A stretch of 64,000 bases of DNA from Clostridia bacterium (GTDB lineage Bacteria > Bacillota > Clostridia > Oscillospirales > CAG-272), in contig JAFVTS010000004.1 in the NCBI GenBank assembly GCA_017503105.1, positions 23,352 through 87,351 on the forward strand. Direction: 5' to 3'. This document shows, in pieces, positions 1-64,000 of the stretch. The notes beneath the pieces were generated by a model that saw nothing but the letters and a program-made list of their open reading frames with translations, was not told the origin of the DNA and searched no databases. Made by a program: the position numbers and the translations under genes. Numbering within the stretch: the stretch's first letter is position 1; each line of letters begins with the position of its first letter.

Positions 1-554
1 AGAAAGAGGTGCTCCGCCTTGCTGAAAACAACATATCAAGGCTGCTCTTTTCGGGTGCAAGCAGCGTGCTTATCGCGTGCTGTACGGCAAGCACGGTGCA
101 CGAAAAGCTACCGCCGCCTTTAAAGGAACGCTCCGTGCCTATAATAGAGCCCGCGGCAAAGCTCGCCGCCGCTTCTACGAAAAACGGAAACATAGCCGTT
201 ATAGCAACCGAGAGAACGGTTAAAAGCGGAGCTTTCGGAAGAGCGATAAGGCGCGTCGACCCGACCTTCAGAGTAAAGGAATACCCCGCTCAAGAGCTTG
301 TCGAGATCGCAGAGAGGGTCGCGGCAGGAGAAAGCGCAGACCGCTTCGCGCGTGAAAAGATCAAAGAAATCCTCGACGCTTCTCTTTCGGACGGAGCCGA
401 CACGCTCGTGCTCGGCTGCACTCACTTTTCGCACTTAAAGGAAATAATTAAAAGCCAAGCTAAAGGTATAAAAATAATCGATTCGGCAAAAATCGGAGCC
501 GAGCACATCGCAAACGGCGCGGGCTGCGGCTTCGGAGCAACGGTATTCCTATAA
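1..554 (+). CDS. murI: Glutamate racemase, 5' end outside the window
   Basis: MurI converts L-glutamate to D-glutamate for peptidoglycan synthesis in the cytoplasm. The frame is open to the left edge of the window, so the N-terminal third (roughly 55-70 residues of about 260) is missing. The GTG at position 9 is only an internal codon. Both catalytic cysteine regions of the Asp/Glu racemase family are visible: LIACCTAS, matching the usual ACNTAS, and LGCTHF near the C-terminus. The Asn that normally follows the first catalytic Cys is Cys here, which is unusual. It heads a same-strand run of housekeeping genes; rbfA follows after 38 bp. A related Asp/Glu racemase is the main alternative. Confidence 0.85.
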   Translation, partial: KEVLRLAENNISRLLFSGASSVLIACCTASTVHEKLPPPLKERSVPIIEPAAKLAAASTKNGNIAVIATERTVKSGAFGRAIRRVDPTFRVKEYPAQELVEIAERVAAGESADRFAREKIKEILDASLSDGADTLVLGCTHFSHLKEIIKSQAKGIKIIDSAKIGAEHIANGAGCGFGATVFL

Positions 555-592
555 AGCCGAGGAACTCATAAAAAGAAAGGAAAACACGAAAA

Positions 593-946
593 ATGGCAAA
601 ATACAGACGAGGCAGAATAAACGACGCCGTGGCAGAGGAGCTTGCGATAGCACTCGGCGAGGTAAGAGAGCCGAAGGTCGTAAACAATTTCATCAGCATA
701 ACGAGAGCCGAGGTTGCGCCGGACTTAAAATACGCGACCGTATACTTCTCTTGCATAGGTGACGCAAAGGAGGCTGCCGAGGGTCTCAGAAAATGCACGG
801 GTATGCTCCGCCATCACCTCGCAACTACTTTGAATCTCCGCATAACGCCCGAGCTTAACTTCGTTAAGGACGGCTCAATAGAGCACGGCGCGAGAATCGC
901 CGAGCTGCTTGAGGAGATAAAATCCGACGGAGCAAAAGACAAATGA
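593..946 (+). CDS. rbfA: 30S ribosome-binding factor A
   Basis: RbfA is a small KH-fold protein that binds the free 30S subunit and helps mature the 5' end of 16S rRNA, and it is important in cold adaptation. The 117-residue product has the family's usual length. It shows the N-terminal R-x-x-R-I-N-D-A-V-A-E-E-L helix, the middle segment ISITRAEVAPDLKYATVYFS and the LRITPELNFVKDGS stretch. An AGGAAA sequence lies upstream of the ATG. The stop overlaps the start of the next gene by 4 bp (ATGA), so translational coupling with the DHH phosphoesterase is likely. Pairing of rbfA with nrnA is common in Bacillota. Confidence 0.95.
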   Translation: MAKYRRGRINDAVAEELAIALGEVREPKVVNNFISITRAEVAPDLKYATVYFSCIGDAKEAAEGLRKCTGMLRHHLATTLNLRITPELNFVKDGSIEHGARIAELLEEIKSDGAKDK

Positions 947-1917
947 GCGCATATAAAGATCTGACGGCAAAAGAGGCGGCGGAAAGACTGCTTACCATAG
1001 ACCGCCCCGTAATTCTTATCCACGTGAATCCCGACGCCGACACGGTAGGAAGCGCCGCAGCCTTGGCGCGGGTGTTCTCGGCGCTCGGCAAGCGTGCCGA
1101 ATTCGTTTGCGACGACGAGATACCGTCACGGCTTGAGTTTTTGACGGGTGGCCTTACGCGCGCCGAGAGCACTGACGGTGCCGAGATCGTCAGCATAGAC
1201 GTTGCCGCACCGAAGCAGGGCGGAAAAACGCTTGAGGCGCTTCCTTCCGTCGCTCTTATGATAGACCATCACGAATTTGGTGAAAAATTCGCGGACTCTT
1301 ACACCGTCGCAGGCGCGTCAAGCGCGGCGGAGGTCTTGCTTGATATCATCGACGTGCTTGCGGATATGGGAAAGCTCACTCTCACAAAAGAGATAGCCGA
1401 GCCGCTTTACGCCGCTATATCTTCCGACACCGGCGGCTTCCGTTTTTCAAACGCAACCGCGAAGACCTTCCGCTTGGCGGCAAGACTGATCGAAACGGGA
1501 ATAGACCACGCGGACATATCGCATAAGCTCTTCTTCTCAAAATCAAAAGAACAGGTAAAGGCTGAGAGCTTCATAGGAGAACGTACCGAGCTCTTCGCGG
1601 ACGGAAGGATAGCAGTTTCCCTCCACACCGCAAAGGACAGAGAAAGCCTTGGGCTTTCGGAGGGGCATTTCGACTGCGCCATAGACGTGCCGAGGAGCAT
1701 CGCGGGCGTTGAGATAGCCGCCGTTATAAGAGAAACGGGCAGCGGTGCGTTCAAGGCTTCCATTCGCTCAACGGGTCCGAACGTCGCCGAGGTCGCAAAA
1801 AAATTCGGTGGCGGCGGTCACGTGAGGGCGGCAGGCTGCTCTCCCGAGGGAAAAGATATAAACGAGGCAAAAGAAAAGCTCGTAAAAGAACTTGAAAAAC
1901 TTATAGAGGCAAAATAA
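943..1917 (+). CDS. nrnA: DHH/DHHA1 phosphoesterase, NrnA-like oligoribonuclease/pAp phosphatase
   Basis: NrnA-type enzymes degrade 2-5 nt RNA oligomers and dephosphorylate 3'-phosphoadenosine 5'-phosphate in the cytoplasm. The 324-residue protein has the DHH-domain metal motifs HVNPDADTVGS (near residue 27) and IDHHEFG (near residue 108), followed by the DHHA1 domain with GGGGHVRAAGC near residue 287. Length and motif order fit the NrnA subgroup. The gene overlaps rbfA by 4 bp and its stop shares one base with the galU start. A c-di-AMP or pGpG phosphodiesterase of the same superfamily is possible but less likely without sensor domains. Confidence 0.9.
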   Translation: MSAYKDLTAKEAAERLLTIDRPVILIHVNPDADTVGSAAALARVFSALGKRAEFVCDDEIPSRLEFLTGGLTRAESTDGAEIVSIDVAAPKQGGKTLEALPSVALMIDHHEFGEKFADSYTVAGASSAAEVLLDIIDVLADMGKLTLTKEIAEPLYAAISSDTGGFRFSNATAKTFRLAARLIETGIDHADISHKLFFSKSKEQVKAESFIGERTELFADGRIAVSLHTAKDRESLGLSEGHFDCAIDVPRSIAGVEIAAVIRETGSGAFKASIRSTGPNVAEVAKKFGGGGHVRAAGCSPEGKDINEAKEKLVKELEKLIEAK

Positions 1918-2801
1918 TGAATAACGTAAAAAGAGTCAAGAAAGCAATAATTCCCGCGGCGGGACTCGGAACGCGTATGCTCCCCTACTCTCACGCCGTG
2001 CCCAAGGAGATGCTTCCGATAGTTGACGTGCCCGCGATCTACACCCTCGTCAAGGAGGCTGTCGATTCGGGTATTACCGACATTCTCATTATCACGAACA
2101 GAGGCAAGGAGGCGATGGAAAACTTCTTTGACCACTCGCTCGAATATCAAAGAGCTCTCAGGGCAAAGGGGAAAGATGCGGACGCGGACAAGTTGGCAGA
2201 GATCGCTGATATGGCAAACGTATTCTTCTTACGTCAGAAGTCCACGAAGGGTCTTGGACACGCTGTCGGTTGCGCACGCTCGTTTATAGCGGACGAGCCG
2301 TTTTTGGTGCTCTACGGAGATGATATAATATTCTCCGACGTGCCCGTTTGCAAGCAGCTGACGGACGTTTACGAAAAGTACGGACGTCCCGTCGTCGGAG
2401 TTAAGCCCGTACCAAAGGAGCAGCTTCATAAATACTGCTCCTTGAAGGTAGAAAAAACCGACACCGAGGGCACGTATTTTTGCACCGATATGATAGAAAA
2501 GCCGAAGGAGGGCGAGGAATTTTCAAACCTCTCCATTCTCGGACGAGTCCTCCTGACTCCCGACGTCTTTGACATTATCGACGGTCTTTCTCCCGGGGCG
2601 GGCGGTGAGTATCAGCTCACCGACGCTATGGCAAAGCTCGCGCGCAAAGAGGGAGTTTACGCCCTTGAATTTGAAGGGGACAGATACGACCTCGGCTCAA
2701 AGCTCGGCTTCCTTAAAGCAAACGTGATAAAAGGGCTTGAGCACCCCGAAACGGGCGAGGAATTCCGCGAATACCTGAAGCAACTCGCAAAGGAGCTTTG
2801 A
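1917..2801 (+). CDS. galU: UTP-glucose-1-phosphate uridylyltransferase
   Basis: GalU makes UDP-glucose from UTP and glucose 1-phosphate, feeding cell-wall polymers, glycolipids and galactose metabolism. The 294-residue protein begins with the nucleotidyltransferase signature KKAIIPAAGLGTRMLP, followed by PKEMLPIVDVPAI, and contains the sugar-nucleotide segments LVLYGDDI and GGEYQLTDA. Length is normal. The TAATG junction with the upstream phosphoesterase gene (one shared base) indicates coupled translation. rimI follows after one base. An RmlA-like thymidylyltransferase is the alternative, but the PKEMLPIVD motif and the length favour GalU. Confidence 0.95.
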   Translation: MNNVKRVKKAIIPAAGLGTRMLPYSHAVPKEMLPIVDVPAIYTLVKEAVDSGITDILIITNRGKEAMENFFDHSLEYQRALRAKGKDADADKLAEIADMANVFFLRQKSTKGLGHAVGCARSFIADEPFLVLYGDDIIFSDVPVCKQLTDVYEKYGRPVVGVKPVPKEQLHKYCSLKVEKTDTEGTYFCTDMIEKPKEGEEFSNLSILGRVLLTPDVFDIIDGLSPGAGGEYQLTDAMAKLARKEGVYALEFEGDRYDLGSKLGFLKANVIKGLEHPETGEEFREYLKQLAKEL

Positions 2802-2802
2802 T

Positions 2803-3267
2803 ATGGATTTTAAACGCGCGGGTGCAGATGACGCGTCGGGCATAGCGGAGCTTGAAAGGGAAATATTCACCGACCCGTGGGACGAGCGCTCGGTGAGGGA
2901 CTGTATAGGAAGAGGCGGTATGTGCTTCGTCGCAAAAGACGAGTCGGGCGTTATCGCTTACGTAATAGGAACGCTTATCGCCCCTGAGGGCGAGATATAC
3001 CGTATAGCGGTAAAGGAATCGAAAAGGCAGCGCGGCATCGGCTACCGTCTTCTCGATTACGCCGTCAAGACCGAGCGCGGTCGCGGACTCGAAACGCTGT
3101 TTCTCGAAGTCAGACGGGAAAACGCGGCGGCGCGCGCACTTTATAAGGCTTACGGTTTTTCGGAGATCGCCGTGAGAAAGGGGTATTATAAAAACCCGCC
3201 CGACGACGCGGTAGTTATGCTGAAATCAAGTCCCGCCGACTTAAAGATGCCCTACGGAGAAAACTAA
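2803..3267 (+). CDS. rimI: Ribosomal-protein-alanine N-acetyltransferase
   Basis: RimI is a GNAT-fold acetyltransferase that modifies the N-terminus of ribosomal protein S18 using acetyl-CoA. The 154-residue product has the N-terminal FTDPWDERSVRD segment, the acetyl-CoA-binding loop KRQRGIGYRLL (near residue 75) and the LEVRRENAAARALYKAYGF stretch typical of RimI. It starts one base after galU and is followed 19 bp later by tsaD. The rimI-tsaD pairing, often with tsaB and tsaE, is very common and supports the call, although tsaB and tsaE are not in the window. Confidence 0.93.
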   Translation: MDFKRAGADDASGIAELEREIFTDPWDERSVRDCIGRGGMCFVAKDESGVIAYVIGTLIAPEGEIYRIAVKESKRQRGIGYRLLDYAVKTERGRGLETLFLEVRRENAAARALYKAYGFSEIAVRKGYYKNPPDDAVVMLKSSPADLKMPYGEN

Positions 3268-3286
3268 GAGGAAAATTCAATAAAAT

Positions 3287-4363
3287 ATGTACATAATGGC
3301 TTTTGAAAGCTCGTGCGACGAAACGAGCGCCGCCGTCGTTGAATACAAGGACGGAAAATTTACCGTAAAATCAAATATCGTCGCCTCGCAGATAGAAACG
3401 CACCGCCTTTACGGCGGCGTAGTGCCCGAGATCGCAAGCAGAGCGCACACCGAGGCGATATCCAAAATAAGCTACGAGGCACTCGCGGAGGCTGAAATTT
3501 CCCCGAGAGATGTCGGTCTTATCGCCGTCACGGCAAACCCCGGACTCATCGGAGCCCTGCTCGTCGGAGTCAATTTTGCCAAGGCGCTTGCCGCGGCGTG
3601 GAGTATTCCGCTCGTCGGGGTCGATCACATAAAGGGGCATATTGCCGCCTGCTACCTTGACGCGGACGGGAACGTGCCAAAGCCGCCGTACGTAGCTCTT
3701 GCCACCTCGGGCGGTCATACCGCAATATATAAAGCGGAAAGCTACACCGTAATGCGCCCGATAGGCACGACGAGGGACGACGCCATAGGCGAGTCCTTTG
3801 ACAAGATAGGAAGAATAATAGGAATTCCCTACCCCGCAGGAGCAGGCTTTGACGCGCTCTCGCGCGAAGGCTTTATCGAAGCTACGGGGGACAGCGAGGA
3901 GTTCTACTCAAAATACAGAAGATCGGCGGCATTCGGGGAGTTTAACCTTCCCTCGCCCGCCCTTCGCGACGGCTCGCTCGACTTCTCCTTCTCGGGACTT
4001 AAGACGGCGGCGATAAATCTGCTCCACCGATACGAGCAAAACGGCGAGGAGCTTCCCCGCGCAAGGTTTGCGGCAAGATACACGTACGAGGCGGTAGAAG
4101 CCGTGGCGCAAAAGATAGACGAGGCGCTGAGAAGAAATCCCGGATGTGACCTTGCCGTCGCGGGAGGTGTCGCGGCAAACTCGCATTTAAGAAAAAGACT
4201 CTCGGAGCTAACTGCCTCTCACGGCGTGAAGCTTTTCATTCCGCCGATAAAGCTTTGCGCGGATAACGCGGCAATGATAGCGGCCCAGGGGTATTACGAC
4301 TTTGTTTCGGGAAAAAGAGCGGATTCCTCGTTAAACGCAAGTGCTCTTGACTCGGAATGCTGA
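3287..4363 (+). CDS. tsaD: tRNA N6-adenosine threonylcarbamoyltransferase
   Basis: TsaD, with TsaB and TsaE, transfers the threonylcarbamoyl group from TC-AMP to A37 of ANN-decoding tRNAs. The 358-residue protein has the ASKHA-type N-terminus MAFESSCDETSAAVV and the iron-binding HIKGHIAACYL motif (HxxxH) near residue 112. It also has the nucleotide-binding stretch LATSGGHT and the C-terminal LAVAGGVAANSHLR. The ATG used has an AGAGGAAA sequence upstream; an in-frame ATG three codons later is possible. Length is normal. TsaB and TsaE must be encoded elsewhere. Confidence 0.95.
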   Translation: MYIMAFESSCDETSAAVVEYKDGKFTVKSNIVASQIETHRLYGGVVPEIASRAHTEAISKISYEALAEAEISPRDVGLIAVTANPGLIGALLVGVNFAKALAAAWSIPLVGVDHIKGHIAACYLDADGNVPKPPYVALATSGGHTAIYKAESYTVMRPIGTTRDDAIGESFDKIGRIIGIPYPAGAGFDALSREGFIEATGDSEEFYSKYRRSAAFGEFNLPSPALRDGSLDFSFSGLKTAAINLLHRYEQNGEELPRARFAARYTYEAVEAVAQKIDEALRRNPGCDLAVAGGVAANSHLRKRLSELTASHGVKLFIPPIKLCADNAAMIAAQGYYDFVSGKRADSSLNASALDSEC

Positions 4364-4452
4364 GTGCAACCGACGAACACCGCGCCGTTGTTTTTCGGCT
4401 TTGAATTTTTAAGGAACATACTCAAACATTTTTTAAAAGAGGATTTACATAT

Positions 4453-5175
4453 ATGGAAAGCATAGATAAGGTAAAAGGCACCTTTGAAAAGAGGTTTGCG
4501 ATGAAAGGACCTCAGGTATCAACGGCGGTCATAAAAAGACTTCCGCGCTATCACAGATATCTCGGCGAGCTTTTGCGAGAGGGAAAGCTTCGCATTTCCT
4601 CAGCGGAGCTCTCGGAGCTTATGGGACTTACGGCCTCGCAAATAAGGCAGGATCTCAACTGCTTCGGCGGCTTCGGTCAGCAGGGTTACGGCTATAACAT
4701 AAAATATTTGCACGGAAAAATAAGCGAGCTTCTCGGCGTGACAGACGGCTTCAAGGCTGTTATAGTCGGCGCGGGAAACCTCGGTCACGCCCTTGCTACT
4801 ACCCATATGTTTGAAAGGCGCGGCGTGCAAAGGCTCGCGCTGTTCGACGTAAAGGAGGACGTGGTCGGAACGAGGATCGCCGACATTCCCGTTTACCACA
4901 TCTCGGAGCTCGGCGATTTTTGCCGACGCGAGGGCGTTGATATCGGTGTTCTCACCGTGCCGAAGGAAGCCGCGGAAGAGGTTTCCGACATTATGGTGAA
5001 CGCGGGCGTTACGGGAATTTGGAATTTCGCAAATATGGAGCTTAAAATAGACGACCCGCGCGTAATAGTGGAAAATATACATCTTGGAGATTCGCTCCTT
5101 ACTCTTTGCTACGAGATAAAAGTTAAAAAAGATAAGGAAAAAGCAGAAGAAAGCGGAGAGAGCAAAAATGAGTGA
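4453..5175 (+). CDS. rex: Redox-sensing transcriptional repressor Rex
   Basis: Rex senses the NADH/NAD+ ratio and represses fermentation and respiration genes when NADH is low. The 240-residue protein has an N-terminal winged helix containing ASQIRQDLNCFGGFG, the highly conserved recognition region, and a C-terminal Rossmann domain with VIVGAGNLGHALA. The last 20 residues are Lys/Glu-rich and not part of the fold. The ATG has AGAGG 11 bp upstream. The end overlaps the next gene by 8 bp. No canonical Rex operator (TTGTTAA-n4-TTAACAA type) was seen nearby, so its targets are probably elsewhere. Confidence 0.93.
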   Translation: MESIDKVKGTFEKRFAMKGPQVSTAVIKRLPRYHRYLGELLREGKLRISSAELSELMGLTASQIRQDLNCFGGFGQQGYGYNIKYLHGKISELLGVTDGFKAVIVGAGNLGHALATTHMFERRGVQRLALFDVKEDVVGTRIADIPVYHISELGDFCRREGVDIGVLTVPKEAAEEVSDIMVNAGVTGIWNFANMELKIDDPRVIVENIHLGDSLLTLCYEIKVKKDKEKAEESGESKNE

Positions 5176-6160
5176 CGGTCGCCTTCTTAAAGTAAGATCC
5201 GGCGGCGTGCTCGGCTCGGAGGCGTTTCTCGAAGCGTCGCGCGAGGAGCTTCGCGTGCTTTTGGCGGTAACGGAGCGTCCGTTTGCCTTTTCGGGAGCCG
5301 AAGAGCTTGCCGAGGCGGCAGGCGTTTCACGGGCAAGGGCAGCTTCGGCAATCGCGCTTTTCACAGAAGCCGGCATTTTCGTAAGAGAGGGTGACGTTTC
5401 CTTTGAATTTGCGGAAAAAGTCCCCGACGAGGATTCGGAGATCGAACGCACCGCAGGCGAGGTCGCTGAGAATATAAGGTGCCGCGGTCTGTCGTTTCTC
5501 TTTGAAGAGCTTGCCTCAATGATGGAAAGAGATTCGCTTAACACGGACGAGATAAAAAGAATAAACGCCCTGATCGCCGACGAGGGACTTTCAGAGGAAT
5601 ATATTCTCACCCTTGCGGCTTACATAGCCTCAAAGGGCGCGCTTGCAGTAAACAAACTCACAAGAAAAGCCAAAGGCCTTTTAAAGAAGGGGATAGACAC
5701 CCTCGAGCTACTTGAAGACTACATAAAGCGTGACGAGCTCGGCAGCGCGCTTGAGCACGAATTCCGCCACACCTTCGGAAAATATTACGGCAACGCGACC
5801 AAAAGCGAGCTTGATTATTACAGAAAGTGGACGGAGACCTTCGGCTTTACGCCCGAAGTCATTCTTCTTGCTCAGGATATAAACGTCAGAGCGAAGACCA
5901 CTTATTCCTATGCATACATCGACACCTTGCTCACCCGTTGGCACGAGTGCGGATGCAAGACTCCCGCCGAATGCGAGGCACAGGCACAGCTTGACAGGGA
6001 AAGCATAGCAAAGCAAAAGCGGCTTGAGAACGCGCCCCCCCAAAAACGCACAAAATCCGAGGAGAAAACGCCGAAATTTGCCGATTTTGACCCCGAGGAA
6101 GCGCTTGAGCGCGCCCTTGAGCGAAGCTACGCGAAATATTCGGAAAGCACGGATAAGTAA
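5168..6160 (+). CDS. DnaD/DnaB-domain primosome protein
   Basis: The 330-residue protein has an N-terminal winged-helix-like region, with SGAEELAEAAGVSRARAASAIALF near residues 36-59. Its C-terminal half carries a DnaD domain: LEHEFRHTFGKYYGN, then YYRKWTETFGFTPEVIL, then YSYAYIDTLLTRWHECG. This matches the Bacillota DnaD/DnaB family that remodels DNA and helps load the replicative helicase at the origin. The gene overlaps rex by 8 bp and lies just upstream of a dnaC-like ATPase, the classic DnaD-DnaC helicase-loader pairing. The C-terminal tail is charged and low in complexity. Whether it corresponds to B. subtilis DnaD or DnaB cannot be decided here. Confidence 0.87.
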   Translation: MSDGRLLKVRSGGVLGSEAFLEASREELRVLLAVTERPFAFSGAEELAEAAGVSRARAASAIALFTEAGIFVREGDVSFEFAEKVPDEDSEIERTAGEVAENIRCRGLSFLFEELASMMERDSLNTDEIKRINALIADEGLSEEYILTLAAYIASKGALAVNKLTRKAKGLLKKGIDTLELLEDYIKRDELGSALEHEFRHTFGKYYGNATKSELDYYRKWTETFGFTPEVILLAQDINVRAKTTYSYAYIDTLLTRWHECGCKTPAECEAQAQLDRESIAKQKRLENAPPQKRTKSEEKTPKFADFDPEEALERALERSYAKYSESTDK

Positions 6161-6257
6161 CAAGGACGTAAGTATCCGTCGCTTTGTTGCTTGTTTGTGC
6201 GTGAAAGCGCAAGCTGTTTTACAATTTTCATTCAAAAAAGGACGGTATTCAAAAGCA

Positions 6258-7205
6258 ATGTATACCCGTGAAAACTACCAAAAAATCAAAGAGCGCATAG
6301 AAAAGAGACGTATGGATGCGGAGGCGAAGGCGGATTTACGCCGCTCTGAGCTTGAAATACGCTCTCCCGAGATAAAAAGCATCGACAAAGAGATGAGAAA
6401 CGTCGGTCTTGAAATATTCCGCGCGGCGTGCTCGGGTGCTGATATTACACCGATAAGAGAAAAAAACCTCGCCCTTGGCAAAAGAAGGCGCGAGATAATA
6501 ATGTCGCTTGGGCTCCCCGAGGATTATGACGAGCCGAAATACACCTGCACGCTCTGTCAGGATACGGGCTTTATCGACCTTAAGCTTTGCTCTTGCTTCC
6601 GTGAGGCGCTGACGCTCGAAAACATCGCGTCCTCGGGTATGGGCAGACTTATAGAGAAGCAGTCGTTTGAAAACTTCGACCTCTCCTCCTTCGGCGCGGG
6701 CACGGAAGAATACAAGCGCGCCGAGATCAATCTGAATATCGCAAAAAGCTACGCCGACAATTTCGGCAAGGGATGTAACAACCTTCTTCTCTTCGGCAGC
6801 ACGGGCACGGGCAAGACCCACATTTCCACAGCCATAGCAAAGGTCGTTATCACACGCGGCTTTGACGTTTACTACGACAGCGTGCAGAACATTATTTCCG
6901 CTTTTGAGACGGACAGATTCAAAAGCGGATACTCACCGTCCTACGAACCCAAGGCGGATAAGTATCTTGAGTGCGACCTGCTCATAATCGACGACCTCGG
7001 CACGGAATTTGTGAACCAATTCACCGTATCCTGCCTTTACAATCTCATAAACACGAGGCAAAACAGAGGACTTTCCACCATAATTTCGACGAATCTTACT
7101 CCCGCTGACCTGAAAGCGAGGTACGACGGAAGAATAATCTCACGCATTCTCGGCTCGGATTACACGCTCTTGCGCTTTGAGGGCAAGGACCACAGAATAT
7201 TTTAA
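6258..7205 (+). CDS. dnaC: DnaC/DnaI-like helicase-loader ATPase
   Basis: This AAA+ ATPase probably helps load the replicative DNA helicase. The ATG at 6258 begins a 315-residue protein of normal family size; the frame is open upstream but overlaps the end of the DnaD gene, so the longer version is unlikely. An N-terminal coiled-coil-like region is followed by a zinc-binding segment (YTCTLCQDTGFID with CSC downstream). The Walker A motif is GSTGTGKTH, the Walker B is LLIIDDLGTE, and a sensor-type STNL follows. It sits 97 bp after the DnaD-domain gene. The nearest Shine-Dalgarno-like sequence (AAGGA) is somewhat far from the ATG. Confidence 0.88.
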   Translation: MYTRENYQKIKERIEKRRMDAEAKADLRRSELEIRSPEIKSIDKEMRNVGLEIFRAACSGADITPIREKNLALGKRRREIIMSLGLPEDYDEPKYTCTLCQDTGFIDLKLCSCFREALTLENIASSGMGRLIEKQSFENFDLSSFGAGTEEYKRAEINLNIAKSYADNFGKGCNNLLLFGSTGTGKTHISTAIAKVVITRGFDVYYDSVQNIISAFETDRFKSGYSPSYEPKADKYLECDLLIIDDLGTEFVNQFTVSCLYNLINTRQNRGLSTIISTNLTPADLKARYDGRIISRILGSDYTLLRFEGKDHRIF

Positions 7206-7232
7206 AAAATTTTATATAAAGGAACTAAAAAA

Positions 7233-8768
7233 ATGAAACTGAACTTTAACGAATACCGCGACAAGGTATACGCCTGCTGGATCGGAAAGAACATCGGCGG
7301 CACGATGGGCACGCCTTACGAGGGCAAGCGGCAGATCAACGACATTCAGGGCTTTTCGACCGAGGAGGGCGTAATCCTTCCGAACGACGACCTTGACCTT
7401 CAGCTCGTTTGGCTTATGGCGGTGGAAAGACTTGGTCTTAACCGCATTGATTCCAAAATACTCGGCGAGTTCTGGACGAGCTTCGTCACACCGCACTGGA
7501 ATGAGTACGGAATAGGCAAAGTCAATATGTCCGACGGTCTTCTCCCCCCTATGTCCGGCGACGCGCACAACTCCTGGCGTCACTCGAACGGCGCGTGGAT
7601 AAGAACGGAGGTTTGGGCATCTCTCGCACCCGCCTGCCCCGACGTTGCGATAAGGTACGCATACGAGGACGCGTCCGTTGACCACGGAACGGGAGAGGGA
7701 ACGACGGCTGCCGTGTTCGTCGCGGCTCTCGAATCGGCCGCGTTCGTCGTCTCCGACATCAGAACGCTCATCGGCATCGCGCTTTCCAAGATACCCGCAG
7801 AATCAAGAATGGCGAAGAGCATAGTGAAGGTTCTTGAGTGCTACGACAAGGGTATGGACTATAAAGAGGCGCGCGAGGTTATAAGACTCCTTAACGCCGA
7901 TATCGGAACGGGCTGGTTCGAAGCTCCTTCCAACGTTTCCTACGCCGTTATAGGACTTCTTTGGGGCGAGGGCGACTTCAAGAAATCAATGATCTACGCT
8001 ATCAACTGCGGTGACGACACCGACTGCACGGGCGCGACGGTCGGCTCCGTGCTTGGAATCATCGGCGGAACGAAGGTTATTCCCGAGGATTGGCGCCGCC
8101 ACATCGGTGACGACATCGTTACCATCTCCCTTAAGAAGGGCGCTATGATGGACCTCTCCGAGAAGAAGAACTCCACTCTCAAATACACGCCCCCCGAAAC
8201 CTGCACCGAGCTCACCGACAGAGTTGCGAGAATAGCTCCCGCTATCCCCGTTATCTTCAACACCAACGTCGCATTCACCGACGGAAAAACCGAGATCAGC
8301 GAAAAGGAGATCGCGGACCTCTACACCGATGCGGGCGACTTCGTTACCGCAAGAGGCGACAACCCCATCTCCACCGACGCATCGAAGGAGCTCTTCGCAA
8401 GAGCACCCTATTCCTTCACCGTTGAGTGCGCGTTTATGACAGCAACGCTCTCGCTTGAATCCGATCCCGACGTCGCCCCTCTTGAAGAAAAGAAGGTGCA
8501 CTTAAGAATAGTAAACGACGTCCTCGGCTACGGAAACATTCCTTACAACCTTCGTTTCCGCTGGCTCACCCCCGACGGCTTCTCCGTTTCGGGCGCGAAA
8601 TGGGCAAGACTCTTGCACCGTGACGCGCACAGCGAGGCTGTGACCGAGCTCGACTTCACCGTAAAAGCTCCCGAGTGCGTTGACGCTCTCAACCGCATAG
8701 TTCTTGAGATAACCGCGGACGGCAGACCCTCGGCAGCGTATATGCCGCTCGTCCTCCTTGGAAAGTAA
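7233..8768 (+). CDS. ADP-ribosylglycohydrolase-family protein with C-terminal beta domain (paralogue 1)
   Basis: Members of the ADP-ribosylglycohydrolase (DraG/ARH) fold are metal-dependent hydrolases that remove ADP-ribose or act on related N-glycosides. The 511-residue protein has an N-terminal helical domain containing the family's acidic metal sites: NDDLDLQLVWL near residue 50 and GDDTDCTGATVGSVLG near residue 256. Residues from about 330 onward form an extra region rich in short beta-like segments that the core family lacks. An AAGGA lies before the ATG. It is close to the paralogue at 17227-18729. Given the glycosidases around it, a glycan or nucleoside substrate is as plausible as ADP-ribosylated protein. 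Substrate unknown. Confidence 0.82.
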   Translation: MKLNFNEYRDKVYACWIGKNIGGTMGTPYEGKRQINDIQGFSTEEGVILPNDDLDLQLVWLMAVERLGLNRIDSKILGEFWTSFVTPHWNEYGIGKVNMSDGLLPPMSGDAHNSWRHSNGAWIRTEVWASLAPACPDVAIRYAYEDASVDHGTGEGTTAAVFVAALESAAFVVSDIRTLIGIALSKIPAESRMAKSIVKVLECYDKGMDYKEAREVIRLLNADIGTGWFEAPSNVSYAVIGLLWGEGDFKKSMIYAINCGDDTDCTGATVGSVLGIIGGTKVIPEDWRRHIGDDIVTISLKKGAMMDLSEKKNSTLKYTPPETCTELTDRVARIAPAIPVIFNTNVAFTDGKTEISEKEIADLYTDAGDFVTARGDNPISTDASKELFARAPYSFTVECAFMTATLSLESDPDVAPLEEKKVHLRIVNDVLGYGNIPYNLRFRWLTPDGFSVSGAKWARLLHRDAHSEAVTELDFTVKAPECVDALNRIVLEITADGRPSAAYMPLVLLGK

Positions 8769-8795
8769 AGCATAGTTTACGTTATAAAGAAAAAA

Positions 8796-8830
8796 GCACG
8801 CCCTCGCACAAGATATGTGCGGGGGCGTGT
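8796..8830. terminator. Bidirectional intrinsic terminator
   Basis: A 14-bp stem (arms 8797-8810 and 8816-8829, one G-T pair) has a 5-base loop. Reading on the - strand it is followed by a run of T (TTTTTTC), so it serves the GH31 gene well. On the + strand the T-run is poor. It lies between two convergent genes. Confidence 0.8.
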
Positions 8831-8905
8831 TAAATTTAAGGCGATTTCAGGAACGAACGCCGTTCACTGCCGCGTTCGCGTTTTCGCATTTTTCCATCAG
8901 CACTT

Positions 8906-10450
8906 TTACTTTTTTATAAAGTAAGGCAAAGTGCCGAGCGGGGCGTCCACCGTAACCGTTTCACCGCCCGTAATATCCTTCTCTCCGAGGTAGCTCCACT
9001 CACCGCGCGGAAGCCTCAGCGTTTTGGTAACGGCACCCTTTTCAATTACGGGAGCAACGAGAATTTCCGAGCCGAGCATAAACGCATCGGTCACGCACTC
9101 GAAGCCCTCATTTGGGAATTCGTACTCAAGCGGTCTTATTATAGGCTCGCCGCTAACGGCACTCTTTCCAACCTCTTCGATAATTTTCGGTGCGAATTTT
9201 TTATGGAGCATTGCCGCCTTATGGCAAAGCGCGGCATTTTCAGCGTTAAGAATGCGCCACGGAGCAAGTGAGAACTGCATCATCGGGAAGAGTGCCGAGC
9301 ACTCCGCCATTCTGACAACGAGCTCCTCGTCCCACGGCTCGCCAAGGAGAGTGTACGACCATTCACCGCCGCCTATCATATCGGGGCAAAGGAACGGATA
9401 ACCCGTGAGTCCCTCTACGATAGCGAAGGGAATGAGCGTGCAAAGTCCGTCGCCGTCCCATCTGTGACCTCTGTCGCGGATGCGTTGGATCACAGCCTTT
9501 CCGCCGCGCTTGAATGTGTCCTTGTACTCGTGGTTTTCAAATCTTTCGCCGAACTCGTTCCAAGCGATATTGAGCTCCTCGGCGGTGTACTTCGTCTGCT
9601 TTCCGTTTATGACGTTTTCGGGGTCGTACATTCCGATGCTTCCGCCGTCAAACTTGAATCCGTCAACGCCGTATTCCTTCATAAGGTGATCAAGCTTTGC
9701 CCCGAGGTATTCCCTGTCGCACGCCTCACACATATTGAGTATAGCGCTGTATCCGTTCCACCACTTAACGAGCGCAACGTCACCCGCATCGGTTTTCAGA
9801 AGAGGAAGCTTCTTTCCGTCGTTATTAAGATATTTTGCGCTTGATGCACAGCCGAGAAAATCGCGCCCGTCAGCCGTCATAAGCGGAACGACCCAAAGCA
9901 TTACGGTAAAGCCCATTTTATGGAGCTTGTCTATCATTCCCTTGGGATCGGGGAACTTCGCGAAGTCGAATTCCCAAACACCGTAACGTGTGTGCCAGCC
10001 TTCATCTATTATAAGTATACCGGGCTCGTAGCCGTTTTTGATTATCGCCTCAGCGTATTCAAGGACGGTCTTCTCGGTCGGGTTATAAGTGAACTCCATC
10101 CACGTGTTGTACTGAGCCGTGGCAAAGAATTTTTCAGGCGGGATCTTTCCCGAGAAGGGAAAGTGCTCTTTCATCGCGCTAAGGTACGCATCCTTCAAAG
10201 TGGAGCCCGCCGTGACGAGAATCGCCGTGTCGTCAAACACCTCAAGAGTGCCGCCGCTTACTTTAAACTTAAACGCCCTCTCGCACCAGACGTATCTTCC
10301 CTTGTCGGACACGAGAAGCGGTGCGGATTGGTTTCCGTCAGCCAAAAGAAGATCGCACTCAAATTCCGACTCGCAGGAAAAGGGCTGCTTTGCCGCCGTG
10401 ACCGCAGCACCGCCGAAGAAATGCTCGTTCTCAAGGAATTTTATCTTCAT
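8906..10450 (-). CDS. Glycoside hydrolase family 31 protein (alpha-glycosidase)
   Basis: GH31 enzymes are retaining alpha-glycosidases (alpha-glucosidase, alpha-xylosidase, alpha-galactosidase and others). The 514-residue protein shows a short N-terminal beta region and then a TIM barrel. The likely nucleophile is Asp268 in GFKFDGG and the likely acid/base is Asp357 in CPDMIGGG. The segment ALFPMMQFSLAPWR is also typical of GH31. It is shorter than most GH31 enzymes (650-800 residues) because the N- and C-terminal beta domains are reduced. No signal peptide, so it acts inside the cell on imported oligosaccharides. GGAG lies before the ATG. It is transcribed divergently from the GH20 gene. Confidence 0.85.
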   Translation of the reverse strand: MKIKFLENEHFFGGAAVTAAKQPFSCESEFECDLLLADGNQSAPLLVSDKGRYVWCERAFKFKVSGGTLEVFDDTAILVTAGSTLKDAYLSAMKEHFPFSGKIPPEKFFATAQYNTWMEFTYNPTEKTVLEYAEAIIKNGYEPGILIIDEGWHTRYGVWEFDFAKFPDPKGMIDKLHKMGFTVMLWVVPLMTADGRDFLGCASSAKYLNNDGKKLPLLKTDAGDVALVKWWNGYSAILNMCEACDREYLGAKLDHLMKEYGVDGFKFDGGSIGMYDPENVINGKQTKYTAEELNIAWNEFGERFENHEYKDTFKRGGKAVIQRIRDRGHRWDGDGLCTLIPFAIVEGLTGYPFLCPDMIGGGEWSYTLLGEPWDEELVVRMAECSALFPMMQFSLAPWRILNAENAALCHKAAMLHKKFAPKIIEEVGKSAVSGEPIIRPLEYEFPNEGFECVTDAFMLGSEILVAPVIEKGAVTKTLRLPRGEWSYLGEKDITGGETVTVDAPLGTLPYFIKK

Positions 10451-10479
10451 ATTAAAAATCTCCGTTTCGTTTTTCTTCT

Positions 10480-10508
10480 ATTTTATCATAACGGGTAGCG
10501 TTTGTAAA
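10480..10508 (-). promoter_or_regulatory. Promoter of the GH31 gene
   Basis: On the - strand TTTACA and TAAAAT are separated by 17 bp, with TGA directly before the -10 (extended -10). It is 30 bp upstream of the start codon. Confidence 0.7.
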
Positions 10509-10593
10509 GACACTTTTCAAAAAAGAAACAAAATAAAACGAGTAAAAATATATTTTATAGTGTCGAAAACCTAAAAAATATTTTCTTTTGCTA

Positions 10594-10622
10594 TTGACAC
10601 TAAAGCCCGTGTTTTATATAAT
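10594..10622 (+). promoter_or_regulatory. Consensus sigma-A promoter of the GH20 gene
   Basis: A perfect TTGACA (10594-10599) and TATAAT (10617-10622) are spaced by 17 bp, about 35 bp upstream of the ATG at 10657. Such a perfect promoter for a catabolic gene suggests control by a repressor rather than an activator. Confidence 0.85.
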
Positions 10623-10656
10623 TAAAGTAAATAATACGTTTATCGGGAGTTGCGGT

Positions 10657-12060
10657 ATGAAAAAGTTTTACATCGGCGATAAGGTCACGGCATCCGTCTG
10701 CGAGGCATTTAATAACGAGAGCGCGCGTCTTGCGTGGCGCGGCTTTACCTTTACAGAATCCGAGCTTGAAACGAAGGCAGAGCTCGGAAAATCCAACGCC
10801 CTTATTATAGGAAATATGCCCGTTCCCACACTGCCCGCGGACGCGGAATACGTCTACCGCGTATGCGAGTGCGGCATTGCCCTTCGCGCGGCTGACTATC
10901 CCTCTCTTATGCGAGGATATTTCGACCTTCTTATGCAGGTGGAATACGAGAGCAACGGTGCGCTTTACATAGAAGAAAAAGAAGTCAGGTCAAACTTCAA
11001 ATTCAAGACGAGAATGATACACTTCTGCGCCTTCAACCAGACGAGGCTCACAGAGCTCAAAAAGCTTGTAAGGCTTGCGGCGGCAGTGGGCTACACTCAC
11101 GCCGTAATAGAGTTTTGGGGAATGTTTCCCTACGATTGCTGTCCCGCTCTTGCGTGGGACGAGGCATACGCGAAGGACGACATTCGTGCCCTTGCTAAAG
11201 AGATGCGCGAGCTCGGAATCGAGCCGATACCTATGCTCAACCACCTCGGTCACGCCACGGCGGCAAGACTCAACGGCGGTAAGCACGTCGCCCTTGACCG
11301 TGAGCCGAAGCTTTATAAATACTTCACCCCCGACGGCTGGTCGTGGGACGTTACCTCGCCACTCGTAAGAGAACTTCTTTCCAAAATGCGTGCGGAGCTT
11401 TACGAGGCGTTTGGCTCGGGAGAATTCTTCCACCTCGGTCTTGACGAGGCGTATATGTACGCAATGTCAAAAAAGCACAGGGACGCGCTTCCCGAATATC
11501 TCGCCTACGTGACTGACGAGGTCGTAAAAGAGGGGCGCCGTCCTATGATATGGATGGATATGTTCTTGCCAAGAGCATCGGGCACACCGCACCTTTGCAC
11601 CTGCGACAGTGACGAGGATATGATGAAGGCTCTGAGTTCCCTTAATAAAAAGACCGTCCTCGTGGATTGGGAATATAACGGAGAGAAAACGCCCTTCCCC
11701 ACCACTAAATACATATCCGACAGAAACGTCGGCTTTGACATAATGTGCGCTCCGTGGACGAAGAGGGCAAACTTCGACGCGGCTGTAAAAACCGTAAGCG
11801 AGCTTGGAATATTCGGATTTATGATGACGACCTGGCACACTATGGTATCCGAAACGCCCGCTATCCTCGGTGCGGCGCGTCTGTTCGGCGCACCTATGGC
11901 ACCTTGGTCACGCCTCAGCGGCTCTGAAGGCATCGGTGGCAAGGAGGAGTGCGCCACCCTACTTCGCAAGCTTTCGTTCGAAGGCGCTAAAGGCTACCGC
12001 GATTCGGGCTGGTGCGACGAGGAGATACTTCTCAACGTCGGCGACAAGAAGTTTTGCTGA
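10657..12060 (+). CDS. Glycoside hydrolase family 20-like beta-N-acetylhexosaminidase
   Basis: GH20 enzymes release terminal GlcNAc or GalNAc residues by substrate-assisted catalysis. The 467-residue protein contains a TIM barrel with the GH20 catalytic pair in FHLGLDEAYMY (Asp263-Glu264), preceded by GYTHAVIEFWGMFPY and PMLNHLGHAT. Late barrel residues include RPMIWMDMF and FGFMMTTWHTMV. There is no signal peptide, suggesting a cytoplasmic enzyme. The ATG at 10657 is chosen because GGGAG lies 7-8 bp upstream and a consensus promoter ends at 10622; the frame is open further upstream, but that would overlap the promoter. Substrate not deducible. Confidence 0.82.
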   Translation: MKKFYIGDKVTASVCEAFNNESARLAWRGFTFTESELETKAELGKSNALIIGNMPVPTLPADAEYVYRVCECGIALRAADYPSLMRGYFDLLMQVEYESNGALYIEEKEVRSNFKFKTRMIHFCAFNQTRLTELKKLVRLAAAVGYTHAVIEFWGMFPYDCCPALAWDEAYAKDDIRALAKEMRELGIEPIPMLNHLGHATAARLNGGKHVALDREPKLYKYFTPDGWSWDVTSPLVRELLSKMRAELYEAFGSGEFFHLGLDEAYMYAMSKKHRDALPEYLAYVTDEVVKEGRRPMIWMDMFLPRASGTPHLCTCDSDEDMMKALSSLNKKTVLVDWEYNGEKTPFPTTKYISDRNVGFDIMCAPWTKRANFDAAVKTVSELGIFGFMMTTWHTMVSETPAILGAARLFGAPMAPWSRLSGSEGIGGKEECATLLRKLSFEGAKGYRDSGWCDEEILLNVGDKKFC

Positions 12061-12070
12061 TATAAAAAAT

Positions 12071-12112
12071 AAAAGCCTCGGACATCTTCAAGAAAGAGAG
12101 CCCGAGGCTTTT
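12071..12112. terminator. Bidirectional intrinsic terminator
   Basis: An 11-bp stem (12071-12081 with 12102-12112) begins with AAAAGCCTCGG and ends with a T run. It serves the GH20 gene on the + strand and the EamA gene on the - strand. Confidence 0.8.
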
Positions 12113-12120
12113 GGTTTCTA

Positions 12121-13002
12121 TTAAACGGACAGCATTACGACTGCCACGGCGCCCGATATAACGCCGATTATCTGAAAGACCGAATATTTTTCCTTATAGA
12201 AGATTTTCGACACGACGAAGGTCAGGGCGATTCCGACGCCGATCTTCATCGGTGAAACGGTGGACATAGGCACGAAGAGGAATACCAAAAGGCTGACAAA
12301 ATTCTTTGCTCCGTTGCAAAGACCCGCGCCAAGCCCGTAAAGCGTGCCGTGGGTGAGGACGCTCTTCAATTTATCTCTGTCTATTATGAGCCCGATGATG
12401 GCAAGAAGGACGAACGAGCCGCCTATGGAGATCATCAGGAATTCGTTGGTGCAGGCGTTTTCAAACTTGATCTGCTGCACTCTGCCGAGGATGGAAATGA
12501 AACCGTTTGACACCACGGTAACGGCGATGTAAACGATCCATTTAAGAGATATCTTTCCCTCTTCCGCCTTCTCTTTATTACCGGTGTAATTCATAAGGAA
12601 GAGAGCCGCGAAGATAAGGACGATACCTGCGTAAGTAAAACCGGTTCTCGGCTCGTCAAGAACTATTATGCCGTAAAATACGGTAAAGAGGAGCGAGAAG
12701 TTGGAGATAAGACGCGTAAGACCGTAAGGTCCTACCTTAAACGCAAGAAATGCGGAATAAAAGCCCACCGCGTAAAGTACGCAGTTTACAAGCCCCATCG
12801 GAATCATTTCGCTCGGGAAATAAAATCCGTCCGTCTGTACGATATCCGTTATAACGAAAAACGAAAACGAAAACAGCGCTATAACGGCGTTCATTATCAT
12901 TCCGCCGCTTTGGTAACGGTTTGCGTAAGCCTTGACGACCACGCTCTCACCTATATTAAGCAGCGCAAATATCAACACTAAAATATATCCGATCGCTTCC
13001 AT
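12121..13002 (-). CDS. EamA/DMT-family permease
   Basis: This is a drug/metabolite transporter superfamily membrane protein, expected to have ten transmembrane helices in two EamA halves. The 293-residue product is almost entirely hydrophobic helices, with PYGLTRLISNFSLLFTVFYG and the family-typical VLDEPRTGF ending the first half, and NGFISILGR at the start of the second. The start at 13002 is chosen because AAAGAGG lies just upstream; an in-frame ATG 20 codons earlier lies inside the promoter region. Substrate unknown; nearby glycosidases make a sugar or derivative possible but this is only context. Confidence 0.82.
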   Translation of the reverse strand: MEAIGYILVLIFALLNIGESVVVKAYANRYQSGGMIMNAVIALFSFSFFVITDIVQTDGFYFPSEMIPMGLVNCVLYAVGFYSAFLAFKVGPYGLTRLISNFSLLFTVFYGIIVLDEPRTGFTYAGIVLIFAALFLMNYTGNKEKAEEGKISLKWIVYIAVTVVSNGFISILGRVQQIKFENACTNEFLMISIGGSFVLLAIIGLIIDRDKLKSVLTHGTLYGLGAGLCNGAKNFVSLLVFLFVPMSTVSPMKIGVGIALTFVVSKIFYKEKYSVFQIIGVISGAVAVVMLSV

Positions 13003-13033
13003 TATTCTGCCTCTTTGAATCGTTGATAAAGAT

Positions 13034-13062
13034 ATTATACTACCAAACGGCAAAAAAATCAA
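13034..13062 (-). promoter_or_regulatory. Promoter of the EamA permease gene
   Basis: On the - strand TTGATT and TATAAT are separated by 17 bp, about 32 bp upstream of the ATG at 13002. Confidence 0.75.
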
Positions 13063-13252
13063 TACCGTACTCTATGGAATTTTTCCTGTAAAAAATGTAA
13101 AAAATCCACAACGTTTTGCCAAAAGCGCTCCGCGACCTGTGGCTGTGCCGAAAATTCTACGGCTTTGCGAGCGAGCGCATCTAGAGAGCATCATACAGTT
13201 GAATTCCACGAGAGGATCGCCGCATCAAAAACAATGAGCTTTGGCGCGCCGA

Positions 13253-13297
13253 AATATTAAAAGGAGAGATACACGTCGCACCTCTCCTTTTAATATT
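13253..13297 (-). terminator. Intrinsic terminator after the metallophosphoesterase gene
   Basis: A perfect 16-bp inverted repeat (13253-13268 with 13282-13297) has a 13-base loop and A/T-rich stem bases, lying 18 bp past the stop codon on the - strand. The T-run is inside the stem rather than after it. Confidence 0.65.
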
Positions 13298-13314
13298 CAG
13301 AGTTTCGTCCTTCG

Positions 13315-14472
13315 TCAGAACATATCCGTTTCTCTGTTTTCAAGTGCCGCAAGAGCGACTCTGAAGGCGTTCGCCGCACTGAGACGCGTTTCCTCGTCCT
13401 CACTGTGCATAACGGGCAAAAGCCTTCTGTATATCTCTCCGCTGACCGACATATCGCGCGCCATACGCTCCGTGCCGAAGAGGGGGAGAGTCTTATCGAT
13501 CATTTCAAAATAATAAAGTCCGAAAGCGTCGCTCTCAAGATGGTTTTGAATAACGAAGCGCGGCGGCACGTATCCTTCAAGAATTATCCTGAGCGCCGTG
13601 TCCTGACCGTACTTTTTCTCGCTGATAAGACGGCTGACTCTGCTAAGTATCTCGTTATTAGTGTCAACGCCCGTGACGTTAAGCGTCTCCTCCTTAAAAT
13701 CAAGGTGACCGAGAATAACGGGCTTCTTTACCGAGATGGATATCTCGCCCTTCTTATATCCAACGGTGAAGCGGTTGACACCTCCGACGCCGGGCTGATC
13801 AAATCCAACGCACTCAACAGCTCCGGGGTAGCTGTAAATAGAGCCCTCGACCTGGGTGAAATCGCATCTCTCGTGGCGCGAGCCAAGAGCGTAGTAATCA
13901 GCTCCGAACTTCTTAATATCCGCCGTGGAGATGGGGCAAAGGGGTGAATCCACGTCGCCGTCAAGATCTCCGTAGCCGCAAACGATGTTTATCTTCGAGG
14001 TGTCGTCGACTCTTCTGTCATAAAGGGGATTCGTGCGAAGCTCTGAAGTCTCAAACGCCCAGCCGTAGACGGTAACGTTCTTCTCGGGGAAGTCGAAGCG
14101 GTCAAGATGCTCGCTCTCAAAGACGTGGCAGTTTTCGGGAAGTCTGCCGGACTTGTAGATAGGGTTATCGCGCACGGGGTCGTGCTTTCCGGGGGCTATA
14201 ATAAACTGCGTTTCCGAGCAGTTGCGGAACTCGCGGATAAGAATCTCCGCCGTGGTATTGGTAACGAAGCCGACGTCAAAGAGATCTCCGCTTATCAAAA
14301 CGAAATCCGCAGCCTCCTGGCGCACGAATTCCATAAGGCGCATAAACGCGGAGCGTATCACGCGCTTACGCTCGTCACTCTTCTCGGGCGTGATGCCGAT
14401 TATGGGCATATCAAGATGTATATCACTGCAATGCAAAAATTTAACCTTTACGTCGGTCTCTTTTTCACTCAT
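13315..14472 (-). CDS. Calcineurin-like metallophosphoesterase, SbcD/YhaO-like DNA exonuclease family
   Basis: The family includes Mre11/SbcD nucleases and YhaO-like proteins. The 385-residue protein has the metallophosphoesterase signatures LHCSDIHLD (near residue 13), LISGDLFDVG, APGKHDPVRDNP (a GNHD-type motif with GKHD) and a late region including GSRHE. The start at 14472 is supported by GGAGG upstream; a longer frame starts inside the promoter. SbcD and YhaO normally sit beside a large SMC-like ATPase gene (sbcC or yhaN), but none is adjacent. It is divergent from the DNA methyltransferase gene. Nuclease activity on DNA is inferred from the family. Confidence 0.82.
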   Translation of the reverse strand: MSEKETDVKVKFLHCSDIHLDMPIIGITPEKSDERKRVIRSAFMRLMEFVRQEAADFVLISGDLFDVGFVTNTTAEILIREFRNCSETQFIIAPGKHDPVRDNPIYKSGRLPENCHVFESEHLDRFDFPEKNVTVYGWAFETSELRTNPLYDRRVDDTSKINIVCGYGDLDGDVDSPLCPISTADIKKFGADYYALGSRHERCDFTQVEGSIYSYPGAVECVGFDQPGVGGVNRFTVGYKKGEISISVKKPVILGHLDFKEETLNVTGVDTNNEILSRVSRLISEKKYGQDTALRIILEGYVPPRFVIQNHLESDAFGLYYFEMIDKTLPLFGTERMARDMSVSGEIYRRLLPVMHSEDEETRLSAANAFRVALAALENRETDMF

Positions 14473-14504
14473 CAGAAAATCCTCCAAAATTCGCTTATAT
14501 AAAG

Positions 14505-14533
14505 AGTATACCATTTATTTTAGTGTTTTGCAA
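14505..14533 (-). promoter_or_regulatory. Promoter of the metallophosphoesterase gene
   Basis: On the - strand TTGCAA and TATACT are separated by 17 bp with an extended -10 (TGG before TATACT). Confidence 0.72.
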
Positions 14534-14562
14534 TATTTTTTGTAAAAAAAATAAAAAATCTA

Positions 14563-14591
14563 TTGCATATATTCAAAAAATGTGGTAAAAT
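14563..14591 (+). promoter_or_regulatory. Promoter of the DNA methyltransferase gene
   Basis: TTGCAT and TAAAAT are spaced by 17 bp. The sequence ATGTGGTAAAAT around the -10 recurs exactly at the promoter of the leucine-rich-repeat lipoprotein gene (30094-30105). Confidence 0.68.
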
Positions 14592-14632
14592 GAGTATAAA
14601 TAAAACGAGGCAGAAAAAAGGAGACGTCAAAA

Positions 14633-16150
14633 ATGCTGAGTCTTGCAGTAAGGAATACGGGAAAGCTCGTCAGAGAAAGATCAAAGTCGGAAAACGTCCG
14701 TCTTGGCAGGCTTTTCACTAAAAAAGATACCGCCCGTCTTATGGCGGATATGATAGAGCTTAACAAAAATAAAACCGCATACACCATCCTTGACCCGGGA
14801 GCAGGTACGGGTATACTTTCGGCGGCTATTATAGAAAAGATATGCAAGGAATGCCCCGACTGTAAGCAGATATTCCTCACGGCTTACGAAAATTCGGACG
14901 CTTTTGCGGATATGCTCGAGGATAACCTTGAGAGGATAAGAAAGAAGTGCCGCCACGATTACGGAATCAGACTTTATCCCACGGTTTACAGAGAGAACTA
15001 TCTCACCGAGTCAAAAAACCACTACACGGTCACTTTCTTTGATTCGATAGAGGACAAGTACGATATAGTTATATGCAACCCTCCGACAGACCTTGCTACA
15101 AAGGACTCGGAGGAGGCGAAGATCGTCGGCGGCGTTACTCAGGTAAAGATAAGCTCTGCTTTCCTCTTCGCGCGTCTTGCAGGCAAGCATCTTGAGGAAA
15201 ACGGGCAGCTCGTCATCGTCCTTCCCACCCTCGTCGCGAGCGCTTCGGCTCTTACGGCGTTCAGGCGCGAGATGGCGGAGAAGCTTGCTCTTGCGAGAAT
15301 ACACCTTTTCATCGGCAAGCAGAAGAACGAAAAACGCGCGGTGCCCTTGAAGAAGAGCATCATTCTTTCTTACCGCAAGACGGACGAGCACGCACCTATC
15401 GTGATAAGCACCTCCTCGGAGGCACCCACCCCTGACACCGTCACCACCCTTCCCGAGCTTGATTACGACTTCGTCGTTGACAAGACGGACGGAACTCTCA
15501 CGCTCCCCAAGAGCGTCGAGGACACGAAGATAGTCAAGTACATCGGAGGCTTCCCCGAAACGCTCACGTCTCTTGGACTCAAGATGTCAACGGGACTCGT
15601 TCTTGATTCGCGCTGCGAGGACTTGCTTTTCACAGACTCTATCCCCGGCACCATTCCTCTCATCCGACCGAATTCCATCAAGAACGGCACGGTGCAGTTC
15701 CCCCTGCCCATAAGAAAGCAATATCTTGCGCCGAAAAACACCTCCCTTGTTCAAAGAAACAAGAATATGATTATGGTAAAGCGCGTGCCCTCCAAGTCTG
15801 ACGAGAGATTTATAAATTCCGCAATATACCTTGCGGCGCAACTCCCCGTGTACAGATACATCAGCACGCACAACAAGATAAACTTCATTGATACCAAAGA
15901 CGTGCACGAGGAGATGTCGGCAAGATTCGCCTTCGGACTCTTCGCACTTCTCAATTCCACTATCTACGACAGATATATATCCATAGTTTCAAAGTCGAAG
16001 CAGATAAACTCCAAGGAGATGCGCTCCTTGCCCCTGCCTCCGAGAAACATCATAGAAAATATGGGTATGCGTCTTATGGAAACAAGGCAGACTTCCGTTA
16101 CGGTTTGCGACCAGATTGTAAACCCAACTTTACATATTATCACTAAATAA
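14633..16150 (+). CDS. Orphan N6-adenine-type DNA methyltransferase (Eco57I/TaqI-like)
   Basis: Amino-methyltransferases of this type transfer methyl groups from S-adenosylmethionine to adenine in a specific DNA sequence. The 505-residue protein has motif X-like FTKKDTARLMADM, motif I DPGAGTG (residues 54-60) and motif IV DIVICNPPT (NPPT at 149-152). The C-terminal half resembles a target-recognition domain, ending with FALLNSTIYDRYI and a KQINSKEMRSLPLPP stretch. The aromatic residue of NPPY/F is replaced by Thr152, which could reduce or alter activity. No restriction endonuclease gene is adjacent, so it may be regulatory, a defence remnant, or partnered elsewhere. Confidence 0.8.
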   Translation: MLSLAVRNTGKLVRERSKSENVRLGRLFTKKDTARLMADMIELNKNKTAYTILDPGAGTGILSAAIIEKICKECPDCKQIFLTAYENSDAFADMLEDNLERIRKKCRHDYGIRLYPTVYRENYLTESKNHYTVTFFDSIEDKYDIVICNPPTDLATKDSEEAKIVGGVTQVKISSAFLFARLAGKHLEENGQLVIVLPTLVASASALTAFRREMAEKLALARIHLFIGKQKNEKRAVPLKKSIILSYRKTDEHAPIVISTSSEAPTPDTVTTLPELDYDFVVDKTDGTLTLPKSVEDTKIVKYIGGFPETLTSLGLKMSTGLVLDSRCEDLLFTDSIPGTIPLIRPNSIKNGTVQFPLPIRKQYLAPKNTSLVQRNKNMIMVKRVPSKSDERFINSAIYLAAQLPVYRYISTHNKINFIDTKDVHEEMSARFAFGLFALLNSTIYDRYISIVSKSKQINSKEMRSLPLPPRNIIENMGMRLMETRQTSVTVCDQIVNPTLHIITK

Positions 16151-16161
16151 TTAACACGGGT

Positions 16162-16204
16162 AGGCAAGTGCAACCTAATTTTCAAAATCGGGTTACGCTT
16201 GCCT
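16162..16204 (+). terminator. Intrinsic terminator after the methyltransferase gene
   Basis: A stem of about 14 bp with one mismatch and one wobble pair (16162-16175 with 16191-16204) is followed by TTCGTTTTT. Confidence 0.72.
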
Positions 16205-16269
16205 TCGTTTTTAAAAGCCGCGAAGAAGGACGGCGGAGCACACTTTCTTAAATCGGAGAAAATTAAGAA

Positions 16270-17121
16270 ATGAGAGAATATAAGAGTAACAAGTACATAA
16301 AAGGCGGTCTGAGTCTCGGGATTTTCAAAGCCACTGACGCCCTGGCTTGTGGCGAGCACACTCACGAGTTCACGGAGATAGTCTACGTCACGGACGGCAC
16401 GGGAATTGAAACGATAGACGGAACGGAACACTCTGTAAGGCGGGGCGATCTTCTTTTTATAAACTGCGGAGCCGTTCACAAGGTGGCACCCGTGTTAAAT
16501 TATTCGTATATAAATATCTGTTTTTCCCCCGATATAATCGGTGAGAGGATAATCACGAGGGAGAACGCCTTTGACCTTCTTTCTCTCAGCGCGCTTGAAG
16601 AATTCAGGCACGAGTACGGCGCTGACACCATCAGTTTCATAGGTGAAGAAAGGCGGCTCGTTGAAGCTCTTCTTTTTGATATGCTAAATGAATTTAAGTC
16701 CGACCTTCCCGAAAGAGCGGCTGTACTTGAGAGCTATATGAGCGTTCTTATTGCTAAAATTATGCGAAAAAGACGTATAAAAACGGAAAACGACGGAAAA
16801 AGCGAGATGTGGCGTGAGCTTTCAAGATATATCGAGGACAACATCGACAAGCCCCTGACTCTTGGCGAGCTTGCAAAAAAATGCTTCTACAATCCGTCTT
16901 ATTTCAGCAGAGTTTTCAAAGAAAAATTCGGAACGACGCTCGTCGATCACGTAATGAATGAGCGCACCCGTGCAGCAGCAAAACTCCTATCAAAAGGCGA
17001 GATCTCAATAGACGCGGTGGCGGAGGAATGCGGCTTTGGAGACAGAACGGGGCTTTACAGAGCCTTTATTAAAATCTACGGAATATCCCCTGCGGAGTAC
17101 AGAAAACGCGCGAAAAAGTAA
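16270..17121 (+). CDS. AraC-family transcriptional regulator (cupin sensor)
   Basis: The 283-residue protein has an N-terminal cupin-type sensor with HTHEFTEIVYVTDG (near residue 32) and RRGDLLFINCGAVH, and a C-terminal double helix-turn-helix of the AraC type. The first helix-turn-helix includes LTLGELAKKCFYNPSYFSRVFK; the second includes SIDAVAEECGFGDRTGLYRAF and ISPAEYRKR. It lies directly upstream of, and on the same strand as, the second ADP-ribosylglycohydrolase gene (105 bp gap), whose promoter has a poor -35. It is therefore likely to activate that gene in response to a sugar or similar small molecule. This is inference from context. Confidence 0.9.
   Translation: MREYKSNKYIKGGLSLGIFKATDALACGEHTHEFTEIVYVTDGTGIETIDGTEHSVRRGDLLFINCGAVHKVAPVLNYSYINICFSPDIIGERIITRENAFDLLSLSALEEFRHEYGADTISFIGEERRLVEALLFDMLNEFKSDLPERAAVLESYMSVLIAKIMRKRRIKTENDGKSEMWRELSRYIEDNIDKPLTLGELAKKCFYNPSYFSRVFKEKFGTTLVDHVMNERTRAAAKLLSKGEISIDAVAEECGFGDRTGLYRAFIKIYGISPAEYRKRAKK
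16485..16501 (+). repeat. Copy of a dispersed short repeat, inside the AraC gene
   Basis: The 17 bases GGCACCCGTGTTAAATT are identical to the reverse complement of 62740-62756. Shorter or near-identical versions occur at 28706-28720, 56141-56155, 58121-58133 and 8826-8837. This copy lies inside coding sequence. Confidence 0.5.
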
Positions 17122-17151
17122 AAAAATGCAACATTCGGTAAACGCAAGCTC

Positions 17152-17180
17152 TACAAATCAACTTTCGAAGATGGTATTAT
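17152..17180 (+). promoter_or_regulatory. Probable activator-dependent promoter of ADP-ribosylglycohydrolase paralogue 2
   Basis: A -10 TATTAT (17175-17180) with an extended TGG is present, but the -35 position (TACAAA) is poor. This is what one expects if the AraC protein just upstream activates the gene. Confidence 0.45.
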
Positions 17181-17226
17181 AAAGTTAAGGAGAGGTTCTC
17201 CCAAAAAAGAAAAGGAGTAAATTTCT

Positions 17227-18729
17227 ATGAAACTTAACTTTAACGAATACCGCGACAAGGTTTACGCCTGTTGGATAGGTAAAAACATCGGCGGAACTAT
17301 GGGCACGCCATTTGAAGGGAAGCGCCAGATGAACGACATTCAAGGCTTCACAACGAAGGAGGGCGTTATCCTTCCCAACGATGACCTTGACCTTCAGCTC
17401 GTTTGGCTTATGGCAGTCGAAAGACTCGGCATCAAATCGGTAGACGCTAAAATACTCGGTGAATTCTGGCACAGCTACATAGGTCCGCACTGGAATGAGT
17501 ACGGCATCGGTAAGATAAATATGATGGCAGGACTTCAACCACCTCTTTCGGGCGACGCATACAACGATTGGAACAATTCAAACGGTGCGTGGATAAGAAC
17601 GGAGGTCTGGGCATCTTTAGCTCCCGCCTGCCCCGACGTGGCTATGAAGTACGCTTACGAGGATGCGTGCGTCGACCACGGAACTAAAGAGGGCACGGTG
17701 GCAGCAATGTTCGTTGCGGCGCTTGAATCGGCGGCGTTCGTCATTTCCGATTTAAGACAGCTCATAAACATCGCTCTTTCCAAGATCCCCTCAGAATCAA
17801 GAATGGCAAAAAGCATCGTAAAGGTGCTTGAGTGCTACGACTCGGGTATGGATTATAAAGAAGCAAGAGAAACTATCCGCCTTCTTAACGCAGATATCGG
17901 AAACGGCTGGTTTGAAGCTCCGTCCAACGTGAGCTACGCGGTGATAGGCCTTCTTTGGGGAGACGGCGACTTCAAAAAGTCAATGATCTACGCCATAAAC
18001 TGCGGCGACGACACCGACTGCACGGGTGCCACCGTCGGCTCGGTGCTCGGAATTATGGGCGGCACGAAGGTGATCCCCGATGATTGGCGGCGCCATATAG
18101 GTGACGGCATCGTTACCATTTCCATAAAAAAGGGTGCTACGTTCGCGCCCAAGTTCCCTGAAACCTGCACGGAGCTCACAGACAGAGTAGTTAAGATCGC
18201 TCCCACCGTCCCCGTCCTCTTTAACAAGAACATATCCTTCACCGACGGTCCGACGGAGCTGACAGAAGCAGAGCTCGCATCGTTCACCGTTGCTCCGCCC
18301 GAGCTGTATCCCGGCTTCGTTTCGCCCGAAAGCCAAACACTCACAGATGAACTCACTGCAAGAAGACCCTACTCCACGACATACACATACGCCTTTCTCA
18401 CCGCGACCGTTTCTTACGACGGCGACCCCGATATAAAACCGTTTGAGTCAAAGAATATTCACCTCCGTCTGAAAAACAACGTCTACGACTACGGCAATAT
18501 GCCCTATAATCTGACCTTCAGATGGCTCGGTGCGGACGGATTTACGGTAGACGGTCCCGGATTTGCAAGACTTCTCCACTGCAGCGCACATTCACACGGT
18601 ATTACGGAGCTTGACTTTACCGTTACCGCAGGTGAAAAGATCGCTCCCAAGAACCGCCTCGTTCTTGAAATAGAAGCCGAGGGCAGAACTACCGTCGCGT
18701 ACGTTCCCGTCATCTTCCTTGCAAAATGA
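17227..18729 (+). CDS. ADP-ribosylglycohydrolase-family protein with C-terminal beta domain (paralogue 2)
   Basis: This 500-residue protein is a close paralogue of the one at 7233-8768. The first 25 residues are nearly identical and the metal-site motifs NDDLDLQLVWL and GDDTDCTGATVGSVLG are both intact. The C-terminal domain (from about residue 320) is the most diverged part, so the catalytic core is under stronger constraint. AAAAGGAG lies 10 bp before the ATG. It follows an AraC regulator and is followed by a strong terminator, so it is probably an AraC-controlled unit. Function may be de-ADP-ribosylation or hydrolysis of a related glycoside; the sequence alone does not decide. Confidence 0.82.
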   Translation: MKLNFNEYRDKVYACWIGKNIGGTMGTPFEGKRQMNDIQGFTTKEGVILPNDDLDLQLVWLMAVERLGIKSVDAKILGEFWHSYIGPHWNEYGIGKINMMAGLQPPLSGDAYNDWNNSNGAWIRTEVWASLAPACPDVAMKYAYEDACVDHGTKEGTVAAMFVAALESAAFVISDLRQLINIALSKIPSESRMAKSIVKVLECYDSGMDYKEARETIRLLNADIGNGWFEAPSNVSYAVIGLLWGDGDFKKSMIYAINCGDDTDCTGATVGSVLGIMGGTKVIPDDWRRHIGDGIVTISIKKGATFAPKFPETCTELTDRVVKIAPTVPVLFNKNISFTDGPTELTEAELASFTVAPPELYPGFVSPESQTLTDELTARRPYSTTYTYAFLTATVSYDGDPDIKPFESKNIHLRLKNNVYDYGNMPYNLTFRWLGADGFTVDGPGFARLLHCSAHSHGITELDFTVTAGEKIAPKNRLVLEIEAEGRTTVAYVPVIFLAK

Positions 18730-18757
18730 TAAACCGTGCAAAAAAGCACAAAAACGT

Positions 18758-18791
18758 AAAAGACACTTGCGAAAAATCGCAAGTGTCTTTT
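18758..18791. terminator. Bidirectional intrinsic terminator
   Basis: A perfect 15-bp stem (18758-18772 with 18777-18791) has an AAAA tetraloop and T/A tracts on both sides. It ends paralogue 2 on the + strand and rpoC on the - strand. Confidence 0.88.
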
Positions 18792-18812
18792 GATTTATTT
18801 TTCGGCGAGAAA

Positions 18813-21800
18813 TCACTCAGCGTCAGCCGTCTCGGTCGTTTCCTCGACTGCCTCTGCCTCGACGATTTCCTCGGCTTCGGTAACGGGCTCTTCTATAAGC
18901 TCTGCCTCTGCCGTTTCTTCTACGCTCTCGCTATCCTCTTCAGCTCTTGCGGAAGCAACGTACGACTCTCCGTAGAAGAGGGGCTGAGTTTTCGGAGGCT
19001 CGGTATTCTCGACAGCAACGGCACGGTACTTTCCGATACCCGTTCCTGCGGGAATGAGCTTACCGATAATAACGTTTTCCTTGAGTCCGAGGAGCTTATC
19101 CTGCTTGCCCTCGATCGCGGACTCGGTAAGGACCTTCGTCGTTTCCTGGAAGGAAGCAGCGGAAAGGAAGGAATCCGTCATAAGAGAAGCCTTGGTTATA
19201 CCGAGAAGGAGGGGAGCGCCCTTCGCAGGACGGAGAGTTACTTCGCCTGCAGCGATTCTTTCCTCTATCTTCTCGTTCGCCTCACGGAAGGTAAGAACGT
19301 CAACGTTTGTTCCGACAAGAAGGTCGGTATCGCCCGAGTCGGTGATCTCCTGTCTGCGGGTCATCTGTCTTGTGATACACTCGACGTGCTTGTCGTTGAT
19401 CTCAACGTCCTCACCGCGGTAGACCTTCTGAACCTCACGGATAATATAATCGTAAACCGCGTCAATAGCGCTCATACGAAGAACGTCCGCAGGATCAAGG
19501 AAGCCCTCTGTAAGCTGCTGTCCGCGCTTAACTTCCTGACCGTCCTCGATGCAAAGACGCATTCCGAACGGGATCTCGTATATGATCTCCTCTGCCGCGG
19601 GGACGCCCTCAGCATTGGTAGCACCCTGAATAATTACCTTAGATATCTGCTTATCAGACTGGATACGCGCGATACCGTTATACTCCGTAACGATAGCAGT
19701 CTTCTTGGGCTTTCTTGCCTCGAAGAGCTCTTCAACTCTCGGAAGACCCTGCGTAATATCCGAACCTGCGACACCACCCGTGTGGAAGGTTCTCATCGTA
19801 AGCTGTGTACCGGGCTCACCGATGGACTGTGCCGCGATAACACCGACAGCCTCACCGATAGCGACGGGAGTTCCGTGCGCAAGATCGGCACCGTAGCAGT
19901 GTACGCAAACGCCGCGCTTCGCAAGGCACTGAAGGACCGTACGAACCTCGACCTTCGTTATACCTGCGTCAACGATCTGCTGCGCGGTTTCTTCGGTGAT
20001 CATAGTATTTGCGGGAACGATGAGCTCGCCCGTTTCTTCATTCGTAACGTCTCCGACGGTATATCTGCCGACAAGACGGTCAAAGAGCTTTTCAACTATT
20101 GCCTGACCCGATACGATATCGGAAACGACGATACCGGAAGTTGCTCCGCAGTCCTCCTCGCGCACGATAACGGACGAGGAAACGTCAACGAGACGTCTGG
20201 TAAGATAACCCGAGTCTGCGGTACGAAGTGCGGTATCGGAAAGCGACTTACGCGATCCCTTTGCACCCATAAAGTACTCAAGCATCGTAAGTCCCTCACG
20301 GAAGTTCGACTTGATGGGAATTTCGATAGTCTTACCGTTGGTCGCGAACATAAGTCCACGCATTCCGGCAAGCTGTCTCATCTGCTTCATCGAACCGCGG
20401 GCTCCCGAGGTACAGATCATATTAAGCGAATTATATTTGTCAAGGTTCTCGATAAGAGCGTCAGTAACCGCGTCGGTGGTCTTTTCCCAAACGTCAACGA
20501 CCTGCTTATAGCGCTCGTCGTCGGAAAGCTCGCCCCAGTTAAAGAGCTCGGTGATCTCGTCGACCTTACGTGACGCCTCTTCAAGAAGCTGCTTCTTCTT
20601 CGGCGGAATAGTCATATCGTAGACCGCGATGGAGAGAGAGGACTTGGTGGAATACTTATATCCCATAGCCTTTATGTTGTCAAGAACGTCCGCAGCCTCG
20701 GCAAAGCCGTGGTACTTGATAGTTCTGTCAACGATCTCCTTGAGCTTTTTGCTCGTGGTGGCAAAGTTTATCTCAAGGCTGAAAGGATCTACTGAACGGT
20801 CAATGTAACCGAGGTCCTGAGGAATACGGCTGTTGAAGATAAGACGTCCGTAGGTTGCGTCTATAATAGCGCTCTTTTCCTCGCCGTCTATAAGCTTGGT
20901 AACGCGCACCTTGATAGCCGCGTGCATTCCGAGTTCCTTGTTCTCATAAGCCATCTCGACCTCGTCGTAGTTACGGAAGATCTTTCCCTCTCCCTTTTCT
21001 CCGGGGTGATCGATGGTAAGATAGTAAGAGCCGAGGACCATATCCTGAGAAGGAACGGTTACAGCCTTACCCGAAACGGGCTTCAAAAGGTTGTTAGCCG
21101 AGAGCATAAGGAATCTCGACTCAGCCTGCGCCTCGCTGGAAAGCGGAACGTGAACGGGCATCTGGTCACCGTCAAAGTCAGCGTTAAACGCGGGACAAAC
21201 GAGGGGGTGAAGCTTAATTGCTCTGCCCTCTACGAGCACAGGCTCAAACGCCTGAATAGAAAGACGGTGAAGAGTGGGTGCACGGTTAAGAAGCACGGGG
21301 TGCTCCTTGATAACGTACTCAAGCGCGTCCCAAACCTCGGGCGCGGATCTGTCAGCCTTTCTCTTTGCGTCCTTTATCGAATTAGCCTTCTGCGTTTCAA
21401 TAAGACGCTTCATTACGAAGGGCTTGAAGAGCTCAAGCGCCATCTCCTTGGGAAGACCGCACTGATATATCTTAAGCTCGGGTCCGACGACGATAACCGA
21501 ACGTCCCGAATAGTCAACACGCTTACCGAGAAGGTTCTGACGGAAACGACCCTGCTTACCGCGAAGGATCTCGGAGAGCGACTTCAAGGGTCTGTTCGAA
21601 GCACCTGTAACGGGCTTTCCGCGCTTACCGTTGTCAATAAGAGCGTCGACGAACTCCTGAAGCATACGCTTCTCGTTTCTTATGATTATCTCGGGGGCAC
21701 GCATCTCAAGGAAGTGCTTAAGACGGTTGTTTCTGTTTATAACTCTTCTGTAAAGCTCGTTGATATCGGATGCGGCAAATCGTCCGCCGTCAAGATGGAC

Positions 21801-22526
21801 CATAGGTCTTATCTCAGCGGGAAGGACGGGAAGCGCGTCCATAATCATCCATTCGGGACGGTTGCCCGATCTTCTGAAGCCCTCGACTACCTCAAGGCGC
21901 TTGATTATCTTAGTCTTTTTAAGACCGCTTGAGCTTGATTTTGCAAGCTCGGCTCTGAGCTCGGCGCAAAGCTTTTCGAGATCTATCTCCGCGAGAAGCT
22001 CGCGAATCGCCTCGGCACCCATACCTGCCTTGAAGCTGTCTCCGTATTTTTCCTTTGCCTTCTTATATTCCGCATCGGTGAGGAGCTGCTTCTTTTCAAG
22101 GGGCGTGTTCTCTGACGCCGTAACGATGTATCTGCCGAAGTAAAGAACGTGTTCGAGCTCTTTCATCGACATATTGAGCACAAGACCCATCTTGGTGGGC
22201 GTGGACTTGAAGTACCAGATGTGCGACACGGGAGCTGCAAGCTCAATGTGTCCCATTCTCTCACGGCGAACCTTCTTCGTCGTTACCTCAACGCCGCACT
22301 TCTCACAGACCTTGCCCTTGAAGCGAACGCGCTTATACTTTCCGCAAAGGCACTCCCAGTCCTTCGTCGGGCCAAAGATCTTCTCGCAGAAAAGACCGTC
22401 GCGCTCAGGCTTCTGAGTACGGTAGTTGATCGTTTCCGCCTTCGTTACCTCACCGTGCGACCACGAGCGGATCATCTCGGGCGAGGCAAGACCGATCTTT
22501 ATCGAATCAAAAGTATTTCTTTCCAT
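18813..22526 (-). CDS. rpoC: DNA-directed RNA polymerase beta' subunit
   Basis: RpoC forms, with RpoB, the catalytic core of RNA polymerase. The 1237-residue protein has the N-terminal zinc site ([20 protein letters not shown], near residue 60), the active-site NADFDGDQ Mg-binding motif at about residues 447-454, the bridge-helix/trigger-loop region and a second set of zinc cysteines (near residues 820-905). It ends with about 50 acidic, Glu-rich residues that are not part of the conserved fold. The start has no alternative nearby and lies 67 bp after rpoB. Both subunits in this genome have acidic tails. Confidence 0.98.
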
Positions 22527-22593
22527 AGATTTATATATCCGAGTCGGAGGGCGATATACGCCCCCTCGTACTCTGTTCCCTTCTTATTAAATA

Positions 22594-25500
22594 TTATTCC
22601 TCGTCCTTATCGAACTCGCCGTCATCCTCAAACGAATACTCACCGTCACCATCTTCAAAGAAAGAATCGGTGTCATCGTCAAGAGCGCTTTCGTCATCGG
22701 CAAGCTCGCCGTCATACTCATCGTCCTCATCGGAGGAAGCCTCCGCGTCAACCGCGTGCTCGACCTCGTCAAGGTTGTTGAAGGTAGGAGCATCCGTGTC
22801 GTAAAGACCCGAAATATCTACCACCTCGCCCGCCTCGTCAAGAACTCTGACGTCAAGGCAAAGAGCCTGAAGCTCTTTTACGAGCACCTTGAAGGATTCG
22901 GGAATGCCGGGTGTGGGAATATTCTGACCCTTAACGATTGCCTCGTAGGTCTTCTGACGTCCCGTAATATCGTCGGATTTAACAGTAAGGATCTCTTGGA
23001 GAGTATATGCCGCGCCGTAAGCCTCGAGCGCCCATACCTCCATCTCTCCGAATCTCTGACCGCCGAACTGAGCCTTACCGCCGAGGGGCTGCTGCGTTAC
23101 GAGCGAGTAGGTACCTATCGAGCGGGCGTGGATCTTATCGTCAACGAGATGATGGAGCTTAAGATAATACATTATACCTACGGTTACGGGGTTATCGAAG
23201 GGCTCACCCGTACGTCCGTCATAAAGCGTTACCTTACCGTCTATTACCTTAAGAGTATTCGTCTTCATAAGAGCGCGGAGCTTCTCGTCGTCATCGACGA
23301 TCTCCTGATCTATTCTCTGAAGATCGGGCTTTCCGTCCTCACGAACGACCTCCATAAAGACAGCCTTACCGCGCACGCTCTCGTCGGGGCGAATGTCACG
23401 CGTGTAATTTGCCTGACGGAGAAGCTCGAGAATATCGGTCTCCTTCGCACCGTCGAAGACGGGTGTAACTATCTTTATTCCGAGGCGGCGGCAAGCGATG
23501 CCGAGGTGCACCTCAAGGACCTGACCGATGTTCATACGTGAAGGAACGCCGAGGGGGTTAAGAACTATGTCAAGAGGAGTTCCGTCAGCAAGGAAGGGCA
23601 TATCCTCGGGAGGAAGGATGCGTGAAACGACACCCTTGTTTCCGTGACGGCCCGCCATTTTATCTCCGACGGAGATCTTTCTCTTCTGTGCTACGTATAC
23701 GTGAACGACCTTGTTTACACCGGGAGCGAGCTCATCGGAGTTGGAGCGGTCGTATATCTTGACGTCAACGACGACGCCGTATTCACCGTGGCGCATACGG
23801 AGAGAGGAGTCCTTTACCTCACGCGCCTTCTCACCGAATATCGCGCGAAGAAGTCTTTCCTCGGGGGTAAGCTCGGTCTCGCCCTTGGGCGTTACCATAC
23901 CTACGAGGATATCGTTGGGACGAACCTCGGTACCGATTCTGATGATACCGTCGTTGTCGAGATTTTTAAGAGCATCGTCGGAAACGTTGGGGACCTCTCT
24001 CGTGATCTCCTGTGCACCGAGCTTGGTGTCACGCGCTTCCTTCGTGAACTTTTCAATGTGGATAGAGGTATACATATCCTCTCTTACGAGCTTTTCGTTA
24101 AGAAGTACGGCGTCCTCGTAGTTATAACCCTCCCAGGTCATAAATCCGATAAGCGCGTTCTTACCGAGCGAGATCTCACCGCCCTGAGTTGCGGGACCGT
24201 CGGCAATTACCTGCCCCTTCTCCACTCTGTCACCCTCGGAAACGATGGGTCTTTGGTTAACGCAGGTGGATTGGTTGGAGCGCTTGAATTTAATAAGAGG
24301 ATAATACTCGCGCTTGCCCGAATCGGAGAGAATGATTATCTCTTCGCCGCACGCACGCTCAACGACACCTGCTTCGCGCGCAAGAACGACCGCGCCCGAA
24401 TCGACTGCCGCCTTGTATTCCATACCCGTTGCGACTATGGGAGAATCGGTCACCATAAGCGGCACTGCCTGCTTCTGCATGTTCGAACCCATAAGAGCAC
24501 GGGTGTTGTCATCGTTTTCAAGGAAGGGGATACAGCCCGCAGCAACGGAAACCGCCATCTGGGGGCACGCGTCCATAAGGTCAACGTCCGTGGGCTCGAC
24601 CTCAATGAACTCGGTATTGTATCTTGCGATAACCTTTTTATTGATGAAGTAACCGTCTTCGTCTATTCTCTCGTTTGCCTGAGCTACAACGTTGTTGTCC
24701 TCTTCGTCCGCGGTAAGGTAAACTACCTCTTCGGTCACGCGGCCGGTCTTCTTGTCTACCTTTCTGTAAGGCGCTTTAAGGAAGCCGTAGTCGCTGATCT
24801 TAGCATAGGATGCGAGATACGAGATAAGACCGATGTTCGGTCCTTCGGGAGTCTCGACGGGACAAATTCTTCCGTAATGCGTATAGTGAACGTCACGGAC
24901 CTCAAAGGACGCTCTGTCCCTTGAAAGACCTCCGGGACCGAGTGCCGAAAGACGGCGCTTGTGAGTAAGCTCGGCAAGAGGGTTGTTCTGGTCCATAAAC
25001 TGCGAGAGAGGCGAGGAGCCGAAGAACTCACGGATAGCGGTCGCTACGGGGCGCGTGTTGATGAGCGCCTCGGGGCGAAGATCCTCGGAATCGTGCACCG
25101 ACATTCTCTCTTTTATATTCTTGTCCATTCTGGACATACCGATTCTGAGCTGGTTTTGAAGAAGCTCGCCTACGCAGCGAAGACGTCTGTTTCCGAGATG
25201 GTCGATATCGTCGGTGAAGCCAACGCCGTGGATAAGGTTCAGAAGGTAGTTAACGGATGCGAAGATATCATCCTTGGTTATATGCTTGGGAGAGAGCTCG
25301 GGCATTCTGCGCTTTGCCTCTTCCTTGATGAAGTGGACTCTGGCGTCGCCCTGATGACCCCCCTCGTCTGCTGCCGCGATGATCTCGCGAAGAACGGAGT
25401 ATCTCACCTTTTCGCCAAGCTTAACGCCCGCGTCGACAAGGTCAAATCCGAGCACGAGCTCAGGACGGACGGTGCCGTTAGAGAATACTCGTACCTCTCT

Positions 25501-26535
25501 GTCGCTTTCGGTCTTGATGATAACCTCGTTTACAAGGCTGTCGTCAATAGCAAGCGCGAGCTCCTTGGTTATCTTCTCGCCTGCCTCCGCAACGATCTCG
25601 CCCGTAAGAGCGTTAACGACCGTCTCGGCAAGGGTAAAGCCCTCAATTCTTCCGGCGAGAGAAAGCTTCTTATTATATTTATATCTTCCAACGGGGGCAA
25701 GGTCGTATCTCTTCGGGTCGAAGAAGAGCTTATTTACAAGATCCTCGGCTGTCTCGACGAGCGGAGGCTCACCGGGACGAAGCTTCTTGTATATCTCCTT
25801 AAGTGCCTCGTCACGAAGGCAAGTTCCGTTCTCTTCAGCCAAAACGGCGCACTCATCCTTTGCCATAGTTTTGATAAGCATCTCTTCCTCACCGAACATT
25901 GCGGTGATGTGCTTATCCGTGTCCTCGCCCGCGGGCATAAGTGCTCTTACGAGAACGGTGATCGGAATTTTTCTGTTCTTATCTATCTTTACGTAGCAAA
26001 CGCCCGCAAGATCGGTTTCATACTCAAGCCACGCTCCTCTGTAAGGTATAACGGTGGCTGCAAAATTGTGCTTGCCCTGCTTGTCGATAGTGTCGCCGTA
26101 ATACATACCGGGAGAACGAACGAGCTGGGAAACGATAACTCTCTCCGCGCCGTTGATAACGAACGTGCCGTTTTCGGTCATAAGAGGGAAATCTCCGAGG
26201 AAGACCTGAGCGGTCTTGAGCTCGCCCGTTGCCTTGTTAACGAGGCGTACGCCAACCTTCATATGCGCGTCGTAAGTAACCGAGCGGTCCTTGCACTCCT
26301 CAATGGGGTATCTGGGGGTAGGATCAAGAGTATAATCGGTAAACTCGATCGACAGATTGCCCGTGTGGTCCACGATGGGAGAAACGTCACGAAGCACCTC
26401 CGAAAGTCCCTCGCGAAGGAACCACTCGTAAGAATCCTTCTGCACCTCGATAAGATTGGGCATTTCGACCACTGCCTGAATCTTCTCAAAGCTCTGTCTG
26501 ACGTTAGTGCCAAGCTTCTTTGGTTTTAACATCAT
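22594..26535 (-). CDS. rpoB: DNA-directed RNA polymerase beta subunit
   Basis: RpoB is the beta subunit of RNA polymerase and the target of rifamycins. The protein (about 1313 residues) begins [17 protein letters not shown], contains the rifampicin-pocket region [18 protein letters not shown] with SALGPGGL, and ends with a long acidic Asp/Glu-rich tail beyond the usual C-terminus. The start at 26535 (Met-Met-Leu-Lys) is preferred because GGAGTG lies 11-15 bp upstream; an in-frame ATG seven codons earlier has no ribosome binding site. The rplJ-rplL genes that often precede rpoB are absent; the gene has its own promoter at 26746-26773. Confidence 0.97.
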
Positions 26536-26745
26536 AAATAGAATCACTCCATTCATTGAAATTTCACAGTTTTCACACGCGGGCGGGGCGGCGTTTTTTC
26601 TCTACACTAACCGATTTTTTTCATTGTGGATAATGCACAGAAAACGCGTCGCATTTGCTCGGTCTTTTGTCAGCTTTTTACATATCGTCCTGAAAAAAGC
26701 GCAAAAAACCCCCAAACCCAAAATGCTACATCAATGCAGTATAAT

Positions 26746-26773
26746 ATTATACCATAAAACGGGCGTTTGTCAA
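26746..26773 (-). promoter_or_regulatory. Promoter of rpoB-rpoC
   Basis: On the - strand a perfect TTGACA (26768-26773) and TATAAT (26746-26751) are spaced by 16 bp, with an extended -10 TGG. This suggests a strong promoter and a leader of about 200 nt before the rpoB start. Confidence 0.82.
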
Positions 26774-26950
26774 GAGGTTTTTTGAAAAAAATTCAATTTT
26801 TTCATTTTTTTCTCGCTCAAACGTAAAAAAACGGGCAAAAGATAATCCGAGGCAGAAAAGCAACGCGCAAAAGGCAAAATGCAATTAAAAAATGAAGAAA
26901 AACGCGCGATGGAAGCGTAAGAATTTCCGCGTTATATTTTACGTTTGCTA

Positions 26951-26979
26951 TTGACAAACGGACTTTAGTGATGTATAAT
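26951..26979 (+). promoter_or_regulatory. Consensus promoter of the FAD oxidoreductase gene
   Basis: TTGACA (26951-26956) and TATAAT (26974-26979) are spaced by 17 bp. The untranslated leader is about 100 nt. Confidence 0.82.
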
Positions 26980-27085
26980 AGGCTTGATATTGCTCGTTTT
27001 TCTATATTTTATCGAGGTTATACCCGTAAAAACTTGAATTTTGTGCAATATCTTGCTTAAAAACAAGATTTTGGAGGAATTTTCT

Positions 27086-28777
27086 ATGCGAACTTTACGT
27101 TACAGCGTTGATTTTTGCGTCGTCGGCGGAGGAATGGCAGGCGTTTCTGCGGCGATAGCGGCGGCAAGACACGGTGCCACGGTCGTGCTGATCCAGGACA
27201 GACCCGTCCTTGGCGGAAACGCGTCGAGCGAGGTCAGAATGATGATAGCGGGCGCACACGGCAAAGACAACCGCGAGGCGGGTATACTTGAGGAGATCGA
27301 GTGCGAGAATTATTACATCAACACGGGGCTCAAATACAGCGTTTGGGACTCCGTTATTTACGGCAAGGTTATGGCGGAGAAAAACATTACCCTGCTCCTG
27401 AATACCTCCTGCCTTGATGCGGAAATGGACGGAAAGCGCATAAAAAGCGTAAAAGCGTGGCAGTCGAACGCGGAGACCTTCCACATCGTCGAAGCCAAAT
27501 ATTTTGCCGACTGCTCGGGCGACTCCATCTTAGCTCCGCTGACGGGCGCCGCGTACAGATACGGCAGAGAGGCGCGTGACGAGTTCGGCGAGTCCATAGC
27601 ACCCGAAAAAGAGGATAAGTACACGATGGGAATGAGCTGCATCCTTCAGGCAAGAGAGACGGACAGCAAGAAGATCTTCATCAAGCCCGAGTGGGCATAT
27701 ACCTACGAAACGGATACTGACTTCCCGTACCGTGAGCACGACGAGCTTCCCAAAAACAACTATTGGTGGATAGAGCTCGGCGGCACAGGCGACTGCCTTC
27801 ACGGTGTCAACGATTATCAGGAAGAGCTTGTAAAAATAGCGTACGGCGTTTGGGATCACATAAAAAATCAGCAGGATCACGGAGCTGATAATTGGGAGCT
27901 TGAATGGATAGGGCTTCTGCCCGGCAAGCGCGAGTCGAGAAGATACGTCGGTAGATACATAATAAACGAAAACGACGTAAGAGCCGAGGGCAAGTTCCCC
28001 GACGTCGTGGCTTACGGCGGTTGGACTATGGACGACCACTTCCCCGAGGGCTTCTATTACGGCAAGGGAACGTCCACGATATGGCACCCCGCTCCCTCCC
28101 CCTGGGGTATTCCCTTCCGCGCGCTTTACGCAAGAGATATAGAAAACCTGCTCTTTGCGGGCAGAAACGTCAGCGTTACTCACGTTGCTCTCTCTTCTAT
28201 AAGAGTTATGGCGACCTGCGCCCTTATGGGTCAGGCAATAGGCACGGCTGCGGCACAGATGACGAAGGACGGCACCACCCCCGACACCGTAGATATAAAG
28301 GCGCTTCAACAGACGCTTATGGACGACGACTGCTACCTTCCAGGCTTCAAGCGTGAGCAGAAAGCCCCCACCCGTGTTGCAAAATTGAGCCACGAGGTGC
28401 TCCGAGACGGTATAGACAGAGGAGATGAGCATGGTGTCGTCTTGGAGCTCGGCGAGTCTGTGGAATACACGTTTGACGAGCCTATGAGAGTCGACGGCGC
28501 GCGCTTCATCTTCGACTCGGATCTCAACCGCGAGGGCTGGCATATGCCGAAGAACTTCCTTCTTAACGAAACAAAATACAAGCCCTCTAAAACGATGACG
28601 CGCGATTTCGAGCTTCGTCTTACCCTTGATGACGGAAGCGAAGAAGTGATAGAAATAAAGAACAATCGCACGCGTCTTTGCCGCGTTCCGATAGGAAAAG
28701 CCGTGACCCGTGTTAAATTTACGCCGAAAAAGAGCTTTGGCGAGCGAGTCAGAGTCTTTTCCTTTGAACTTTATTGA
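27086..28777 (+). CDS. FAD-dependent oxidoreductase (FAD_oxidored family)
   Basis: The 563-residue protein has an N-terminal FAD-binding Rossmann motif, VDFCVVGGGMAGVSAAIAAA, and a second conserved segment, PVLGGNASSEVRM, typical of the FAD_oxidored family. That family is frequent in glycan-degrading bacteria and its substrates are mostly unknown. A late GG-type segment (LFAGRNVSVTHVALSS, then MATCALMGQAIGTAAA) closes the FAD domain. The last 130 residues form a beta-rich accessory domain. The start at 27086 is set by GGAGG (27073-27077); the frame is open upstream into the leader. A single-gene unit ended by a strong palindromic terminator. Substrate unknown. Confidence 0.82.
   Translation: MRTLRYSVDFCVVGGGMAGVSAAIAAARHGATVVLIQDRPVLGGNASSEVRMMIAGAHGKDNREAGILEEIECENYYINTGLKYSVWDSVIYGKVMAEKNITLLLNTSCLDAEMDGKRIKSVKAWQSNAETFHIVEAKYFADCSGDSILAPLTGAAYRYGREARDEFGESIAPEKEDKYTMGMSCILQARETDSKKIFIKPEWAYTYETDTDFPYREHDELPKNNYWWIELGGTGDCLHGVNDYQEELVKIAYGVWDHIKNQQDHGADNWELEWIGLLPGKRESRRYVGRYIINENDVRAEGKFPDVVAYGGWTMDDHFPEGFYYGKGTSTIWHPAPSPWGIPFRALYARDIENLLFAGRNVSVTHVALSSIRVMATCALMGQAIGTAAAQMTKDGTTPDTVDIKALQQTLMDDDCYLPGFKREQKAPTRVAKLSHEVLRDGIDRGDEHGVVLELGESVEYTFDEPMRVDGARFIFDSDLNREGWHMPKNFLLNETKYKPSKTMTRDFELRLTLDDGSEEVIEIKNNRTRLCRVPIGKAVTRVKFTPKKSFGERVRVFSFELY
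28706..28720 (+). repeat. Copy of a dispersed short repeat near the end of the FAD oxidoreductase gene
   Basis: ACCCGTGTTAAATTT lies about 60 bp before the stop codon. It is the same word as the repeat at 16488-16501 and at 62739-62753 (reverse strand). Confidence 0.45.
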
Positions 28778-28787
28778 GCATACAAAA

Positions 28788-28819
28788 AGCACCTCGGATG
28801 AGATCTCATCCGAGGTGCT
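28788..28819. terminator. Bidirectional terminator, perfect 32-bp palindrome
   Basis: The arms 28788-28803 and 28804-28819 are perfect reverse complements with no spacer. T-rich sequence follows on both strands. It separates the FAD oxidoreductase (+) and rubrerythrin (-) genes. Confidence 0.85.
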
Positions 28820-28841
28820 CCGTCTTTTATTTAAAAGTAAA

Positions 28842-29375
28842 TCAATAGTTTTCTTTTCTTACTTCGAAGAAGCTCTGAGCGTGAGCGCAAACGGGGCACG
28901 CGCCGGGCGCCTTCTTGCCCATTACGAGGTGACCGCAGTTACGGCACTCCCACATAGTTTCCTCAGACTTCTCAAAGACCTTCTGCATCTCTACGTTATT
29001 AAGAAGAGCTCTGTATCTCTCCTCGTGAGACTTCTCGATAGCTGCAACGGCTCTGAACTGGAACGCAAGAGCCTTGAAGCCCTCTTCCTCTGCTTCCTTT
29101 GCGAAGGTGTCGTACATATCGGTCCACTCGTAGTTCTCGCCCTCTGCTGCTGCAAGAAGGTTTGCTGCGGTGTCACCGAGTCCGCCAAGAGCCTTGAACC
29201 AAAGCTTTGCGTGCTCCTTTTCGTTGTTTGCGGTCTGCTCGAAGATAGCAGCGATCTGCTCGTAGCCTTCCTTCCTTGCTACGGATGCAAAGTAGGTGTA
29301 CTTGTTTCTTGCCTGCGACTCACCTGCGAAGGCGGTCATAAGATTTTGTTCGGTTTTCGTTCCCTTGAGTTCCAT
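28842..29375 (-). CDS. rbr: Rubrerythrin
   Basis: Rubrerythrin reduces hydrogen peroxide in anaerobes using a diiron site fed by a rubredoxin-like centre. The 177-residue protein has an N-terminal four-helix ferritin-like domain with the iron ligands in [11 protein letters not shown] and [11 protein letters not shown], and a second set in the [10 protein letters not shown] helix. Its C-terminal rubredoxin-type knuckles are ECRNCG and CPVCAH. It lies 56 bp downstream of perR on the same strand, so the two are probably one oxidative-stress operon. Length is normal for a short-chain rubrerythrin. Confidence 0.95.
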
Positions 29376-29431
29376 TTGTGTGTCTCCTTTTATAAAAAAT
29401 ATTTTTTAAATTATTTACTTTTTCAAAACTT

Positions 29432-29806
29432 TTATTCACCCGCCGCTGCTTTTTTGCACCTTGGGCAAACGTATCTTACCTTGAGCTCGTAGGAATCTAT
29501 CGCGTCGCCCGCGATCCCCTCAAGCTTCTCTTTAAAGTTCGGTATCTGAAAGTCCGTGACCTCGGAGCACATCGTGCAAAACAGATGCCCGTGCGGTACG
29601 AAAGCATTGTCGTATCTGTCCTTCGTTCCCTCTGCGGTGATGCGCCGGATGAGCCGCTCGCTCTCAAGAGCCTTCAAATTGTTATACACGGTCGCGCGAG
29701 ATATGGTCGGGAGCTTCGCCTTCGCAAGCTCGAAGATCTCCTCTGCCGTGTGATGGCACATATCCGAGCGCAGGACCTCAAGTATTACTGCTCGCTGTCT
29801 TGTCAT
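29432..29806 (-). CDS. perR: Fur-family peroxide-responsive repressor, PerR type
   Basis: The 124-residue protein is a Fur-family metal-dependent repressor. It has a winged helix (SRATVYNNLKALES), metal-site residues in RYDN, VPHGHLFC and VTDF, and the structural zinc cysteines CTMC and CPRC. The Asp in VTDF corresponds to B. subtilis PerR Asp104 (Fur usually has Glu), which favours PerR. The ATG at 29806 is chosen because GGAGG lies directly before it; a GTG five codons upstream lies on that Shine-Dalgarno. Two TTAGA-type inverted repeats lie upstream. It forms an operon with rubrerythrin. Confidence 0.9.
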   Translation of the reverse strand: MTRQRAVILEVLRSDMCHHTAEEIFELAKAKLPTISRATVYNNLKALESERLIRRITAEGTKDRYDNAFVPHGHLFCTMCSEVTDFQIPNFKEKLEGIAGDAIDSYELKVRYVCPRCKKAAAGE

Positions 29807-29834
29807 TTGTCCTCCTTTCACACGCCGAACGGTT

Positions 29835-29849
29835 TTAGACTCGTTCTAA
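29835..29849. promoter_or_regulatory. PerR-box-like inverted repeat downstream of the perR -10
   Basis: TTAGACTCGTTCTAA is a 7-1-7 inverted repeat with two mismatched pairs, immediately downstream of the perR -10 box (29854-29859), around the expected transcription start. This location fits autorepression. Confidence 0.6.
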
Positions 29850-29853
29850 GAAT

Positions 29854-29882
29854 ATTATACACATTCTAAATTCGTTTGTCAA
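29854..29882 (-). promoter_or_regulatory. Proximal promoter of perR-rbr
   Basis: On the - strand a perfect TTGACA and TATAAT are spaced by 17 bp. TTAGAA words overlap the spacer and the start region. Confidence 0.82.
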
Positions 29883-29890
29883 GAGGTTTT

Positions 29891-29905
29891 TTAGAAAAAG
29901 TCTAA
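29891..29905. promoter_or_regulatory. Second PerR-box-like repeat
   Basis: TTAGAAAAAGTCTAA is a TTAGA-n5-TCTAA inverted repeat just upstream of the proximal perR promoter. It matches the pattern of the box at 29835-29849. Confidence 0.5.
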
Positions 29906-29988
29906 AAAAATTTTGGAAAGCGAGTCTGCTGCGGACTCTGAGGGCTTCGTTTGTACCTACAAATTATTTTAAGATTTACCTTTCTTAG

Positions 29989-30017
29989 ATTATACACTAT
30001 TTTTCACGATCGGTCAA
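29989..30017 (-). promoter_or_regulatory. Distal promoter-like sequence upstream of perR
   Basis: On the - strand TTGACC and TATAAT are spaced by 17 bp. It is 135 bp upstream of the proximal perR promoter. Confidence 0.65.
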
Positions 30018-30076
30018 TAGTTTTAGAAAAATTCGACCTCGGCGTGCAATATTTGCGCTTATATTATTTAAAATGA

Positions 30077-30105
30077 TTGACTTTTTTTAAAATATGTGGT
30101 AAAAT
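30077..30105 (+). promoter_or_regulatory. Promoter of the LRR lipoprotein gene
   Basis: TTGACT (30077-30082) and TAAAAT (30100-30105) are spaced by 17 bp, about 34 bp upstream of the ATG. Confidence 0.75.
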
Positions 30106-30138
30106 TTTTATGTTATTTTAATAAAGAAAGGAAAATTT

Positions 30139-31242
30139 ATGAAAAACTTTAAAAAATTTTTAATTCTCCTGCTTGCGCTTAGCGCGCTTGCATTTGCGCT
30201 CGCATCTTGCGGTGAAGAAGAATACGTGCCCGAGGGCGACGGTTTCTTCCCACCCGAAGAAGAAGAGGAAGATGAGGTAAAGGACCACGTTTGTATTGCC
30301 AACGGAAACGTGTTTGAGAACGTCGTGGAATCCACCTGCACCGCCACGGGCTCTTACGATGACGTTTATTACTGCGTCATCTGTAACGGTGAGATCGTGA
30401 GAACTACGAGAGTCTCCGAGCTTAAGCCCCACGACTACGTAGACGGCTTCTGCTCCGTTTGCGGAGTGGAAAAGTACAGCGAGGGCTTAGAGATCGCTAC
30501 TTATATGTCTAACACGAAATACGCGATAGTCGGCCTCGGCACCTGCACCGATGAAAACATCGTCATTCCCTCCACTTACGAGGGCAAGCCTATTTCATAC
30601 ATCAATGACGGTGTTTTTGAGAATTGCGATTTTATAAAGAGCGTAAAAATTCCCGAGGGCGTTACCGCCATCTTTGAAGGAACGTTCAGAAATTGCTATA
30701 ATCTTGAGAGCGTAAGCCTCCCGAGCACTTTGAATTCGATCTATACCGAGGCGTTTATGGGTTGCACATCGCTTAAGAGCATCGTTTTACCCGCGAAAGT
30801 CAGCACGGTCGGCGAGGGAGCATTCAGTGGATGCACCGCGCTTGAAAGCGTGACTCACAACGGAGAGGGCGAGATAGGGATCTACGCTTTTAAGAACTGT
30901 ACATCTCTTTCCAACATTACCTTTACAGGCTATTTAAGCTCAATTGGCGTTTATGCCTTTGAAAACTGTGTATCTCTTGAACACATCGCTCTGCCCGACG
31001 GTCTTAAGTACATTCAAGGCGACCTTTTTGCAGGTTGCTCTAATCTTAAATCCGTGACCATTCCCGAAAGTATGTACCAAATCGACTCCACTGCATTTGC
31101 AACTTGCGAAAAAATGGAAGTTTTCTACTACAAGGGCACCGATTGGGACAGCGTTTGGAAAACCAACGTTAAAGCACTTGAACATATAAGAGTTGAATAT
31201 ATAGATCCCGGTGCAATTGAGCTTACCACGATTCCCGCATAA
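30139..31242 (+). CDS. Surface lipoprotein with BspA-type leucine-rich repeats
   Basis: The 367-residue protein begins with a lipoprotein signal peptide (positive residues, hydrophobic core, lipobox LASC with Cys24). A short acidic linker follows (residues 25-48, with a run of Glu), then a Cys-containing region with CxxC pairs (YYCVIC, FCSVCG). The rest, from about residue 150, is six or seven BspA-type (LRR_5) repeats of about 23 residues with the pattern AFxxCxxLxxIxLPxxLxxI. Such proteins are surface-exposed adhesins or binding proteins in gut and oral bacteria. AAGGAAA precedes the ATG. Ligand unknown. Confidence 0.87.
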   Translation: MKNFKKFLILLLALSALAFALASCGEEEYVPEGDGFFPPEEEEEDEVKDHVCIANGNVFENVVESTCTATGSYDDVYYCVICNGEIVRTTRVSELKPHDYVDGFCSVCGVEKYSEGLEIATYMSNTKYAIVGLGTCTDENIVIPSTYEGKPISYINDGVFENCDFIKSVKIPEGVTAIFEGTFRNCYNLESVSLPSTLNSIYTEAFMGCTSLKSIVLPAKVSTVGEGAFSGCTALESVTHNGEGEIGIYAFKNCTSLSNITFTGYLSSIGVYAFENCVSLEHIALPDGLKYIQGDLFAGCSNLKSVTIPESMYQIDSTAFATCEKMEVFYYKGTDWDSVWKTNVKALEHIRVEYIDPGAIELTTIPA

Positions 31243-31292
31243 TCCCCTGACACAAAAAAACGCACGGTAAACTGTATTTCAGGAGAAGAAAT

Positions 31293-31811
31293 ATGAAAGA
31301 CGTACTTATCGTCGTAGATATGCAGAACGACTTTATCGACGGTGCTCTCGGCACGAAGGAAGCCGAAGCGATAGTCGCCCCCCTCGCGGAGCGTATCGCC
31401 CGTCACACGGGAGATATATATTTCACCCGCGACACGCACGGCGAGGATTACCTCTTGACAAACGAGGGTAAGCACCTCCCCGTCCCGCACTGCGTAAAGG
31501 GCACGCACGGCTGGCAGATATGTGACGCGCTTTTGCCTTTCGCCAAAGACGAAGCCGTGATAGACAAGCCGAGCTTCGGCTCACCCGAGCTTGCAAGCCT
31601 TATCAAAAATACATACGAAAAAGAGGACGTTACCGTCACGCTCGTCGGTCTTTGCACGGACATCTGCGTTATCTCGAACGCGATGCTCTTAAAGGCGGCT
31701 CTTCCCGAGGCGGAGATAAGAGTCGAGAGCGCGCTTTGCGCGGGGGTAAGCCCCGAGAGCCACGAAAGAGCTCTTCTCTCAATGAAAACGTGTCAAATAA
31801 CGGTAATTTAA
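31293..31811 (+). CDS. Isochorismatase-like cysteine hydrolase (nicotinamidase-related)
   Basis: The 172-residue protein has the catalytic triad of the isochorismatase superfamily: Asp9 in VVDMQNDF, Lys92 in IDKPSFGS and Cys125 in GLCTDICVISNA. TRDTH near residue 45 and the HLPVPHC segment, which resembles the nicotinamidase metal-site region, point toward nicotinamidase-like enzymes that deamidate nicotinamide in NAD salvage. Length fits. AGGAG lies 8 bp before the ATG. It lies 50 bp downstream of the lipoprotein gene without an obvious terminator between, so co-transcription is possible but functionally unexplained. Confidence 0.88.
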   Translation: MKDVLIVVDMQNDFIDGALGTKEAEAIVAPLAERIARHTGDIYFTRDTHGEDYLLTNEGKHLPVPHCVKGTHGWQICDALLPFAKDEAVIDKPSFGSPELASLIKNTYEKEDVTVTLVGLCTDICVISNAMLLKAALPEAEIRVESALCAGVSPESHERALLSMKTCQITVI

Positions 31812-31870
31812 CAAAAAATCAGACATTTTTCCCTAAAAATAAAAATATTTGAAATATTTTTAAAAATTTA

Positions 31871-31899
31871 TTGACAATTACTAAATATTATGCTACAAT
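31871..31899 (+). promoter_or_regulatory. Promoter of the PC4-like gene
   Basis: A perfect TTGACA (31871-31876) and extended -10 TGC-TACAAT (-10 at 31894-31899) are spaced by 17 bp. An AT-rich perfect inverted repeat (31841-31861) lies just upstream. The signals suggest strong expression. Confidence 0.8.
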
Positions 31900-31955
31900 G
31901 AAATAAATTTAAAATATTTTTATTTATACATTATTATTTAATAAGGAGAAAAACA

Positions 31956-32180
31956 ATGCCTGAGATCAAGTATGAAGTAGTCGACAAGATCGGCGTCATC
32001 AGCGCAGGAACCAATGGCTGGAACAAGGAGCTCAACCTCATCAGCTGGAACGAGAGAGAGCCCGTGTATGACATCCGCACCTGGTCTGCCGAGCACGAGA
32101 AGATGGGCAAGGGCGTTACCATTACCGTCGAAGAAGCAAAGGTTCTTCGCGATATGCTCAACGCGCTTAACCTTGACTGA
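31956..32180 (+). CDS. YdbC-like small PC4-domain nucleic-acid-binding protein
   Basis: The 74-residue protein resembles the bacterial YdbC family of PC4/Sub1-like single-stranded-DNA-binding proteins. Recognisable parts are WNKELNLISWN, YDIRTW and the conserved HEKMGKGVTITVEEA segment. Homologues act as small dimers that bind single-stranded DNA; the cellular role in Bacillota is not well defined. It is a single-gene unit with a consensus promoter, AGGAG 9 bp before the ATG, and a strong terminator. That arrangement suggests a highly expressed, nucleoid-associated or single-strand-protecting protein. Confidence 0.82.
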   Translation: MPEIKYEVVDKIGVISAGTNGWNKELNLISWNEREPVYDIRTWSAEHEKMGKGVTITVEEAKVLRDMLNALNLD

Positions 32181-32202
32181 TTTTCGTATTAAAAATTAAA
32201 CG

Positions 32203-32248
32203 AAACGGGAACGCAGAAAACCGTAAATTCGGTTCTGCGTTCCCGTTT
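32203..32248 (+). terminator. Strong intrinsic terminator after the PC4-like gene
   Basis: A 14-bp stem (32203-32216 with 32235-32248) with an inner 5-bp stem is followed by TTT. It also faces the convergent feoB gene end. Confidence 0.88.
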
Positions 32249-32275
32249 TTTCCGACGAGATCAAAAATATTATCT

Positions 32276-34291
32276 TTAAAATATAAAATTCACGCAAGAC
32301 GCAAGAAGTATCCCGACCGCCGTTGGGATCAAAACGGCAAGCAGGGTCAGAAACGCCGAGCCCGTTTCGCGCTTTACCGTCATTATCGTTGTCGCGCACG
32401 GCCAATGGAAGAGAGTGAATATTGAGGCGCAGACCGCAGTTTTTACACCCCAAGCGTTTGCTGAAAGGATTTCCGCCGCCGTGCCCGTGCCTCCGTAAAG
32501 CGAAAGCGCTATCGGCAGTACGGTCTCGTTTGCGGGAAGCCCCAGAACAAACGCCGTGAGCATAACTCCGTCAAGTCCCATAAAACGCCCTATCGGATCA
32601 AGGGCACTGACTATCGCGTCCGTCGGATGCACACCTAATATATAAGTATTTGATAAAAGCCATATGACCACCCCTGCGGGCAAGGATACGGCAGCCGCCC
32701 TGAGAAAGATCTTGAGCGTTTTGTCGCGGAACGAGCGCTTGATTATTTGCATAAAGGCGGGGCGCCTGTAAGGAGGCAGCTCGAGGGTGAACAGACCCGC
32801 TTTTTCCTTTTTGAAGGCAAAGGCGATCACCCGCCCTACTCCGAGCGATACCGCAAACGAGAGGACGATGAGTAAAAGCATAGCAAGCGCACCTTCAGTA
32901 TAAAACGAGAGAAACGATGCGCATATCACCGTCAGCATCGGGAATCTGCCGTTGCAGGGAATAAAAGCGTTCGTGAGCACGGCAACGAGCCGCTCGCGCT
33001 TCGTTTCTATTATTCTCGCTCCCGTGACTCCGACAGCGTTGCACCCAAGCCCCATACACGCGGTAAGTGCCCCTTTTCCGCAAGAGCCGCAGGCAGAAAG
33101 CGGTCGGTCAAGATTATAGGCGATACGCGGCAAATATCCCGAATCCTCAAGTATCGCGAAGAAGGGGAAAAATATTGCCATCGGCGGAAGCATCACCGCC
33201 GTGACGGTGAAGAGAGTGCCGAGAGCGCCGTCGCATATAAGACTTACGGGGGCGGGCGGCGTTCCGATAGCCAAAATTCCCATTCTGATATAGGCGTTCA
33301 AGCGGTCGAGAAGGTATTCAAGCGCCTGCGACGGATACGCCGCAAGCTTCACAGTTATAAACAGTACTATCCCGAGAAAAACGAGCATAGCGGGAAAAGC
33401 AAGCACGCGACCCGTGAGTATTCTGTCGGCAAGCCCCAAGACGCGCGGACGCGCCTGTTTTTTCACCGCGTTTTCGGAAACGCGCTTGGCAAAAAGGAAG
33501 ACTGCCTCGGATACCTCTTCCGAAACGTCCTCGGAATCTATCCCGAGCTCGCCAAGCCGAACGAGCTCTTTCTCTATTACCGTCCCGAGCGCCCGTTCTT
33601 CTTCGCGCGGCACGGAAAAGTGCCCGCAAAGCTCACGGAAAGACGAGCTGTCGCCCGAGAGCGCCCTTATGGCTGTCATACGCAAAACGTTCGGGGGCGT
33701 GTCAAGTTTTCCAAGCGATTTTCCAATAGTACTGACGCTTTTCTCTATCTCTTCTCCGTATTTCAGCAGATGCGCGCGAGGCGGCATTTTTGCCGCCTCG
33801 TCAACGGCGCGCAAAAGCGAGGCAAGAGAGGATTTTTTTCTTGCATTGACCCTTACGACGGGTGCTGCAAGCAAATCGGACAGCCGCTTTACGTCAGCTT
33901 GCCTTCCCGTTTTTTCGGCGCTTTCGCAAAAGTTTAAAGCTACGACCGCTCTTTCCGACATTTCAAGTGCCGAAATAATAAAACTCATATTGGAAAGAAG
34001 TCTCGACTCATCGCACACTACAACGAGAACGTCCGAGTCCGAAAGCAGAAGAGAAGAAAAGGCTATTTCCTCTTCCTCCGATTCCGGGCAAAGAGAATAC
34101 GTGCCGGGCAAGTCGGTAACGGTATATTCACGCCCTTCAAACGAAAAATCTCCTACCGATACCTCAACGGTCTTGCCCGACCAATTACCCGTGTGAGCCG
34201 ACGCACCCGTCAAGGTATTAAAAAGCGTACTCTTCCCTACGTTCGGCACACCCGTAAGAGTAAATTTTAAGCTTTCATTTTCTCTTGCCAA
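32276..34291 (-). CDS. feoB: Ferrous iron transport protein B, divergent type
   Basis: FeoB is a membrane protein with an N-terminal GTPase that drives Fe(II) uptake. The 671-residue protein has the G1 motif GVPNVGKS (residues 14-21) and G3 DLPG. The G4 region (normally NxxD) reads NFCESA. The membrane half has paired Gate regions with PPMAIFFPFFAILEDSGYLPR, GCNAVGVTGARI and the variant FIPCNGRFP instead of FIPCGAKIP. It therefore differs from the second FeoB (46649-49093) and may have different metal or nucleotide properties. It lies 12 bp after feoA on the same strand. Confidence 0.9.
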   Translation of the reverse strand: MARENESLKFTLTGVPNVGKSTLFNTLTGASAHTGNWSGKTVEVSVGDFSFEGREYTVTDLPGTYSLCPESEEEEIAFSSLLLSDSDVLVVVCDESRLLSNMSFIISALEMSERAVVALNFCESAEKTGRQADVKRLSDLLAAPVVRVNARKKSSLASLLRAVDEAAKMPPRAHLLKYGEEIEKSVSTIGKSLGKLDTPPNVLRMTAIRALSGDSSSFRELCGHFSVPREEERALGTVIEKELVRLGELGIDSEDVSEEVSEAVFLFAKRVSENAVKKQARPRVLGLADRILTGRVLAFPAMLVFLGIVLFITVKLAAYPSQALEYLLDRLNAYIRMGILAIGTPPAPVSLICDGALGTLFTVTAVMLPPMAIFFPFFAILEDSGYLPRIAYNLDRPLSACGSCGKGALTACMGLGCNAVGVTGARIIETKRERLVAVLTNAFIPCNGRFPMLTVICASFLSFYTEGALAMLLLIVLSFAVSLGVGRVIAFAFKKEKAGLFTLELPPYRRPAFMQIIKRSFRDKTLKIFLRAAAVSLPAGVVIWLLSNTYILGVHPTDAIVSALDPIGRFMGLDGVMLTAFVLGLPANETVLPIALSLYGGTGTAAEILSANAWGVKTAVCASIFTLFHWPCATTIMTVKRETGSAFLTLLAVLIPTAVGILLASCVNFIF

Positions 34292-34303
34292 ACCAAAAAA
34301 CTC

Positions 34304-34552
34304 CTAAATCACGCAGTAAATTTTTTCAGCATCCGCCCCTCGGATAGCAAGCACCCTGTCACCGACGAGATAAGCCGACGGGTCGCCGAAGGGGGCCTTC
34401 CCGAGGCAGGAGATCTCAGCGCCCGCACTCATTCCGAGCGCGGAAAGCCTCGTGCGCTGTCTTGGAGGCATATCGACGCTTTCGATGAACGCCGATTCTC
34501 CGACAGGGAGCGCACGCAGGCAAAGATGCCTTGACTTTTCACTTTTTTCCAT
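34304..34552 (-). CDS. feoA: Ferrous iron transport protein A
   Basis: FeoA is a small SH3-like cytoplasmic partner of FeoB. The 82-residue protein (start chosen at 34552, with AAGGA upstream) has the FeoA core: LRALPVGESAFIESV, RLSALGMSAGAEISCL and YLVGDRVLAIRGADAEKIYC. The frame is open further upstream, but there it covers the promoter and a palindrome, so the longer form is unlikely. It is the first gene of a feoA-feoB operon; a TAGTATT-n4-AATACTA palindrome lies 98 bp before the start. Confidence 0.9.
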   Translation of the reverse strand: MEKSEKSRHLCLRALPVGESAFIESVDMPPRQRTRLSALGMSAGAEISCLGKAPFGDPSAYLVGDRVLAIRGADAEKIYCVI

Positions 34553-34649
34553 TGCTTCGTCCTTGTGCTTTAAAAAGAAAATTAAACGCCCGTTTCCCCG
34601 AGCGCTCATACGAGATTTCGGGAGCGCTTTTACGGCGCTCCTATTTTCA

Positions 34650-34667
34650 TAGTATTCATAAATACTA
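34650..34667. promoter_or_regulatory. Palindromic operator candidate upstream of feoA (first copy)
   Basis: TAGTATTCATAAATACTA is a perfect 7-4-7 inverted repeat. On the - strand a weak -35 (TGTCAC) and a -10 (TACTAT) can be drawn so that the palindrome covers the -10. It differs from the GTTAG-CTAAC boxes of the second feo locus, so another regulator may act here. Confidence 0.5.
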
Positions 34668-34717
34668 AGGACGTGACAGACTTTTCGGAAAATATTTTTT
34701 CTTTTACATTTTTTTCG

Positions 34718-34746
34718 TTGCAAAATAATAAAATTTATGGTATAAT
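34718..34746 (+). promoter_or_regulatory. Promoter of the serine hydrolase gene
   Basis: TTGCAA and TATAAT are spaced by 17 bp with an extended -10 (TGG), 36 bp upstream of the ATG. Confidence 0.75.
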
Positions 34747-34782
34747 ATTTTGTACTTTTAAAAAAGGAGGGATAAATCGCGT

Positions 34783-36756
34783 ATGCAAAAAGAAATAAAA
34801 CGCTCAGTTCAGCTCATATGCACGCTTCTTCTTGGCAGCCGCGATCCCGCCGTTGTCACGTATACTCCGAGCAAAACCGAACTTACGGCAAGAGCGCACC
34901 GTTATTTCAAGCGCACACCTCCTCACAGAAAAGGAATATCGGACGCGAGGATACAGAACTTCCTTTACGAGCTTGAAGCGGACCCGCTTTGCAATATACA
35001 TTCCGTCACGGTGCTTAAGGATGACGATATAATATGCGAGGCGTACGCCCCGGGCTTTGAGCGCGGACTTGCCCATCTTTCTCACTCTATGTCAAAAACA
35101 GTCACGGGCATTGCCGCGGCGATACTCGCCGACGAAGAAAAGCTCGACGCAGATATGCACCTTGCCGACGTTTTTACCGAATTCAAGCTGCCGAAGTCTG
35201 TCGCAGATATAAAGATCAAAGATCTTCTTTTAATGTCATCGGGTCTTTCCTTCTCGGAGCTCGGTGCTGTGACGAGCACCGCGTGGACTGAGGACTTTCT
35301 GTCCTCGGATCAGGTATTTGAATCCGGCGAAGGCTTTTCATATAACAGTATGAACTCGTATATTCTCGCCAGAGTCATAGAGCATTTATCGGGCGAGAGC
35401 TTTGGAGATTTTGTGAAGAGCCGACTCTTTGAGCCGTTGAAAATTACAAATTACTTTTGGGAAAAGAGCCCCGAAGGAACCGAAAAGGGCGGTTGGGGTC
35501 TTTATCTTGCCCCCGAGGATTGGCTCAAAATAGCTACGCTGTTTCTGACAGGCGGAAAATTTGAGGGCAAGGCTATAATCTCCCACATCAGTATGCTGGA
35601 GCTCCTGCTCGACAGAAACCCGCACTCAGAGGCGAGGGACGAGAACTTTGATTACGCAGGTCACCTGAACGTAGGAAAAGACTCCCCCTCCGTCTTGCTT
35701 AACGGACTTTTCGGTCAGAACGTGTACATAAACACAAAGAACGGAATAGCCGTTATGATAAACGCGGGGAACAGCGACCTTTTCAAGAAAAGCAAAACTC
35801 TTGATATCATAATGAAATATTTCTCGGGTGATATAGCCGACGAGCGCGTCGGTCTTTTCGCCTCCTTCCGCTCCTATCACGCGCTTATAAAGCAAGAGCA
35901 CCACTTCTTTGAAACAAGAAGCCCCGTGCCGCTCCACAAGCACAAAAGCCTGCTTGAGCAGCTTCGGATCTTTACCGACGAATTCCCCGAGGAATGGGAG
36001 GATATTCTCGGTGCTTATCTTCTTCCGATGAACAACGACGAGCTCTTGCCGCTTATCACGCGCTTTACGCAGAACAATTTCGAGGGCGGTATTGACACGG
36101 TGGAATTCCTGCGCGACGGACATACTCCGCGCATCAGGATTTCTCTCGGAGAGACTGTGCGTGATATTCCGATCGGGATTTATTCTCACGCGGAAACGGT
36201 CGAGGACTTCCACGGCGAAAAATATATTATAAAGACCCTCGGCGGTGTCCGTAAAGAGGGTAACGAAACGGTCTGGACCGTGGAATTCATCTTCCCCGAG
36301 CTTCCAAACTCAAGGATACTGACGGTCAGAAAATCCGCACCCGACGAGATAAGACTAACCTTCACCGAAACACCCGGAGCCGATGCGGTAACGCCGCTGT
36401 TTGACTCGCTTGTAAATTCATCGTCTATGGCGTCACTTGCCGTCGGAATGATAGAAAGAAAGCTCGGTGAAGGCTTTATAAAAAACAAAATATCAGAGCT
36501 CTTTTCCCCGTCCTTCAGAGCGCCCCTCGCAGGCTCCGAGAGGGCCGAGGAGGTTTTGAGCGAAGAGAATAAAAGAATAGAGCGGGAGCGAGAGGAGATA
36601 CTTTCCGTTCCGTTCATCTCAAACTTCATCAGAGCGGAGATTCGCGAGAGTGAGAGTGAAAGCGATACCGCGACCCCGAGAAGACGCCGATTCTTCAACT
36701 TTATAAAATCCATTTTCCGCAAAGGTCAAAAGGCTGTAACGGAGAAAAGCGAATAA
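34783..36756 (+). CDS. Serine hydrolase of the beta-lactamase/class C family, with C-terminal extension
   Basis: The 657-residue protein has a class C beta-lactamase-like catalytic domain in its first 350 residues. The SxxK motif is SMSK (near residue 106) and the second motif is YNSMNSYI, with a YNS where YSN or YxN is usual; this variant occurs in esterase-like members. The next about 260 residues form an unassigned domain, ending in a basic amphipathic tail with RRRR. No classical signal peptide is visible, although a short hydrophobic stretch lies near the N-terminus. It could be an esterase, peptidase or amidase; substrate unknown. Single-gene unit. Confidence 0.8.
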   Translation: MQKEIKRSVQLICTLLLGSRDPAVVTYTPSKTELTARAHRYFKRTPPHRKGISDARIQNFLYELEADPLCNIHSVTVLKDDDIICEAYAPGFERGLAHLSHSMSKTVTGIAAAILADEEKLDADMHLADVFTEFKLPKSVADIKIKDLLLMSSGLSFSELGAVTSTAWTEDFLSSDQVFESGEGFSYNSMNSYILARVIEHLSGESFGDFVKSRLFEPLKITNYFWEKSPEGTEKGGWGLYLAPEDWLKIATLFLTGGKFEGKAIISHISMLELLLDRNPHSEARDENFDYAGHLNVGKDSPSVLLNGLFGQNVYINTKNGIAVMINAGNSDLFKKSKTLDIIMKYFSGDIADERVGLFASFRSYHALIKQEHHFFETRSPVPLHKHKSLLEQLRIFTDEFPEEWEDILGAYLLPMNNDELLPLITRFTQNNFEGGIDTVEFLRDGHTPRIRISLGETVRDIPIGIYSHAETVEDFHGEKYIIKTLGGVRKEGNETVWTVEFIFPELPNSRILTVRKSAPDEIRLTFTETPGADAVTPLFDSLVNSSSMASLAVGMIERKLGEGFIKNKISELFSPSFRAPLAGSERAEEVLSEENKRIEREREEILSVPFISNFIRAEIRESESESDTATPRRRRFFNFIKSIFRKGQKAVTEKSE

Positions 36757-36760
36757 AAAC

Positions 36761-36811
36761 AACGGGCATTTGCGCAGAGTCCGCTTAAGGACGCTATGCA
36801 ACTGACCCGTT
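36761..36811. terminator. Terminator-like hairpin
   Basis: The outer arms AACGGG and CCCGTT (36761-36766 and 36806-36811) enclose a smaller inner hairpin (GTCC/GGAC), followed by CTTTTT. It lies between the convergent serine hydrolase and AraC genes. Confidence 0.6.
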
Positions 36812-36837
36812 CTTTTTCTATATAGCTTGACGCAAAC

Positions 36838-37704
36838 TCAGCTTCTTTGCCCGTGCGGCGTGCTTCCCTTTATGCTTTTGTAGGTGGCGATAAAGTGTGA
36901 AACGTTATTGAAGCCTACGAGGGACGACACCTCCGTGACGCTTCTTTTTCTTGATAAGAGGAGCTGCTCCGCCTTTCGCACCCTGACAAGGTTAAGATAC
37001 CTTCTGAAATTTTTCCCCGTCACGCGCGTAAACGTTCTTGAAAAATAGCTGTAGCTTACGTTTAAATACGAAGCCATCCACTCGGAGCTGATATCGTCGG
37101 CAAAGTGCTCGTTGACGTATCTCATACTCTCGTAGATAAGGGAGTAGACCGATGTGGGAACGTCCATTCTGTGCTTACCCAAGTCTTCAAGCGTTCTTAT
37201 AATTCCGCAAACGACCAAAAGCGCCGCGGAGCGCATCAAAGCGTCGTGAGCAGGCTTTGCGTCCTCATCACGCTCCTCCGTCAGCAACCTGAGTCCGTCG
37301 TTTATACGAGTGCCACCGAGCTCATCCGCTCGCCAGACGAATTTATCGCTCTCTCCAAAAAGGGTGAGATAAAGAATATATCTGCCTGCGCTGTGCTCCG
37401 GCAGAAGAGAAAAAACGAGCGCAGGATCGACCTTCAGGACGTAATAGCCGTTATTAACGTCTGTGCCCGAGGTGACCGTGTGAATGCAGTTTGAGCGAAA
37501 GATGACCATATCCCCCGTGCTCACGCGCTCTTCAACTCCATCGCACGAAACTCGGAAATCCCCATCCGTTATAAAGAGCATTTCCACCGCGTCGTGAACG
37601 TGAGAACGCGCCGCCACCGTGTCGGGCTCTGACGGTTGATGAAAAAATTCTATACCCGTTTTCAGCATATCGGGATGCTTTGCTTCCTTAAAATATCCGT
37701 TCAT
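36838..37704 (-). CDS. AraC-family transcriptional regulator
   Basis: The 288-residue protein has an N-terminal cupin sensor (HVHDAVEMLFITDG, STGDMVIFRSNCIH). Its C-terminal AraC double helix-turn-helix includes SSEWMASYLNVSYSYFSRTF, then RSVTEVSSLVGFNNVSHFIATYK and a GSTPHGQR ending. GGGAAG lies 9-14 bp before the ATG. It is transcribed divergently from the Gfo/Idh/MocA dehydrogenase gene, with an AT-rich imperfect palindrome between them (37760-37782), so it probably regulates that gene in response to a sugar-like effector. Confidence 0.9.
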   Translation of the reverse strand: MNGYFKEAKHPDMLKTGIEFFHQPSEPDTVAARSHVHDAVEMLFITDGDFRVSCDGVEERVSTGDMVIFRSNCIHTVTSGTDVNNGYYVLKVDPALVFSLLPEHSAGRYILYLTLFGESDKFVWRADELGGTRINDGLRLLTEERDEDAKPAHDALMRSAALLVVCGIIRTLEDLGKHRMDVPTSVYSLIYESMRYVNEHFADDISSEWMASYLNVSYSYFSRTFTRVTGKNFRRYLNLVRVRKAEQLLLSRKRSVTEVSSLVGFNNVSHFIATYKSIKGSTPHGQRS

Positions 37705-37836
37705 TTTCTTTTTCTTCCCAAAAAGACAAATTTTTTATATTTTTATACAAATTTATTATAGCATATTTTTTCAAAAAATGCTACCATAAAATTGCAAAAA
37801 TATTTTTTTGCAAAAAATAACAAAAGAGGTTCAAAA

Positions 37837-38919
37837 ATGAGAGAAGTAAGAATAGGTATCATTGGTTGCGGCGGCATCGCTAACGGAAAGCATATGCCCG
37901 CACTCAAAAAGCTTGAAAACGTCAGAATGGTAGCCTTTTGCGACATAATTAAGGAAAAGGCAGAGGCTGCGGCAAAGAAGTTCGGCACCCCCGACGCGAA
38001 GGTATACACCGATTACAAGGAGCTTCTCCGTGACGAGTCGATAGAGGTCGTTCACGTCCTCACCCCCAACAAAGAACATTCCTTCATCTCCATTGACGCT
38101 ATGAGAGCTGGCAAGCACGTTATGTGCGAAAAGCCTATGGCAAAGACTGCGGCTGAGGCGCGCGAGATGGTCAAGGTAGCGAAAGAAACGGGCAAAAAGC
38201 TTACTATCGGTTATCAGAACCGTCAGAGAGTTTCCACCCTTTACGCAAAGAAGTACGTAGAAACGGGCGCTCTTGGCGATATATACTACGCGAACACCTA
38301 CGCTCTTCGCAGAAGAGGAACACCCAACTGGGGCGTATTTCTTAACGAAGAGGAGCAAGGCGGCGGCCCGATCATAGACATTGCGACGCACTCCCTCGAC
38401 CTTACTCTTTATCTTATGAACAACTACGAGCCCGAGATGGTCGTCGGTAAGACGCACAAGAAGCTCGAGCACCCCGAGGAGGGCAACATCTGGGGCGACA
38501 ACGGTGTCAGCGACAACCCCCTCGAGGAATCTGCTTGCGCATTTATCAGAATGAAGAACGGCGCGACGATAATGCTTGAAACGAGCTGGGCGCTCAACAT
38601 AAACACAGAGCCCTCTCAGGGTATGTGCCGTCTTTGCGGCTCAAAGGCAGGAATCGGAGTATTTGAGGACGCTATGACCATAAATAAGGTAGAGCTTGGC
38701 AGAGCCGTTGACTCGGTGGTTGACACGTCGGCGGGCGGCGTCGACTTCTTCGAGGGCGCGTCGAGCGATCCTGCGGACAACGAGGCGGCAAGCTGGATCT
38801 CCGCCGTCGTAAACGACACGGATCCCGTCGTTCTTCCCGAACAGGCGGCTGTCGTCTCGGAGATACTTGAGGCGATCTATACATCCTCAAAAACGGGAAA
38901 ACCCGTATTCTTCGACTGA
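37837..38919 (+). CDS. Gfo/Idh/MocA-family NAD(P)-dependent oxidoreductase
   Basis: These enzymes oxidise or reduce sugars, inositols and sugar acids. The 360-residue protein has the N-terminal Rossmann motif IGIIGCGGIANGKHMPAL, the catalytic-lysine motif CEKPMAKTAAEA (near residue 94) and the second active-site region GGGPIIDIATHSLDL with Asp and His. The start at 37837 is chosen from AAAGAGG, 7 bp upstream; an in-frame ATG 15 codons earlier has no ribosome binding site. It is divergent from an AraC regulator, so it is probably an inducible step of a carbohydrate pathway. Substrate unknown. Confidence 0.92.
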   Translation: MREVRIGIIGCGGIANGKHMPALKKLENVRMVAFCDIIKEKAEAAAKKFGTPDAKVYTDYKELLRDESIEVVHVLTPNKEHSFISIDAMRAGKHVMCEKPMAKTAAEAREMVKVAKETGKKLTIGYQNRQRVSTLYAKKYVETGALGDIYYANTYALRRRGTPNWGVFLNEEEQGGGPIIDIATHSLDLTLYLMNNYEPEMVVGKTHKKLEHPEEGNIWGDNGVSDNPLEESACAFIRMKNGATIMLETSWALNINTEPSQGMCRLCGSKAGIGVFEDAMTINKVELGRAVDSVVDTSAGGVDFFEGASSDPADNEAASWISAVVNDTDPVVLPEQAAVVSEILEAIYTSSKTGKPVFFD

Positions 38920-38928
38920 AAACATTGA

Positions 38929-38952
38929 AAAAGGGCGAAAGATCGCCCTTTT
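38929..38952 (+). terminator. Intrinsic terminator after the dehydrogenase gene
   Basis: A 10-bp stem (38929-38938 with 38943-38952), a 4-base loop and a T-run (TTTTTT). Confidence 0.88.
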
Positions 38953-39074
38953 TTATTTATATGAGCAAGCGTTATTATAAGATCGGGACGCGCCGCCGCT
39001 CCGTCTTTTACGCCAACGAAGCGTTACAGTTTATTCGCTCAATTTTGTATTTTAGATTTTTATCCTCTCCCCTC

Positions 39075-39103
39075 TTGAAAAAGGTGTGCGAATATGTTAG
39101 AAT
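39075..39103 (+). promoter_or_regulatory. Promoter of the exporter gene
   Basis: TTGAAA (39075-39080) and an extended -10 TGT-TAGAAT (-10 at 39098-39103) are spaced by 17 bp. Transcription would start near 39110, too close to the ATG at 39113, which supports the downstream GTG start. Confidence 0.7.
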
Positions 39104-39145
39104 TATGTAGTAATGAATTCTTTTTTAAGGAACGAGGACGAAAAC

Positions 39146-40393
39146 GTGAAAGATCTTCTTGATCGTGCTATGAACATAGGCGAACAGATGCTTCTCTCGG
39201 GAGCCGAGGTGCACCGCGTTGAGGACAGCCTTTACCGCATAATGGAATCCTTCGGAGCCGAACGCACCGACGTATTTATTATAACGAGCAGTATGATAGT
39301 CACCGTACATACGAAAGATGGCGATGTGATCACCCAGACGAGGCGCATAACATCGGCGGGCACGGATTTTCAAAAGCTGCATAAGCTGAACGACCTTTCA
39401 AGAAAGATATGCTACAAGCATATGACGACGGACGAGATAGACCGCGAGCTTGAGAATATCAGAACGGTAAAATCGTACCCCTTCTGGCTCGAGGTGTTAT
39501 CCTACGCTATCATAGCGGGAGCGTTCACGCTCTTCTTCGGCGGTACTTGGCTTGACGCCGCATTATCGTTTGCCATCGGTGCTTTGGCAAGGGTCCTGAT
39601 CCTTATATCCGACAGGACGGTGAAGAACAAAATCTTTACGAACTTCACCGCGTCCTTTGCATCGGCAGGCGCTGCGTACTTGTTATACAACTACGGCGTG
39701 ATCCCCGACGTTGACGAAATTATAATCGGAAATATAATGACCCTTATCCCGGGTATCGGTATAACGAACGCTCTGCGCGACCTCTTCACGGGTGACAGCA
39801 TCGCGGGACTTTTAAGAACTGTCGAATCAATACTCAACGCCCTTGCGATAGCGGCGGGATATTTCGTGCTCGTGCTCGTTATGGGGGACGTCGGCGTCGT
39901 GGCAGCAGTTTCCGTGCCAAACGAGTTCTTGCAGATAATAACGGGCGCCGTCGGCACGCTCGGCTTTGCTTTTCTTTTCAACATCAGGGGAAAGAAGCTG
40001 ATCTCCGTCGCGATAGGCGGTCTTCTTTCTTGGACTCTTCATCTCCTCGTCTTTCACCTGACGGGAAGCGAGGTCATAGGCTACATCGTTTCAGCCGGCG
40101 CGATGTCTGTATTTGCCGATATTATGGCAAGAGTACATAAGTCTCCTACAACGACCTTCACCATTCCGACTCTCGTGCCCTTGATCCCCGGAGGCTCGCT
40201 CTACAAAACTATGCGTTACGCCCTCACGGGTGACACCGCCCTCTTCTTTGAAACGGGACTTAACACCCTGAAGCTTGCAGCGGCACTCGCACTCGGAATA
40301 ATTTTAGTCTCCGTACTTACGAAGCCGATAATGCGTTACTTGAATATTAAAACGCACAGAAGGAAGATGCTTGAAAAGCATATCGGCAAATAG
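39146..40393 (+). CDS. Threonine/serine exporter, ThrE family (fused two-domain form)
   Basis: ThrE-type proteins export threonine and serine. The protein (about 415 residues) begins with a cytoplasmic N-terminal domain (DRAMNIGEQMLLSGAEVHRVED, LHKLNDLSRKI). This is followed by about ten transmembrane helices in two halves corresponding to the ThrE/YjjP and ThrE_2/YjjB domains, each with a characteristic segment (LIPGIGITNALRDLFTGD; LVPLIPGGSLYKTM). I chose GTG at 39146 because GAGGACG lies upstream and the ATG at 39113 would be only a few bases from the transcription start. In many Bacillota the two halves are separate genes, so this is a fusion. Confidence 0.85.
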   Translation: MKDLLDRAMNIGEQMLLSGAEVHRVEDSLYRIMESFGAERTDVFIITSSMIVTVHTKDGDVITQTRRITSAGTDFQKLHKLNDLSRKICYKHMTTDEIDRELENIRTVKSYPFWLEVLSYAIIAGAFTLFFGGTWLDAALSFAIGALARVLILISDRTVKNKIFTNFTASFASAGAAYLLYNYGVIPDVDEIIIGNIMTLIPGIGITNALRDLFTGDSIAGLLRTVESILNALAIAAGYFVLVLVMGDVGVVAAVSVPNEFLQIITGAVGTLGFAFLFNIRGKKLISVAIGGLLSWTLHLLVFHLTGSEVIGYIVSAGAMSVFADIMARVHKSPTTTFTIPTLVPLIPGGSLYKTMRYALTGDTALFFETGLNTLKLAAALALGIILVSVLTKPIMRYLNIKTHRRKMLEKHIGK

Positions 40394-40445
40394 CTTCGTA
40401 TGGTACCGAAGAAAAAACGTGCAAAAAGTAAACTAAAGATAACAA

Positions 40446-40491
40446 AAAAACGCAAGAGGCCCCTACCCGTGTAGAGTTTTCTTGCGTTTTT
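40446..40491. terminator. Bidirectional intrinsic terminator
   Basis: A 12-bp outer stem (40446-40457 with 40480-40491) with an inner CTAC/GTAG hairpin and T/A tracts on both sides. It separates the convergent exporter and mgtC genes. Confidence 0.85.
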
Positions 40492-40510
40492 AATTATATA
40501 CATTTAAACG

Positions 40511-41212
40511 TCAGATAGATTCAAGGGCGAAGACGACCGAGTCAAGCTCTTCAAGGCTCTTTGCCACGATCTTCGGGTCACCGTCCTTTAAATGGACGTT
40601 TGCCTCGATTCCGACGTTGCCCGTGTGCGCGCTTCTCGGAGCAGTCACCTGCACGTCGGTAACGGTGTACATCATATTCAAAGCGTCAAGGGTTTTCGTA
40701 ACGGCGGTGTCGGATGAGATCTCAATGTAAATACCGAATCTGTCAGAACGCTTTATGAGCTTGTATTCAAGCTTATGCAGCAAGGTCACAGCGAGGACGG
40801 AGAATAAAAACGCGCCGATAGCTCCCTCGTAAAACCCCGCGCCGATCGCAAGACCTATTGCCGCGGTGCACCAAAGCCCCGCCGCCGTGGTAAGACCCGT
40901 GATCTGAAATCTGCCCTTTAAAAGTATGGTACCGACGCCGAGGAAACCTATTCCGGAGATGACCTGCGCCGAAATTCTCAAGGGATCGGAGGAATAGCCG
41001 AGTGCCGTCGTTGAAAAAAGACCTATCATCACCGTGAGCGCCGAGCCGAGCGTGACGAGTATGTGCGTGCGCATTCCCGCGGCACGCCCCTGCTTTCCAC
41101 GTTCCATTCCTATAACTCCGCCAACGATTGCAGAAAGGGCAAGCTTGATAAATACGACCCCGATCTCATCGGGTGAACGAAGCCACGCCATAAGCTCTCT
41201 CAAAGTTTCCAT
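40511..41212 (-). CDS. mgtC: MgtC/SapB-family membrane protein
   Basis: MgtC/SapB proteins are small membrane proteins linked to growth at low magnesium and, in some bacteria, to ATP-synthase control. The 233-residue protein has the family's N-terminal helix bundle with AIVGGVIGMERGKQGRAAGMRT and ISGIGFLGVGTILLKG. A C-terminal cytoplasmic ACT-like domain of about 80 residues follows. An AGGAG lies before the ATG. It has its own promoter (41243-41271) and is divergent from the HD-domain gene. No magnesium riboswitch was recognised in the short leader. Confidence 0.9.
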   Translation of the reverse strand: METLRELMAWLRSPDEIGVVFIKLALSAIVGGVIGMERGKQGRAAGMRTHILVTLGSALTVMIGLFSTTALGYSSDPLRISAQVISGIGFLGVGTILLKGRFQITGLTTAAGLWCTAAIGLAIGAGFYEGAIGAFLFSVLAVTLLHKLEYKLIKRSDRFGIYIEISSDTAVTKTLDALNMMYTVTDVQVTAPRSAHTGNVGIEANVHLKDGDPKIVAKSLEELDSVVFALESI

Positions 41213-41242
41213 ATTTTTCTCCTGTTTTTAAAATATAGTGAT

Positions 41243-41271
41243 ATTTTAGCACATAATGTTATTTTTGTCAA
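41243..41271 (-). promoter_or_regulatory. Promoter of mgtC
   Basis: On the - strand TTGACA and TAAAAT are spaced by 17 bp with extended -10 (TGC), 31 bp upstream of the ATG. Confidence 0.82.
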
Positions 41272-41319
41272 CTCTCGGCGCTTAATTTATATTTAACAAT
41301 AGTTTTTTCGCTTTACCTC

Positions 41320-41348
41320 TTGAATAAATTCCGTTATAATAGTATAAT
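41320..41348 (+). promoter_or_regulatory. Promoter of the HD-domain/two-component operon
   Basis: TTGAAT (41320-41325) and TATAAT (41343-41348) are spaced by 17 bp. A second TATAAT lies at 41335-41340. Confidence 0.72.
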
Positions 41349-41386
41349 TAAATTAAAGGTTTTATGATAAAAAGGAGAGTCAAAAG

Positions 41387-42046
41387 ATGATAAGCTACAA
41401 CGACGTAAAGAATAACCGCGCCGTAACGGTATATATCAAGGCGGCAGACGACTCTTTGAGGGCGCTTGGATACACCGAGCATTCAAGAGCGCACGTGGCA
41501 AAGGTTGCCGAAGAGGCGGCGAACATTCTCCTTACACTCGGGTATTCCGAAAGAGAGGCAGAGCTTGCAAGAATAGCCGGATATCTTCACGACATCGGAA
41601 ACCTCGTCAACCGCGAGGAGCATTCGCAAAGCGGTGCGGTGATGGCGTTCAGAATACTCGACAAAATGGGAATGGACCCCGAGGAGATAGCAACGGTCGT
41701 CACGGCGATAGGAAATCACGACGAGGGAACGGGCGTGCCCGTAAATCCCCTCTCCGCGGCACTGATTCTGGCTGACAAAAGCGACGTACGCCGTACCCGT
41801 GTGAGAAATTCAGACCCCGCGACCTTCGATATACACGACAGAGTAAATTATTCGGTCGAGCGCTCGGAGCTCACGATAAACGAGGAGCGCACGGCGATAA
41901 GCCTTGAGCTTTCCATAAACACCGAGATAAGCCCTGTTATGGACTACTTTGAGATATTCCTCGGGCGTATGGTGATGTGCAAAAAGGCGGCTGAAAAGCT
42001 TGGGCTTTCCTTCGCTCTTATAATAAACGGACAAAAACTATTCTGA
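41387..42046 (+). CDS. HD-domain phosphohydrolase-like protein
   Basis: The 219-residue protein has the metal-binding histidines and aspartates of the HD superfamily: HSRAHVAKV (near residue 25), GYLHDIGN (the HD pair, near residue 68), HSQSGAVMAF, GNHDEGTG and ADKSDVRRTR. HD proteins hydrolyse nucleotides or cyclic nucleotides; the substrate here is unknown. AGGAG precedes the ATG. The gene ends 11 bp before the response regulator gene, so it is in the operon of the PhoB/PhoR-like pair. That position is unusual and suggests a signalling or nucleotide-turnover role connected to phosphate. Confidence 0.82.
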   Translation: MISYNDVKNNRAVTVYIKAADDSLRALGYTEHSRAHVAKVAEEAANILLTLGYSEREAELARIAGYLHDIGNLVNREEHSQSGAVMAFRILDKMGMDPEEIATVVTAIGNHDEGTGVPVNPLSAALILADKSDVRRTRVRNSDPATFDIHDRVNYSVERSELTINEERTAISLELSINTEISPVMDYFEIFLGRMVMCKKAAEKLGLSFALIINGQKLF

Positions 42047-42057
42047 CGGAGGCATCT

Positions 42058-42741
42058 ATGATATACTTACTCGAAGACGACGACAGCATAAGAGAGCTCG
42101 TTTGCTACTCTCTTGAAAAGACGGGCAACCCCGCTCGCGGCTTTGCCCTCCCTCACGAATTTTACAAAGCACTTGAATCCGAGCTGCCCGAGCTTGTTCT
42201 GCTTGACGTTATGCTGCCCGAAGAGGACGGACTTACGGTGCTCAAAAATCTGCGCTCTAAAAAGCGCACAGCCGACCTTCCCGTAATTATGCTCACGGCG
42301 AAGGGCACGGAATTTGACAAGGTAACAGCCCTCGACCTCGGAGCCGACGATTACGTGACGAAGCCCTTCGGCGTTATGGAACTCGTGGCAAGAGTAAAGG
42401 CGCTTCTCAGACGCGTAGGCCGTACCCCGTGTGAAAAAAACGGCGATTTCAATCTCGGAAGGCTATCGGTTTCCACCGAGCGGCACGAGGTACGCGTTGA
42501 CGGAAAAGAAATAAGCCTTACGTACAAGGAGTTTGAGCTGCTCGTATTTCTTCTTGAAAACCGAGGCGTCGTGCTGACGCGCGACAGGATACTGCGAGAG
42601 GTCTGGGACTACGAATTTGACGGAGAGAACAGAACCGTTGACGTACACGTCAGAACGCTCAGGCAAAAGCTCGGGGAGGATCTTGAGCTTATAGAAACGG
42701 TGCGCGGTGTCGGATACAAGATCTCCGCGAAGGAGTCCTGA
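42058..42741 (+). CDS. OmpR/PhoB-family response regulator
   Basis: The 227-residue protein has a receiver domain with the acidic pair EDDD, the phosphoacceptor Asp in LVLLDVMLPEEDG, the switch Thr in IMLTAKG and the Lys in VTKPFGVMEL. Its C-terminal winged helix contains SLTYKEFELLVFLLENRG and RTVDVHVRTLRQKLG. GGAGG lies 7 bp before the ATG. Its stop overlaps the kinase gene by one base. With Pho-box-like repeats and a Na/Pi cotransporter downstream, it is most likely a PhoB/PhoP orthologue that controls phosphate uptake. Confidence 0.9.
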   Translation: MIYLLEDDDSIRELVCYSLEKTGNPARGFALPHEFYKALESELPELVLLDVMLPEEDGLTVLKNLRSKKRTADLPVIMLTAKGTEFDKVTALDLGADDYVTKPFGVMELVARVKALLRRVGRTPCEKNGDFNLGRLSVSTERHEVRVDGKEISLTYKEFELLVFLLENRGVVLTRDRILREVWDYEFDGENRTVDVHVRTLRQKLGEDLELIETVRGVGYKISAKES

Positions 42742-44444
42742 TGACTGTAAAAATATTCAAAGGTATCTTCATCACCTCCGTAACAGTCCTGCTCGCCTCT
42801 CTCGTCGTATTCTTTTTCTTTTCCTACGATTATTTCGGCGACAGGCTCGAAGACGAGGTCGTGCGCGAGGCGGAATACTTGAAGCGGGGATTCGACGAGG
42901 CGGAGGCAGAAGCGGACAAGCTCGACTATTTGGGCTCCTTAAGCCTCGACGGCGCATTCGTCACCCTGATCAAGGATGACGGAACGGTAGTATTCGACAC
43001 AAGGACGGACGCGCCCGAGAAGCTTTCAAATCACGCGAACAGAGAGGAAGTAAGAGAGGCAAAGGCTGTCGGCGAAGGTCTTGCCGTCAGACAGTCCGAA
43101 ACGGACGGAATAAAGACACTCTACTGCGCAAGACGCACATCCGACGGAAGAATACTCAGAGTCGGCACGGAGCACTTCTCCGCAACGGACGTTCTTGCCG
43201 CGATGGTAAGCCCGACGCTCGTTCTTTTTCTTTGCGTTCTTCTTTTCGCTCTTTTAGCGGCTATGCTTATGTCAAGAAGCATAGTCAAGCCGATAAACGA
43301 CATAGATCTTGACGACCCCGAAAACACGAAGGCTTACGAGGAATTACGCCCGATACTCAACAAGCTCGCATCGCAGAATTACAGAATAACCAAGCAAATG
43401 CACGAGCTTCGCAAGCGCGAAATAGAATTCAACTCTATCACGGGAAATATGTCCGAGGGAATGGTGATAATCAACTCAAGGACGGCGATACTCTCCTGCA
43501 ACGCAAGTGCAAAGCGCATCTTCGGAGTCGGGGACGAGGAGCTTGCGGGCGGCGTTCTTTCGCTCAATTCGTCCGAGAGCTTCCGTCTTGCGATAAGCTC
43601 AGCCCTCTCGGGCAAAAACGGCTACGACGCCATTCGCATCGGCGACAAATACTATTCCGTTCTCGTTACCCCCGTATTCAACGGAGCGAGAGTTGACGGA
43701 GCTGTCATCGTTATAATAGACGACACGGAAAAAGAAGAGAGAGAGACCCTCAGGCGCGAATTTACCGCAAACGTGTCGCACGAGTTGAAAACACCGCTTA
43801 CGTCCATCTCGGGCTTTGCCGAGCTCATCAGCGAGGGCATTGCCGACGAAGAGGACTCAAAGCGCTTCGCATCAAACATAATGAAGGAGTCTAAAAGACT
43901 CATCTCCCTCGTCGGGGACATAATAAGGCTGAATCAGCTCGACGGCGGCGAGATCCCGTTTGACCCCGTCAAAATATCCCTGAGGGAGTGTGCACGAGAG
44001 GTCATCGGGCGACTTGAGCATATAGCGGAGCGATCCGAGGTCAGCCTTGAAGTGAGCGGAAGCGAAGGTCTTGTGGACGGAAACAGGCAAATAATAGAAG
44101 AAATGCTGTACAACCTCACCGACAACGCTATAAAGTATAACAAAACGGGTGGGCGCGTCGCGATATTTGTCGCAGAGGATTCGCTCGGTGTCAGTGTTTC
44201 CGTAAAGGACACGGGAATAGGAATTCCCGCGGATAAGCTCGACCGCGTATTCGAAAGATTTTACAGAGTTGATAAAAGCCATTCAAAGGAGATAGGCGGC
44301 ACCGGTCTTGGGCTCTCGATAGTAAAGCACGCAGCCGCATACCACAAGGCGAAAATATCCATTGAAAGCGTTTTGGGCGAGTGGACGGAGATCACCGTCG
44401 TATTTCCTCACAGCGCCCTCTCGGAAAGTGCGGACGGCACTTAA
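42741..44444 (+). CDS. PhoR-like sensor histidine kinase
   Basis: The 567-residue protein has a first transmembrane helix (about residues 8-28), an extracytoplasmic sensor domain, and a second helix (about 152-175). A PAS-like domain (about 235-330) comes next. The dimerisation domain has phosphoacceptor His in FTANVSHELKTPLTS, and the ATPase domain has the N box (NLTDNAIKYNKTG), G1 (VKDTGIGIP) and G2 (GGTGLGLSIVKH). The architecture fits PhoR. It overlaps the response regulator gene by one base and is the last gene before the Pho-box-like region. The signal is likely external phosphate limitation, by context. Confidence 0.9.
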   Translation: MTVKIFKGIFITSVTVLLASLVVFFFFSYDYFGDRLEDEVVREAEYLKRGFDEAEAEADKLDYLGSLSLDGAFVTLIKDDGTVVFDTRTDAPEKLSNHANREEVREAKAVGEGLAVRQSETDGIKTLYCARRTSDGRILRVGTEHFSATDVLAAMVSPTLVLFLCVLLFALLAAMLMSRSIVKPINDIDLDDPENTKAYEELRPILNKLASQNYRITKQMHELRKREIEFNSITGNMSEGMVIINSRTAILSCNASAKRIFGVGDEELAGGVLSLNSSESFRLAISSALSGKNGYDAIRIGDKYYSVLVTPVFNGARVDGAVIVIIDDTEKEERETLRREFTANVSHELKTPLTSISGFAELISEGIADEEDSKRFASNIMKESKRLISLVGDIIRLNQLDGGEIPFDPVKISLRECAREVIGRLEHIAERSEVSLEVSGSEGLVDGNRQIIEEMLYNLTDNAIKYNKTGGRVAIFVAEDSLGVSVSVKDTGIGIPADKLDRVFERFYRVDKSHSKEIGGTGLGLSIVKHAAAYHKAKISIESVLGEWTEITVVFPHSALSESADGT

Positions 44445-44500
44445 CGTAGATTTAACACAACTATGCACATTGAATTAACATTGGTAATGTAGAATTAACA
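44441..44500. promoter_or_regulatory. Pho-box-like TTAACA repeats before the Na/Pi cotransporter gene
   Basis: TTAAC(A/G) occurs at 44441, 44452, 44475 and 44495. The spacings (11, 23 and 20 bp) are close to multiples of 11, like the repeats bound by PhoP in Bacillus (TT(A/T/C)ACA type). A -10-like TAAAAT follows at 44510-44515 without a good -35, as expected of an activator-dependent promoter. The -10 lies inside the palindrome CGGTGT-AAAAT-ACACCG. Confidence 0.6.
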
Positions 44501-44552
44501 TACACGGTGTAAAATACACCGCAAAATAAACGTAACAAAGGAAAGACATCTT

Positions 44553-46307
44553 ATGGTAGTATTACAACTGATATGCGGTCTTGCCCTGTTCCTCTACGGT
44601 ATGGAGGTAATGGGTGACGCTCTTAAGAAGAGCGCGGGCTCGGGACTTAAAACGATGCTCGGCAAGATGACCTCGAATCCCTTCAAGGGCTTCCTTCTCG
44701 GACTTATAGTCACAGCGGTGATCCAATCGTCGTCCGCGACGACGGTTATGGTCGTCGGCTTCGTAAACTCCGGTACTATGACCCTGCTTCAATCCGTCGG
44801 AGTTATTATGGGTGCCAACCTCGGTACGGCGGTGACCTCGTGGCTCACGGCGCTTTCGGGTCTTGGCGGCGAAGGTGCGGTTGATGCCGTCGGATATATA
44901 AAGTACCTGAAGCCCGACACGTGGATGCCTATTCTCGCGCTCATCGGTATCGCCCTTCTTATGTTTGCAAAGCGCGGCAAGAAGAAGGATATAGGAGTAA
45001 TACTTCTCGGCTTTGCGGTTCTTATGGTCGGAATGGAATATATGTCAGATTCCGTTTCCGGTCTTAGCGATAACGAGGCGTTCAGGAGCATTCTCCAACA
45101 GTTCTCGAATCCCTTCCTCTGTATGTTAGCGGGTCTTTTGCTCACCGTCGTCGTTCAATCCTCGTCGGCATCTATCGGTATCTTGCAGTCCCTCACCGTT
45201 ACGGGTGCCATCACATACGGCGCGGCTCTTCCGATAATCGTCGGTCAGAATATAGGAACCTGTGTCACGGCGATACTCTCATCCCTCGGTGCTAACAGAA
45301 ACGGTAAGCGCGCAGCTCTCATCCATCTTTACTTCAATATAATCGGTGCTGCCGTAGTGCTTGGCGCCTTCTATATAATCGACGCGTTCGTTGATTTCGC
45401 GTTCACGGCAAACACCATCAATATGTGGGGCGTCGCGGGCGTTCATACCATATTCAAGATACTGTCCGTTATCATCATAGCTCCCTTCTACCGCCAGCTT
45501 GAAAAGCTTGCGCATATCAGCGTTAGGGATAAGGCGGGCGAAATCGAGAAGGAAAATCTTCTTGACGAACGTCTTCTTGAGACTCCCGCTATCGCCGTAA
45601 CTCGTGCGGCTGAGGTTGCCGTTGAAATGGCTGAGATCTCCACGAAGGCACTGAAGGACTCCCTCTCTCTGTTCAACAATTACGACCAGAAGCGTGCCGA
45701 CAGCGTACGCGACCTTGAAAATAAAGCCGACACCTACGAAGATGCTCTCGGTACTTACCTCGTCAAGCTCTCGGCGTGCGACCTTGACGACCGTGATTCA
45801 AAGCAGATAACCAAGCTTCTTCACATAATCGGCGACTTTGAGCGCATCTCCGATCACGCCGTAAATATTACCGAATCGGCTGAGGAAATGAAGGACAAGA
45901 AGATAAAGTTCTCCGAGGATGCGCAGCGCGAGCTTTCCGTTATGCGTCTTGCGATAGACGATATACTTACCGCAACGCGTGACGCCTTCGTCAACAACGA
46001 CGTTAAAAAAGCCGCGGAGGTCGAGCCCCTTGAGCAGGTCGTTGACGATATGCGTGACCAGATAAAGCTCAATCACATCATCCGTCTTCAGAAGAGCGAG
46101 TGCACCATAGAGCACGGCTTCGTCCTTTCCGACCTTCTTACGAACTTCGAGCGCGTGTCCGACCACTGCTCCAACATTGCGGGCTGCGTAATCGAGATCT
46201 CCGAGTTTGACGCTCTTGATATGCATAAGTATCTTGCCGACGTAAGAGAAGGCAGTGCGGGCTACGAGGAGAAATACAACGAATACAAGAGAAAGTATAA
46301 CATTTAA
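44553..46307 (+). CDS. Na+/phosphate cotransporter family protein with PhoU-like C-terminal domain
   Basis: The protein imports inorganic phosphate using the sodium gradient. The 584 residues comprise a membrane part with two inverted Na_Pi_cotrans repeats, each with a QSSS motif (AVIQSSSATTVMVVGF and VVVQSSSASIGILQSL). A C-terminal cytoplasmic PhoU-like helical region (from about residue 350) follows, which could regulate transport or signal to the kinase. AGGAAAG lies before the ATG. It is preceded by the Pho-box-like repeats and by the PhoB/PhoR-like pair, so it is likely induced by phosphate starvation. Confidence 0.9.
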   Translation: MVVLQLICGLALFLYGMEVMGDALKKSAGSGLKTMLGKMTSNPFKGFLLGLIVTAVIQSSSATTVMVVGFVNSGTMTLLQSVGVIMGANLGTAVTSWLTALSGLGGEGAVDAVGYIKYLKPDTWMPILALIGIALLMFAKRGKKKDIGVILLGFAVLMVGMEYMSDSVSGLSDNEAFRSILQQFSNPFLCMLAGLLLTVVVQSSSASIGILQSLTVTGAITYGAALPIIVGQNIGTCVTAILSSLGANRNGKRAALIHLYFNIIGAAVVLGAFYIIDAFVDFAFTANTINMWGVAGVHTIFKILSVIIIAPFYRQLEKLAHISVRDKAGEIEKENLLDERLLETPAIAVTRAAEVAVEMAEISTKALKDSLSLFNNYDQKRADSVRDLENKADTYEDALGTYLVKLSACDLDDRDSKQITKLLHIIGDFERISDHAVNITESAEEMKDKKIKFSEDAQRELSVMRLAIDDILTATRDAFVNNDVKKAAEVEPLEQVVDDMRDQIKLNHIIRLQKSECTIEHGFVLSDLLTNFERVSDHCSNIAGCVIEISEFDALDMHKYLADVREGSAGYEEKYNEYKRKYNI

Positions 46308-46326
46308 TTTTACCGAAATAAAACGA

Positions 46327-46396
46327 CCTGCCCACGTTCGGGCAGGACCGAAAAAAGAGGCAGATGCATTGTTTTTTCAATGCATCTGCCTCTTTT
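46327..46396. terminator. Two adjacent hairpins, strong bidirectional terminator
   Basis: A small 7-bp hairpin (46327-46333 with 46340-46346) precedes a perfect 19-bp stem (46353-46371 with 46378-46396) with a T6 loop and T/A tracts on both sides. It separates the convergent Na/Pi and feo-associated genes. Confidence 0.88.
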
Positions 46397-46432
46397 GTAG
46401 GAAAATACTTTTATAAAAGCTTTAAGGAAAGC

Positions 46433-46618
46433 TCATTCCGTCTTTACGTTATTCTGCGTAGCGCACGAGCCGTGGCATTTGCCCGCCATAGCGCACCCCG
46501 CGCAAGAGGACTTCCCTGCTTTTTTAGATTTTACAAGCGAGTACACGAGTCCGAAGACGAGCCCGAGGACAGCGATAAAAACGATTATTGACGGTAAATT
46601 AGTTATAAACCATTCCAT
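46433..46618 (-). CDS. FeoB-associated Cys-rich membrane protein
   Basis: This 61-residue protein has one N-terminal transmembrane helix (about residues 8-30) followed by a cytoplasmic Cys-rich tail (SSCAGCAMAGKCHGSC). It matches the small FeoB-associated Cys-rich family that is encoded after feoB in many anaerobes and may bind iron or act as a FeoC-like accessory. The start has GGAGG just upstream. It follows feoB by 30 bp on the same strand, completing a feoA-feoB-cysteine-rich operon. Confidence 0.88.
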   Translation of the reverse strand: MEWFITNLPSIIVFIAVLGLVFGLVYSLVKSKKAGKSSCAGCAMAGKCHGSCATQNNVKTE

Positions 46619-46648
46619 TTCGGAAAAATCCTCCTTTCGGAATTATAA

Positions 46649-49093
46649 TTACCTTGAAAGCACCTTGGAATCAAGCTTCGTTGCTTCCTTATAAGGTCTG
46701 AAGAGCATATAGCCAACGAAGGCTATTATTCCGAGAGAAATAAGCGTGCCGATGACGGGACCCGCCGTAAGCGTGCCGTATTCAAGAGCTAAGAAGAAGC
46801 TTCCTATCTGATAGATGCAGAAGGACGTGGCGTACGCGAGAGCGCACTGATAACCGATAGCAAAGAGCGTCCATCTTCCGCTGTTCATCTCACGCCTTAT
46901 AGCTCCCATCGTCGCAAAGCACGGAGCGCAAAGAAGGTTGAAAACGAGGAAGGAGAAGCCTGCGAGCTTCGTCATATCTATAAACTCAAGAACGCTGAGC
47001 ACCGCGACGACCTCTTCCTTTGCCACAAGGCCCATAACGGTCGCGACCGCTGTTTCAAGTCCGCCGAAGCCGAGAGGAATGAATATCCATCCGATAGCCG
47101 CACCGATGCCGCCGAGAATACTGTCGGTAAGAACCATTTCGGGATCAAAAACGTATCTGCCGTTCACGAATCCGAAGTGAGATGCAAGCCAGATGACGAT
47201 AGTGGAAAGAAGAATGACCGTGCCCGCCTTCTTGATGAAGGACCAACCGCGCTCCCAAGTAGCTCTCAAAACACCCGAGGCCGTCGGCATATGGTATTCA
47301 GGCAGCTCCATAACGAAGGGAGAGGGCTCCCCCGCGAAGCGCTTCGTTTTCTTTAACATAATTCCCGAAACGACGACCGCCGCCATACCGATGAAATAAG
47401 CGGAGGGGGCGACCCACCAGGCACCGCCGAAGAGCGAGCCTGCGATAAGAGCGATGATAGGAATTTTTGCGCCGCACGGAATAAACGACGTCGTCATTAT
47501 AGTCATACGCCTGTCGCGCTCGTTTTCGATAGTACGGGATGCCATAATACCGGGAACGCTGCAACCGACGCCGATAAGCATAGGAATAAAGGATTTACCC
47601 GAAAGACCGAGCTTTCTGAATATCCTGTCCATAACGAAGGCGATACGCGACATATAACCGCACGCCTCAAGGAATGCAAGGAAGAGGAAGAGCACGAGTA
47701 TCTGCGGAACGAAGCCGAGCACGGCACCGACTCCCGCGATTATTCCGTCAACGACGAGTCCGCGCATCCACTCCCAGCATCCGATCGCCCGAAGACCCGC
47801 ATCCGCAGCAACGCCGACACCAGGGATCCAAGCTCCGAAGTCCTCGTTCTTCGGCGCGTTTTCCATAACCGCTTCGTACCACACGTCAAGAGTAACCGTG
47901 CTTCCGTCTTCACCGACCTCGGCGGTTTTTATCTGTGCTCCGTAAGAGCCGAGCGCCTCGCCGAGAGCGCCCGAATCGTTTGCCTCGACGGCATCCCTGA
48001 TCTCGGACGCGCCCTTTATTTCACCAAGCTTTTCCGCTTCGTCGACGTAGTAAGCGACCTTGTCCATAACGCCGTTTTCCTCAACGTAAGACTCAACTGC
48101 GGCATCGTATTTATCTCTGCCGATGCCGAAGAAATACCATCCGTCACCGAAAAGGCCGTCGTTCGTGAAGTCCGTGACCCAGGTCCCGACCGTTGTGACC
48201 GAGATAAAATACACGATGAACATAATAGCCGCGAAGATGGGAAGCGCGGCAAAGCGGTTGGTAAGTACCTTGTCTATTTTTTCAGACGGGGTAAGACCGC
48301 CTGCGTTTTTCTTTTTATAAACGCCCTTCAAAAGGTTTGCGACGTAGTTGTATCTTTCGTTGGTTATGATGCTCTCCGCGTCGTCGTCAAGCTCGCGCTC
48401 TGCGGAAACTATATCCTCTTCGATGTGGGAGAGAAGATCCTTCGGAAGACTAAATTCCTCAAGCAGCTTTTCATCACGCTCAAAGATCTTTATCGCGTAC
48501 CATCTCTGTTGCTCGGACGGGAGATTGTGCAAGCACGCCTCCTCAATGTGGGCAAGCGCGTGCTCCACGGTGCCCGAAAAGGCGTGGTGCGGTGACTTTT
48601 TCCCCTTCGACGCCGTGGCTATCGCGGCATCTGCCGCCTCTGCGATGCCCGTTCCCTTCAGGGCGGAGATCTCAACGACGGGGCTGCCGAGAGCCTTTGA
48701 AAGCCCCTCTATGTCTATCTTATCTCCCCTTTTGCGAACGACGTCCATCATATTGATGGCAACGACGACGGGAATTCCGAGCTCGGAGAGCTGAGTCGTA
48801 AGATAGAGGTTTCTCTCAAGATTCGTTCCGTCAACGAGGTTGAGTATTACGTCAGGACGCTCACCGACGAGATAATTTCTTGAAACTACCTCTTCAAGAG
48901 TATAGGGAGAGAGAGAATAAATACCCGGAAGGTCAACGACCGAAACGTCGTCGTTATCCTTGAGCTTTCCCTCTTTCTTCTCGACGGTAACGCCGGGCCA
49001 ATTTCCAACGTACTGATTAGAGCCTGTCAGCGCATTGAAAAGCGTAGTCTTACCGCTGTTCGGATTGCCCGCAAGGGCTATTGTGATTTTCAT
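46649..49093 (-). CDS. feoB: Ferrous iron transport protein B, canonical type
   Basis: The 814-residue protein has the GTPase motifs G1 GNPNSGKT (residues 9-16), G3 DLPG (near residue 57) and G4 NMMD (near 118). The membrane half has canonical Gate motifs, including GCSVPGIMASR and SFIPCGAKIP. Between the first and second transmembrane helices lies an insertion of about 110 residues (about 325-440), rich in charged helices and predicted to face outside. That insertion is absent from the first FeoB (32276-34291). It is separated from feoA by 103 bp with a GTTAG-type palindrome. Confidence 0.93.
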   Translation of the reverse strand: MKITIALAGNPNSGKTTLFNALTGSNQYVGNWPGVTVEKKEGKLKDNDDVSVVDLPGIYSLSPYTLEEVVSRNYLVGERPDVILNLVDGTNLERNLYLTTQLSELGIPVVVAINMMDVVRKRGDKIDIEGLSKALGSPVVEISALKGTGIAEAADAAIATASKGKKSPHHAFSGTVEHALAHIEEACLHNLPSEQQRWYAIKIFERDEKLLEEFSLPKDLLSHIEEDIVSAERELDDDAESIITNERYNYVANLLKGVYKKKNAGGLTPSEKIDKVLTNRFAALPIFAAIMFIVYFISVTTVGTWVTDFTNDGLFGDGWYFFGIGRDKYDAAVESYVEENGVMDKVAYYVDEAEKLGEIKGASEIRDAVEANDSGALGEALGSYGAQIKTAEVGEDGSTVTLDVWYEAVMENAPKNEDFGAWIPGVGVAADAGLRAIGCWEWMRGLVVDGIIAGVGAVLGFVPQILVLFLFLAFLEACGYMSRIAFVMDRIFRKLGLSGKSFIPMLIGVGCSVPGIMASRTIENERDRRMTIMTTSFIPCGAKIPIIALIAGSLFGGAWWVAPSAYFIGMAAVVVSGIMLKKTKRFAGEPSPFVMELPEYHMPTASGVLRATWERGWSFIKKAGTVILLSTIVIWLASHFGFVNGRYVFDPEMVLTDSILGGIGAAIGWIFIPLGFGGLETAVATVMGLVAKEEVVAVLSVLEFIDMTKLAGFSFLVFNLLCAPCFATMGAIRREMNSGRWTLFAIGYQCALAYATSFCIYQIGSFFLALEYGTLTAGPVIGTLISLGIIAFVGYMLFRPYKEATKLDSKVLSR

Positions 49094-49142
49094 ACGGCTT
49101 ATTATTTTCCTTCTTTAATAATTGATATACTTGAGTATTGCG

Positions 49143-49160
49143 GGTTAGCGGACGCTAACC
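49143..49160. promoter_or_regulatory. DtxR/IdeR-like box between feoA and feoB (second locus)
   Basis: GGTTAGCGGACGCTAACC is a perfect 8-2-8 palindrome between feoA and feoB, matching the TTAGC-GCTAA core of the boxes at 49487-49502 and 49601-49616. It may add separate iron control to feoB or work as a local hairpin. Confidence 0.6.
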
Positions 49161-49196
49161 GCAGGACTGAAATATAGTCCGCGAAAAAACACGGAC

Positions 49197-49421
49197 TCAC
49201 ATTTCCACTTCAATAAGAGCAGCGTCCGCCTTCCTTATTGAAAGCTCATAACCGCGCACGGTGAGCTCTATCGGGTCTCCGAGAGGCGCAACCTTTCTGA
49301 CCGTTATCTCAACGCCCTTGGTTATTCCCATATCCATTATTCTGCGTTTGAGAGCTCCCTCGCCGCCGAGCTTAGTGACTCTCACGGTCTTGCCGACCTT
49401 GACTTCCTTCAGAGTAGACAT
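49197..49421 (-). CDS. feoA: Ferrous iron transport protein A
   Basis: The 74-residue protein (start chosen at 49421, with AAAGGA about 10 bp upstream) has the FeoA SH3-like fold: VGKTVRVTKLGGEGALKRRI, MDMGITKGVEITVRKVAPL and YELSIRKADAALIEVE. Longer frames begin near the operator and lack better Shine-Dalgarno sequences. It is the first gene of the second feo operon. The promoter at 49511-49539 is overlapped just downstream by a GTTAGCC-GGCTAAC box. It is more compact than the first FeoA. Confidence 0.9.
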   Translation of the reverse strand: MSTLKEVKVGKTVRVTKLGGEGALKRRIMDMGITKGVEITVRKVAPLGDPIELTVRGYELSIRKADAALIEVEM

Positions 49422-49486
49422 CAAAAAAGGGTCCTTTCTATCGTACTCGCGCATCTTCTCTTTTGCGAGCATCGAGTTTTCGACGA

Positions 49487-49502
49487 GTTAGCCTCGGCTA
49501 AC
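49487..49502. promoter_or_regulatory. DtxR/IdeR-like operator at the feoA start region
   Basis: GTTAGCCTCGGCTAAC is a perfect 7-2-7 palindrome that begins nine bases downstream of the -10 box (TATTAT, 49511-49516), over the expected transcription start. A repressor bound here would block initiation. Confidence 0.72.
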
Positions 49503-49510
49503 CCATAATT

Positions 49511-49539
49511 ATAATACAAAAAATCGACACAAAAGTCAA
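49511..49539 (-). promoter_or_regulatory. Promoter of the second feo operon
   Basis: On the - strand TTGACT (49534-49539) and TATTAT (49511-49516) are spaced by 17 bp, directly upstream of a DtxR-like box. Confidence 0.75.
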
Positions 49540-49600
49540 TACCTTTTTTCAAAAAAATTCATATTTTTTCAAACTTTGGATATTTTGCTCATAAAGCCGA

Positions 49601-49616
49601 GTTAGCAAAGACTAAC
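49601..49616. promoter_or_regulatory. Third DtxR/IdeR-like box upstream of the feo promoter
   Basis: GTTAGCAAAGACTAAC has GTTAG/CTAAC arms with a looser centre, 62 bp upstream of the feoA -35. It may be a second operator for cooperative binding. Confidence 0.55.
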
Positions 49617-49760
49617 TTTGTTGATTTTTCTTACAGCTTACGTATCATAGGCAGGGATACCGTATTTCGCCCTTATAGCGCGTATGATCGAACGCGTCTT
49701 TTGCGATAGATATAATTACGGCGAAAAGAACGAAGAAAAAACATATATCACTCGCAAGTA

Positions 49761-49789
49761 TTGACTTTTTAATCTCGCGGTGCTAAAAT
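49761..49789 (+). promoter_or_regulatory. Promoter of the YgjV-like gene
   Basis: TTGACT and extended -10 TGC-TAAAAT are spaced by 17 bp; the ATG is 35 bp downstream. Confidence 0.75.
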
Positions 49790-49824
49790 AGGATAGCAAT
49801 TTTTGATTAAATGGAGCTTTTCTC

Positions 49825-50349
49825 ATGCTGTTATTCGTGCTATCAATGATCTTCGGTGCACTCGGCATCACGGCAAATATAATAATATATCAACAAAGAA
49901 CGGGAAAGAAGCTCCTCGTTTGGAAGCTGACGTCAGACGTATTTTGGGTCTTGCATTACGTATTCCTTGGAGGTTACAGCGGTGCAGGTGCAAGTATGGT
50001 CGGTGTCGTCAGAGAATCAATATTCTTAAACCGCGGCAAGAAGTGGGCTGACAGTAAATTATGGCTTCTTCTGTTCGTCGCGCTCTCCGTCGCCTCTGCC
50101 GCCGTTACGTGGAACGGATATATGAGCCTTTTGCCAACGATAGCGTCAGTCACGTCGGTTTTTGCCTTCTGGCGCGCAAATCCGAAACTCACGCGAATCC
50201 TTGCATACGTGATCGCAGGATGTATGATGACGTATAACGTCTTCGTGCTCTCTTATATGGGTATCGTAAGCGAAGCCTTCGTGCTCATCTCCACCACGGT
50301 CGGCATAATCAGAGTTGCGGTGCTTGAAAAAAAGAATAAAAAAGCTTAG
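49825..50349 (+). CDS. YgjV-family inner membrane protein
   Basis: The 174-residue protein is a chain of hydrophobic helices (about five or six) with the YgjV-family pattern: LGITANIIIYQQRTGKKLL, then the Trp-rich LTSDVFWVLHYVFLGGYSGA, then GVVRESIFLNR. Members are conserved but functionally uncharacterised. GGAG lies 8 bp before the ATG. It is a single-gene unit with its own promoter and terminator, divergent from the second feo operon. A role in metal handling is possible by location but not supported by the sequence. Confidence 0.78.
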   Translation: MLLFVLSMIFGALGITANIIIYQQRTGKKLLVWKLTSDVFWVLHYVFLGGYSGAGASMVGVVRESIFLNRGKKWADSKLWLLLFVALSVASAAVTWNGYMSLLPTIASVTSVFAFWRANPKLTRILAYVIAGCMMTYNVFVLSYMGIVSEAFVLISTTVGIIRVAVLEKKNKKA

Positions 50350-50355
50350 CGGTTC

Positions 50356-50379
50356 TCCCTCCTTTTTCCGAAGGAGGGA
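50356..50379 (+). terminator. Intrinsic terminator after the YgjV-like gene
   Basis: A 9-bp stem (50356-50364 with 50371-50379) is followed by TTTTT. Confidence 0.85.
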
Positions 50380-50406
50380 TTTTTACATATAATTTTTATT
50401 AAATCA

Positions 50407-50435
50407 TTGACTTTTTGCGCGTAATATGCGATAAT
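50407..50435 (+). promoter_or_regulatory. Promoter of the GH78 gene
   Basis: TTGACT and GATAAT are spaced by 17 bp, 38 bp upstream of the ATG. Confidence 0.68.
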
Positions 50436-50473
50436 AAATATACCGTAAAACATTTAGAAAAGAGGACATACTT

Positions 50474-52693
50474 ATGCTTGAACAGAACGCACTTTTCAAA
50501 AACGCAAGATGGATAGGACACACGAGAATTGCGGGTCGAAAAGTTGGAATTCTGACCCCCACTCTCCGCGCCATCAAGAATTTCATGCTTGATTCCGTGC
50601 CGAAAACCGCAACCGTCAGAGTTTCGGGACTTGGGTCTTTTGTGCTTTATATAAACGGAAATAGAGTGGGCGACGAGGTGCTCTCTCCCGCCTTTACCGA
50701 TTACCAAAAGACCGTGCTCTTCTGTGAATACGACGTGACGGAGCTTTTGAAGGCGGGCAAAAACACCGTAGCAATTGAGGTAGGCGCAGGCTTCTTTAAT
50801 CAGGCGACGGATGACGTCTGGAGCTTCGCGCACGCGAATTGGCGCGACGGCGAAAAGTTTATACTTACCTTAAGTGCCGACGGACAAGAGGTTCTTGTCA
50901 GTGACAAAACGTGGCTTGTAGATACAAACGGACCGAGATATCACTCTCAGATACGTCAGGGCGAGTACTACGACGCAACGCGCGAGGACGGTTGGCTTTC
51001 GGAAGGCTTTACCCCCGTCGGTTGGCATATACCAACGCTCGTTTCCCCTCCCGGCGGTGTTATGAGGCGTCAGGAGCTTCCGCCGATAAGAATTTGCGAG
51101 GTGCTGAAGCCCGTTTCAAGAAAGATTGGCAAAAACGGAGTTATCTTCAATTTTGGCAAAAACATCGCGGGCGTTTGCCGCGTTAAAATGAAGGCTCCGA
51201 AGGGAACCGAAATGAAGATAAACTACGGTGAGCTTCTCACCGAGTCGGGTGACGAGGTCTCAAAGTACGGAATCACTATGCACGTAAAGTGCGAAGAACA
51301 GTACACCGATAAATACACCTTCCGAGGCGAGGGCGTCGAGGAATTCAAGCCTGAGTTCGTCTATCACGGCTTCCAATTCGCCGAGGTCGTGGGCGCTGCT
51401 CCCGAGCTTGACGAGATAGAGGCGCTCTTCATCCACACCGACCTTCGTGACAAGGGCTCCTTCAACTCCTCGGACGATATGTACAATTGGGTGGCAAACG
51501 CCTCTATCACCGCATTTCTTTCAAACTTCCACGGCTTCTCGGAGGACTGCCCCCACAGAGAGAAGAACGGCTGGACGGGTGACGCTGTCATCTCCGCCCA
51601 TCACGCGGTATACCGCTACGATATGAAGGAAGCGTACAAGAAATGGCTCCGCGATATTGCCGAAACTCAGCTTCAAACGGGTCAGCTCTCTTGTATCGCT
51701 CCGACGGCTGGTTGGGGCTACGTTTGGGGCTGCGGTCCTGCTTGGGACTGCGCGCTCTTCGCCCTTCCCGAGGCTCTTTACAGAGAAACGGGCGACACGG
51801 AGTGCTTCGACCTCATCTTTGACACGGCAGTCAAATACCTTGAATACGCAAAGGACTACGAGGATGAGGGAGGACTCGTCTGCTTCGGACTTGCCGATTG
51901 GTGTCCGCCTCGTGACGATAACGGAGAGAAGTATCCCGTCGCGTCCAATGAATTTTCCGATTCCTGTCATTACATTATGATGCTCCGCATAATGAAGCTT
52001 ATGTGCGACCTTAAGGGTGAACCTTGTCGCGGTGAGCTTTACGAAAAGCGTGCCGAGCGCGTTCTTTCTTCCGTAAGAGAGAAGTACGTAAAGGGCGATG
52101 ACGTTGACAACTCGACGGCTTCTGCGAGAGCTATGGCGATATACTACGGAATAGTGGAGGGAGCGGCTGCAGACGCCCTTGCCGACAAGCTTGCCGAGCA
52201 GATAAAGGCGGCGGGCTATACCACTCTTACGGGTATTCTCGGAATGAAGGCACTCTTCTCCGCCCTTTCCGACCACGGACACATTGATACCGTAAACAAG
52301 TTCGTCCACTGCGATGACTACCCCTCCTACGGATATATGAGAAAGAACGGTGCGACCGCGCTTTGGGAGGCGTGGGATACGAAGACCGCATCAAGAAATC
52401 ACCATATGTACTCCGAGGTGCTGAATTGGCTCTACCGCTACGTCGGCGGCATCAGAAACGACGGTATCGCCTACGACAAATGTACGATAGCTCCTTATAT
52501 TTTCGATACCGAGTCAAGCGCATCGACCTCTACCGAAACGCCTCGCGGTACGCTTTCCGTTGATTGGAAGTATTCGGGTGGAAAATTCACCGCTACGGTC
52601 ACCGTTCCCGAGGGCACGAAAGCGAAAATAAAGGTGCTTGGCACCGAAAAAGAGCTCGCGTGCGGCACTCAAACCGTTGAAATTAACGCTTAA
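50474..52693 (+). CDS. Glycoside hydrolase family 78 alpha-L-rhamnosidase
   Basis: GH78 enzymes release terminal alpha-L-rhamnose from plant glycosides and pectins. The 739-residue protein has N-terminal beta domains, including a carbohydrate-binding-like segment (LYINGNRVGDEVLSPAFTDY). The (alpha/alpha)6 catalytic barrel has the GH78 signature EDCPHREKNGWTGDA, with acidic catalytic candidates, and LADWCPP. A C-terminal beta-sandwich has TPRGTLSVDW. No signal peptide, so it is likely cytoplasmic. AGAGGACAT lies before the ATG. It is followed by the DtxR-like gene without a shared operon, since that gene has its own promoter. Confidence 0.9.
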   Translation: MLEQNALFKNARWIGHTRIAGRKVGILTPTLRAIKNFMLDSVPKTATVRVSGLGSFVLYINGNRVGDEVLSPAFTDYQKTVLFCEYDVTELLKAGKNTVAIEVGAGFFNQATDDVWSFAHANWRDGEKFILTLSADGQEVLVSDKTWLVDTNGPRYHSQIRQGEYYDATREDGWLSEGFTPVGWHIPTLVSPPGGVMRRQELPPIRICEVLKPVSRKIGKNGVIFNFGKNIAGVCRVKMKAPKGTEMKINYGELLTESGDEVSKYGITMHVKCEEQYTDKYTFRGEGVEEFKPEFVYHGFQFAEVVGAAPELDEIEALFIHTDLRDKGSFNSSDDMYNWVANASITAFLSNFHGFSEDCPHREKNGWTGDAVISAHHAVYRYDMKEAYKKWLRDIAETQLQTGQLSCIAPTAGWGYVWGCGPAWDCALFALPEALYRETGDTECFDLIFDTAVKYLEYAKDYEDEGGLVCFGLADWCPPRDDNGEKYPVASNEFSDSCHYIMMLRIMKLMCDLKGEPCRGELYEKRAERVLSSVREKYVKGDDVDNSTASARAMAIYYGIVEGAAADALADKLAEQIKAAGYTTLTGILGMKALFSALSDHGHIDTVNKFVHCDDYPSYGYMRKNGATALWEAWDTKTASRNHHMYSEVLNWLYRYVGGIRNDGIAYDKCTIAPYIFDTESSASTSTETPRGTLSVDWKYSGGKFTATVTVPEGTKAKIKVLGTEKELACGTQTVEINA

Positions 52694-52706
52694 ATATTTT
52701 ACCCTC

Positions 52707-52735
52707 TTGATTTTTTCGGGATTTTGTGGTATTCT
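52707..52735 (+). promoter_or_regulatory. Promoter of the DtxR-like regulator gene
   Basis: TTGATT and TATTCT are spaced by 17 bp with extended -10 (TGG). Confidence 0.55.
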
Positions 52736-52768
52736 ATTATAATAAAGGAAGGGAGGTAACACCGCAAA

Positions 52769-53140
52769 ATGGCACTTCAGGAATCGGGCGAGATGTATCT
52801 TGAGACCATTCTCGTTCTTTCAAAGAAAAATACGAGCGTCCGCGCTATCGACGTGGGCGAATATATGGGATTTTCAAAGCCCAGCGTGAGCCGTGCTCTC
52901 GGTCTTCTCAAAAAAGGCGGTTACGTGACCTCCGATCCGGACGGATATCTTTTCCTGACCGAGTCGGGCAAGGACGTCGCCGTGAAGATATACGAAAGGC
53001 ATAAGCTTCTGACGACCTTTTTGACCGAGCTCGGCGTGAGCGAAAACACAGCTTCTATGGATGCGTGCAAGATAGAGCACCACCTTTCGGATGAATCCTT
53101 TGAAGCTATCAAGCGCCACGCGCAAGAGTATATGAAATAA
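52769..53140 (+). CDS. DtxR-family iron-dependent repressor
   Basis: The 123-residue protein has a winged helix (AIDVGEYMGFSKPSVSRALGLL) and a dimerisation/metal domain with YERHKLL and DACKIEHHLSD. Aligning by motif, Met9, Cys100, Glu103 and His104 match the primary-site ligands Met10, Cys102, Glu105 and His106 of DtxR. MntR has Asp8 and Glu99 at the first two positions, so iron rather than manganese is expected. The C-terminal SH3-like domain of DtxR is missing. GGGAGG lies upstream of the ATG. Likely targets are the GTTAG-CTAAC boxes of the second feo locus, 3 kb away. Confidence 0.88.
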   Translation: MALQESGEMYLETILVLSKKNTSVRAIDVGEYMGFSKPSVSRALGLLKKGGYVTSDPDGYLFLTESGKDVAVKIYERHKLLTTFLTELGVSENTASMDACKIEHHLSDESFEAIKRHAQEYMK

Positions 53141-53144
53141 CACG

Positions 53145-53192
53145 AAAGCCGTTTTGCGTGGTGGGACATTATCCGTCACGCACTGCGGCTTT
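53145..53192 (+). terminator. Intrinsic terminator after the DtxR-like gene
   Basis: Two stem segments (AAAGCCG/CGGCTTT and TGCGTG/CACGCA) around a 3-base internal loop are followed by TTTT. Confidence 0.72.
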
Positions 53193-53242
53193 TTGCATAT
53201 TATTTTAACACCGATATCTTCGGCGTTAAGAAAGGAGCACCT

Positions 53243-54175
53243 ATGGCGGAAATAGATTACAAAACGATAAACGAGAAGGCTTCCGACCCCACCTTAATGA
53301 TAGACCGTGCGGAGCGCGAATATCACGCTCACATAAAAGAGCTTGCCGCACGTATAAACGGAAACGAAAGAATAAAGATAGTTCTTCTTGCGGGTCCCTC
53401 GGGCTCGGGTAAAACGACGAGCGCAAATCTGCTTGCGGACGCGCTTCGTGAGCTTGGGGATGAAGCTCTCGTGGTTTCGCTCGACGATTTTTACAAGGAC
53501 GCCTCCGACCCAAGCTACCCAAGGCTTGACGGCGGCGAGCGCGACTACGAGTGTCCCGAAGCACTTCACCTTGACGAGCTTACCAAAACGCTTGAAAGAG
53601 TCGCGGAGGGAAAATCCTTCGAGATACCGAAATACGATTTCAAATGTGCAGCGCGCACGGATACGAAAACGCACTCGCCTATAGGTCACGGCTGCGTTAT
53701 AATTGAAGGGCTCCACGCGCTGAGCCCCAAAATATCCGATTCATTGCCAAGTGAGAGGCTTTTGAAGCTTTTCGTCAGCGTTTCGACAAACATTAACGAC
53801 GGTGACGATAGGATACTCTCGGGAAGAAAGCTCCGCTTCGTCAGGCGAATGGTGCGCGACAGCATCTATCGCGCGGCAGGTGCGGAGAGAACTCTTGAAA
53901 TGTGGCAAAACGTCCTGCACGCCGAGGATATTTACCTTTATCCGTACAAGGATACGGCAGACGTCGCCTTTGACACTTTCCACGTCTTTGAGCCCTGCGT
54001 TATGGCATCCTTTGCAAAAAAGCTCATCACGGAGGAGCTTGCAAAAAAGAACGAATACGCCGCAGTCGTGTTGGCTGCTCTTTCAAAGATCCGAGAGATA
54101 GACGCGCATCTTGTGCCTGAAAATTCTTTGATAAAAGAATTTATCCCGGGCGGAAAATACGAGAATTTATATTAA
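53243..54175 (+). CDS. Uridine kinase-like P-loop phosphotransferase
   Basis: The 310-residue protein has a Walker A motif (LLAGPSGSGKTT, near residue 47), the uridine-kinase/phosphoribulokinase-type segment VVSLDDFYK and the GGERDYECPEAL and FEIPKYDF stretches. The lid-region RRMVRD is followed by a hydrophobic C-terminal part. Longer homologues have about 550 residues with a TGS-like N-terminal domain; this one lacks it. It phosphorylates a nucleoside or sugar, most likely uridine/cytidine. AGGAG lies before the ATG. It is 27 bp upstream of the first heparinase-type lyase gene, so a carbohydrate kinase role is also possible. Confidence 0.82.
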   Translation: MAEIDYKTINEKASDPTLMIDRAEREYHAHIKELAARINGNERIKIVLLAGPSGSGKTTSANLLADALRELGDEALVVSLDDFYKDASDPSYPRLDGGERDYECPEALHLDELTKTLERVAEGKSFEIPKYDFKCAARTDTKTHSPIGHGCVIIEGLHALSPKISDSLPSERLLKLFVSVSTNINDGDDRILSGRKLRFVRRMVRDSIYRAAGAERTLEMWQNVLHAEDIYLYPYKDTADVAFDTFHVFEPCVMASFAKKLITEELAKKNEYAAVVLAALSKIREIDAHLVPENSLIKEFIPGGKYENLY

Positions 54176-54202
54176 ATTTAATCTATTAAGGAGAGAAAAA
54201 CG

Positions 54203-56134
54203 ATGGAAACCAAACTTACGGGTCCGATTTTGACAGAGGAGGAGCTTTTCGACTTGCTCGACGGGAGCGTTCCTGCATTTGCTGAAGCGAAAAAGGCAGC
54301 TAAAGAGGGGAATCTTACGGATGCGAAGCACATCTTCGCCGAGCAAGTAAGACACGGAGGTTATTCCGAGCTGTATTTTGAAAACCGCGAGAGAATGAAG
54401 GCTTATGCACTCGTTACCAACGAGGAAAAGCTCGCGGCCTCGTGCGAAAAAATACTTGATCACGAGCTTACGAGCTGCGGTTTTTCGCACAAATTCGGCA
54501 AAGAAGTTGATTGGTTCTCAAATCCCACATACAACAAATATTCCGAATGGACCTGGCAGCTCTCGCGCCATCACGACATCTTTCTGCTCGCTCAGGCATA
54601 CGAGCGCTTCGGTGATGAGAAATACGCTGAGTGTGCGGTCGAGCTTCTCTCAAGCTGGTGGCATCAGGCTATCCGTCCCGAAGCGGACGTTGGCGACGGG
54701 GCGACGCTTTGCTGGCGTACGATAGAATGCGGAAACAGAATGACCGTGTGGCCGAATATCGTCTTCCCTATTCTTAAATCCCCTGCCGCAACGGACGACT
54801 TTATATGTGAGCTTGCCCGCTCGCTCTACGAGCACGGTCCAAGACTCATTCGCTCAAAAACGCACAACAATTGGCGCAACATAGAGCTTGGCGGTCTTGC
54901 GAGCCTCTCCGTGCTCTTCCCATTCTTCGAGGAGAGCAAGGCTTGGCGCGAGCACACAGCAAACGGCACAGTCGAGCACCTCGTGCGTCAGATACATCCC
55001 GACGGCTTCCAATTTGAACTCTCCACGACGTATCACGGCGTTGTTCTCGCAAGTGCAACTCACGCAGCAAAGATGCTCGCCCTTGCCGGCTACAAAATGC
55101 CCGACGAATTTTACAGGGTCGCAACTTCGATGTACGAGATGTACGTAAAGCTCCGCCAATCGGGAGATATTATCCCCAACATTAACGACGGAAGATCTGC
55201 GCATATCAGATCCTACCTTCCGCGCGACGGATTTTGCGCTGACAGCGAGCTTGTGAAGTGGGCACTTGACGGCTGCCCCGCCGACAGGGCTCCCAAGATG
55301 GACAGCCTTTCGTTCTTCGAATACGCGGGGCTTGCGATTTTACGCGATTCCTTTGCGGACGCAAAATGCTCCGTGTTCTTCGACGCGGGCAAGATCGGCA
55401 GATCGCACCAGCACGAGGACAAGCTGAACGTGCTCGTTTACCACAACGGCAAGGAGCTTCTCACCGAGGGGCACAACTATTCTTACGACACGTCCGATAT
55501 AAGAAAATACATACTTTCCACCTTCTCCCACAACACCGTAACGGTTGACGGAGAGGGGCAAAACAGGAAAAAGGGCTTCAAGTGGGACGACGCTATGCTC
55601 ACCGTAAAAGAGCCCGTCAGGACGTTCACCTCGGACACGCTTGATTTTGCTGCGGGAAAATACGACGAGGCGTACGGCGAGGAGCAGCAAATAACCGACG
55701 TCGTTCACACCCGAGAAGTCGCGCTCGTCAAGAAGCCTGCGGCAGGTGACGGTACGGTAATAGTTATCGACACTCTTTCGGGTGATACCGAGCACGGCTA
55801 CGAGGCTATTTGGCACGTCGATACCGACGAGCTCGCGCTTGACGGAAACGTCGCGCTCGGCGACAGCTTCTCGTTAGCGTTCGGTGCTGACGTCGGCGAG
55901 CTCAGAATAGTTAAGGGGCAGACCGAGCCTACGGTGCAAGGCTTCACGGCAAGAAGCACGGTTCAGGGCGATTACGACGCTATTCCCACCGTCCTTAACA
56001 AGATCACGGCAAAGTGTGCGACGATGCTCACGGTCATCTCCCTCGGCGCAAAGGTAAGATCTGCATCCCTTGACGGAAGAGCCGTCAAAGTCACTTACGA
56101 AAACGGCGAGCACGAGGAAGTAAAGCTTCCGTAA
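54203..56134 (+). CDS. Heparinase II/III-family polysaccharide lyase (paralogue 1)
   Basis: Members of this lyase superfamily cleave acidic polysaccharides by beta-elimination. The 643-residue protein has an N-terminal (alpha/alpha) toroid with FGKEVDWFSNPTYNKYSEWTW and the conserved KTHNNWRNIELGG region (near residue 217), a Tyr-His pair (TTYHG) and a C-terminal beta-sandwich beginning FDAGKIGRSHQHEDKLNVLVY with GHNYSYDTSDIRKY. No signal peptide is visible, so it probably acts on oligosaccharides inside the cell. GGAG is close before the ATG. It is followed by a close paralogue. Substrate unknown. Confidence 0.87.
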   Translation: METKLTGPILTEEELFDLLDGSVPAFAEAKKAAKEGNLTDAKHIFAEQVRHGGYSELYFENRERMKAYALVTNEEKLAASCEKILDHELTSCGFSHKFGKEVDWFSNPTYNKYSEWTWQLSRHHDIFLLAQAYERFGDEKYAECAVELLSSWWHQAIRPEADVGDGATLCWRTIECGNRMTVWPNIVFPILKSPAATDDFICELARSLYEHGPRLIRSKTHNNWRNIELGGLASLSVLFPFFEESKAWREHTANGTVEHLVRQIHPDGFQFELSTTYHGVVLASATHAAKMLALAGYKMPDEFYRVATSMYEMYVKLRQSGDIIPNINDGRSAHIRSYLPRDGFCADSELVKWALDGCPADRAPKMDSLSFFEYAGLAILRDSFADAKCSVFFDAGKIGRSHQHEDKLNVLVYHNGKELLTEGHNYSYDTSDIRKYILSTFSHNTVTVDGEGQNRKKGFKWDDAMLTVKEPVRTFTSDTLDFAAGKYDEAYGEEQQITDVVHTREVALVKKPAAGDGTVIVIDTLSGDTEHGYEAIWHVDTDELALDGNVALGDSFSLAFGADVGELRIVKGQTEPTVQGFTARSTVQGDYDAIPTVLNKITAKCATMLTVISLGAKVRSASLDGRAVKVTYENGEHEEVKLP

Positions 56135-56143
56135 ACCCGTACC

Positions 56144-56161
56144 CGTGTTGAATTTCAACAC
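56144..56161. other. Palindrome between the two lyase genes
   Basis: GTGTTGAATTTCAACAC is a perfect 8-1-8 inverted repeat (56145-56161) ten bases after the first lyase stop. It includes a variant of the dispersed ACCCGTGTTAAATTT word. It lacks a T-run, so it is not a typical terminator and may be an mRNA-processing hairpin or an operator. Confidence 0.45.
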
Positions 56162-56184
56162 TCATTTTAAAAAGAGGAAAGAAA

Positions 56185-58116
56185 ATGGAAAATAAATATA
56201 TCGGTCCCGTCTTAAAGGAGTCTGAACTTTACAGCTTGCTCGACGAGAGTATTTCCGCTCTAAAAAAAGTAAAGGAAACCGCCCTTGGAGGAGATCTCAC
56301 TTCGGCGAGGCGTCTGTTCGCAGACCACATCAGAAACGGCGGGTATTCAGAGCTTTTCTTCAAAAACAGAGATACGGTTTCGACTAAAACGTTTCCGAGC
56401 TATGACGAAAAAAAGCTCACAGCCGAAGCCGAACGCGTGCTCTCTCACGAGCTTATGAGCGTCGGTGTTCCACATAAATTCGGTAAGGACGTCGATTGGT
56501 TCTATAATGCGACCTACAACGGATATCGCGAGTGGACCTGGCAGCTCTCACGCCATTACGATTTAAGAATACTCGCAGCAGCTTATGAAAAATTCGGAGA
56601 TGAAAAATATGCCGAGGGCTTAGTAGAGCTTCTTTCAAGCTGGATAAAGCAGGCTCTTCGTCCTGAATATAACGAGAGTGACAACGCGACGCTTTGCTGG
56701 CGAACTATCGAGTGCGGTATCAGAATGTCCGTCTGGCCGAGCATCTTCTTCCCAATCCTTAAATCTGCGGCGGTAACGGACGAATTTATCGTAGCATTTT
56801 ACTCATCCCTTTACGAGCACGGAGAGCGTCTTGTACGCTCAAAAACTCAAAATAATTGGCGCAACATCGAGCTTTCGGGATTTGCAAGCCTTGCCGTTCT
56901 CTTCGGCGTTTTTAAAAAAAGCAAAGCTTGGCGCGAGTATACCGCAAAGGGCATTTACGACCATCTTATGCGCCAAATACACCCCGACGGATTCCAATTT
57001 GAGCTTTCTTCAGCTTATCATCACGTCGTTTTGCGAGAATCCCTCCGCGGAGCGGCTGTACTTCAGCTTTCGGGTTACAAAATGCCCGATGATTTTTACA
57101 AGACGATTACGGATATGTTTGAGATGTACGTAAAGCTTATGCAATCAGGCGGACTCATTCCCGACATCAACGACGGAAGACTCGCAAACGTAAAATCGTT
57201 TATGCCGCTTGACGGAGAAATTGAAGAAACTCCGCTCATAAAATGGGCAAAGTCGGGATGCCCCGAGGAAGGCAGTCCCAAAGAAAACACTCTTCACGTC
57301 TTTGAAAACGCAGGTCTTGTCACAATGCGCGACTCTTGGTATAAAACTAAGACCTCCATCTTCTTTGATGCAGGCAAGCTTGGCAGATCGCATCAGCACG
57401 AGGATAAGCTGAATCTCCTCCTATATAAAGACGGAAAGGAAATTCTTACGGAGGGGCATAACTACGCTTACGACTCCTCGGATATGAGAAAATACGTTAT
57501 CTCCTCTTTCTCTCATAACACCGTTATCGTTGACGGCAAGGGACAAAACAGAAGGAGGACTTACCTTTGGGACGACTCTATGCTTAACACTAAAGAGGAC
57601 ATAAAAGCCTTCGCCTCCGAGAAACTCGATTACGCATCGGGTATTTACAACGAAGCCTACGGCACCGAGGGCGAGATAACCGACGTTTCACACAAGCGAG
57701 AGGTCGTTTTCCTCAAGAAAACAAAAGTTGGCTCTGCGGCGGTTATAGTTATAGACACCATCACAGCAGACTGCGAACACACCTATGAAGCCTTATGGCA
57801 TCTTGACGTTTCGGAAGTCAAGCTCTTTGATAAATGCGCTTTTGCTGACGATATATCCATAGCCTTTTCACTAGGGAACGTTTCTTTAACGAAAGGTCAG
57901 ACCGAGCCGTTTGTGCAAGGCTTCGTTTGCGACAGCACCATTCAAGGCGATTACAGACCGATCCCGACACTTATAAACAGGATCGTTGGAAAGGACGCGA
58001 AGATTGTAACGGTCTTTTCCTTTGGACAAGAGCTTTCAAACGTGGAACTCAATTGCAAAAATGTAAACTTAAATTATCAAAGCGGTGAATGCGAAACGGT
58101 AGAGCTTCCCTTCTAA
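56185..58116 (+). CDS. Heparinase II/III-family polysaccharide lyase (paralogue 2)
   Basis: This 643-residue protein is the same length as the upstream paralogue and similar throughout. The core region reads KTQNNWRNIELSG, with Gln where the first paralogue has His (KTHNNWRN), and the Tyr-His pair is SAYHH. The GKLGRSHQHEDKLN and GHNYAYDSSDMRKY segments are intact. The Gln could change catalysis or specificity, so the two copies may act on different bonds. AGAGGAAAG lies before the ATG. It is followed by a terminator-like hairpin at 58141-58187. Confidence 0.87.
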   Translation: MENKYIGPVLKESELYSLLDESISALKKVKETALGGDLTSARRLFADHIRNGGYSELFFKNRDTVSTKTFPSYDEKKLTAEAERVLSHELMSVGVPHKFGKDVDWFYNATYNGYREWTWQLSRHYDLRILAAAYEKFGDEKYAEGLVELLSSWIKQALRPEYNESDNATLCWRTIECGIRMSVWPSIFFPILKSAAVTDEFIVAFYSSLYEHGERLVRSKTQNNWRNIELSGFASLAVLFGVFKKSKAWREYTAKGIYDHLMRQIHPDGFQFELSSAYHHVVLRESLRGAAVLQLSGYKMPDDFYKTITDMFEMYVKLMQSGGLIPDINDGRLANVKSFMPLDGEIEETPLIKWAKSGCPEEGSPKENTLHVFENAGLVTMRDSWYKTKTSIFFDAGKLGRSHQHEDKLNLLLYKDGKEILTEGHNYAYDSSDMRKYVISSFSHNTVIVDGKGQNRRRTYLWDDSMLNTKEDIKAFASEKLDYASGIYNEAYGTEGEITDVSHKREVVFLKKTKVGSAAVIVIDTITADCEHTYEALWHLDVSEVKLFDKCAFADDISIAFSLGNVSLTKGQTEPFVQGFVCDSTIQGDYRPIPTLINRIVGKDAKIVTVFSFGQELSNVELNCKNVNLNYQSGECETVELPF

Positions 58117-58140
58117 GCACCCCGTGTTAAATTAAAAAGG

Positions 58141-58187
58141 AAAAGCGAGGACTCCGATGCAAATGCAAAGAGGAGATCCTCGCTTTT
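58141..58187. terminator. Bidirectional intrinsic terminator
   Basis: An 11-bp outer stem (58141-58151 with 58177-58187) with an inner CTCC/GGAG pairing is followed by ATTTTTT. It separates the convergent lyase and AraC genes. Confidence 0.8.
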
Positions 58188-58192
58188 ATTTT

Positions 58193-58990
58193 TTAACAAT
58201 TCTTTTTAAATTCCATAGGAGTCATACCCGTGTGCTTCTTGAAGAAGCGTGAAAAGTACGAAGTATCCTCAAAGCCACACGTTCGCGCCGCCTCCGAGAC
58301 CGTGTAAAATCCCGTGGCTAAAGCATCCTTTATAAAGGCTATGCGCCTTGTGTCGCGATAGTGGATAGGGCTGTCACCGAAAAGGCGAGCAAACTCGCGT
58401 CTGAAGTTCGTCCTGCTCATTGATACGAGCTCCGAGAGAAATTCAATGCTTATATCCTCGGTCGGATGCGTATCTATATATTCCTTCGCGGGAGCAAGCC
58501 TTCGGTGAGCGAAATCGTCGGTATTCTTTAAATAAAGTCCGTGGAAAAATTCGGAGAGCACGGAGTAAAGGACGGAGATCGAGCGCATCTCATAGCCGAA
58601 TTTTTTATCCCGCCAAAGCTCCGATATCGCAGAAAACAAACCGTGGTAAATTCCGCCTCCGCCAAAAAGCACACTCACCCCCGACGGGTGCAAAAGGTCG
58701 GACGTGGGCGCCTCCGAGAGCAAAAAATTGACCGTATAATGGTGGTAATCTCCACCCGTCAAAACCGTATACCTCGCCTTGTCGGTGAGAAAAACAACGT
58801 CACCTGCGCACACCTTAAAGCTCTCACCGCTCGACAGTCTGTATTCCGCGTTGCCCGAAACCGCATAGCTCACGCCGAAAAATTTCCGCCCCTCGGAATA
58901 ATCGCAAAGCACCTCCGAGGTGGTTTTCATCTCGTGCGCGAGCACCACTTTGACAACACTTACAAAAACGTCACCCGTCAAAAAAAACAC
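58193..58990 (-). CDS. AraC-family transcriptional regulator
   Basis: The 265-residue protein has an N-terminal cupin-like sensor (GVSYAVSGNAEYRLSSGES, VCAGDVVFLTDKARY) and a C-terminal AraC helix-turn-helix pair (ISIEFLSELVSMSRTNFRREF; YTVSEAARTCGFEDTSYFSRFFKKHTGMTPMEFKK). The annotated start is a GTG only about 8 bases from the expected transcription start; an internal ATG at 58930 is the alternative. It is divergent from the isomerase/unknown-gene operon, with both promoters in the intergenic region, so it probably controls that operon. Confidence 0.87.
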   Translation of the reverse strand: MFFLTGDVFVSVVKVVLAHEMKTTSEVLCDYSEGRKFFGVSYAVSGNAEYRLSSGESFKVCAGDVVFLTDKARYTVLTGGDYHHYTVNFLLSEAPTSDLLHPSGVSVLFGGGGIYHGLFSAISELWRDKKFGYEMRSISVLYSVLSEFFHGLYLKNTDDFAHRRLAPAKEYIDTHPTEDISIEFLSELVSMSRTNFRREFARLFGDSPIHYRDTRRIAFIKDALATGFYTVSEAARTCGFEDTSYFSRFFKKHTGMTPMEFKKNC

Positions 58991-59004
58991 CTTCTTTCTT
59001 ACTT

Positions 59005-59033
59005 AAGTATACCACCGCGTCCGAAGTTTGTCA
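59005..59033 (-). promoter_or_regulatory. Promoter of the AraC gene
   Basis: On the - strand TTGACA and TATACT are spaced by 17 bp with extended -10 (TGG). Confidence 0.75.
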
Positions 59034-59077
59034 AGTAAAAAACGGACACATCGTCCTAAAAAATGTCACGCTGTCAC

Positions 59078-59107
59078 TTGAAATCCGAGTAAATTTTGTG
59101 CTAAAAT
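59078..59107 (+). promoter_or_regulatory. Promoter of the isomerase operon
   Basis: TTGAAA (59078-59083) and TAAAAT (59102-59107) are spaced by 18 bp with extended -10 (TGC). A direct repeat TGTCAC-n2-TGTCAC lies just upstream (about 59064-59077) and is a candidate AraC site. Confidence 0.65.
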
Positions 59108-59137
59108 AAAAATAAAAAAGGTGTAAAAGGTGTTTTT

Positions 59138-60565
59138 ATGAAAAAAACAAAAATAGGACTCGTATCTCTCGGACACTACATATATTTTGAGCAGTTTGAG
59201 GGACTTCGCGAGGAGCTTATGCAAAAGACCGAGGAATTTAAAAAGTACGTGGACGAAGAGCGCTTCGAGATATTCGACGCGGGATATATCGACACCGCCG
59301 AGGGGGCTTTCGGGGCGGCACGCGCACTCAGGCGCGAGGACACCGACCTTGTATTCGTCATTCTTTCGACCTACGTGCCCTCCTCCGTGGCAGCGCCGCT
59401 TGCAAAATACGTTGACGCGCCCCAGGTCCTGGTAGCCATACAGCCCCTGACGCACCTTGATTACTCAAAAACGACTACCTATATGCAGCTCGTGAACGAC
59501 GACGTGTGCGCAATGCCCGAGGTTGCGGGAGTATACGAAAGGCTCGGAAGACAGATCCCACCCTGCCTCGTTGCGTCGTCGGATATGACCGCCTTTCTTG
59601 AAAAAGAGGTGGGAGAATGGCTTGACGCCGCATCCGCCCTTGCCGCCTTCAAATACGAAACGATAGGCTACCTCGGTCACACCTACGAGGGTATGTACGA
59701 TATGCATACCGACCCGACGGCATTCACGCGCACCTTCGGTGCTCACGTGAAAATGCTTGAAATGTGCGAGCTCGCCGCTCTTTCGGATGCTGTAAGCACG
59801 GAAGAAATCAATGCAAAAATAGAAGAAATCAAAGAAATCTTCCAAATTTGCGACCCTTCCGTCGATCCTCTCACGGACTACGTTCAGGACGGCGATATGG
59901 AGCTTTCGGCAAGACTTGCCGTAGCGCTTGAAAAGCTTGTGAAGAATAACAAGCTCACAGCCCTCGCTTACTACTACAAGAGCGAGCGCGGAAACAAGTA
60001 CGAGCCTCTTGCGGCTAACCTTATAATAGGCAACACGCTTCTGACCTCCTCGGGCACGCCCTTGGCGGGTGAGGCAGACCTTAAGACTGCGGCGGCAATG
60101 CTCATAATGAAGGCTGTCGGAGGTGGCGGCTCCTTTGCCGAGATACACCCCTTTGACACCGAGGCTGACGTTGTGCTCATCGGTCACGACGGTCCGCACA
60201 ACACGGCGATAGCCGAGGGCAAGCCCCGTCTTCGCAAGCTCAAGAAATACCACGGCAAATCGGGCTCGGGCATCGGCGTTGAATTCTCCTTAAAATCGGG
60301 ACCCATAACGCTTCTTTCCATCTCCCTTAACAGGCACGGCGAATTCAAGATGATAGCGGCGGAGGGCGAATCGCTTCCCGGCGAGATACCGCAGACGGGT
60401 AACACGAACACGAGAGTCACCTTCGGCTGTCCCGTCAACGAGTTTCTCTCACGCTGGTGCGAGGCAGGCCCCACCCATCACCTTGCCCTCGGCATCGGTC
60501 ACAGACTCGGAGCGATAAAGAAATTCGCGCGTATTTCGGGAATAGAGCTTAAAATAGTAAAATAA
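59138..60565 (+). CDS. L-arabinose/L-fucose isomerase-like protein
   Basis: The 475-residue protein resembles the L-arabinose/L-fucose isomerase fold, which interconverts aldoses and ketoses with a metal ion. The C-terminal half has the features expected of that family: GTPLAGEADLKTA (Glu), GSFAEIHPFD (Glu), VLIGHDGPHN (His) and ALGIGHRLGAI (His), giving the usual two Glu and two His metal-ligand set. The N-terminal half is more diverged (VSLGHYIYFEQFEG). No Shine-Dalgarno match is strong, but AAAAGG is near. It is followed after 14 bp by the large unrecognised protein. The exact sugar is unknown. Confidence 0.82.
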   Translation: MKKTKIGLVSLGHYIYFEQFEGLREELMQKTEEFKKYVDEERFEIFDAGYIDTAEGAFGAARALRREDTDLVFVILSTYVPSSVAAPLAKYVDAPQVLVAIQPLTHLDYSKTTTYMQLVNDDVCAMPEVAGVYERLGRQIPPCLVASSDMTAFLEKEVGEWLDAASALAAFKYETIGYLGHTYEGMYDMHTDPTAFTRTFGAHVKMLEMCELAALSDAVSTEEINAKIEEIKEIFQICDPSVDPLTDYVQDGDMELSARLAVALEKLVKNNKLTALAYYYKSERGNKYEPLAANLIIGNTLLTSSGTPLAGEADLKTAAAMLIMKAVGGGGSFAEIHPFDTEADVVLIGHDGPHNTAIAEGKPRLRKLKKYHGKSGSGIGVEFSLKSGPITLLSISLNRHGEFKMIAAEGESLPGEIPQTGNTNTRVTFGCPVNEFLSRWCEAGPTHHLALGIGHRLGAIKKFARISGIELKIVK

Positions 60566-60579
60566 AGGAGCTTTCCTAT

Positions 60580-62718
60580 ATGTTTAACAAGATCACGCTT
60601 GAAATGAGCTTAAAGCCTTTCAAAAGAACCGACGACGATTATATAAGAGAAGTATGCAAAAAGATATTTGAGGATTGGCGAGCTCTTTTAAAAGGAAGAG
60701 AGAACATTGCCGTTATGCTTTGGTGCGCCGACGGCTCGGAGCTGCTTGATTGGTCGGGTGAGCTCGACGAGGAATTCGAATGGTGCGAGTGGATCGGCAC
60801 GGCAAACAGAGACAAGCTCGGTGACGGCGAGCCGCTTGAAACCTCTCTTCACAGAAAAAAACAGCCTTATATGAAAAATCCGCCGCGGATGACTTATAGA
60901 ATTCTAAGGAACATTGTAACGATACTCAAAGAAGAAGGCAAAAAGGCGTTTCCCAACGCGAATATCCGCGTTGGCGAGACCTTTGATATAGGTCCCGAGT
61001 TCGCCCTTTCCACCTTCAAATATGAGCGCCACCCCGAGATCTCAACGGGGCACAGGCTCGATAAGCTCGGCTTCGTCGATTCCACTGCATGCCTTCACGC
61101 AGACACGAGAAAATACGCCGCTTACCCAAGCGGCATTCCCGAGGGACTCAAGTTCGGAACCTTCCTCGGCAAGCAGGCGGCAAAATTCTTGCCCGATATG
61201 GGATTCGACTACCTCTGGCTCTCAAACGGCCTCGGCTTCAGCGCCGATCCTTGGACGAAGACGGGCAAGGTATTTGACGGCGAGAATTACTACCCCGAAA
61301 AGCTGAAGGAAACGAAGAAGAAGGTCTTTGAGTTCTGGAACATCTTCCGCGAGGCTTGCCCCGATATTCCGCTTGAAGTAAGGGGAACGAACAATTCCGT
61401 CGGAATAGACTACGCCACCGACGGCGTTCCGCTCTGGGATATTTACAATGCCGATCTTGATATAATAGCTCCGCCAAACTCTCCGTGGGCGGCGCTCAAC
61501 GATAACTTCGGTCTTGAGATAATGGGTCATCTCACGCGCACGGCGGAGCTTCCGAACGGCGTATTTCCCTTCCGCTATTACATCCACGACCCGTGGTGGG
61601 TCAACTCCCCTTGGTATGACCGCTACGACGGTGCGCCTCACGATATATATATGCCTATGGCGCTCTCGCGAGTGAACGGTGACGGCAAGGCAGAGTCGGC
61701 AAACGCGTTCAACATCCTTACGATAGACAACTCCTTCGGAGATATGCCCGTTTCCTGCGTGAACGAGCCCCTGCCTCATATTTTAAAGGCGGAAAAGGAC
61801 GCCCCCGACGCGCCTGCCCCCATAGTTTGGGTCTACCCTATGCGTGAATACACCACCACCGAGGATGCAGGACTGCTTAAAGAAATGAACGAAGGCGACA
61901 ACTTCATCCAAGACGCTATAAACGTCGGCTTCCCTCTTGCGGGTGTCGTTTCGACGGACAATTTTGATCTTCACAGCCTTGATCTTTATAAAAAGAGCAT
62001 ACTTATCTCTCCCGTCCCCTGCTCCGAGAAAACGCTCTTAAGACTCACGAGCGCGGCAAAGTGCGGAATAGGTGTTATCATCTACGGCACGGGCGAGAGA
62101 TTTGAGAGGATAAACGAGGCTGAAAACCTCAAAAAAGTTGACACGGGTATGGGTTGCCAAGGTATGATGAGTGCTCTTGCCTCGTTTGGCTACGAAATAA
62201 GCTTTGACACCGAGGACCCGAAGCGCATCTCCCCCGTACTTCTCCACTTCTCGGACGGCGCACTTTGGCTCAACGTCTATTCAAGAGATACGACGACCGA
62301 GGTTCGTATAAAAACTCCTCTCGGAGCACCCGCGCCTCTCGGAATGGAAACCAAGATGTCGGACGGCGAGAGCATCTTCCGCTTTGGACGCGCGGAGCAC
62401 AGAGAGTGCCGAGTCTTCGTAGAGCAAGAGGACGGCGTTATTTCCGTGCGCGAAAATCAGCCCGTCAGCGGACGCTTCAGACGCGCAATAAAGGTAAGAG
62501 GCTTGAAAAACGCGACGCTTCGTTACCTTCCCGAGAGCGGTTATGAAGATAAGATCTACCTCGCGAGGGCGGATAAAAACATAGACTTTTTGCCCGAGCT
62601 TGAACCCGACTCGGTCTGGTACAAGGTTCACGACGAAAAGCTCGGTGACTATATGGAAGCAAGGAACGTAAGCGGAAGCTTCTACATCCTCACCGAATAC
62701 CCCGAAAGATTTAACTGA
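60580..62718 (+). CDS. Large protein of unrecognised family, possible glycoside hydrolase-like
   Basis: I do not recognise this 712-residue protein. Visible pieces: the N-terminus (KITLEMSLKPFKRTDDDYI) and segments that resemble a TIM barrel (NIRVGETFDIGPEFALSTFK; FDYLWLSNGLGFS; IPLEVRGTNNSVGIDYATD; DLDIIAPPNSPWAALNDNFG). There is an unusually aromatic stretch (FPFRYYIHDPWWVNSPWYDRY). A glutamine-amidotransferase-like segment (YKKSILISPVPCSEKTLL, IGVIIYGTGERF) follows, and a C-terminal beta-rich part. This layout recalls GH42-type enzymes but the family motifs are not clear. GGAG lies before the ATG. It forms an operon with the isomerase-like gene. Function unknown. Confidence 0.75.
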   Translation: MFNKITLEMSLKPFKRTDDDYIREVCKKIFEDWRALLKGRENIAVMLWCADGSELLDWSGELDEEFEWCEWIGTANRDKLGDGEPLETSLHRKKQPYMKNPPRMTYRILRNIVTILKEEGKKAFPNANIRVGETFDIGPEFALSTFKYERHPEISTGHRLDKLGFVDSTACLHADTRKYAAYPSGIPEGLKFGTFLGKQAAKFLPDMGFDYLWLSNGLGFSADPWTKTGKVFDGENYYPEKLKETKKKVFEFWNIFREACPDIPLEVRGTNNSVGIDYATDGVPLWDIYNADLDIIAPPNSPWAALNDNFGLEIMGHLTRTAELPNGVFPFRYYIHDPWWVNSPWYDRYDGAPHDIYMPMALSRVNGDGKAESANAFNILTIDNSFGDMPVSCVNEPLPHILKAEKDAPDAPAPIVWVYPMREYTTTEDAGLLKEMNEGDNFIQDAINVGFPLAGVVSTDNFDLHSLDLYKKSILISPVPCSEKTLLRLTSAAKCGIGVIIYGTGERFERINEAENLKKVDTGMGCQGMMSALASFGYEISFDTEDPKRISPVLLHFSDGALWLNVYSRDTTTEVRIKTPLGAPAPLGMETKMSDGESIFRFGRAEHRECRVFVEQEDGVISVRENQPVSGRFRRAIKVRGLKNATLRYLPESGYEDKIYLARADKNIDFLPELEPDSVWYKVHDEKLGDYMEARNVSGSFYILTEYPERFN

Positions 62719-62729
62719 ATATAGAAAAA

Positions 62730-62757
62730 CGGCACCCGAAATTTAACACGGGTGCCG
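62730..62757. terminator. Intrinsic terminator after the unknown gene
   Basis: An 8-bp stem, CGGCACCC (62730-62737) with GGGTGCCG (62750-62757), is followed by CTTTTT. The loop contains the dispersed motif in reverse. Confidence 0.82.
62740..62756 (-). repeat. Copy of a dispersed short repeat, in the terminator
   Basis: Read on the - strand this is GGCACCCGTGTTAAATT, identical to 16485-16501. Confidence 0.5.
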
Positions 62758-62762
62758 CTTTT

Positions 62763-63644
62763 TCATATATTTTTCATAAGCTCGTATACTTTCTCGGCTC
62801 GCCTCACAATGATTGCTCGCTCTTCTTCGGATGCGGTGTCGAGCCGTTTTTTATTAGGATAGCCCCAGACGTTGAAGCCCCTCGGACCTATCCACTCGCA
62901 GCCGCGTGTCGGCTCAAAGACGCCCTTTAAAATCGAGAGGCTCGCCTTTTTTGGCCGAGTGAATATCACCTTCATCGGATGCTTTATAAGAGCGAATATC
63001 ACCTTCGGATAATGCGCCGTGATATTGGTAAACGTGATTCCCGGGTGTGTGACCGAAACCGCGCCGTCGTATTCTTTGGAAAGCGCGAAAGCTGAGTACA
63101 TAAGATGCCTCTTTGCGTTGCCGTAAACCAAAGAAGCCCTGCCCCGTGTAGAGAAATCGAGATCGGACTCGTCGATTTTCGAGTAGTTATGCGCGATGCT
63201 GCCAACGAATACTACCCTGCCTCCGCGCTGTGCCAAGGACGGAAGAAGCTCGCGCGTCATATAGTATGGCGAGGCAAAATTTATCTGAAAGACGTTGTCA
63301 AGTCCACCCTCACAAGTATGACGCGGAATACTGTACGCCCCCGCATTGTGTATTATGACGTCCGGCAAGTCCGCTTTGAGACGCTCCACCGCCGCTCTTA
63401 CCGACCGTATATCCTCAAGGTCGAGCGGAATGAAACGTGCACGCACGTCAGAGAACTCCGATTTAAGCTCCGCTATCTGCGACTCCGTGCGTCCCTCGCT
63501 TCTGTTCATCAGAATAAGCTCCGCGCCAAGCGCCGCCAAATGGCGGCAAAGCTCTTTTCCAAGTCCGCCCGTCGAGCCTGTGACGGCAACCGTCTTTCCA
63601 TTAAGACTGCTTGTGTTTTTTGAAAGCCAATTTTTAATGCTCAT
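62763..63644 (-). CDS. Short-chain dehydrogenase/reductase (SDR)
   Basis: The 293-residue protein has the NAD(P)-binding motif VTGSTGGLGKEL, the structural NAG in IIHNAGAY, the catalytic Ser in FVGSIAHN and the catalytic YxxxK in VYGNAKRHLM. These are classic SDR features; the C-terminus resembles retinol-dehydrogenase-like oxidoreductases. The start at 63644 has AGGGA about 7-9 bp upstream; the frame is open 16 codons further into the promoter. It has its own promoter and is convergent with the isomerase operon. Substrate unknown. Confidence 0.88.
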   Translation of the reverse strand: MSIKNWLSKNTSSLNGKTVAVTGSTGGLGKELCRHLAALGAELILMNRSEGRTESQIAELKSEFSDVRARFIPLDLEDIRSVRAAVERLKADLPDVIIHNAGAYSIPRHTCEGGLDNVFQINFASPYYMTRELLPSLAQRGGRVVFVGSIAHNYSKIDESDLDFSTRGRASLVYGNAKRHLMYSAFALSKEYDGAVSVTHPGITFTNITAHYPKVIFALIKHPMKVIFTRPKKASLSILKGVFEPTRGCEWIGPRGFNVWGYPNKKRLDTASEEERAIIVRRAEKVYELMKNI

Positions 63645-63673
63645 AGTTCTTTCCCTGTAAAGCCGTTTTCTTA

Positions 63674-63702
63674 ATTGTACCATAAATCCCACGCATTGTC
63701 AA
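63674..63702 (-). promoter_or_regulatory. Promoter of the SDR gene
   Basis: On the - strand a perfect TTGACA and TACAAT are spaced by 17 bp with extended -10 (TGG), about 30 bp before the start codon. Confidence 0.78.
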
Positions 63703-63861
63703 TTCTCAATAGAATAGCCTTGCTCTACAAGTAAAAATATCGGAATTTACAAAATCATATTTAAAATTTTCGAATTACGAGCCGCAGCGAGCTGCTGTGC
63801 AAGTTAGTTAAATTTAGTTTCGCTTTGACTTGCTTCTATACAAAACTCCCCCACGGTTGTG

Positions 63862-64000
63862 ATATGCACCCCAAAAGTTAGACACTTTTGGAGGTGCATA
63901 TTTTTATGGCAAAAAAGGGATCAAAACAAAAAAGTTATAGTGCAGAATTCAAAATATGTGTTATAATGGATATGCGAGAACACCATCTTGGATATCGAGA
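63862..64000 (+). mobile_element. Left end of an IS3-family-like insertion sequence, cut by the window edge
   Basis: The sequence ATATGCACCCCAAAAG-TTAGACA-CTTTTGGAGGTGCATAT (63862-63901) forms a strong hairpin and resembles the terminal region of IS3-group elements. The transposase start follows. The exact end, target duplication and right end cannot be seen. Confidence 0.75.
63906..64000 (+). CDS. IS3-family transposase OrfA, N-terminal fragment
   Basis: The first 31 codons are visible, reading MAKKGSKQKSYSAEFKICVI and then a helix ending HHLGYR. This is the start of the helix-turn-helix found in IS3-type OrfA proteins, which bind the element's ends. The Shine-Dalgarno GGAGG (63890-63894) lies 11 bp before the ATG and inside the right arm of the end hairpin, so read-through transcripts from outside would fold and hide it. 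The rest lies beyond the window; whether the copy is intact cannot be told. Confidence 0.75.
   Translation, partial: MAKKGSKQKSYSAEFKICVIMDMREHHLGYR

Follow-up and report, generated by a model that had tools for sequence, protein, structure and literature searches.

The closest precedent for the locus described here is the operator of YtgR in the trpRBA operon of Chlamydia trachomatis. It is an intercistronic site for an iron-dependent repressor and also represses an internal promoter (PMC6504234). The feo operon analyzed below likewise carries an operator of the DtxR-family type between two cistrons, with a predicted binder, but no promoter is seen at such gap boxes; it differs further in that a T-tract stands at a fixed distance from the operator, a layout that is kept over many families.

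The operators of IdeR and DtxR share the TTAG-n6-CTAA single-dimer geometry of the boxes found here. IdeR has been shown by experiment to bind a one-dimer half site, and it reads DNA shape (PMC8464063). These operators have G and C at the inner bases, whereas the feo boxes have C and G, and they are 19-bp two-dimer sites, in contrast to the single-dimer boxes of a regulator that has no third domain. DtxR of Corynebacterium diphtheriae occupies sites over the −10 element or downstream of the start point, and roadblocking has been suggested as one mode of repression; the accessible text describes no intercistronic feo module (PMC5784534).

Elongating polymerase is also halted by the DNA-bound regulators PurR, GalR, CcpA, and CodY, which are treated in a review of bacterial roadblocks whose available text describes no hairpin and T-tract at a fixed distance before an operator, and in which DtxR and iron do not occur (PMC10310618). 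A similar layout is found in the RNA polymerase I terminator, where a roadblock protein (Reb1, Nsi1, or TTF1) acts jointly with an RNA hairpin and with a T-rich stretch that precedes the protein's site by about 15 bp. That terminator is eukaryotic and constitutive and its hairpin lies further upstream; the resemblance is one of layout, not of homology (PMC12366685). A search of the open-access literature, including DtxR in Ruminococcaceae and MntR/feoB in Clostridium, showed no paper on the present regulon among the results listed, and iron control in these Clostridia seems little described.

Three exact boxes at one feo operon

The window, the whole 64-kb stretch of Clostridia DNA that was analyzed, contains a feo operon on its minus strand: feoA (49197–49421; PF04023, 78.5 bits), feoB (46649–49093, 814 residues; TIGR00437, 508.7 bits), and a 61-residue FeoB-associated Cys-rich membrane protein (46433–46618; PF12669, 35.7 bits). 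The start of feoA at 49421 was picked by likeness to relatives, the open frame beginning at 49472. The feoA promoter, TTGACT-17-TATTAT (minus strand, 49539–49511), has 10 of 12 matches.

The original prediction placed three GTTAG-n6-CTAAC palindromes at this operon, one directly after the −10 box of feoA and one between feoA and feoB, and in this it proved correct. The three matches are exact and are the only exact ones in the window. The gap box, GTTAGCGGACGCTAAC (49144–49159), a proposed roadblock site, lies inside the 103-bp gap between the two genes; its span had been drawn one base too wide on each side, at 49143–49160. The promoter box, GTTAGCCTCGGCTAAC (49487–49502), begins 8 bp past the −10 hexamer of the feoA promoter, at its start point. 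The distal box, GTTAGCAAAGACTAAC (49601–49616), and the promoter box are separated by 114 bp; in some relatives a box is found at a distance of 96–109 bp. At the second feoAB (about 32.3–34.6 kb), the window scan found no box, either exact or with one mismatch.

Simulation of 600 sequences, each of 64 kb, under a first-order Markov model gave a mean of 0.03 exact boxes and a maximum of 2, and three were never reached. When one mismatch is allowed, the three matches in the window become unremarkable, a number reached by 15 of 100 shuffles; thus what stands out is that the boxes are exact and clustered. Four exact boxes occur in the 2.6-Mb genome, the three in the window and one at position 3602 of contig C36, on the promoter of a small HMA-like protein. 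The description of the regulon as local therefore holds for this genome; some relatives have far more exact boxes, up to 16.

Each box, as TTAG-n6-CTAA, has the spacing and the half-sites of the single-dimer IdeR site TTAGGNNNNCCTAA, from which it departs at inner positions 5 and 10, where the boxes have C and G or are variable. The proposed link to sites of the TTAGGTTAG type was right as to the half-site and needs amendment as to the whole, the box being one dimer site rather than the 19-bp two-dimer site.

The DtxR-family regulator

The proposed binder of the boxes is encoded at 52769–53140 on the plus strand, 3.3 kb from them; no other protein of the genome matches PF02742. As first described, it is a 123-residue protein with Met9, Cys100, Glu103, and His104. 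Its matches to PF01325 (40.5 bits, cut-off 26) and PF02742 (58.7 bits, cut-off 27) place it in the DtxR/MntR family. The protein ends at residue 123, with no further domain match and hence none to the C-terminal SH3-like domain of the three-domain DtxR/IdeR proteins.

By sequence the regulator is MntR-like. Its scores are below the NCBIfam equivalog cut-offs throughout and come nearer to the MntR models (93.7 against 153 and 62.9 against 138) than to the DtxR model (46.5 against 290), yet it has the DtxR-type Met9 and Cys100. These two residues, with Glu103 and His104, are the primary-site ligand set of DtxR/IdeR and are invariant in 15 aligned sequences; of the 61 sequences of a broader set, 12 have Asn or Asp in place of the Met. 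In the alignment, Met9 and Cys100 take the places of acidic ligands of MntR. Covariation between recognition helix and box was sought in the GTTAGCnnnnGGTAAC clade, where the core SKPSVSRA is unchanged and nothing was gained.

Two classes of boxes

Among relatives, the boxes upstream of feoA overlap sigma-70 promoters that are strong, a score of at least 10 of 12 being reached at 108 of 117, but at none of the 75 boxes in feoA–feoB gaps, where the best score never exceeds 9. The stretch scored upstream was longer by as much as 16 nt, and where several boxes were present the highest score was taken; neither can account for so large a difference. In the window, the feoB strand of the gap has no promoter-like site of at least 9 of 12. 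The intercistronic box had been thought to indicate independent control of feoB. Read as a promoter of its own, that suggestion finds no support, there being no sigma-70 promoter at intercistronic boxes across the group. Elongation control of feoB is likelier, because a T-tract, often with a hairpin, precedes the gap boxes at a constant spacing. The module is common in gaps but not universal: even with one mismatch tolerated, 47 loci out of 91 in the first set had no box between the two genes. A role for the palindrome in RNA only was considered and ruled out, with some boxes lying in the spacer between −35 and −10.

Hairpin, T-tract, and box in fixed order

In the gap of the window, a hairpin of 8 pairs begins at the stop codon of feoA (49176–49197, minus strand; z −4.79 for a 61-nt fold that includes the box). 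It is adjoined by a weak T-rich tail, TATATTT (49170–49176, minus strand, read directly from the letters), whose end is 10 bp before the gap box. The hairpin here is clear and the T-tract weak, and a terminator scan lists none at the tail.

Among relatives, 62 of 75 gaps have a T-tract that ends 6–11 bp ahead of the box, against 10.0 expected, and the mirror arrangement occurs in only 8 of the 75; each distinct sequence is counted once, and the gaps are related by descent, a kinship that the tests ignore. The distance from the end of the T-tract to the box is near constant (interquartile range 7–9), whereas those from feoA to the box (38–52) and from the box to feoB (22–43) vary more. The rules applied, at least five T in six for the tract and one mismatch for the box, were set after the first set had been viewed and were carried unchanged to a second, picked by DtxR similarity (80 loci, 33 with FeoA and 37 with an exact box). 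There a T-tract precedes the gap box in 17 of 19 cases, all 17 at 7–10 bp. G-rich and C-rich arms precede the T-tract of gaps, and the GC hairpin at this place is not a DtxR site. Of 62 gaps, 26 have an anchored hairpin with p no higher than 0.05, and the gap fold has z below −1.5 in 38 of 75. An Rfam search returned a single chance match (E 0.3, far below the gathering score).

In relatives, pairs of promoter boxes 33–35 bp apart keep this order, with the first box in the role of the palindrome, followed by the T-tract and the second box; a T-rich stretch lies 8–11 bp before the second box in 28 of 30. Some pairs at 34–35 bp have a −10 hexamer in the spacer instead of the T-tract. At the level of the class, 30 loci were drawn from 82 matching genomes among 291, a count to be read beside a read-backwards control that also matches a minority of genomes. 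The module lies in the feoA–feoB gap at 11 of these 30 loci, all 11 from other orders; the strict class-level pattern has no match in the source genome.

Proposed control of feoA and feoB

From the sequences and positions of the boxes, their conservation, their fixed spacing, and the absence of promoters at gap boxes, we infer a binder, its metal, and a roadblock and termination step. We consider it fairly probable that DtxR, once loaded with metal, prevents initiation at feoA, and that on the gap box it works as a roadblock coupled with an element resembling a terminator, so that feoB is controlled through elongation. The boxes would be single-dimer operators of the 123-residue protein encoded at 52769. 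A metal-loaded dimer, most likely with Fe2+, on 49487–49502 would cover the start of the feoA promoter and block initiation. The dimer on 49144–49159 would act on no promoter; it would obstruct RNA polymerase at a set distance behind the hairpin and the T-rich stretch, and the polymerase held at the gap box would be helped to terminate before feoB. When iron falls, DtxR would leave, initiation would begin, and polymerase would read through to feoB. Against this reading, a polymerase stopped about 15 bp short of the gap box would place the end of its RNA near the beginning of the T-tract, perhaps too soon for release driven by the hairpin.

The alternative that survives best, which we nevertheless think unlikely, confines repression to the feoA promoter. 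The hairpin and T-tract would then suffice to fix the feoA:feoB ratio; the gap box would be a simple roadblock or a site of DtxR titration, uncoupled from them. Leaky intercistronic terminators are indeed common, and the hairpin is clear at only part of the loci. An unrelated terminator would not, however, readily account for a near-constant distance from T-tract to box (interquartile range 7–9) while the distances to feoA and feoB vary, for the co-occurrence of T-tract and box, or for the same order in promoter box pairs.

It is improbable that the T-tracts and the 34-bp spacing serve DNA shape or contacts between DtxR proteins rather than termination. Such a role would suit the reading of DNA shape by IdeR (PMC8464063) and the pairs in which a −10 hexamer replaces the T-tract. 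In the gaps, however, the first box is replaced by a GC hairpin that is no DtxR site, and the layout is directional despite the symmetry of the box, as the scarcity of the mirror form attests.

The binding protein and its metal

Comparison lends good support to a short repressor of the DtxR family at feoA–feoB: the feoA promoter carries boxes across the order; in many relatives dtxR is divergently adjacent to feoA with boxes between them; the boxes of relatives precede iron and metal uptake genes; and boxes and DtxR tend to be absent together. Among 147 genomes of the same order, mostly assemblies of varying completeness, DtxR is missing in 12 of the 21 without an exact box and in 6 of the 126 with one; absence of Fur has no such link to absence of the box. 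Six genomes have exact boxes and no DtxR match, among them G095 with 7 boxes and G105 with 5, both 97% complete; in nine genomes DtxR is present and an exact box is not. Of the claim that the short DtxR represses this operon with iron, the repressor is thus well supported, and the iron is a matter of residue identity and target genes, which make Fe2+ the most likely co-repressor.

Improbable, too, is a different binder or metal, that is, a Fur-family protein that reads the boxes, or a regulator that answers Mn2+ or Zn2+ more than Fe2+. In its favor, two Fur-family matches occur in the source genome, MntR models fit the regulator better than DtxR models do, and ZIP and HMA-like genes are among the targets (the survey of HMA contexts covered 30 loci out of 102 genomes with an HMA match). 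Against this, the geometry is that of a DtxR-family dimer, Met9 and Cys100 occupy positions of acidic ligands in MntR, and, of the 20 genomes listed as lacking Fur, 16 retain boxes, a count that omits one further such genome. Fur is judged an unlikely binder because missing boxes accompany a missing DtxR and do not track a missing Fur.

In the weakest alternative, feoB has a promoter of its own, with independent control of initiation, and the gap box serves that promoter as operator. An operator directly upstream of feoB usually means this, and the YtgR site also serves an internal promoter (PMC6504234), but we find it highly improbable here and reject it on the sigma-70 scores (0 of 75 gap boxes against 108 of 117 upstream) and on the lack of a site of at least 9 of 12 on the feoB strand of the window's gap.

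Possible wider use of the module

Beyond the roadblock proposed at feoB, Clostridia may use a portable repressor-gated terminator composed of a palindrome or GC hairpin, a T-tract, 7–10 bp, and a DtxR operator. Metal-loaded DtxR would make a weak intrinsic terminator effective and so turn off the downstream gene of an operon, be it feoB or, in some relatives, HMA-like and ABC transporter genes. We hold this generalization tentatively, with slightly less than even confidence. As part of it, the first operator at some promoters would serve both as a DNA box and, once transcribed, as an RNA hairpin. If true, bacteria would have their own counterpart of the RNA polymerase I terminator, one that is switched by metal. 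Should the fixed layout of hairpin, T-tract, and operator work as proposed, repressor and intrinsic terminator would be one device, and a simple in vitro system would be at hand for polymerase meeting a roadblock within a T-tract. The boxes predict the regulon base by base in mostly uncultured species, and would assign a single likely regulator to the feo, HMA-like, ZIP, NEAT, and DUF3793 genes. T-tracts are also seen in 56 other box contexts, both orientations counted; several of these are second promoter boxes or chance.

Boxes, operator and regulator

Three exact copies of the 16-bp palindrome GTTAG-n6-CTAAC, here called the box, occur in the window at 49144–49159, 49487–49502 and 49601–49616, as the original prediction had claimed except for one extra base at each end of the first; in 600 Markov sequences as long as the window, exact boxes averaged 0.03 per sequence, and none of the 600 contained three. 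The whole 2.6-Mb genome contains just one more, at position 3602 of contig C36. The operon at the window's boxes is composed of feoA, feoB and a gene for an FeoB-associated Cys-rich protein. No box was found at the window's second feoAB, which is of the other type (FeoB of 671 aa; 32276–34291 and about 34313–34519, reverse strand). Second-type feo loci in relatives are mostly box-less too, with L125 and L134 among the exceptions. Some 3 kb away from this second feoAB lies the better of the genome's two Fur-family matches (29507–29815, reverse strand).

In Saccharopolyspora erythraea, one dimer of IdeR binds TTAGGNNNNCCTAA, and the 19-bp DtxR consensus is occupied by two dimers (PMC8464063). 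By our reading of the letters, the 19-bp site would contain the TTAG-n6-CTAA site twice, the second copy shifted by 5 bp. Because the box has the same TTAG-n6-CTAA geometry as the IdeR single-dimer site, with inner bases that are usually C and G, it is predicted to be a single-dimer DtxR-type site. The sites of E. coli MntR have a similar geometry. Asymmetric boxes, GTTAGCnnnnGGTAAC, lie upstream of feoA in six same-genus genomes (loci L110, L115, L118, L119, L120 and L124 of G024, G044, G032, G021, G060 and G059, respectively), in constant orientation relative to feoA, and no change is seen in the recognition-helix core of the DtxR of these genomes. At L101 (genome G068), GTTAGAnnnnTCTAAC-form boxes occupy two feoA-upstream sites, and the regulator has Asp at the Met9 position.

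The proposed binder, a 123-residue protein at 52769, is the sole PF02742 protein of the genome and has two family domains and no third. Sequence comparison of its group with solved structures places MntR nearest (1on2, 1.6e-21; best DtxR, 2.2e-18), and MntR is also nearest among NCBIfam models, with scores under all the equivalog cut-offs listed. Met9, Glu12, His78, Cys100, Glu103 and His104 are invariant in an alignment of the window protein with 14 relatives. In a wider set of 61 sequences, 12 have Asn or Asp in place of the Met, and the Cys is kept in every covering sequence bar one remote one. With the ligand positions that we take to be equivalent in MntR and DtxR, an MntR-like scaffold carrying two DtxR-type ligands would be a fair description of the regulator. 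A YgjV-like gene and a rhamnosidase-like gene separate feoA from dtxR in the window. Together with a uridine-kinase-like gene, dtxR sits amid genes for an alpha-L-rhamnosidase-like protein and two tandem 643-aa proteins (50474–58116, forward strand), the first with a heparin-lyase-like match and the second assigned by eye; this gene group is likely to serve polysaccharide use.

Co-occurrence of boxes and DtxR

The exact box occurs 400 times in 147 genomes of the same order and a read-backwards control 123 times; 126 of the genomes have at least one exact box. DtxR is present in 129, FeoA in 136 and Fur-family proteins in 126. DtxR is absent from 12 of the 21 genomes without an exact box and from 6 of the 126 with one (Fisher p 2.8e-8, uncorrected for descent). 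When only FeoA-bearing genomes are counted, the figures are 4/12 and 4/124 (p 0.002). Fur presence shows no association with exact-box presence in the same-order genomes (p 0.49). Counter to the link with DtxR, boxes occur without a DtxR match in six genomes (G095 and G105 lack a match at 97% completeness, with 7 and 5 boxes), and nine have DtxR and no exact box, three of which (G024, G032 and G060) carry GTTAGCnnnnGGTAAC in its place. In relatives dtxR is frequently adjacent to feoA, the two being divergent with boxes in between. Most of the relatives that carry a name are assemblies under the labels Clostridia, Oscillospiraceae, Ruminococcaceae or Lachnospiraceae. One is a strain, Evtepia gabavorous; within 6 kb, its DtxR locus shows neither a feo gene nor an exact box.

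Promoter boxes and gap boxes

Of 91 distinct feoA-feoB loci, a set that takes in second-type feo loci, mostly box-less, 74 have a box with at most one mismatch in the 200 bp upstream of feoA (exact in 63), and 44 have such a box in the gap between feoA and feoB (exact in 29); 43 loci have both and one a gap box alone. The upstream boxes lie in the −35/−10 spacer or directly past the −10, a position that strongly supports repression of initiation at the feoA promoter. The best sigma-70 score is at least 10/12 for 108 of 117 upstream regions, and none of the 75 gap boxes exceeds 9; the gap boxes would therefore not be ordinary promoter operators.

The median gap length is 89.5 nt where a box is present and 33 nt where it is not. 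A T-tract precedes the gap box in 37 of 44 cases in a first set of loci, whose gap boxes come from 15 families (9.5 expected from mononucleotide shuffles), and in 17 of 19 in a second set chosen by DtxR similarity (6.5 expected), where all 17 end 7–10 nt before the box. In the pooled sets it lies 6–11 nt before the box in 62/75, where dinucleotide shuffles predict 10.0; the mirror-image order is seen in 8/75. The composition before the box resembles that of an intrinsic terminator, being G-rich from −33 to −27 and C-rich from −22 to −19, with T at 0.72–0.91 from −15 to −11. Hairpins anchored on the T-tract are better than shuffles (p 0.05 or less) in 26 of 62, and so the hairpin recurs less regularly than the tract itself. 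Interquartile ranges are 7–9 from T-end to box, 38–52 from feoA to box and 22–43 from box to feoB.

The window is a weak example of this module, which is clear in relatives. Its gap has an 8-pair hairpin at 49197–49176, beginning on the feoA stop codon, and a weak T-rich tail, TATATTT, that ends 10 bp before the box; the whole stretch from hairpin to box folds with a z of −4.79, and a terminator scan of the window did not list the element. Across the class, TTTTT-N5-10-box is present in 82 of 291 genomes, with no match in the window's own. FeoA occurs in 17 of the 30 loci returned from these 82, and 11 of the 30 have the module between feoA and feoB, all 11 from genomes outside the order. By eye, a hairpin, T-tract, box and ribosome-binding site, in that order, also precede other genes (L171, L178, L192:6958 and L195).

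Promoter boxes may be arranged similarly. In 134 feoA-upstream regions, 26 of 59 close box pairs are spaced exactly 34 bp. Where pairs lie 33–35 bp apart with no −10 hexamer between, a T-rich stretch (at least 4 T of 6) ends 8–11 bp before the second box in 28 of 30, and spacer position 7 is T at 0.93. The first box of such a pair occupies the place of the hairpin in gap modules; lying at +1, it would be part of the transcript, where it could itself be the hairpin. A distal box 96–114 bp from the next recurs in relatives' feoA upstream regions and in the window (49487–49616), possibly for looping or control of a divergent gene.

A possible roadblock before feoB

In the mechanism we propose, initiation at the feoA promoter would be repressed, DtxR would bind with iron, and, as the spacing suggests, a dimer at the gap box would halt polymerase, acting jointly with the hairpin and T-tract. 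If polymerase halts about 15 bp before the box, the end of its RNA would fall near the beginning of the T-tract, and release may need pushing or backtracking. Studies of roadblocks at intrinsic terminators reportedly found that release can be hindered when forward movement is blocked; a stall would then be more likely than termination. The module's layout is like that of the RNA polymerase I terminator, in which polymerase is held by a roadblock ~15 bp upstream of it, within a T-rich stretch, and termination is brought about by a hairpin (PMC12366685). Among experimentally studied systems, YtgR (PMC6504234) is the nearest precedent for the proposed mechanism; roadblocking by DtxR has been proposed in Corynebacterium diphtheriae (PMC5784534).

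Other predicted targets

The fourth box of the genome lies downstream of TTGACA-16-TATAAT, with 48 bp from its start to the ATG of the gene for an 86-residue protein (L004/L200, contig C36:3602–3907) that has an MMCPMC motif and an HMA match of 20.3 bits, under the curated cut-off of 24.8. This small HMA-like protein is likely to be an iron-repressed metal-binding protein. The box at its gene is found in many relatives, not all: of 30 loci, 11 have an exact box in the 200 bp upstream and another 5 have one with a single mismatch.

Genes for iron and metal uptake also follow boxes in relatives. Among those rich in boxes, a NEAT-domain protein begins 45 bp after a box and has FecCD and ABC genes among its downstream neighbours on the same strand; the distance from box to gene is 16 bp for a DUF3793 protein, which has a flavodoxin in its vicinity, and 23 bp for an ABC transporter. 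At L179 (contig C7 of genome G101), where a NEAT/FIVAR surface protein follows the box and FecCD and ABC genes share its strand, the group is possibly a haem uptake operon under the box. Box pairs at L182, L191 and L194 are directly followed by DUF3793 proteins, with a flavodoxin near that of L182; DUF3793 may be an iron-starvation protein. Finally, a ZIP-like protein, called by likeness to the domain-tested copy at L180, starts 17, 40 and 203 bp past boxes in L198, L028 and L190, respectively.
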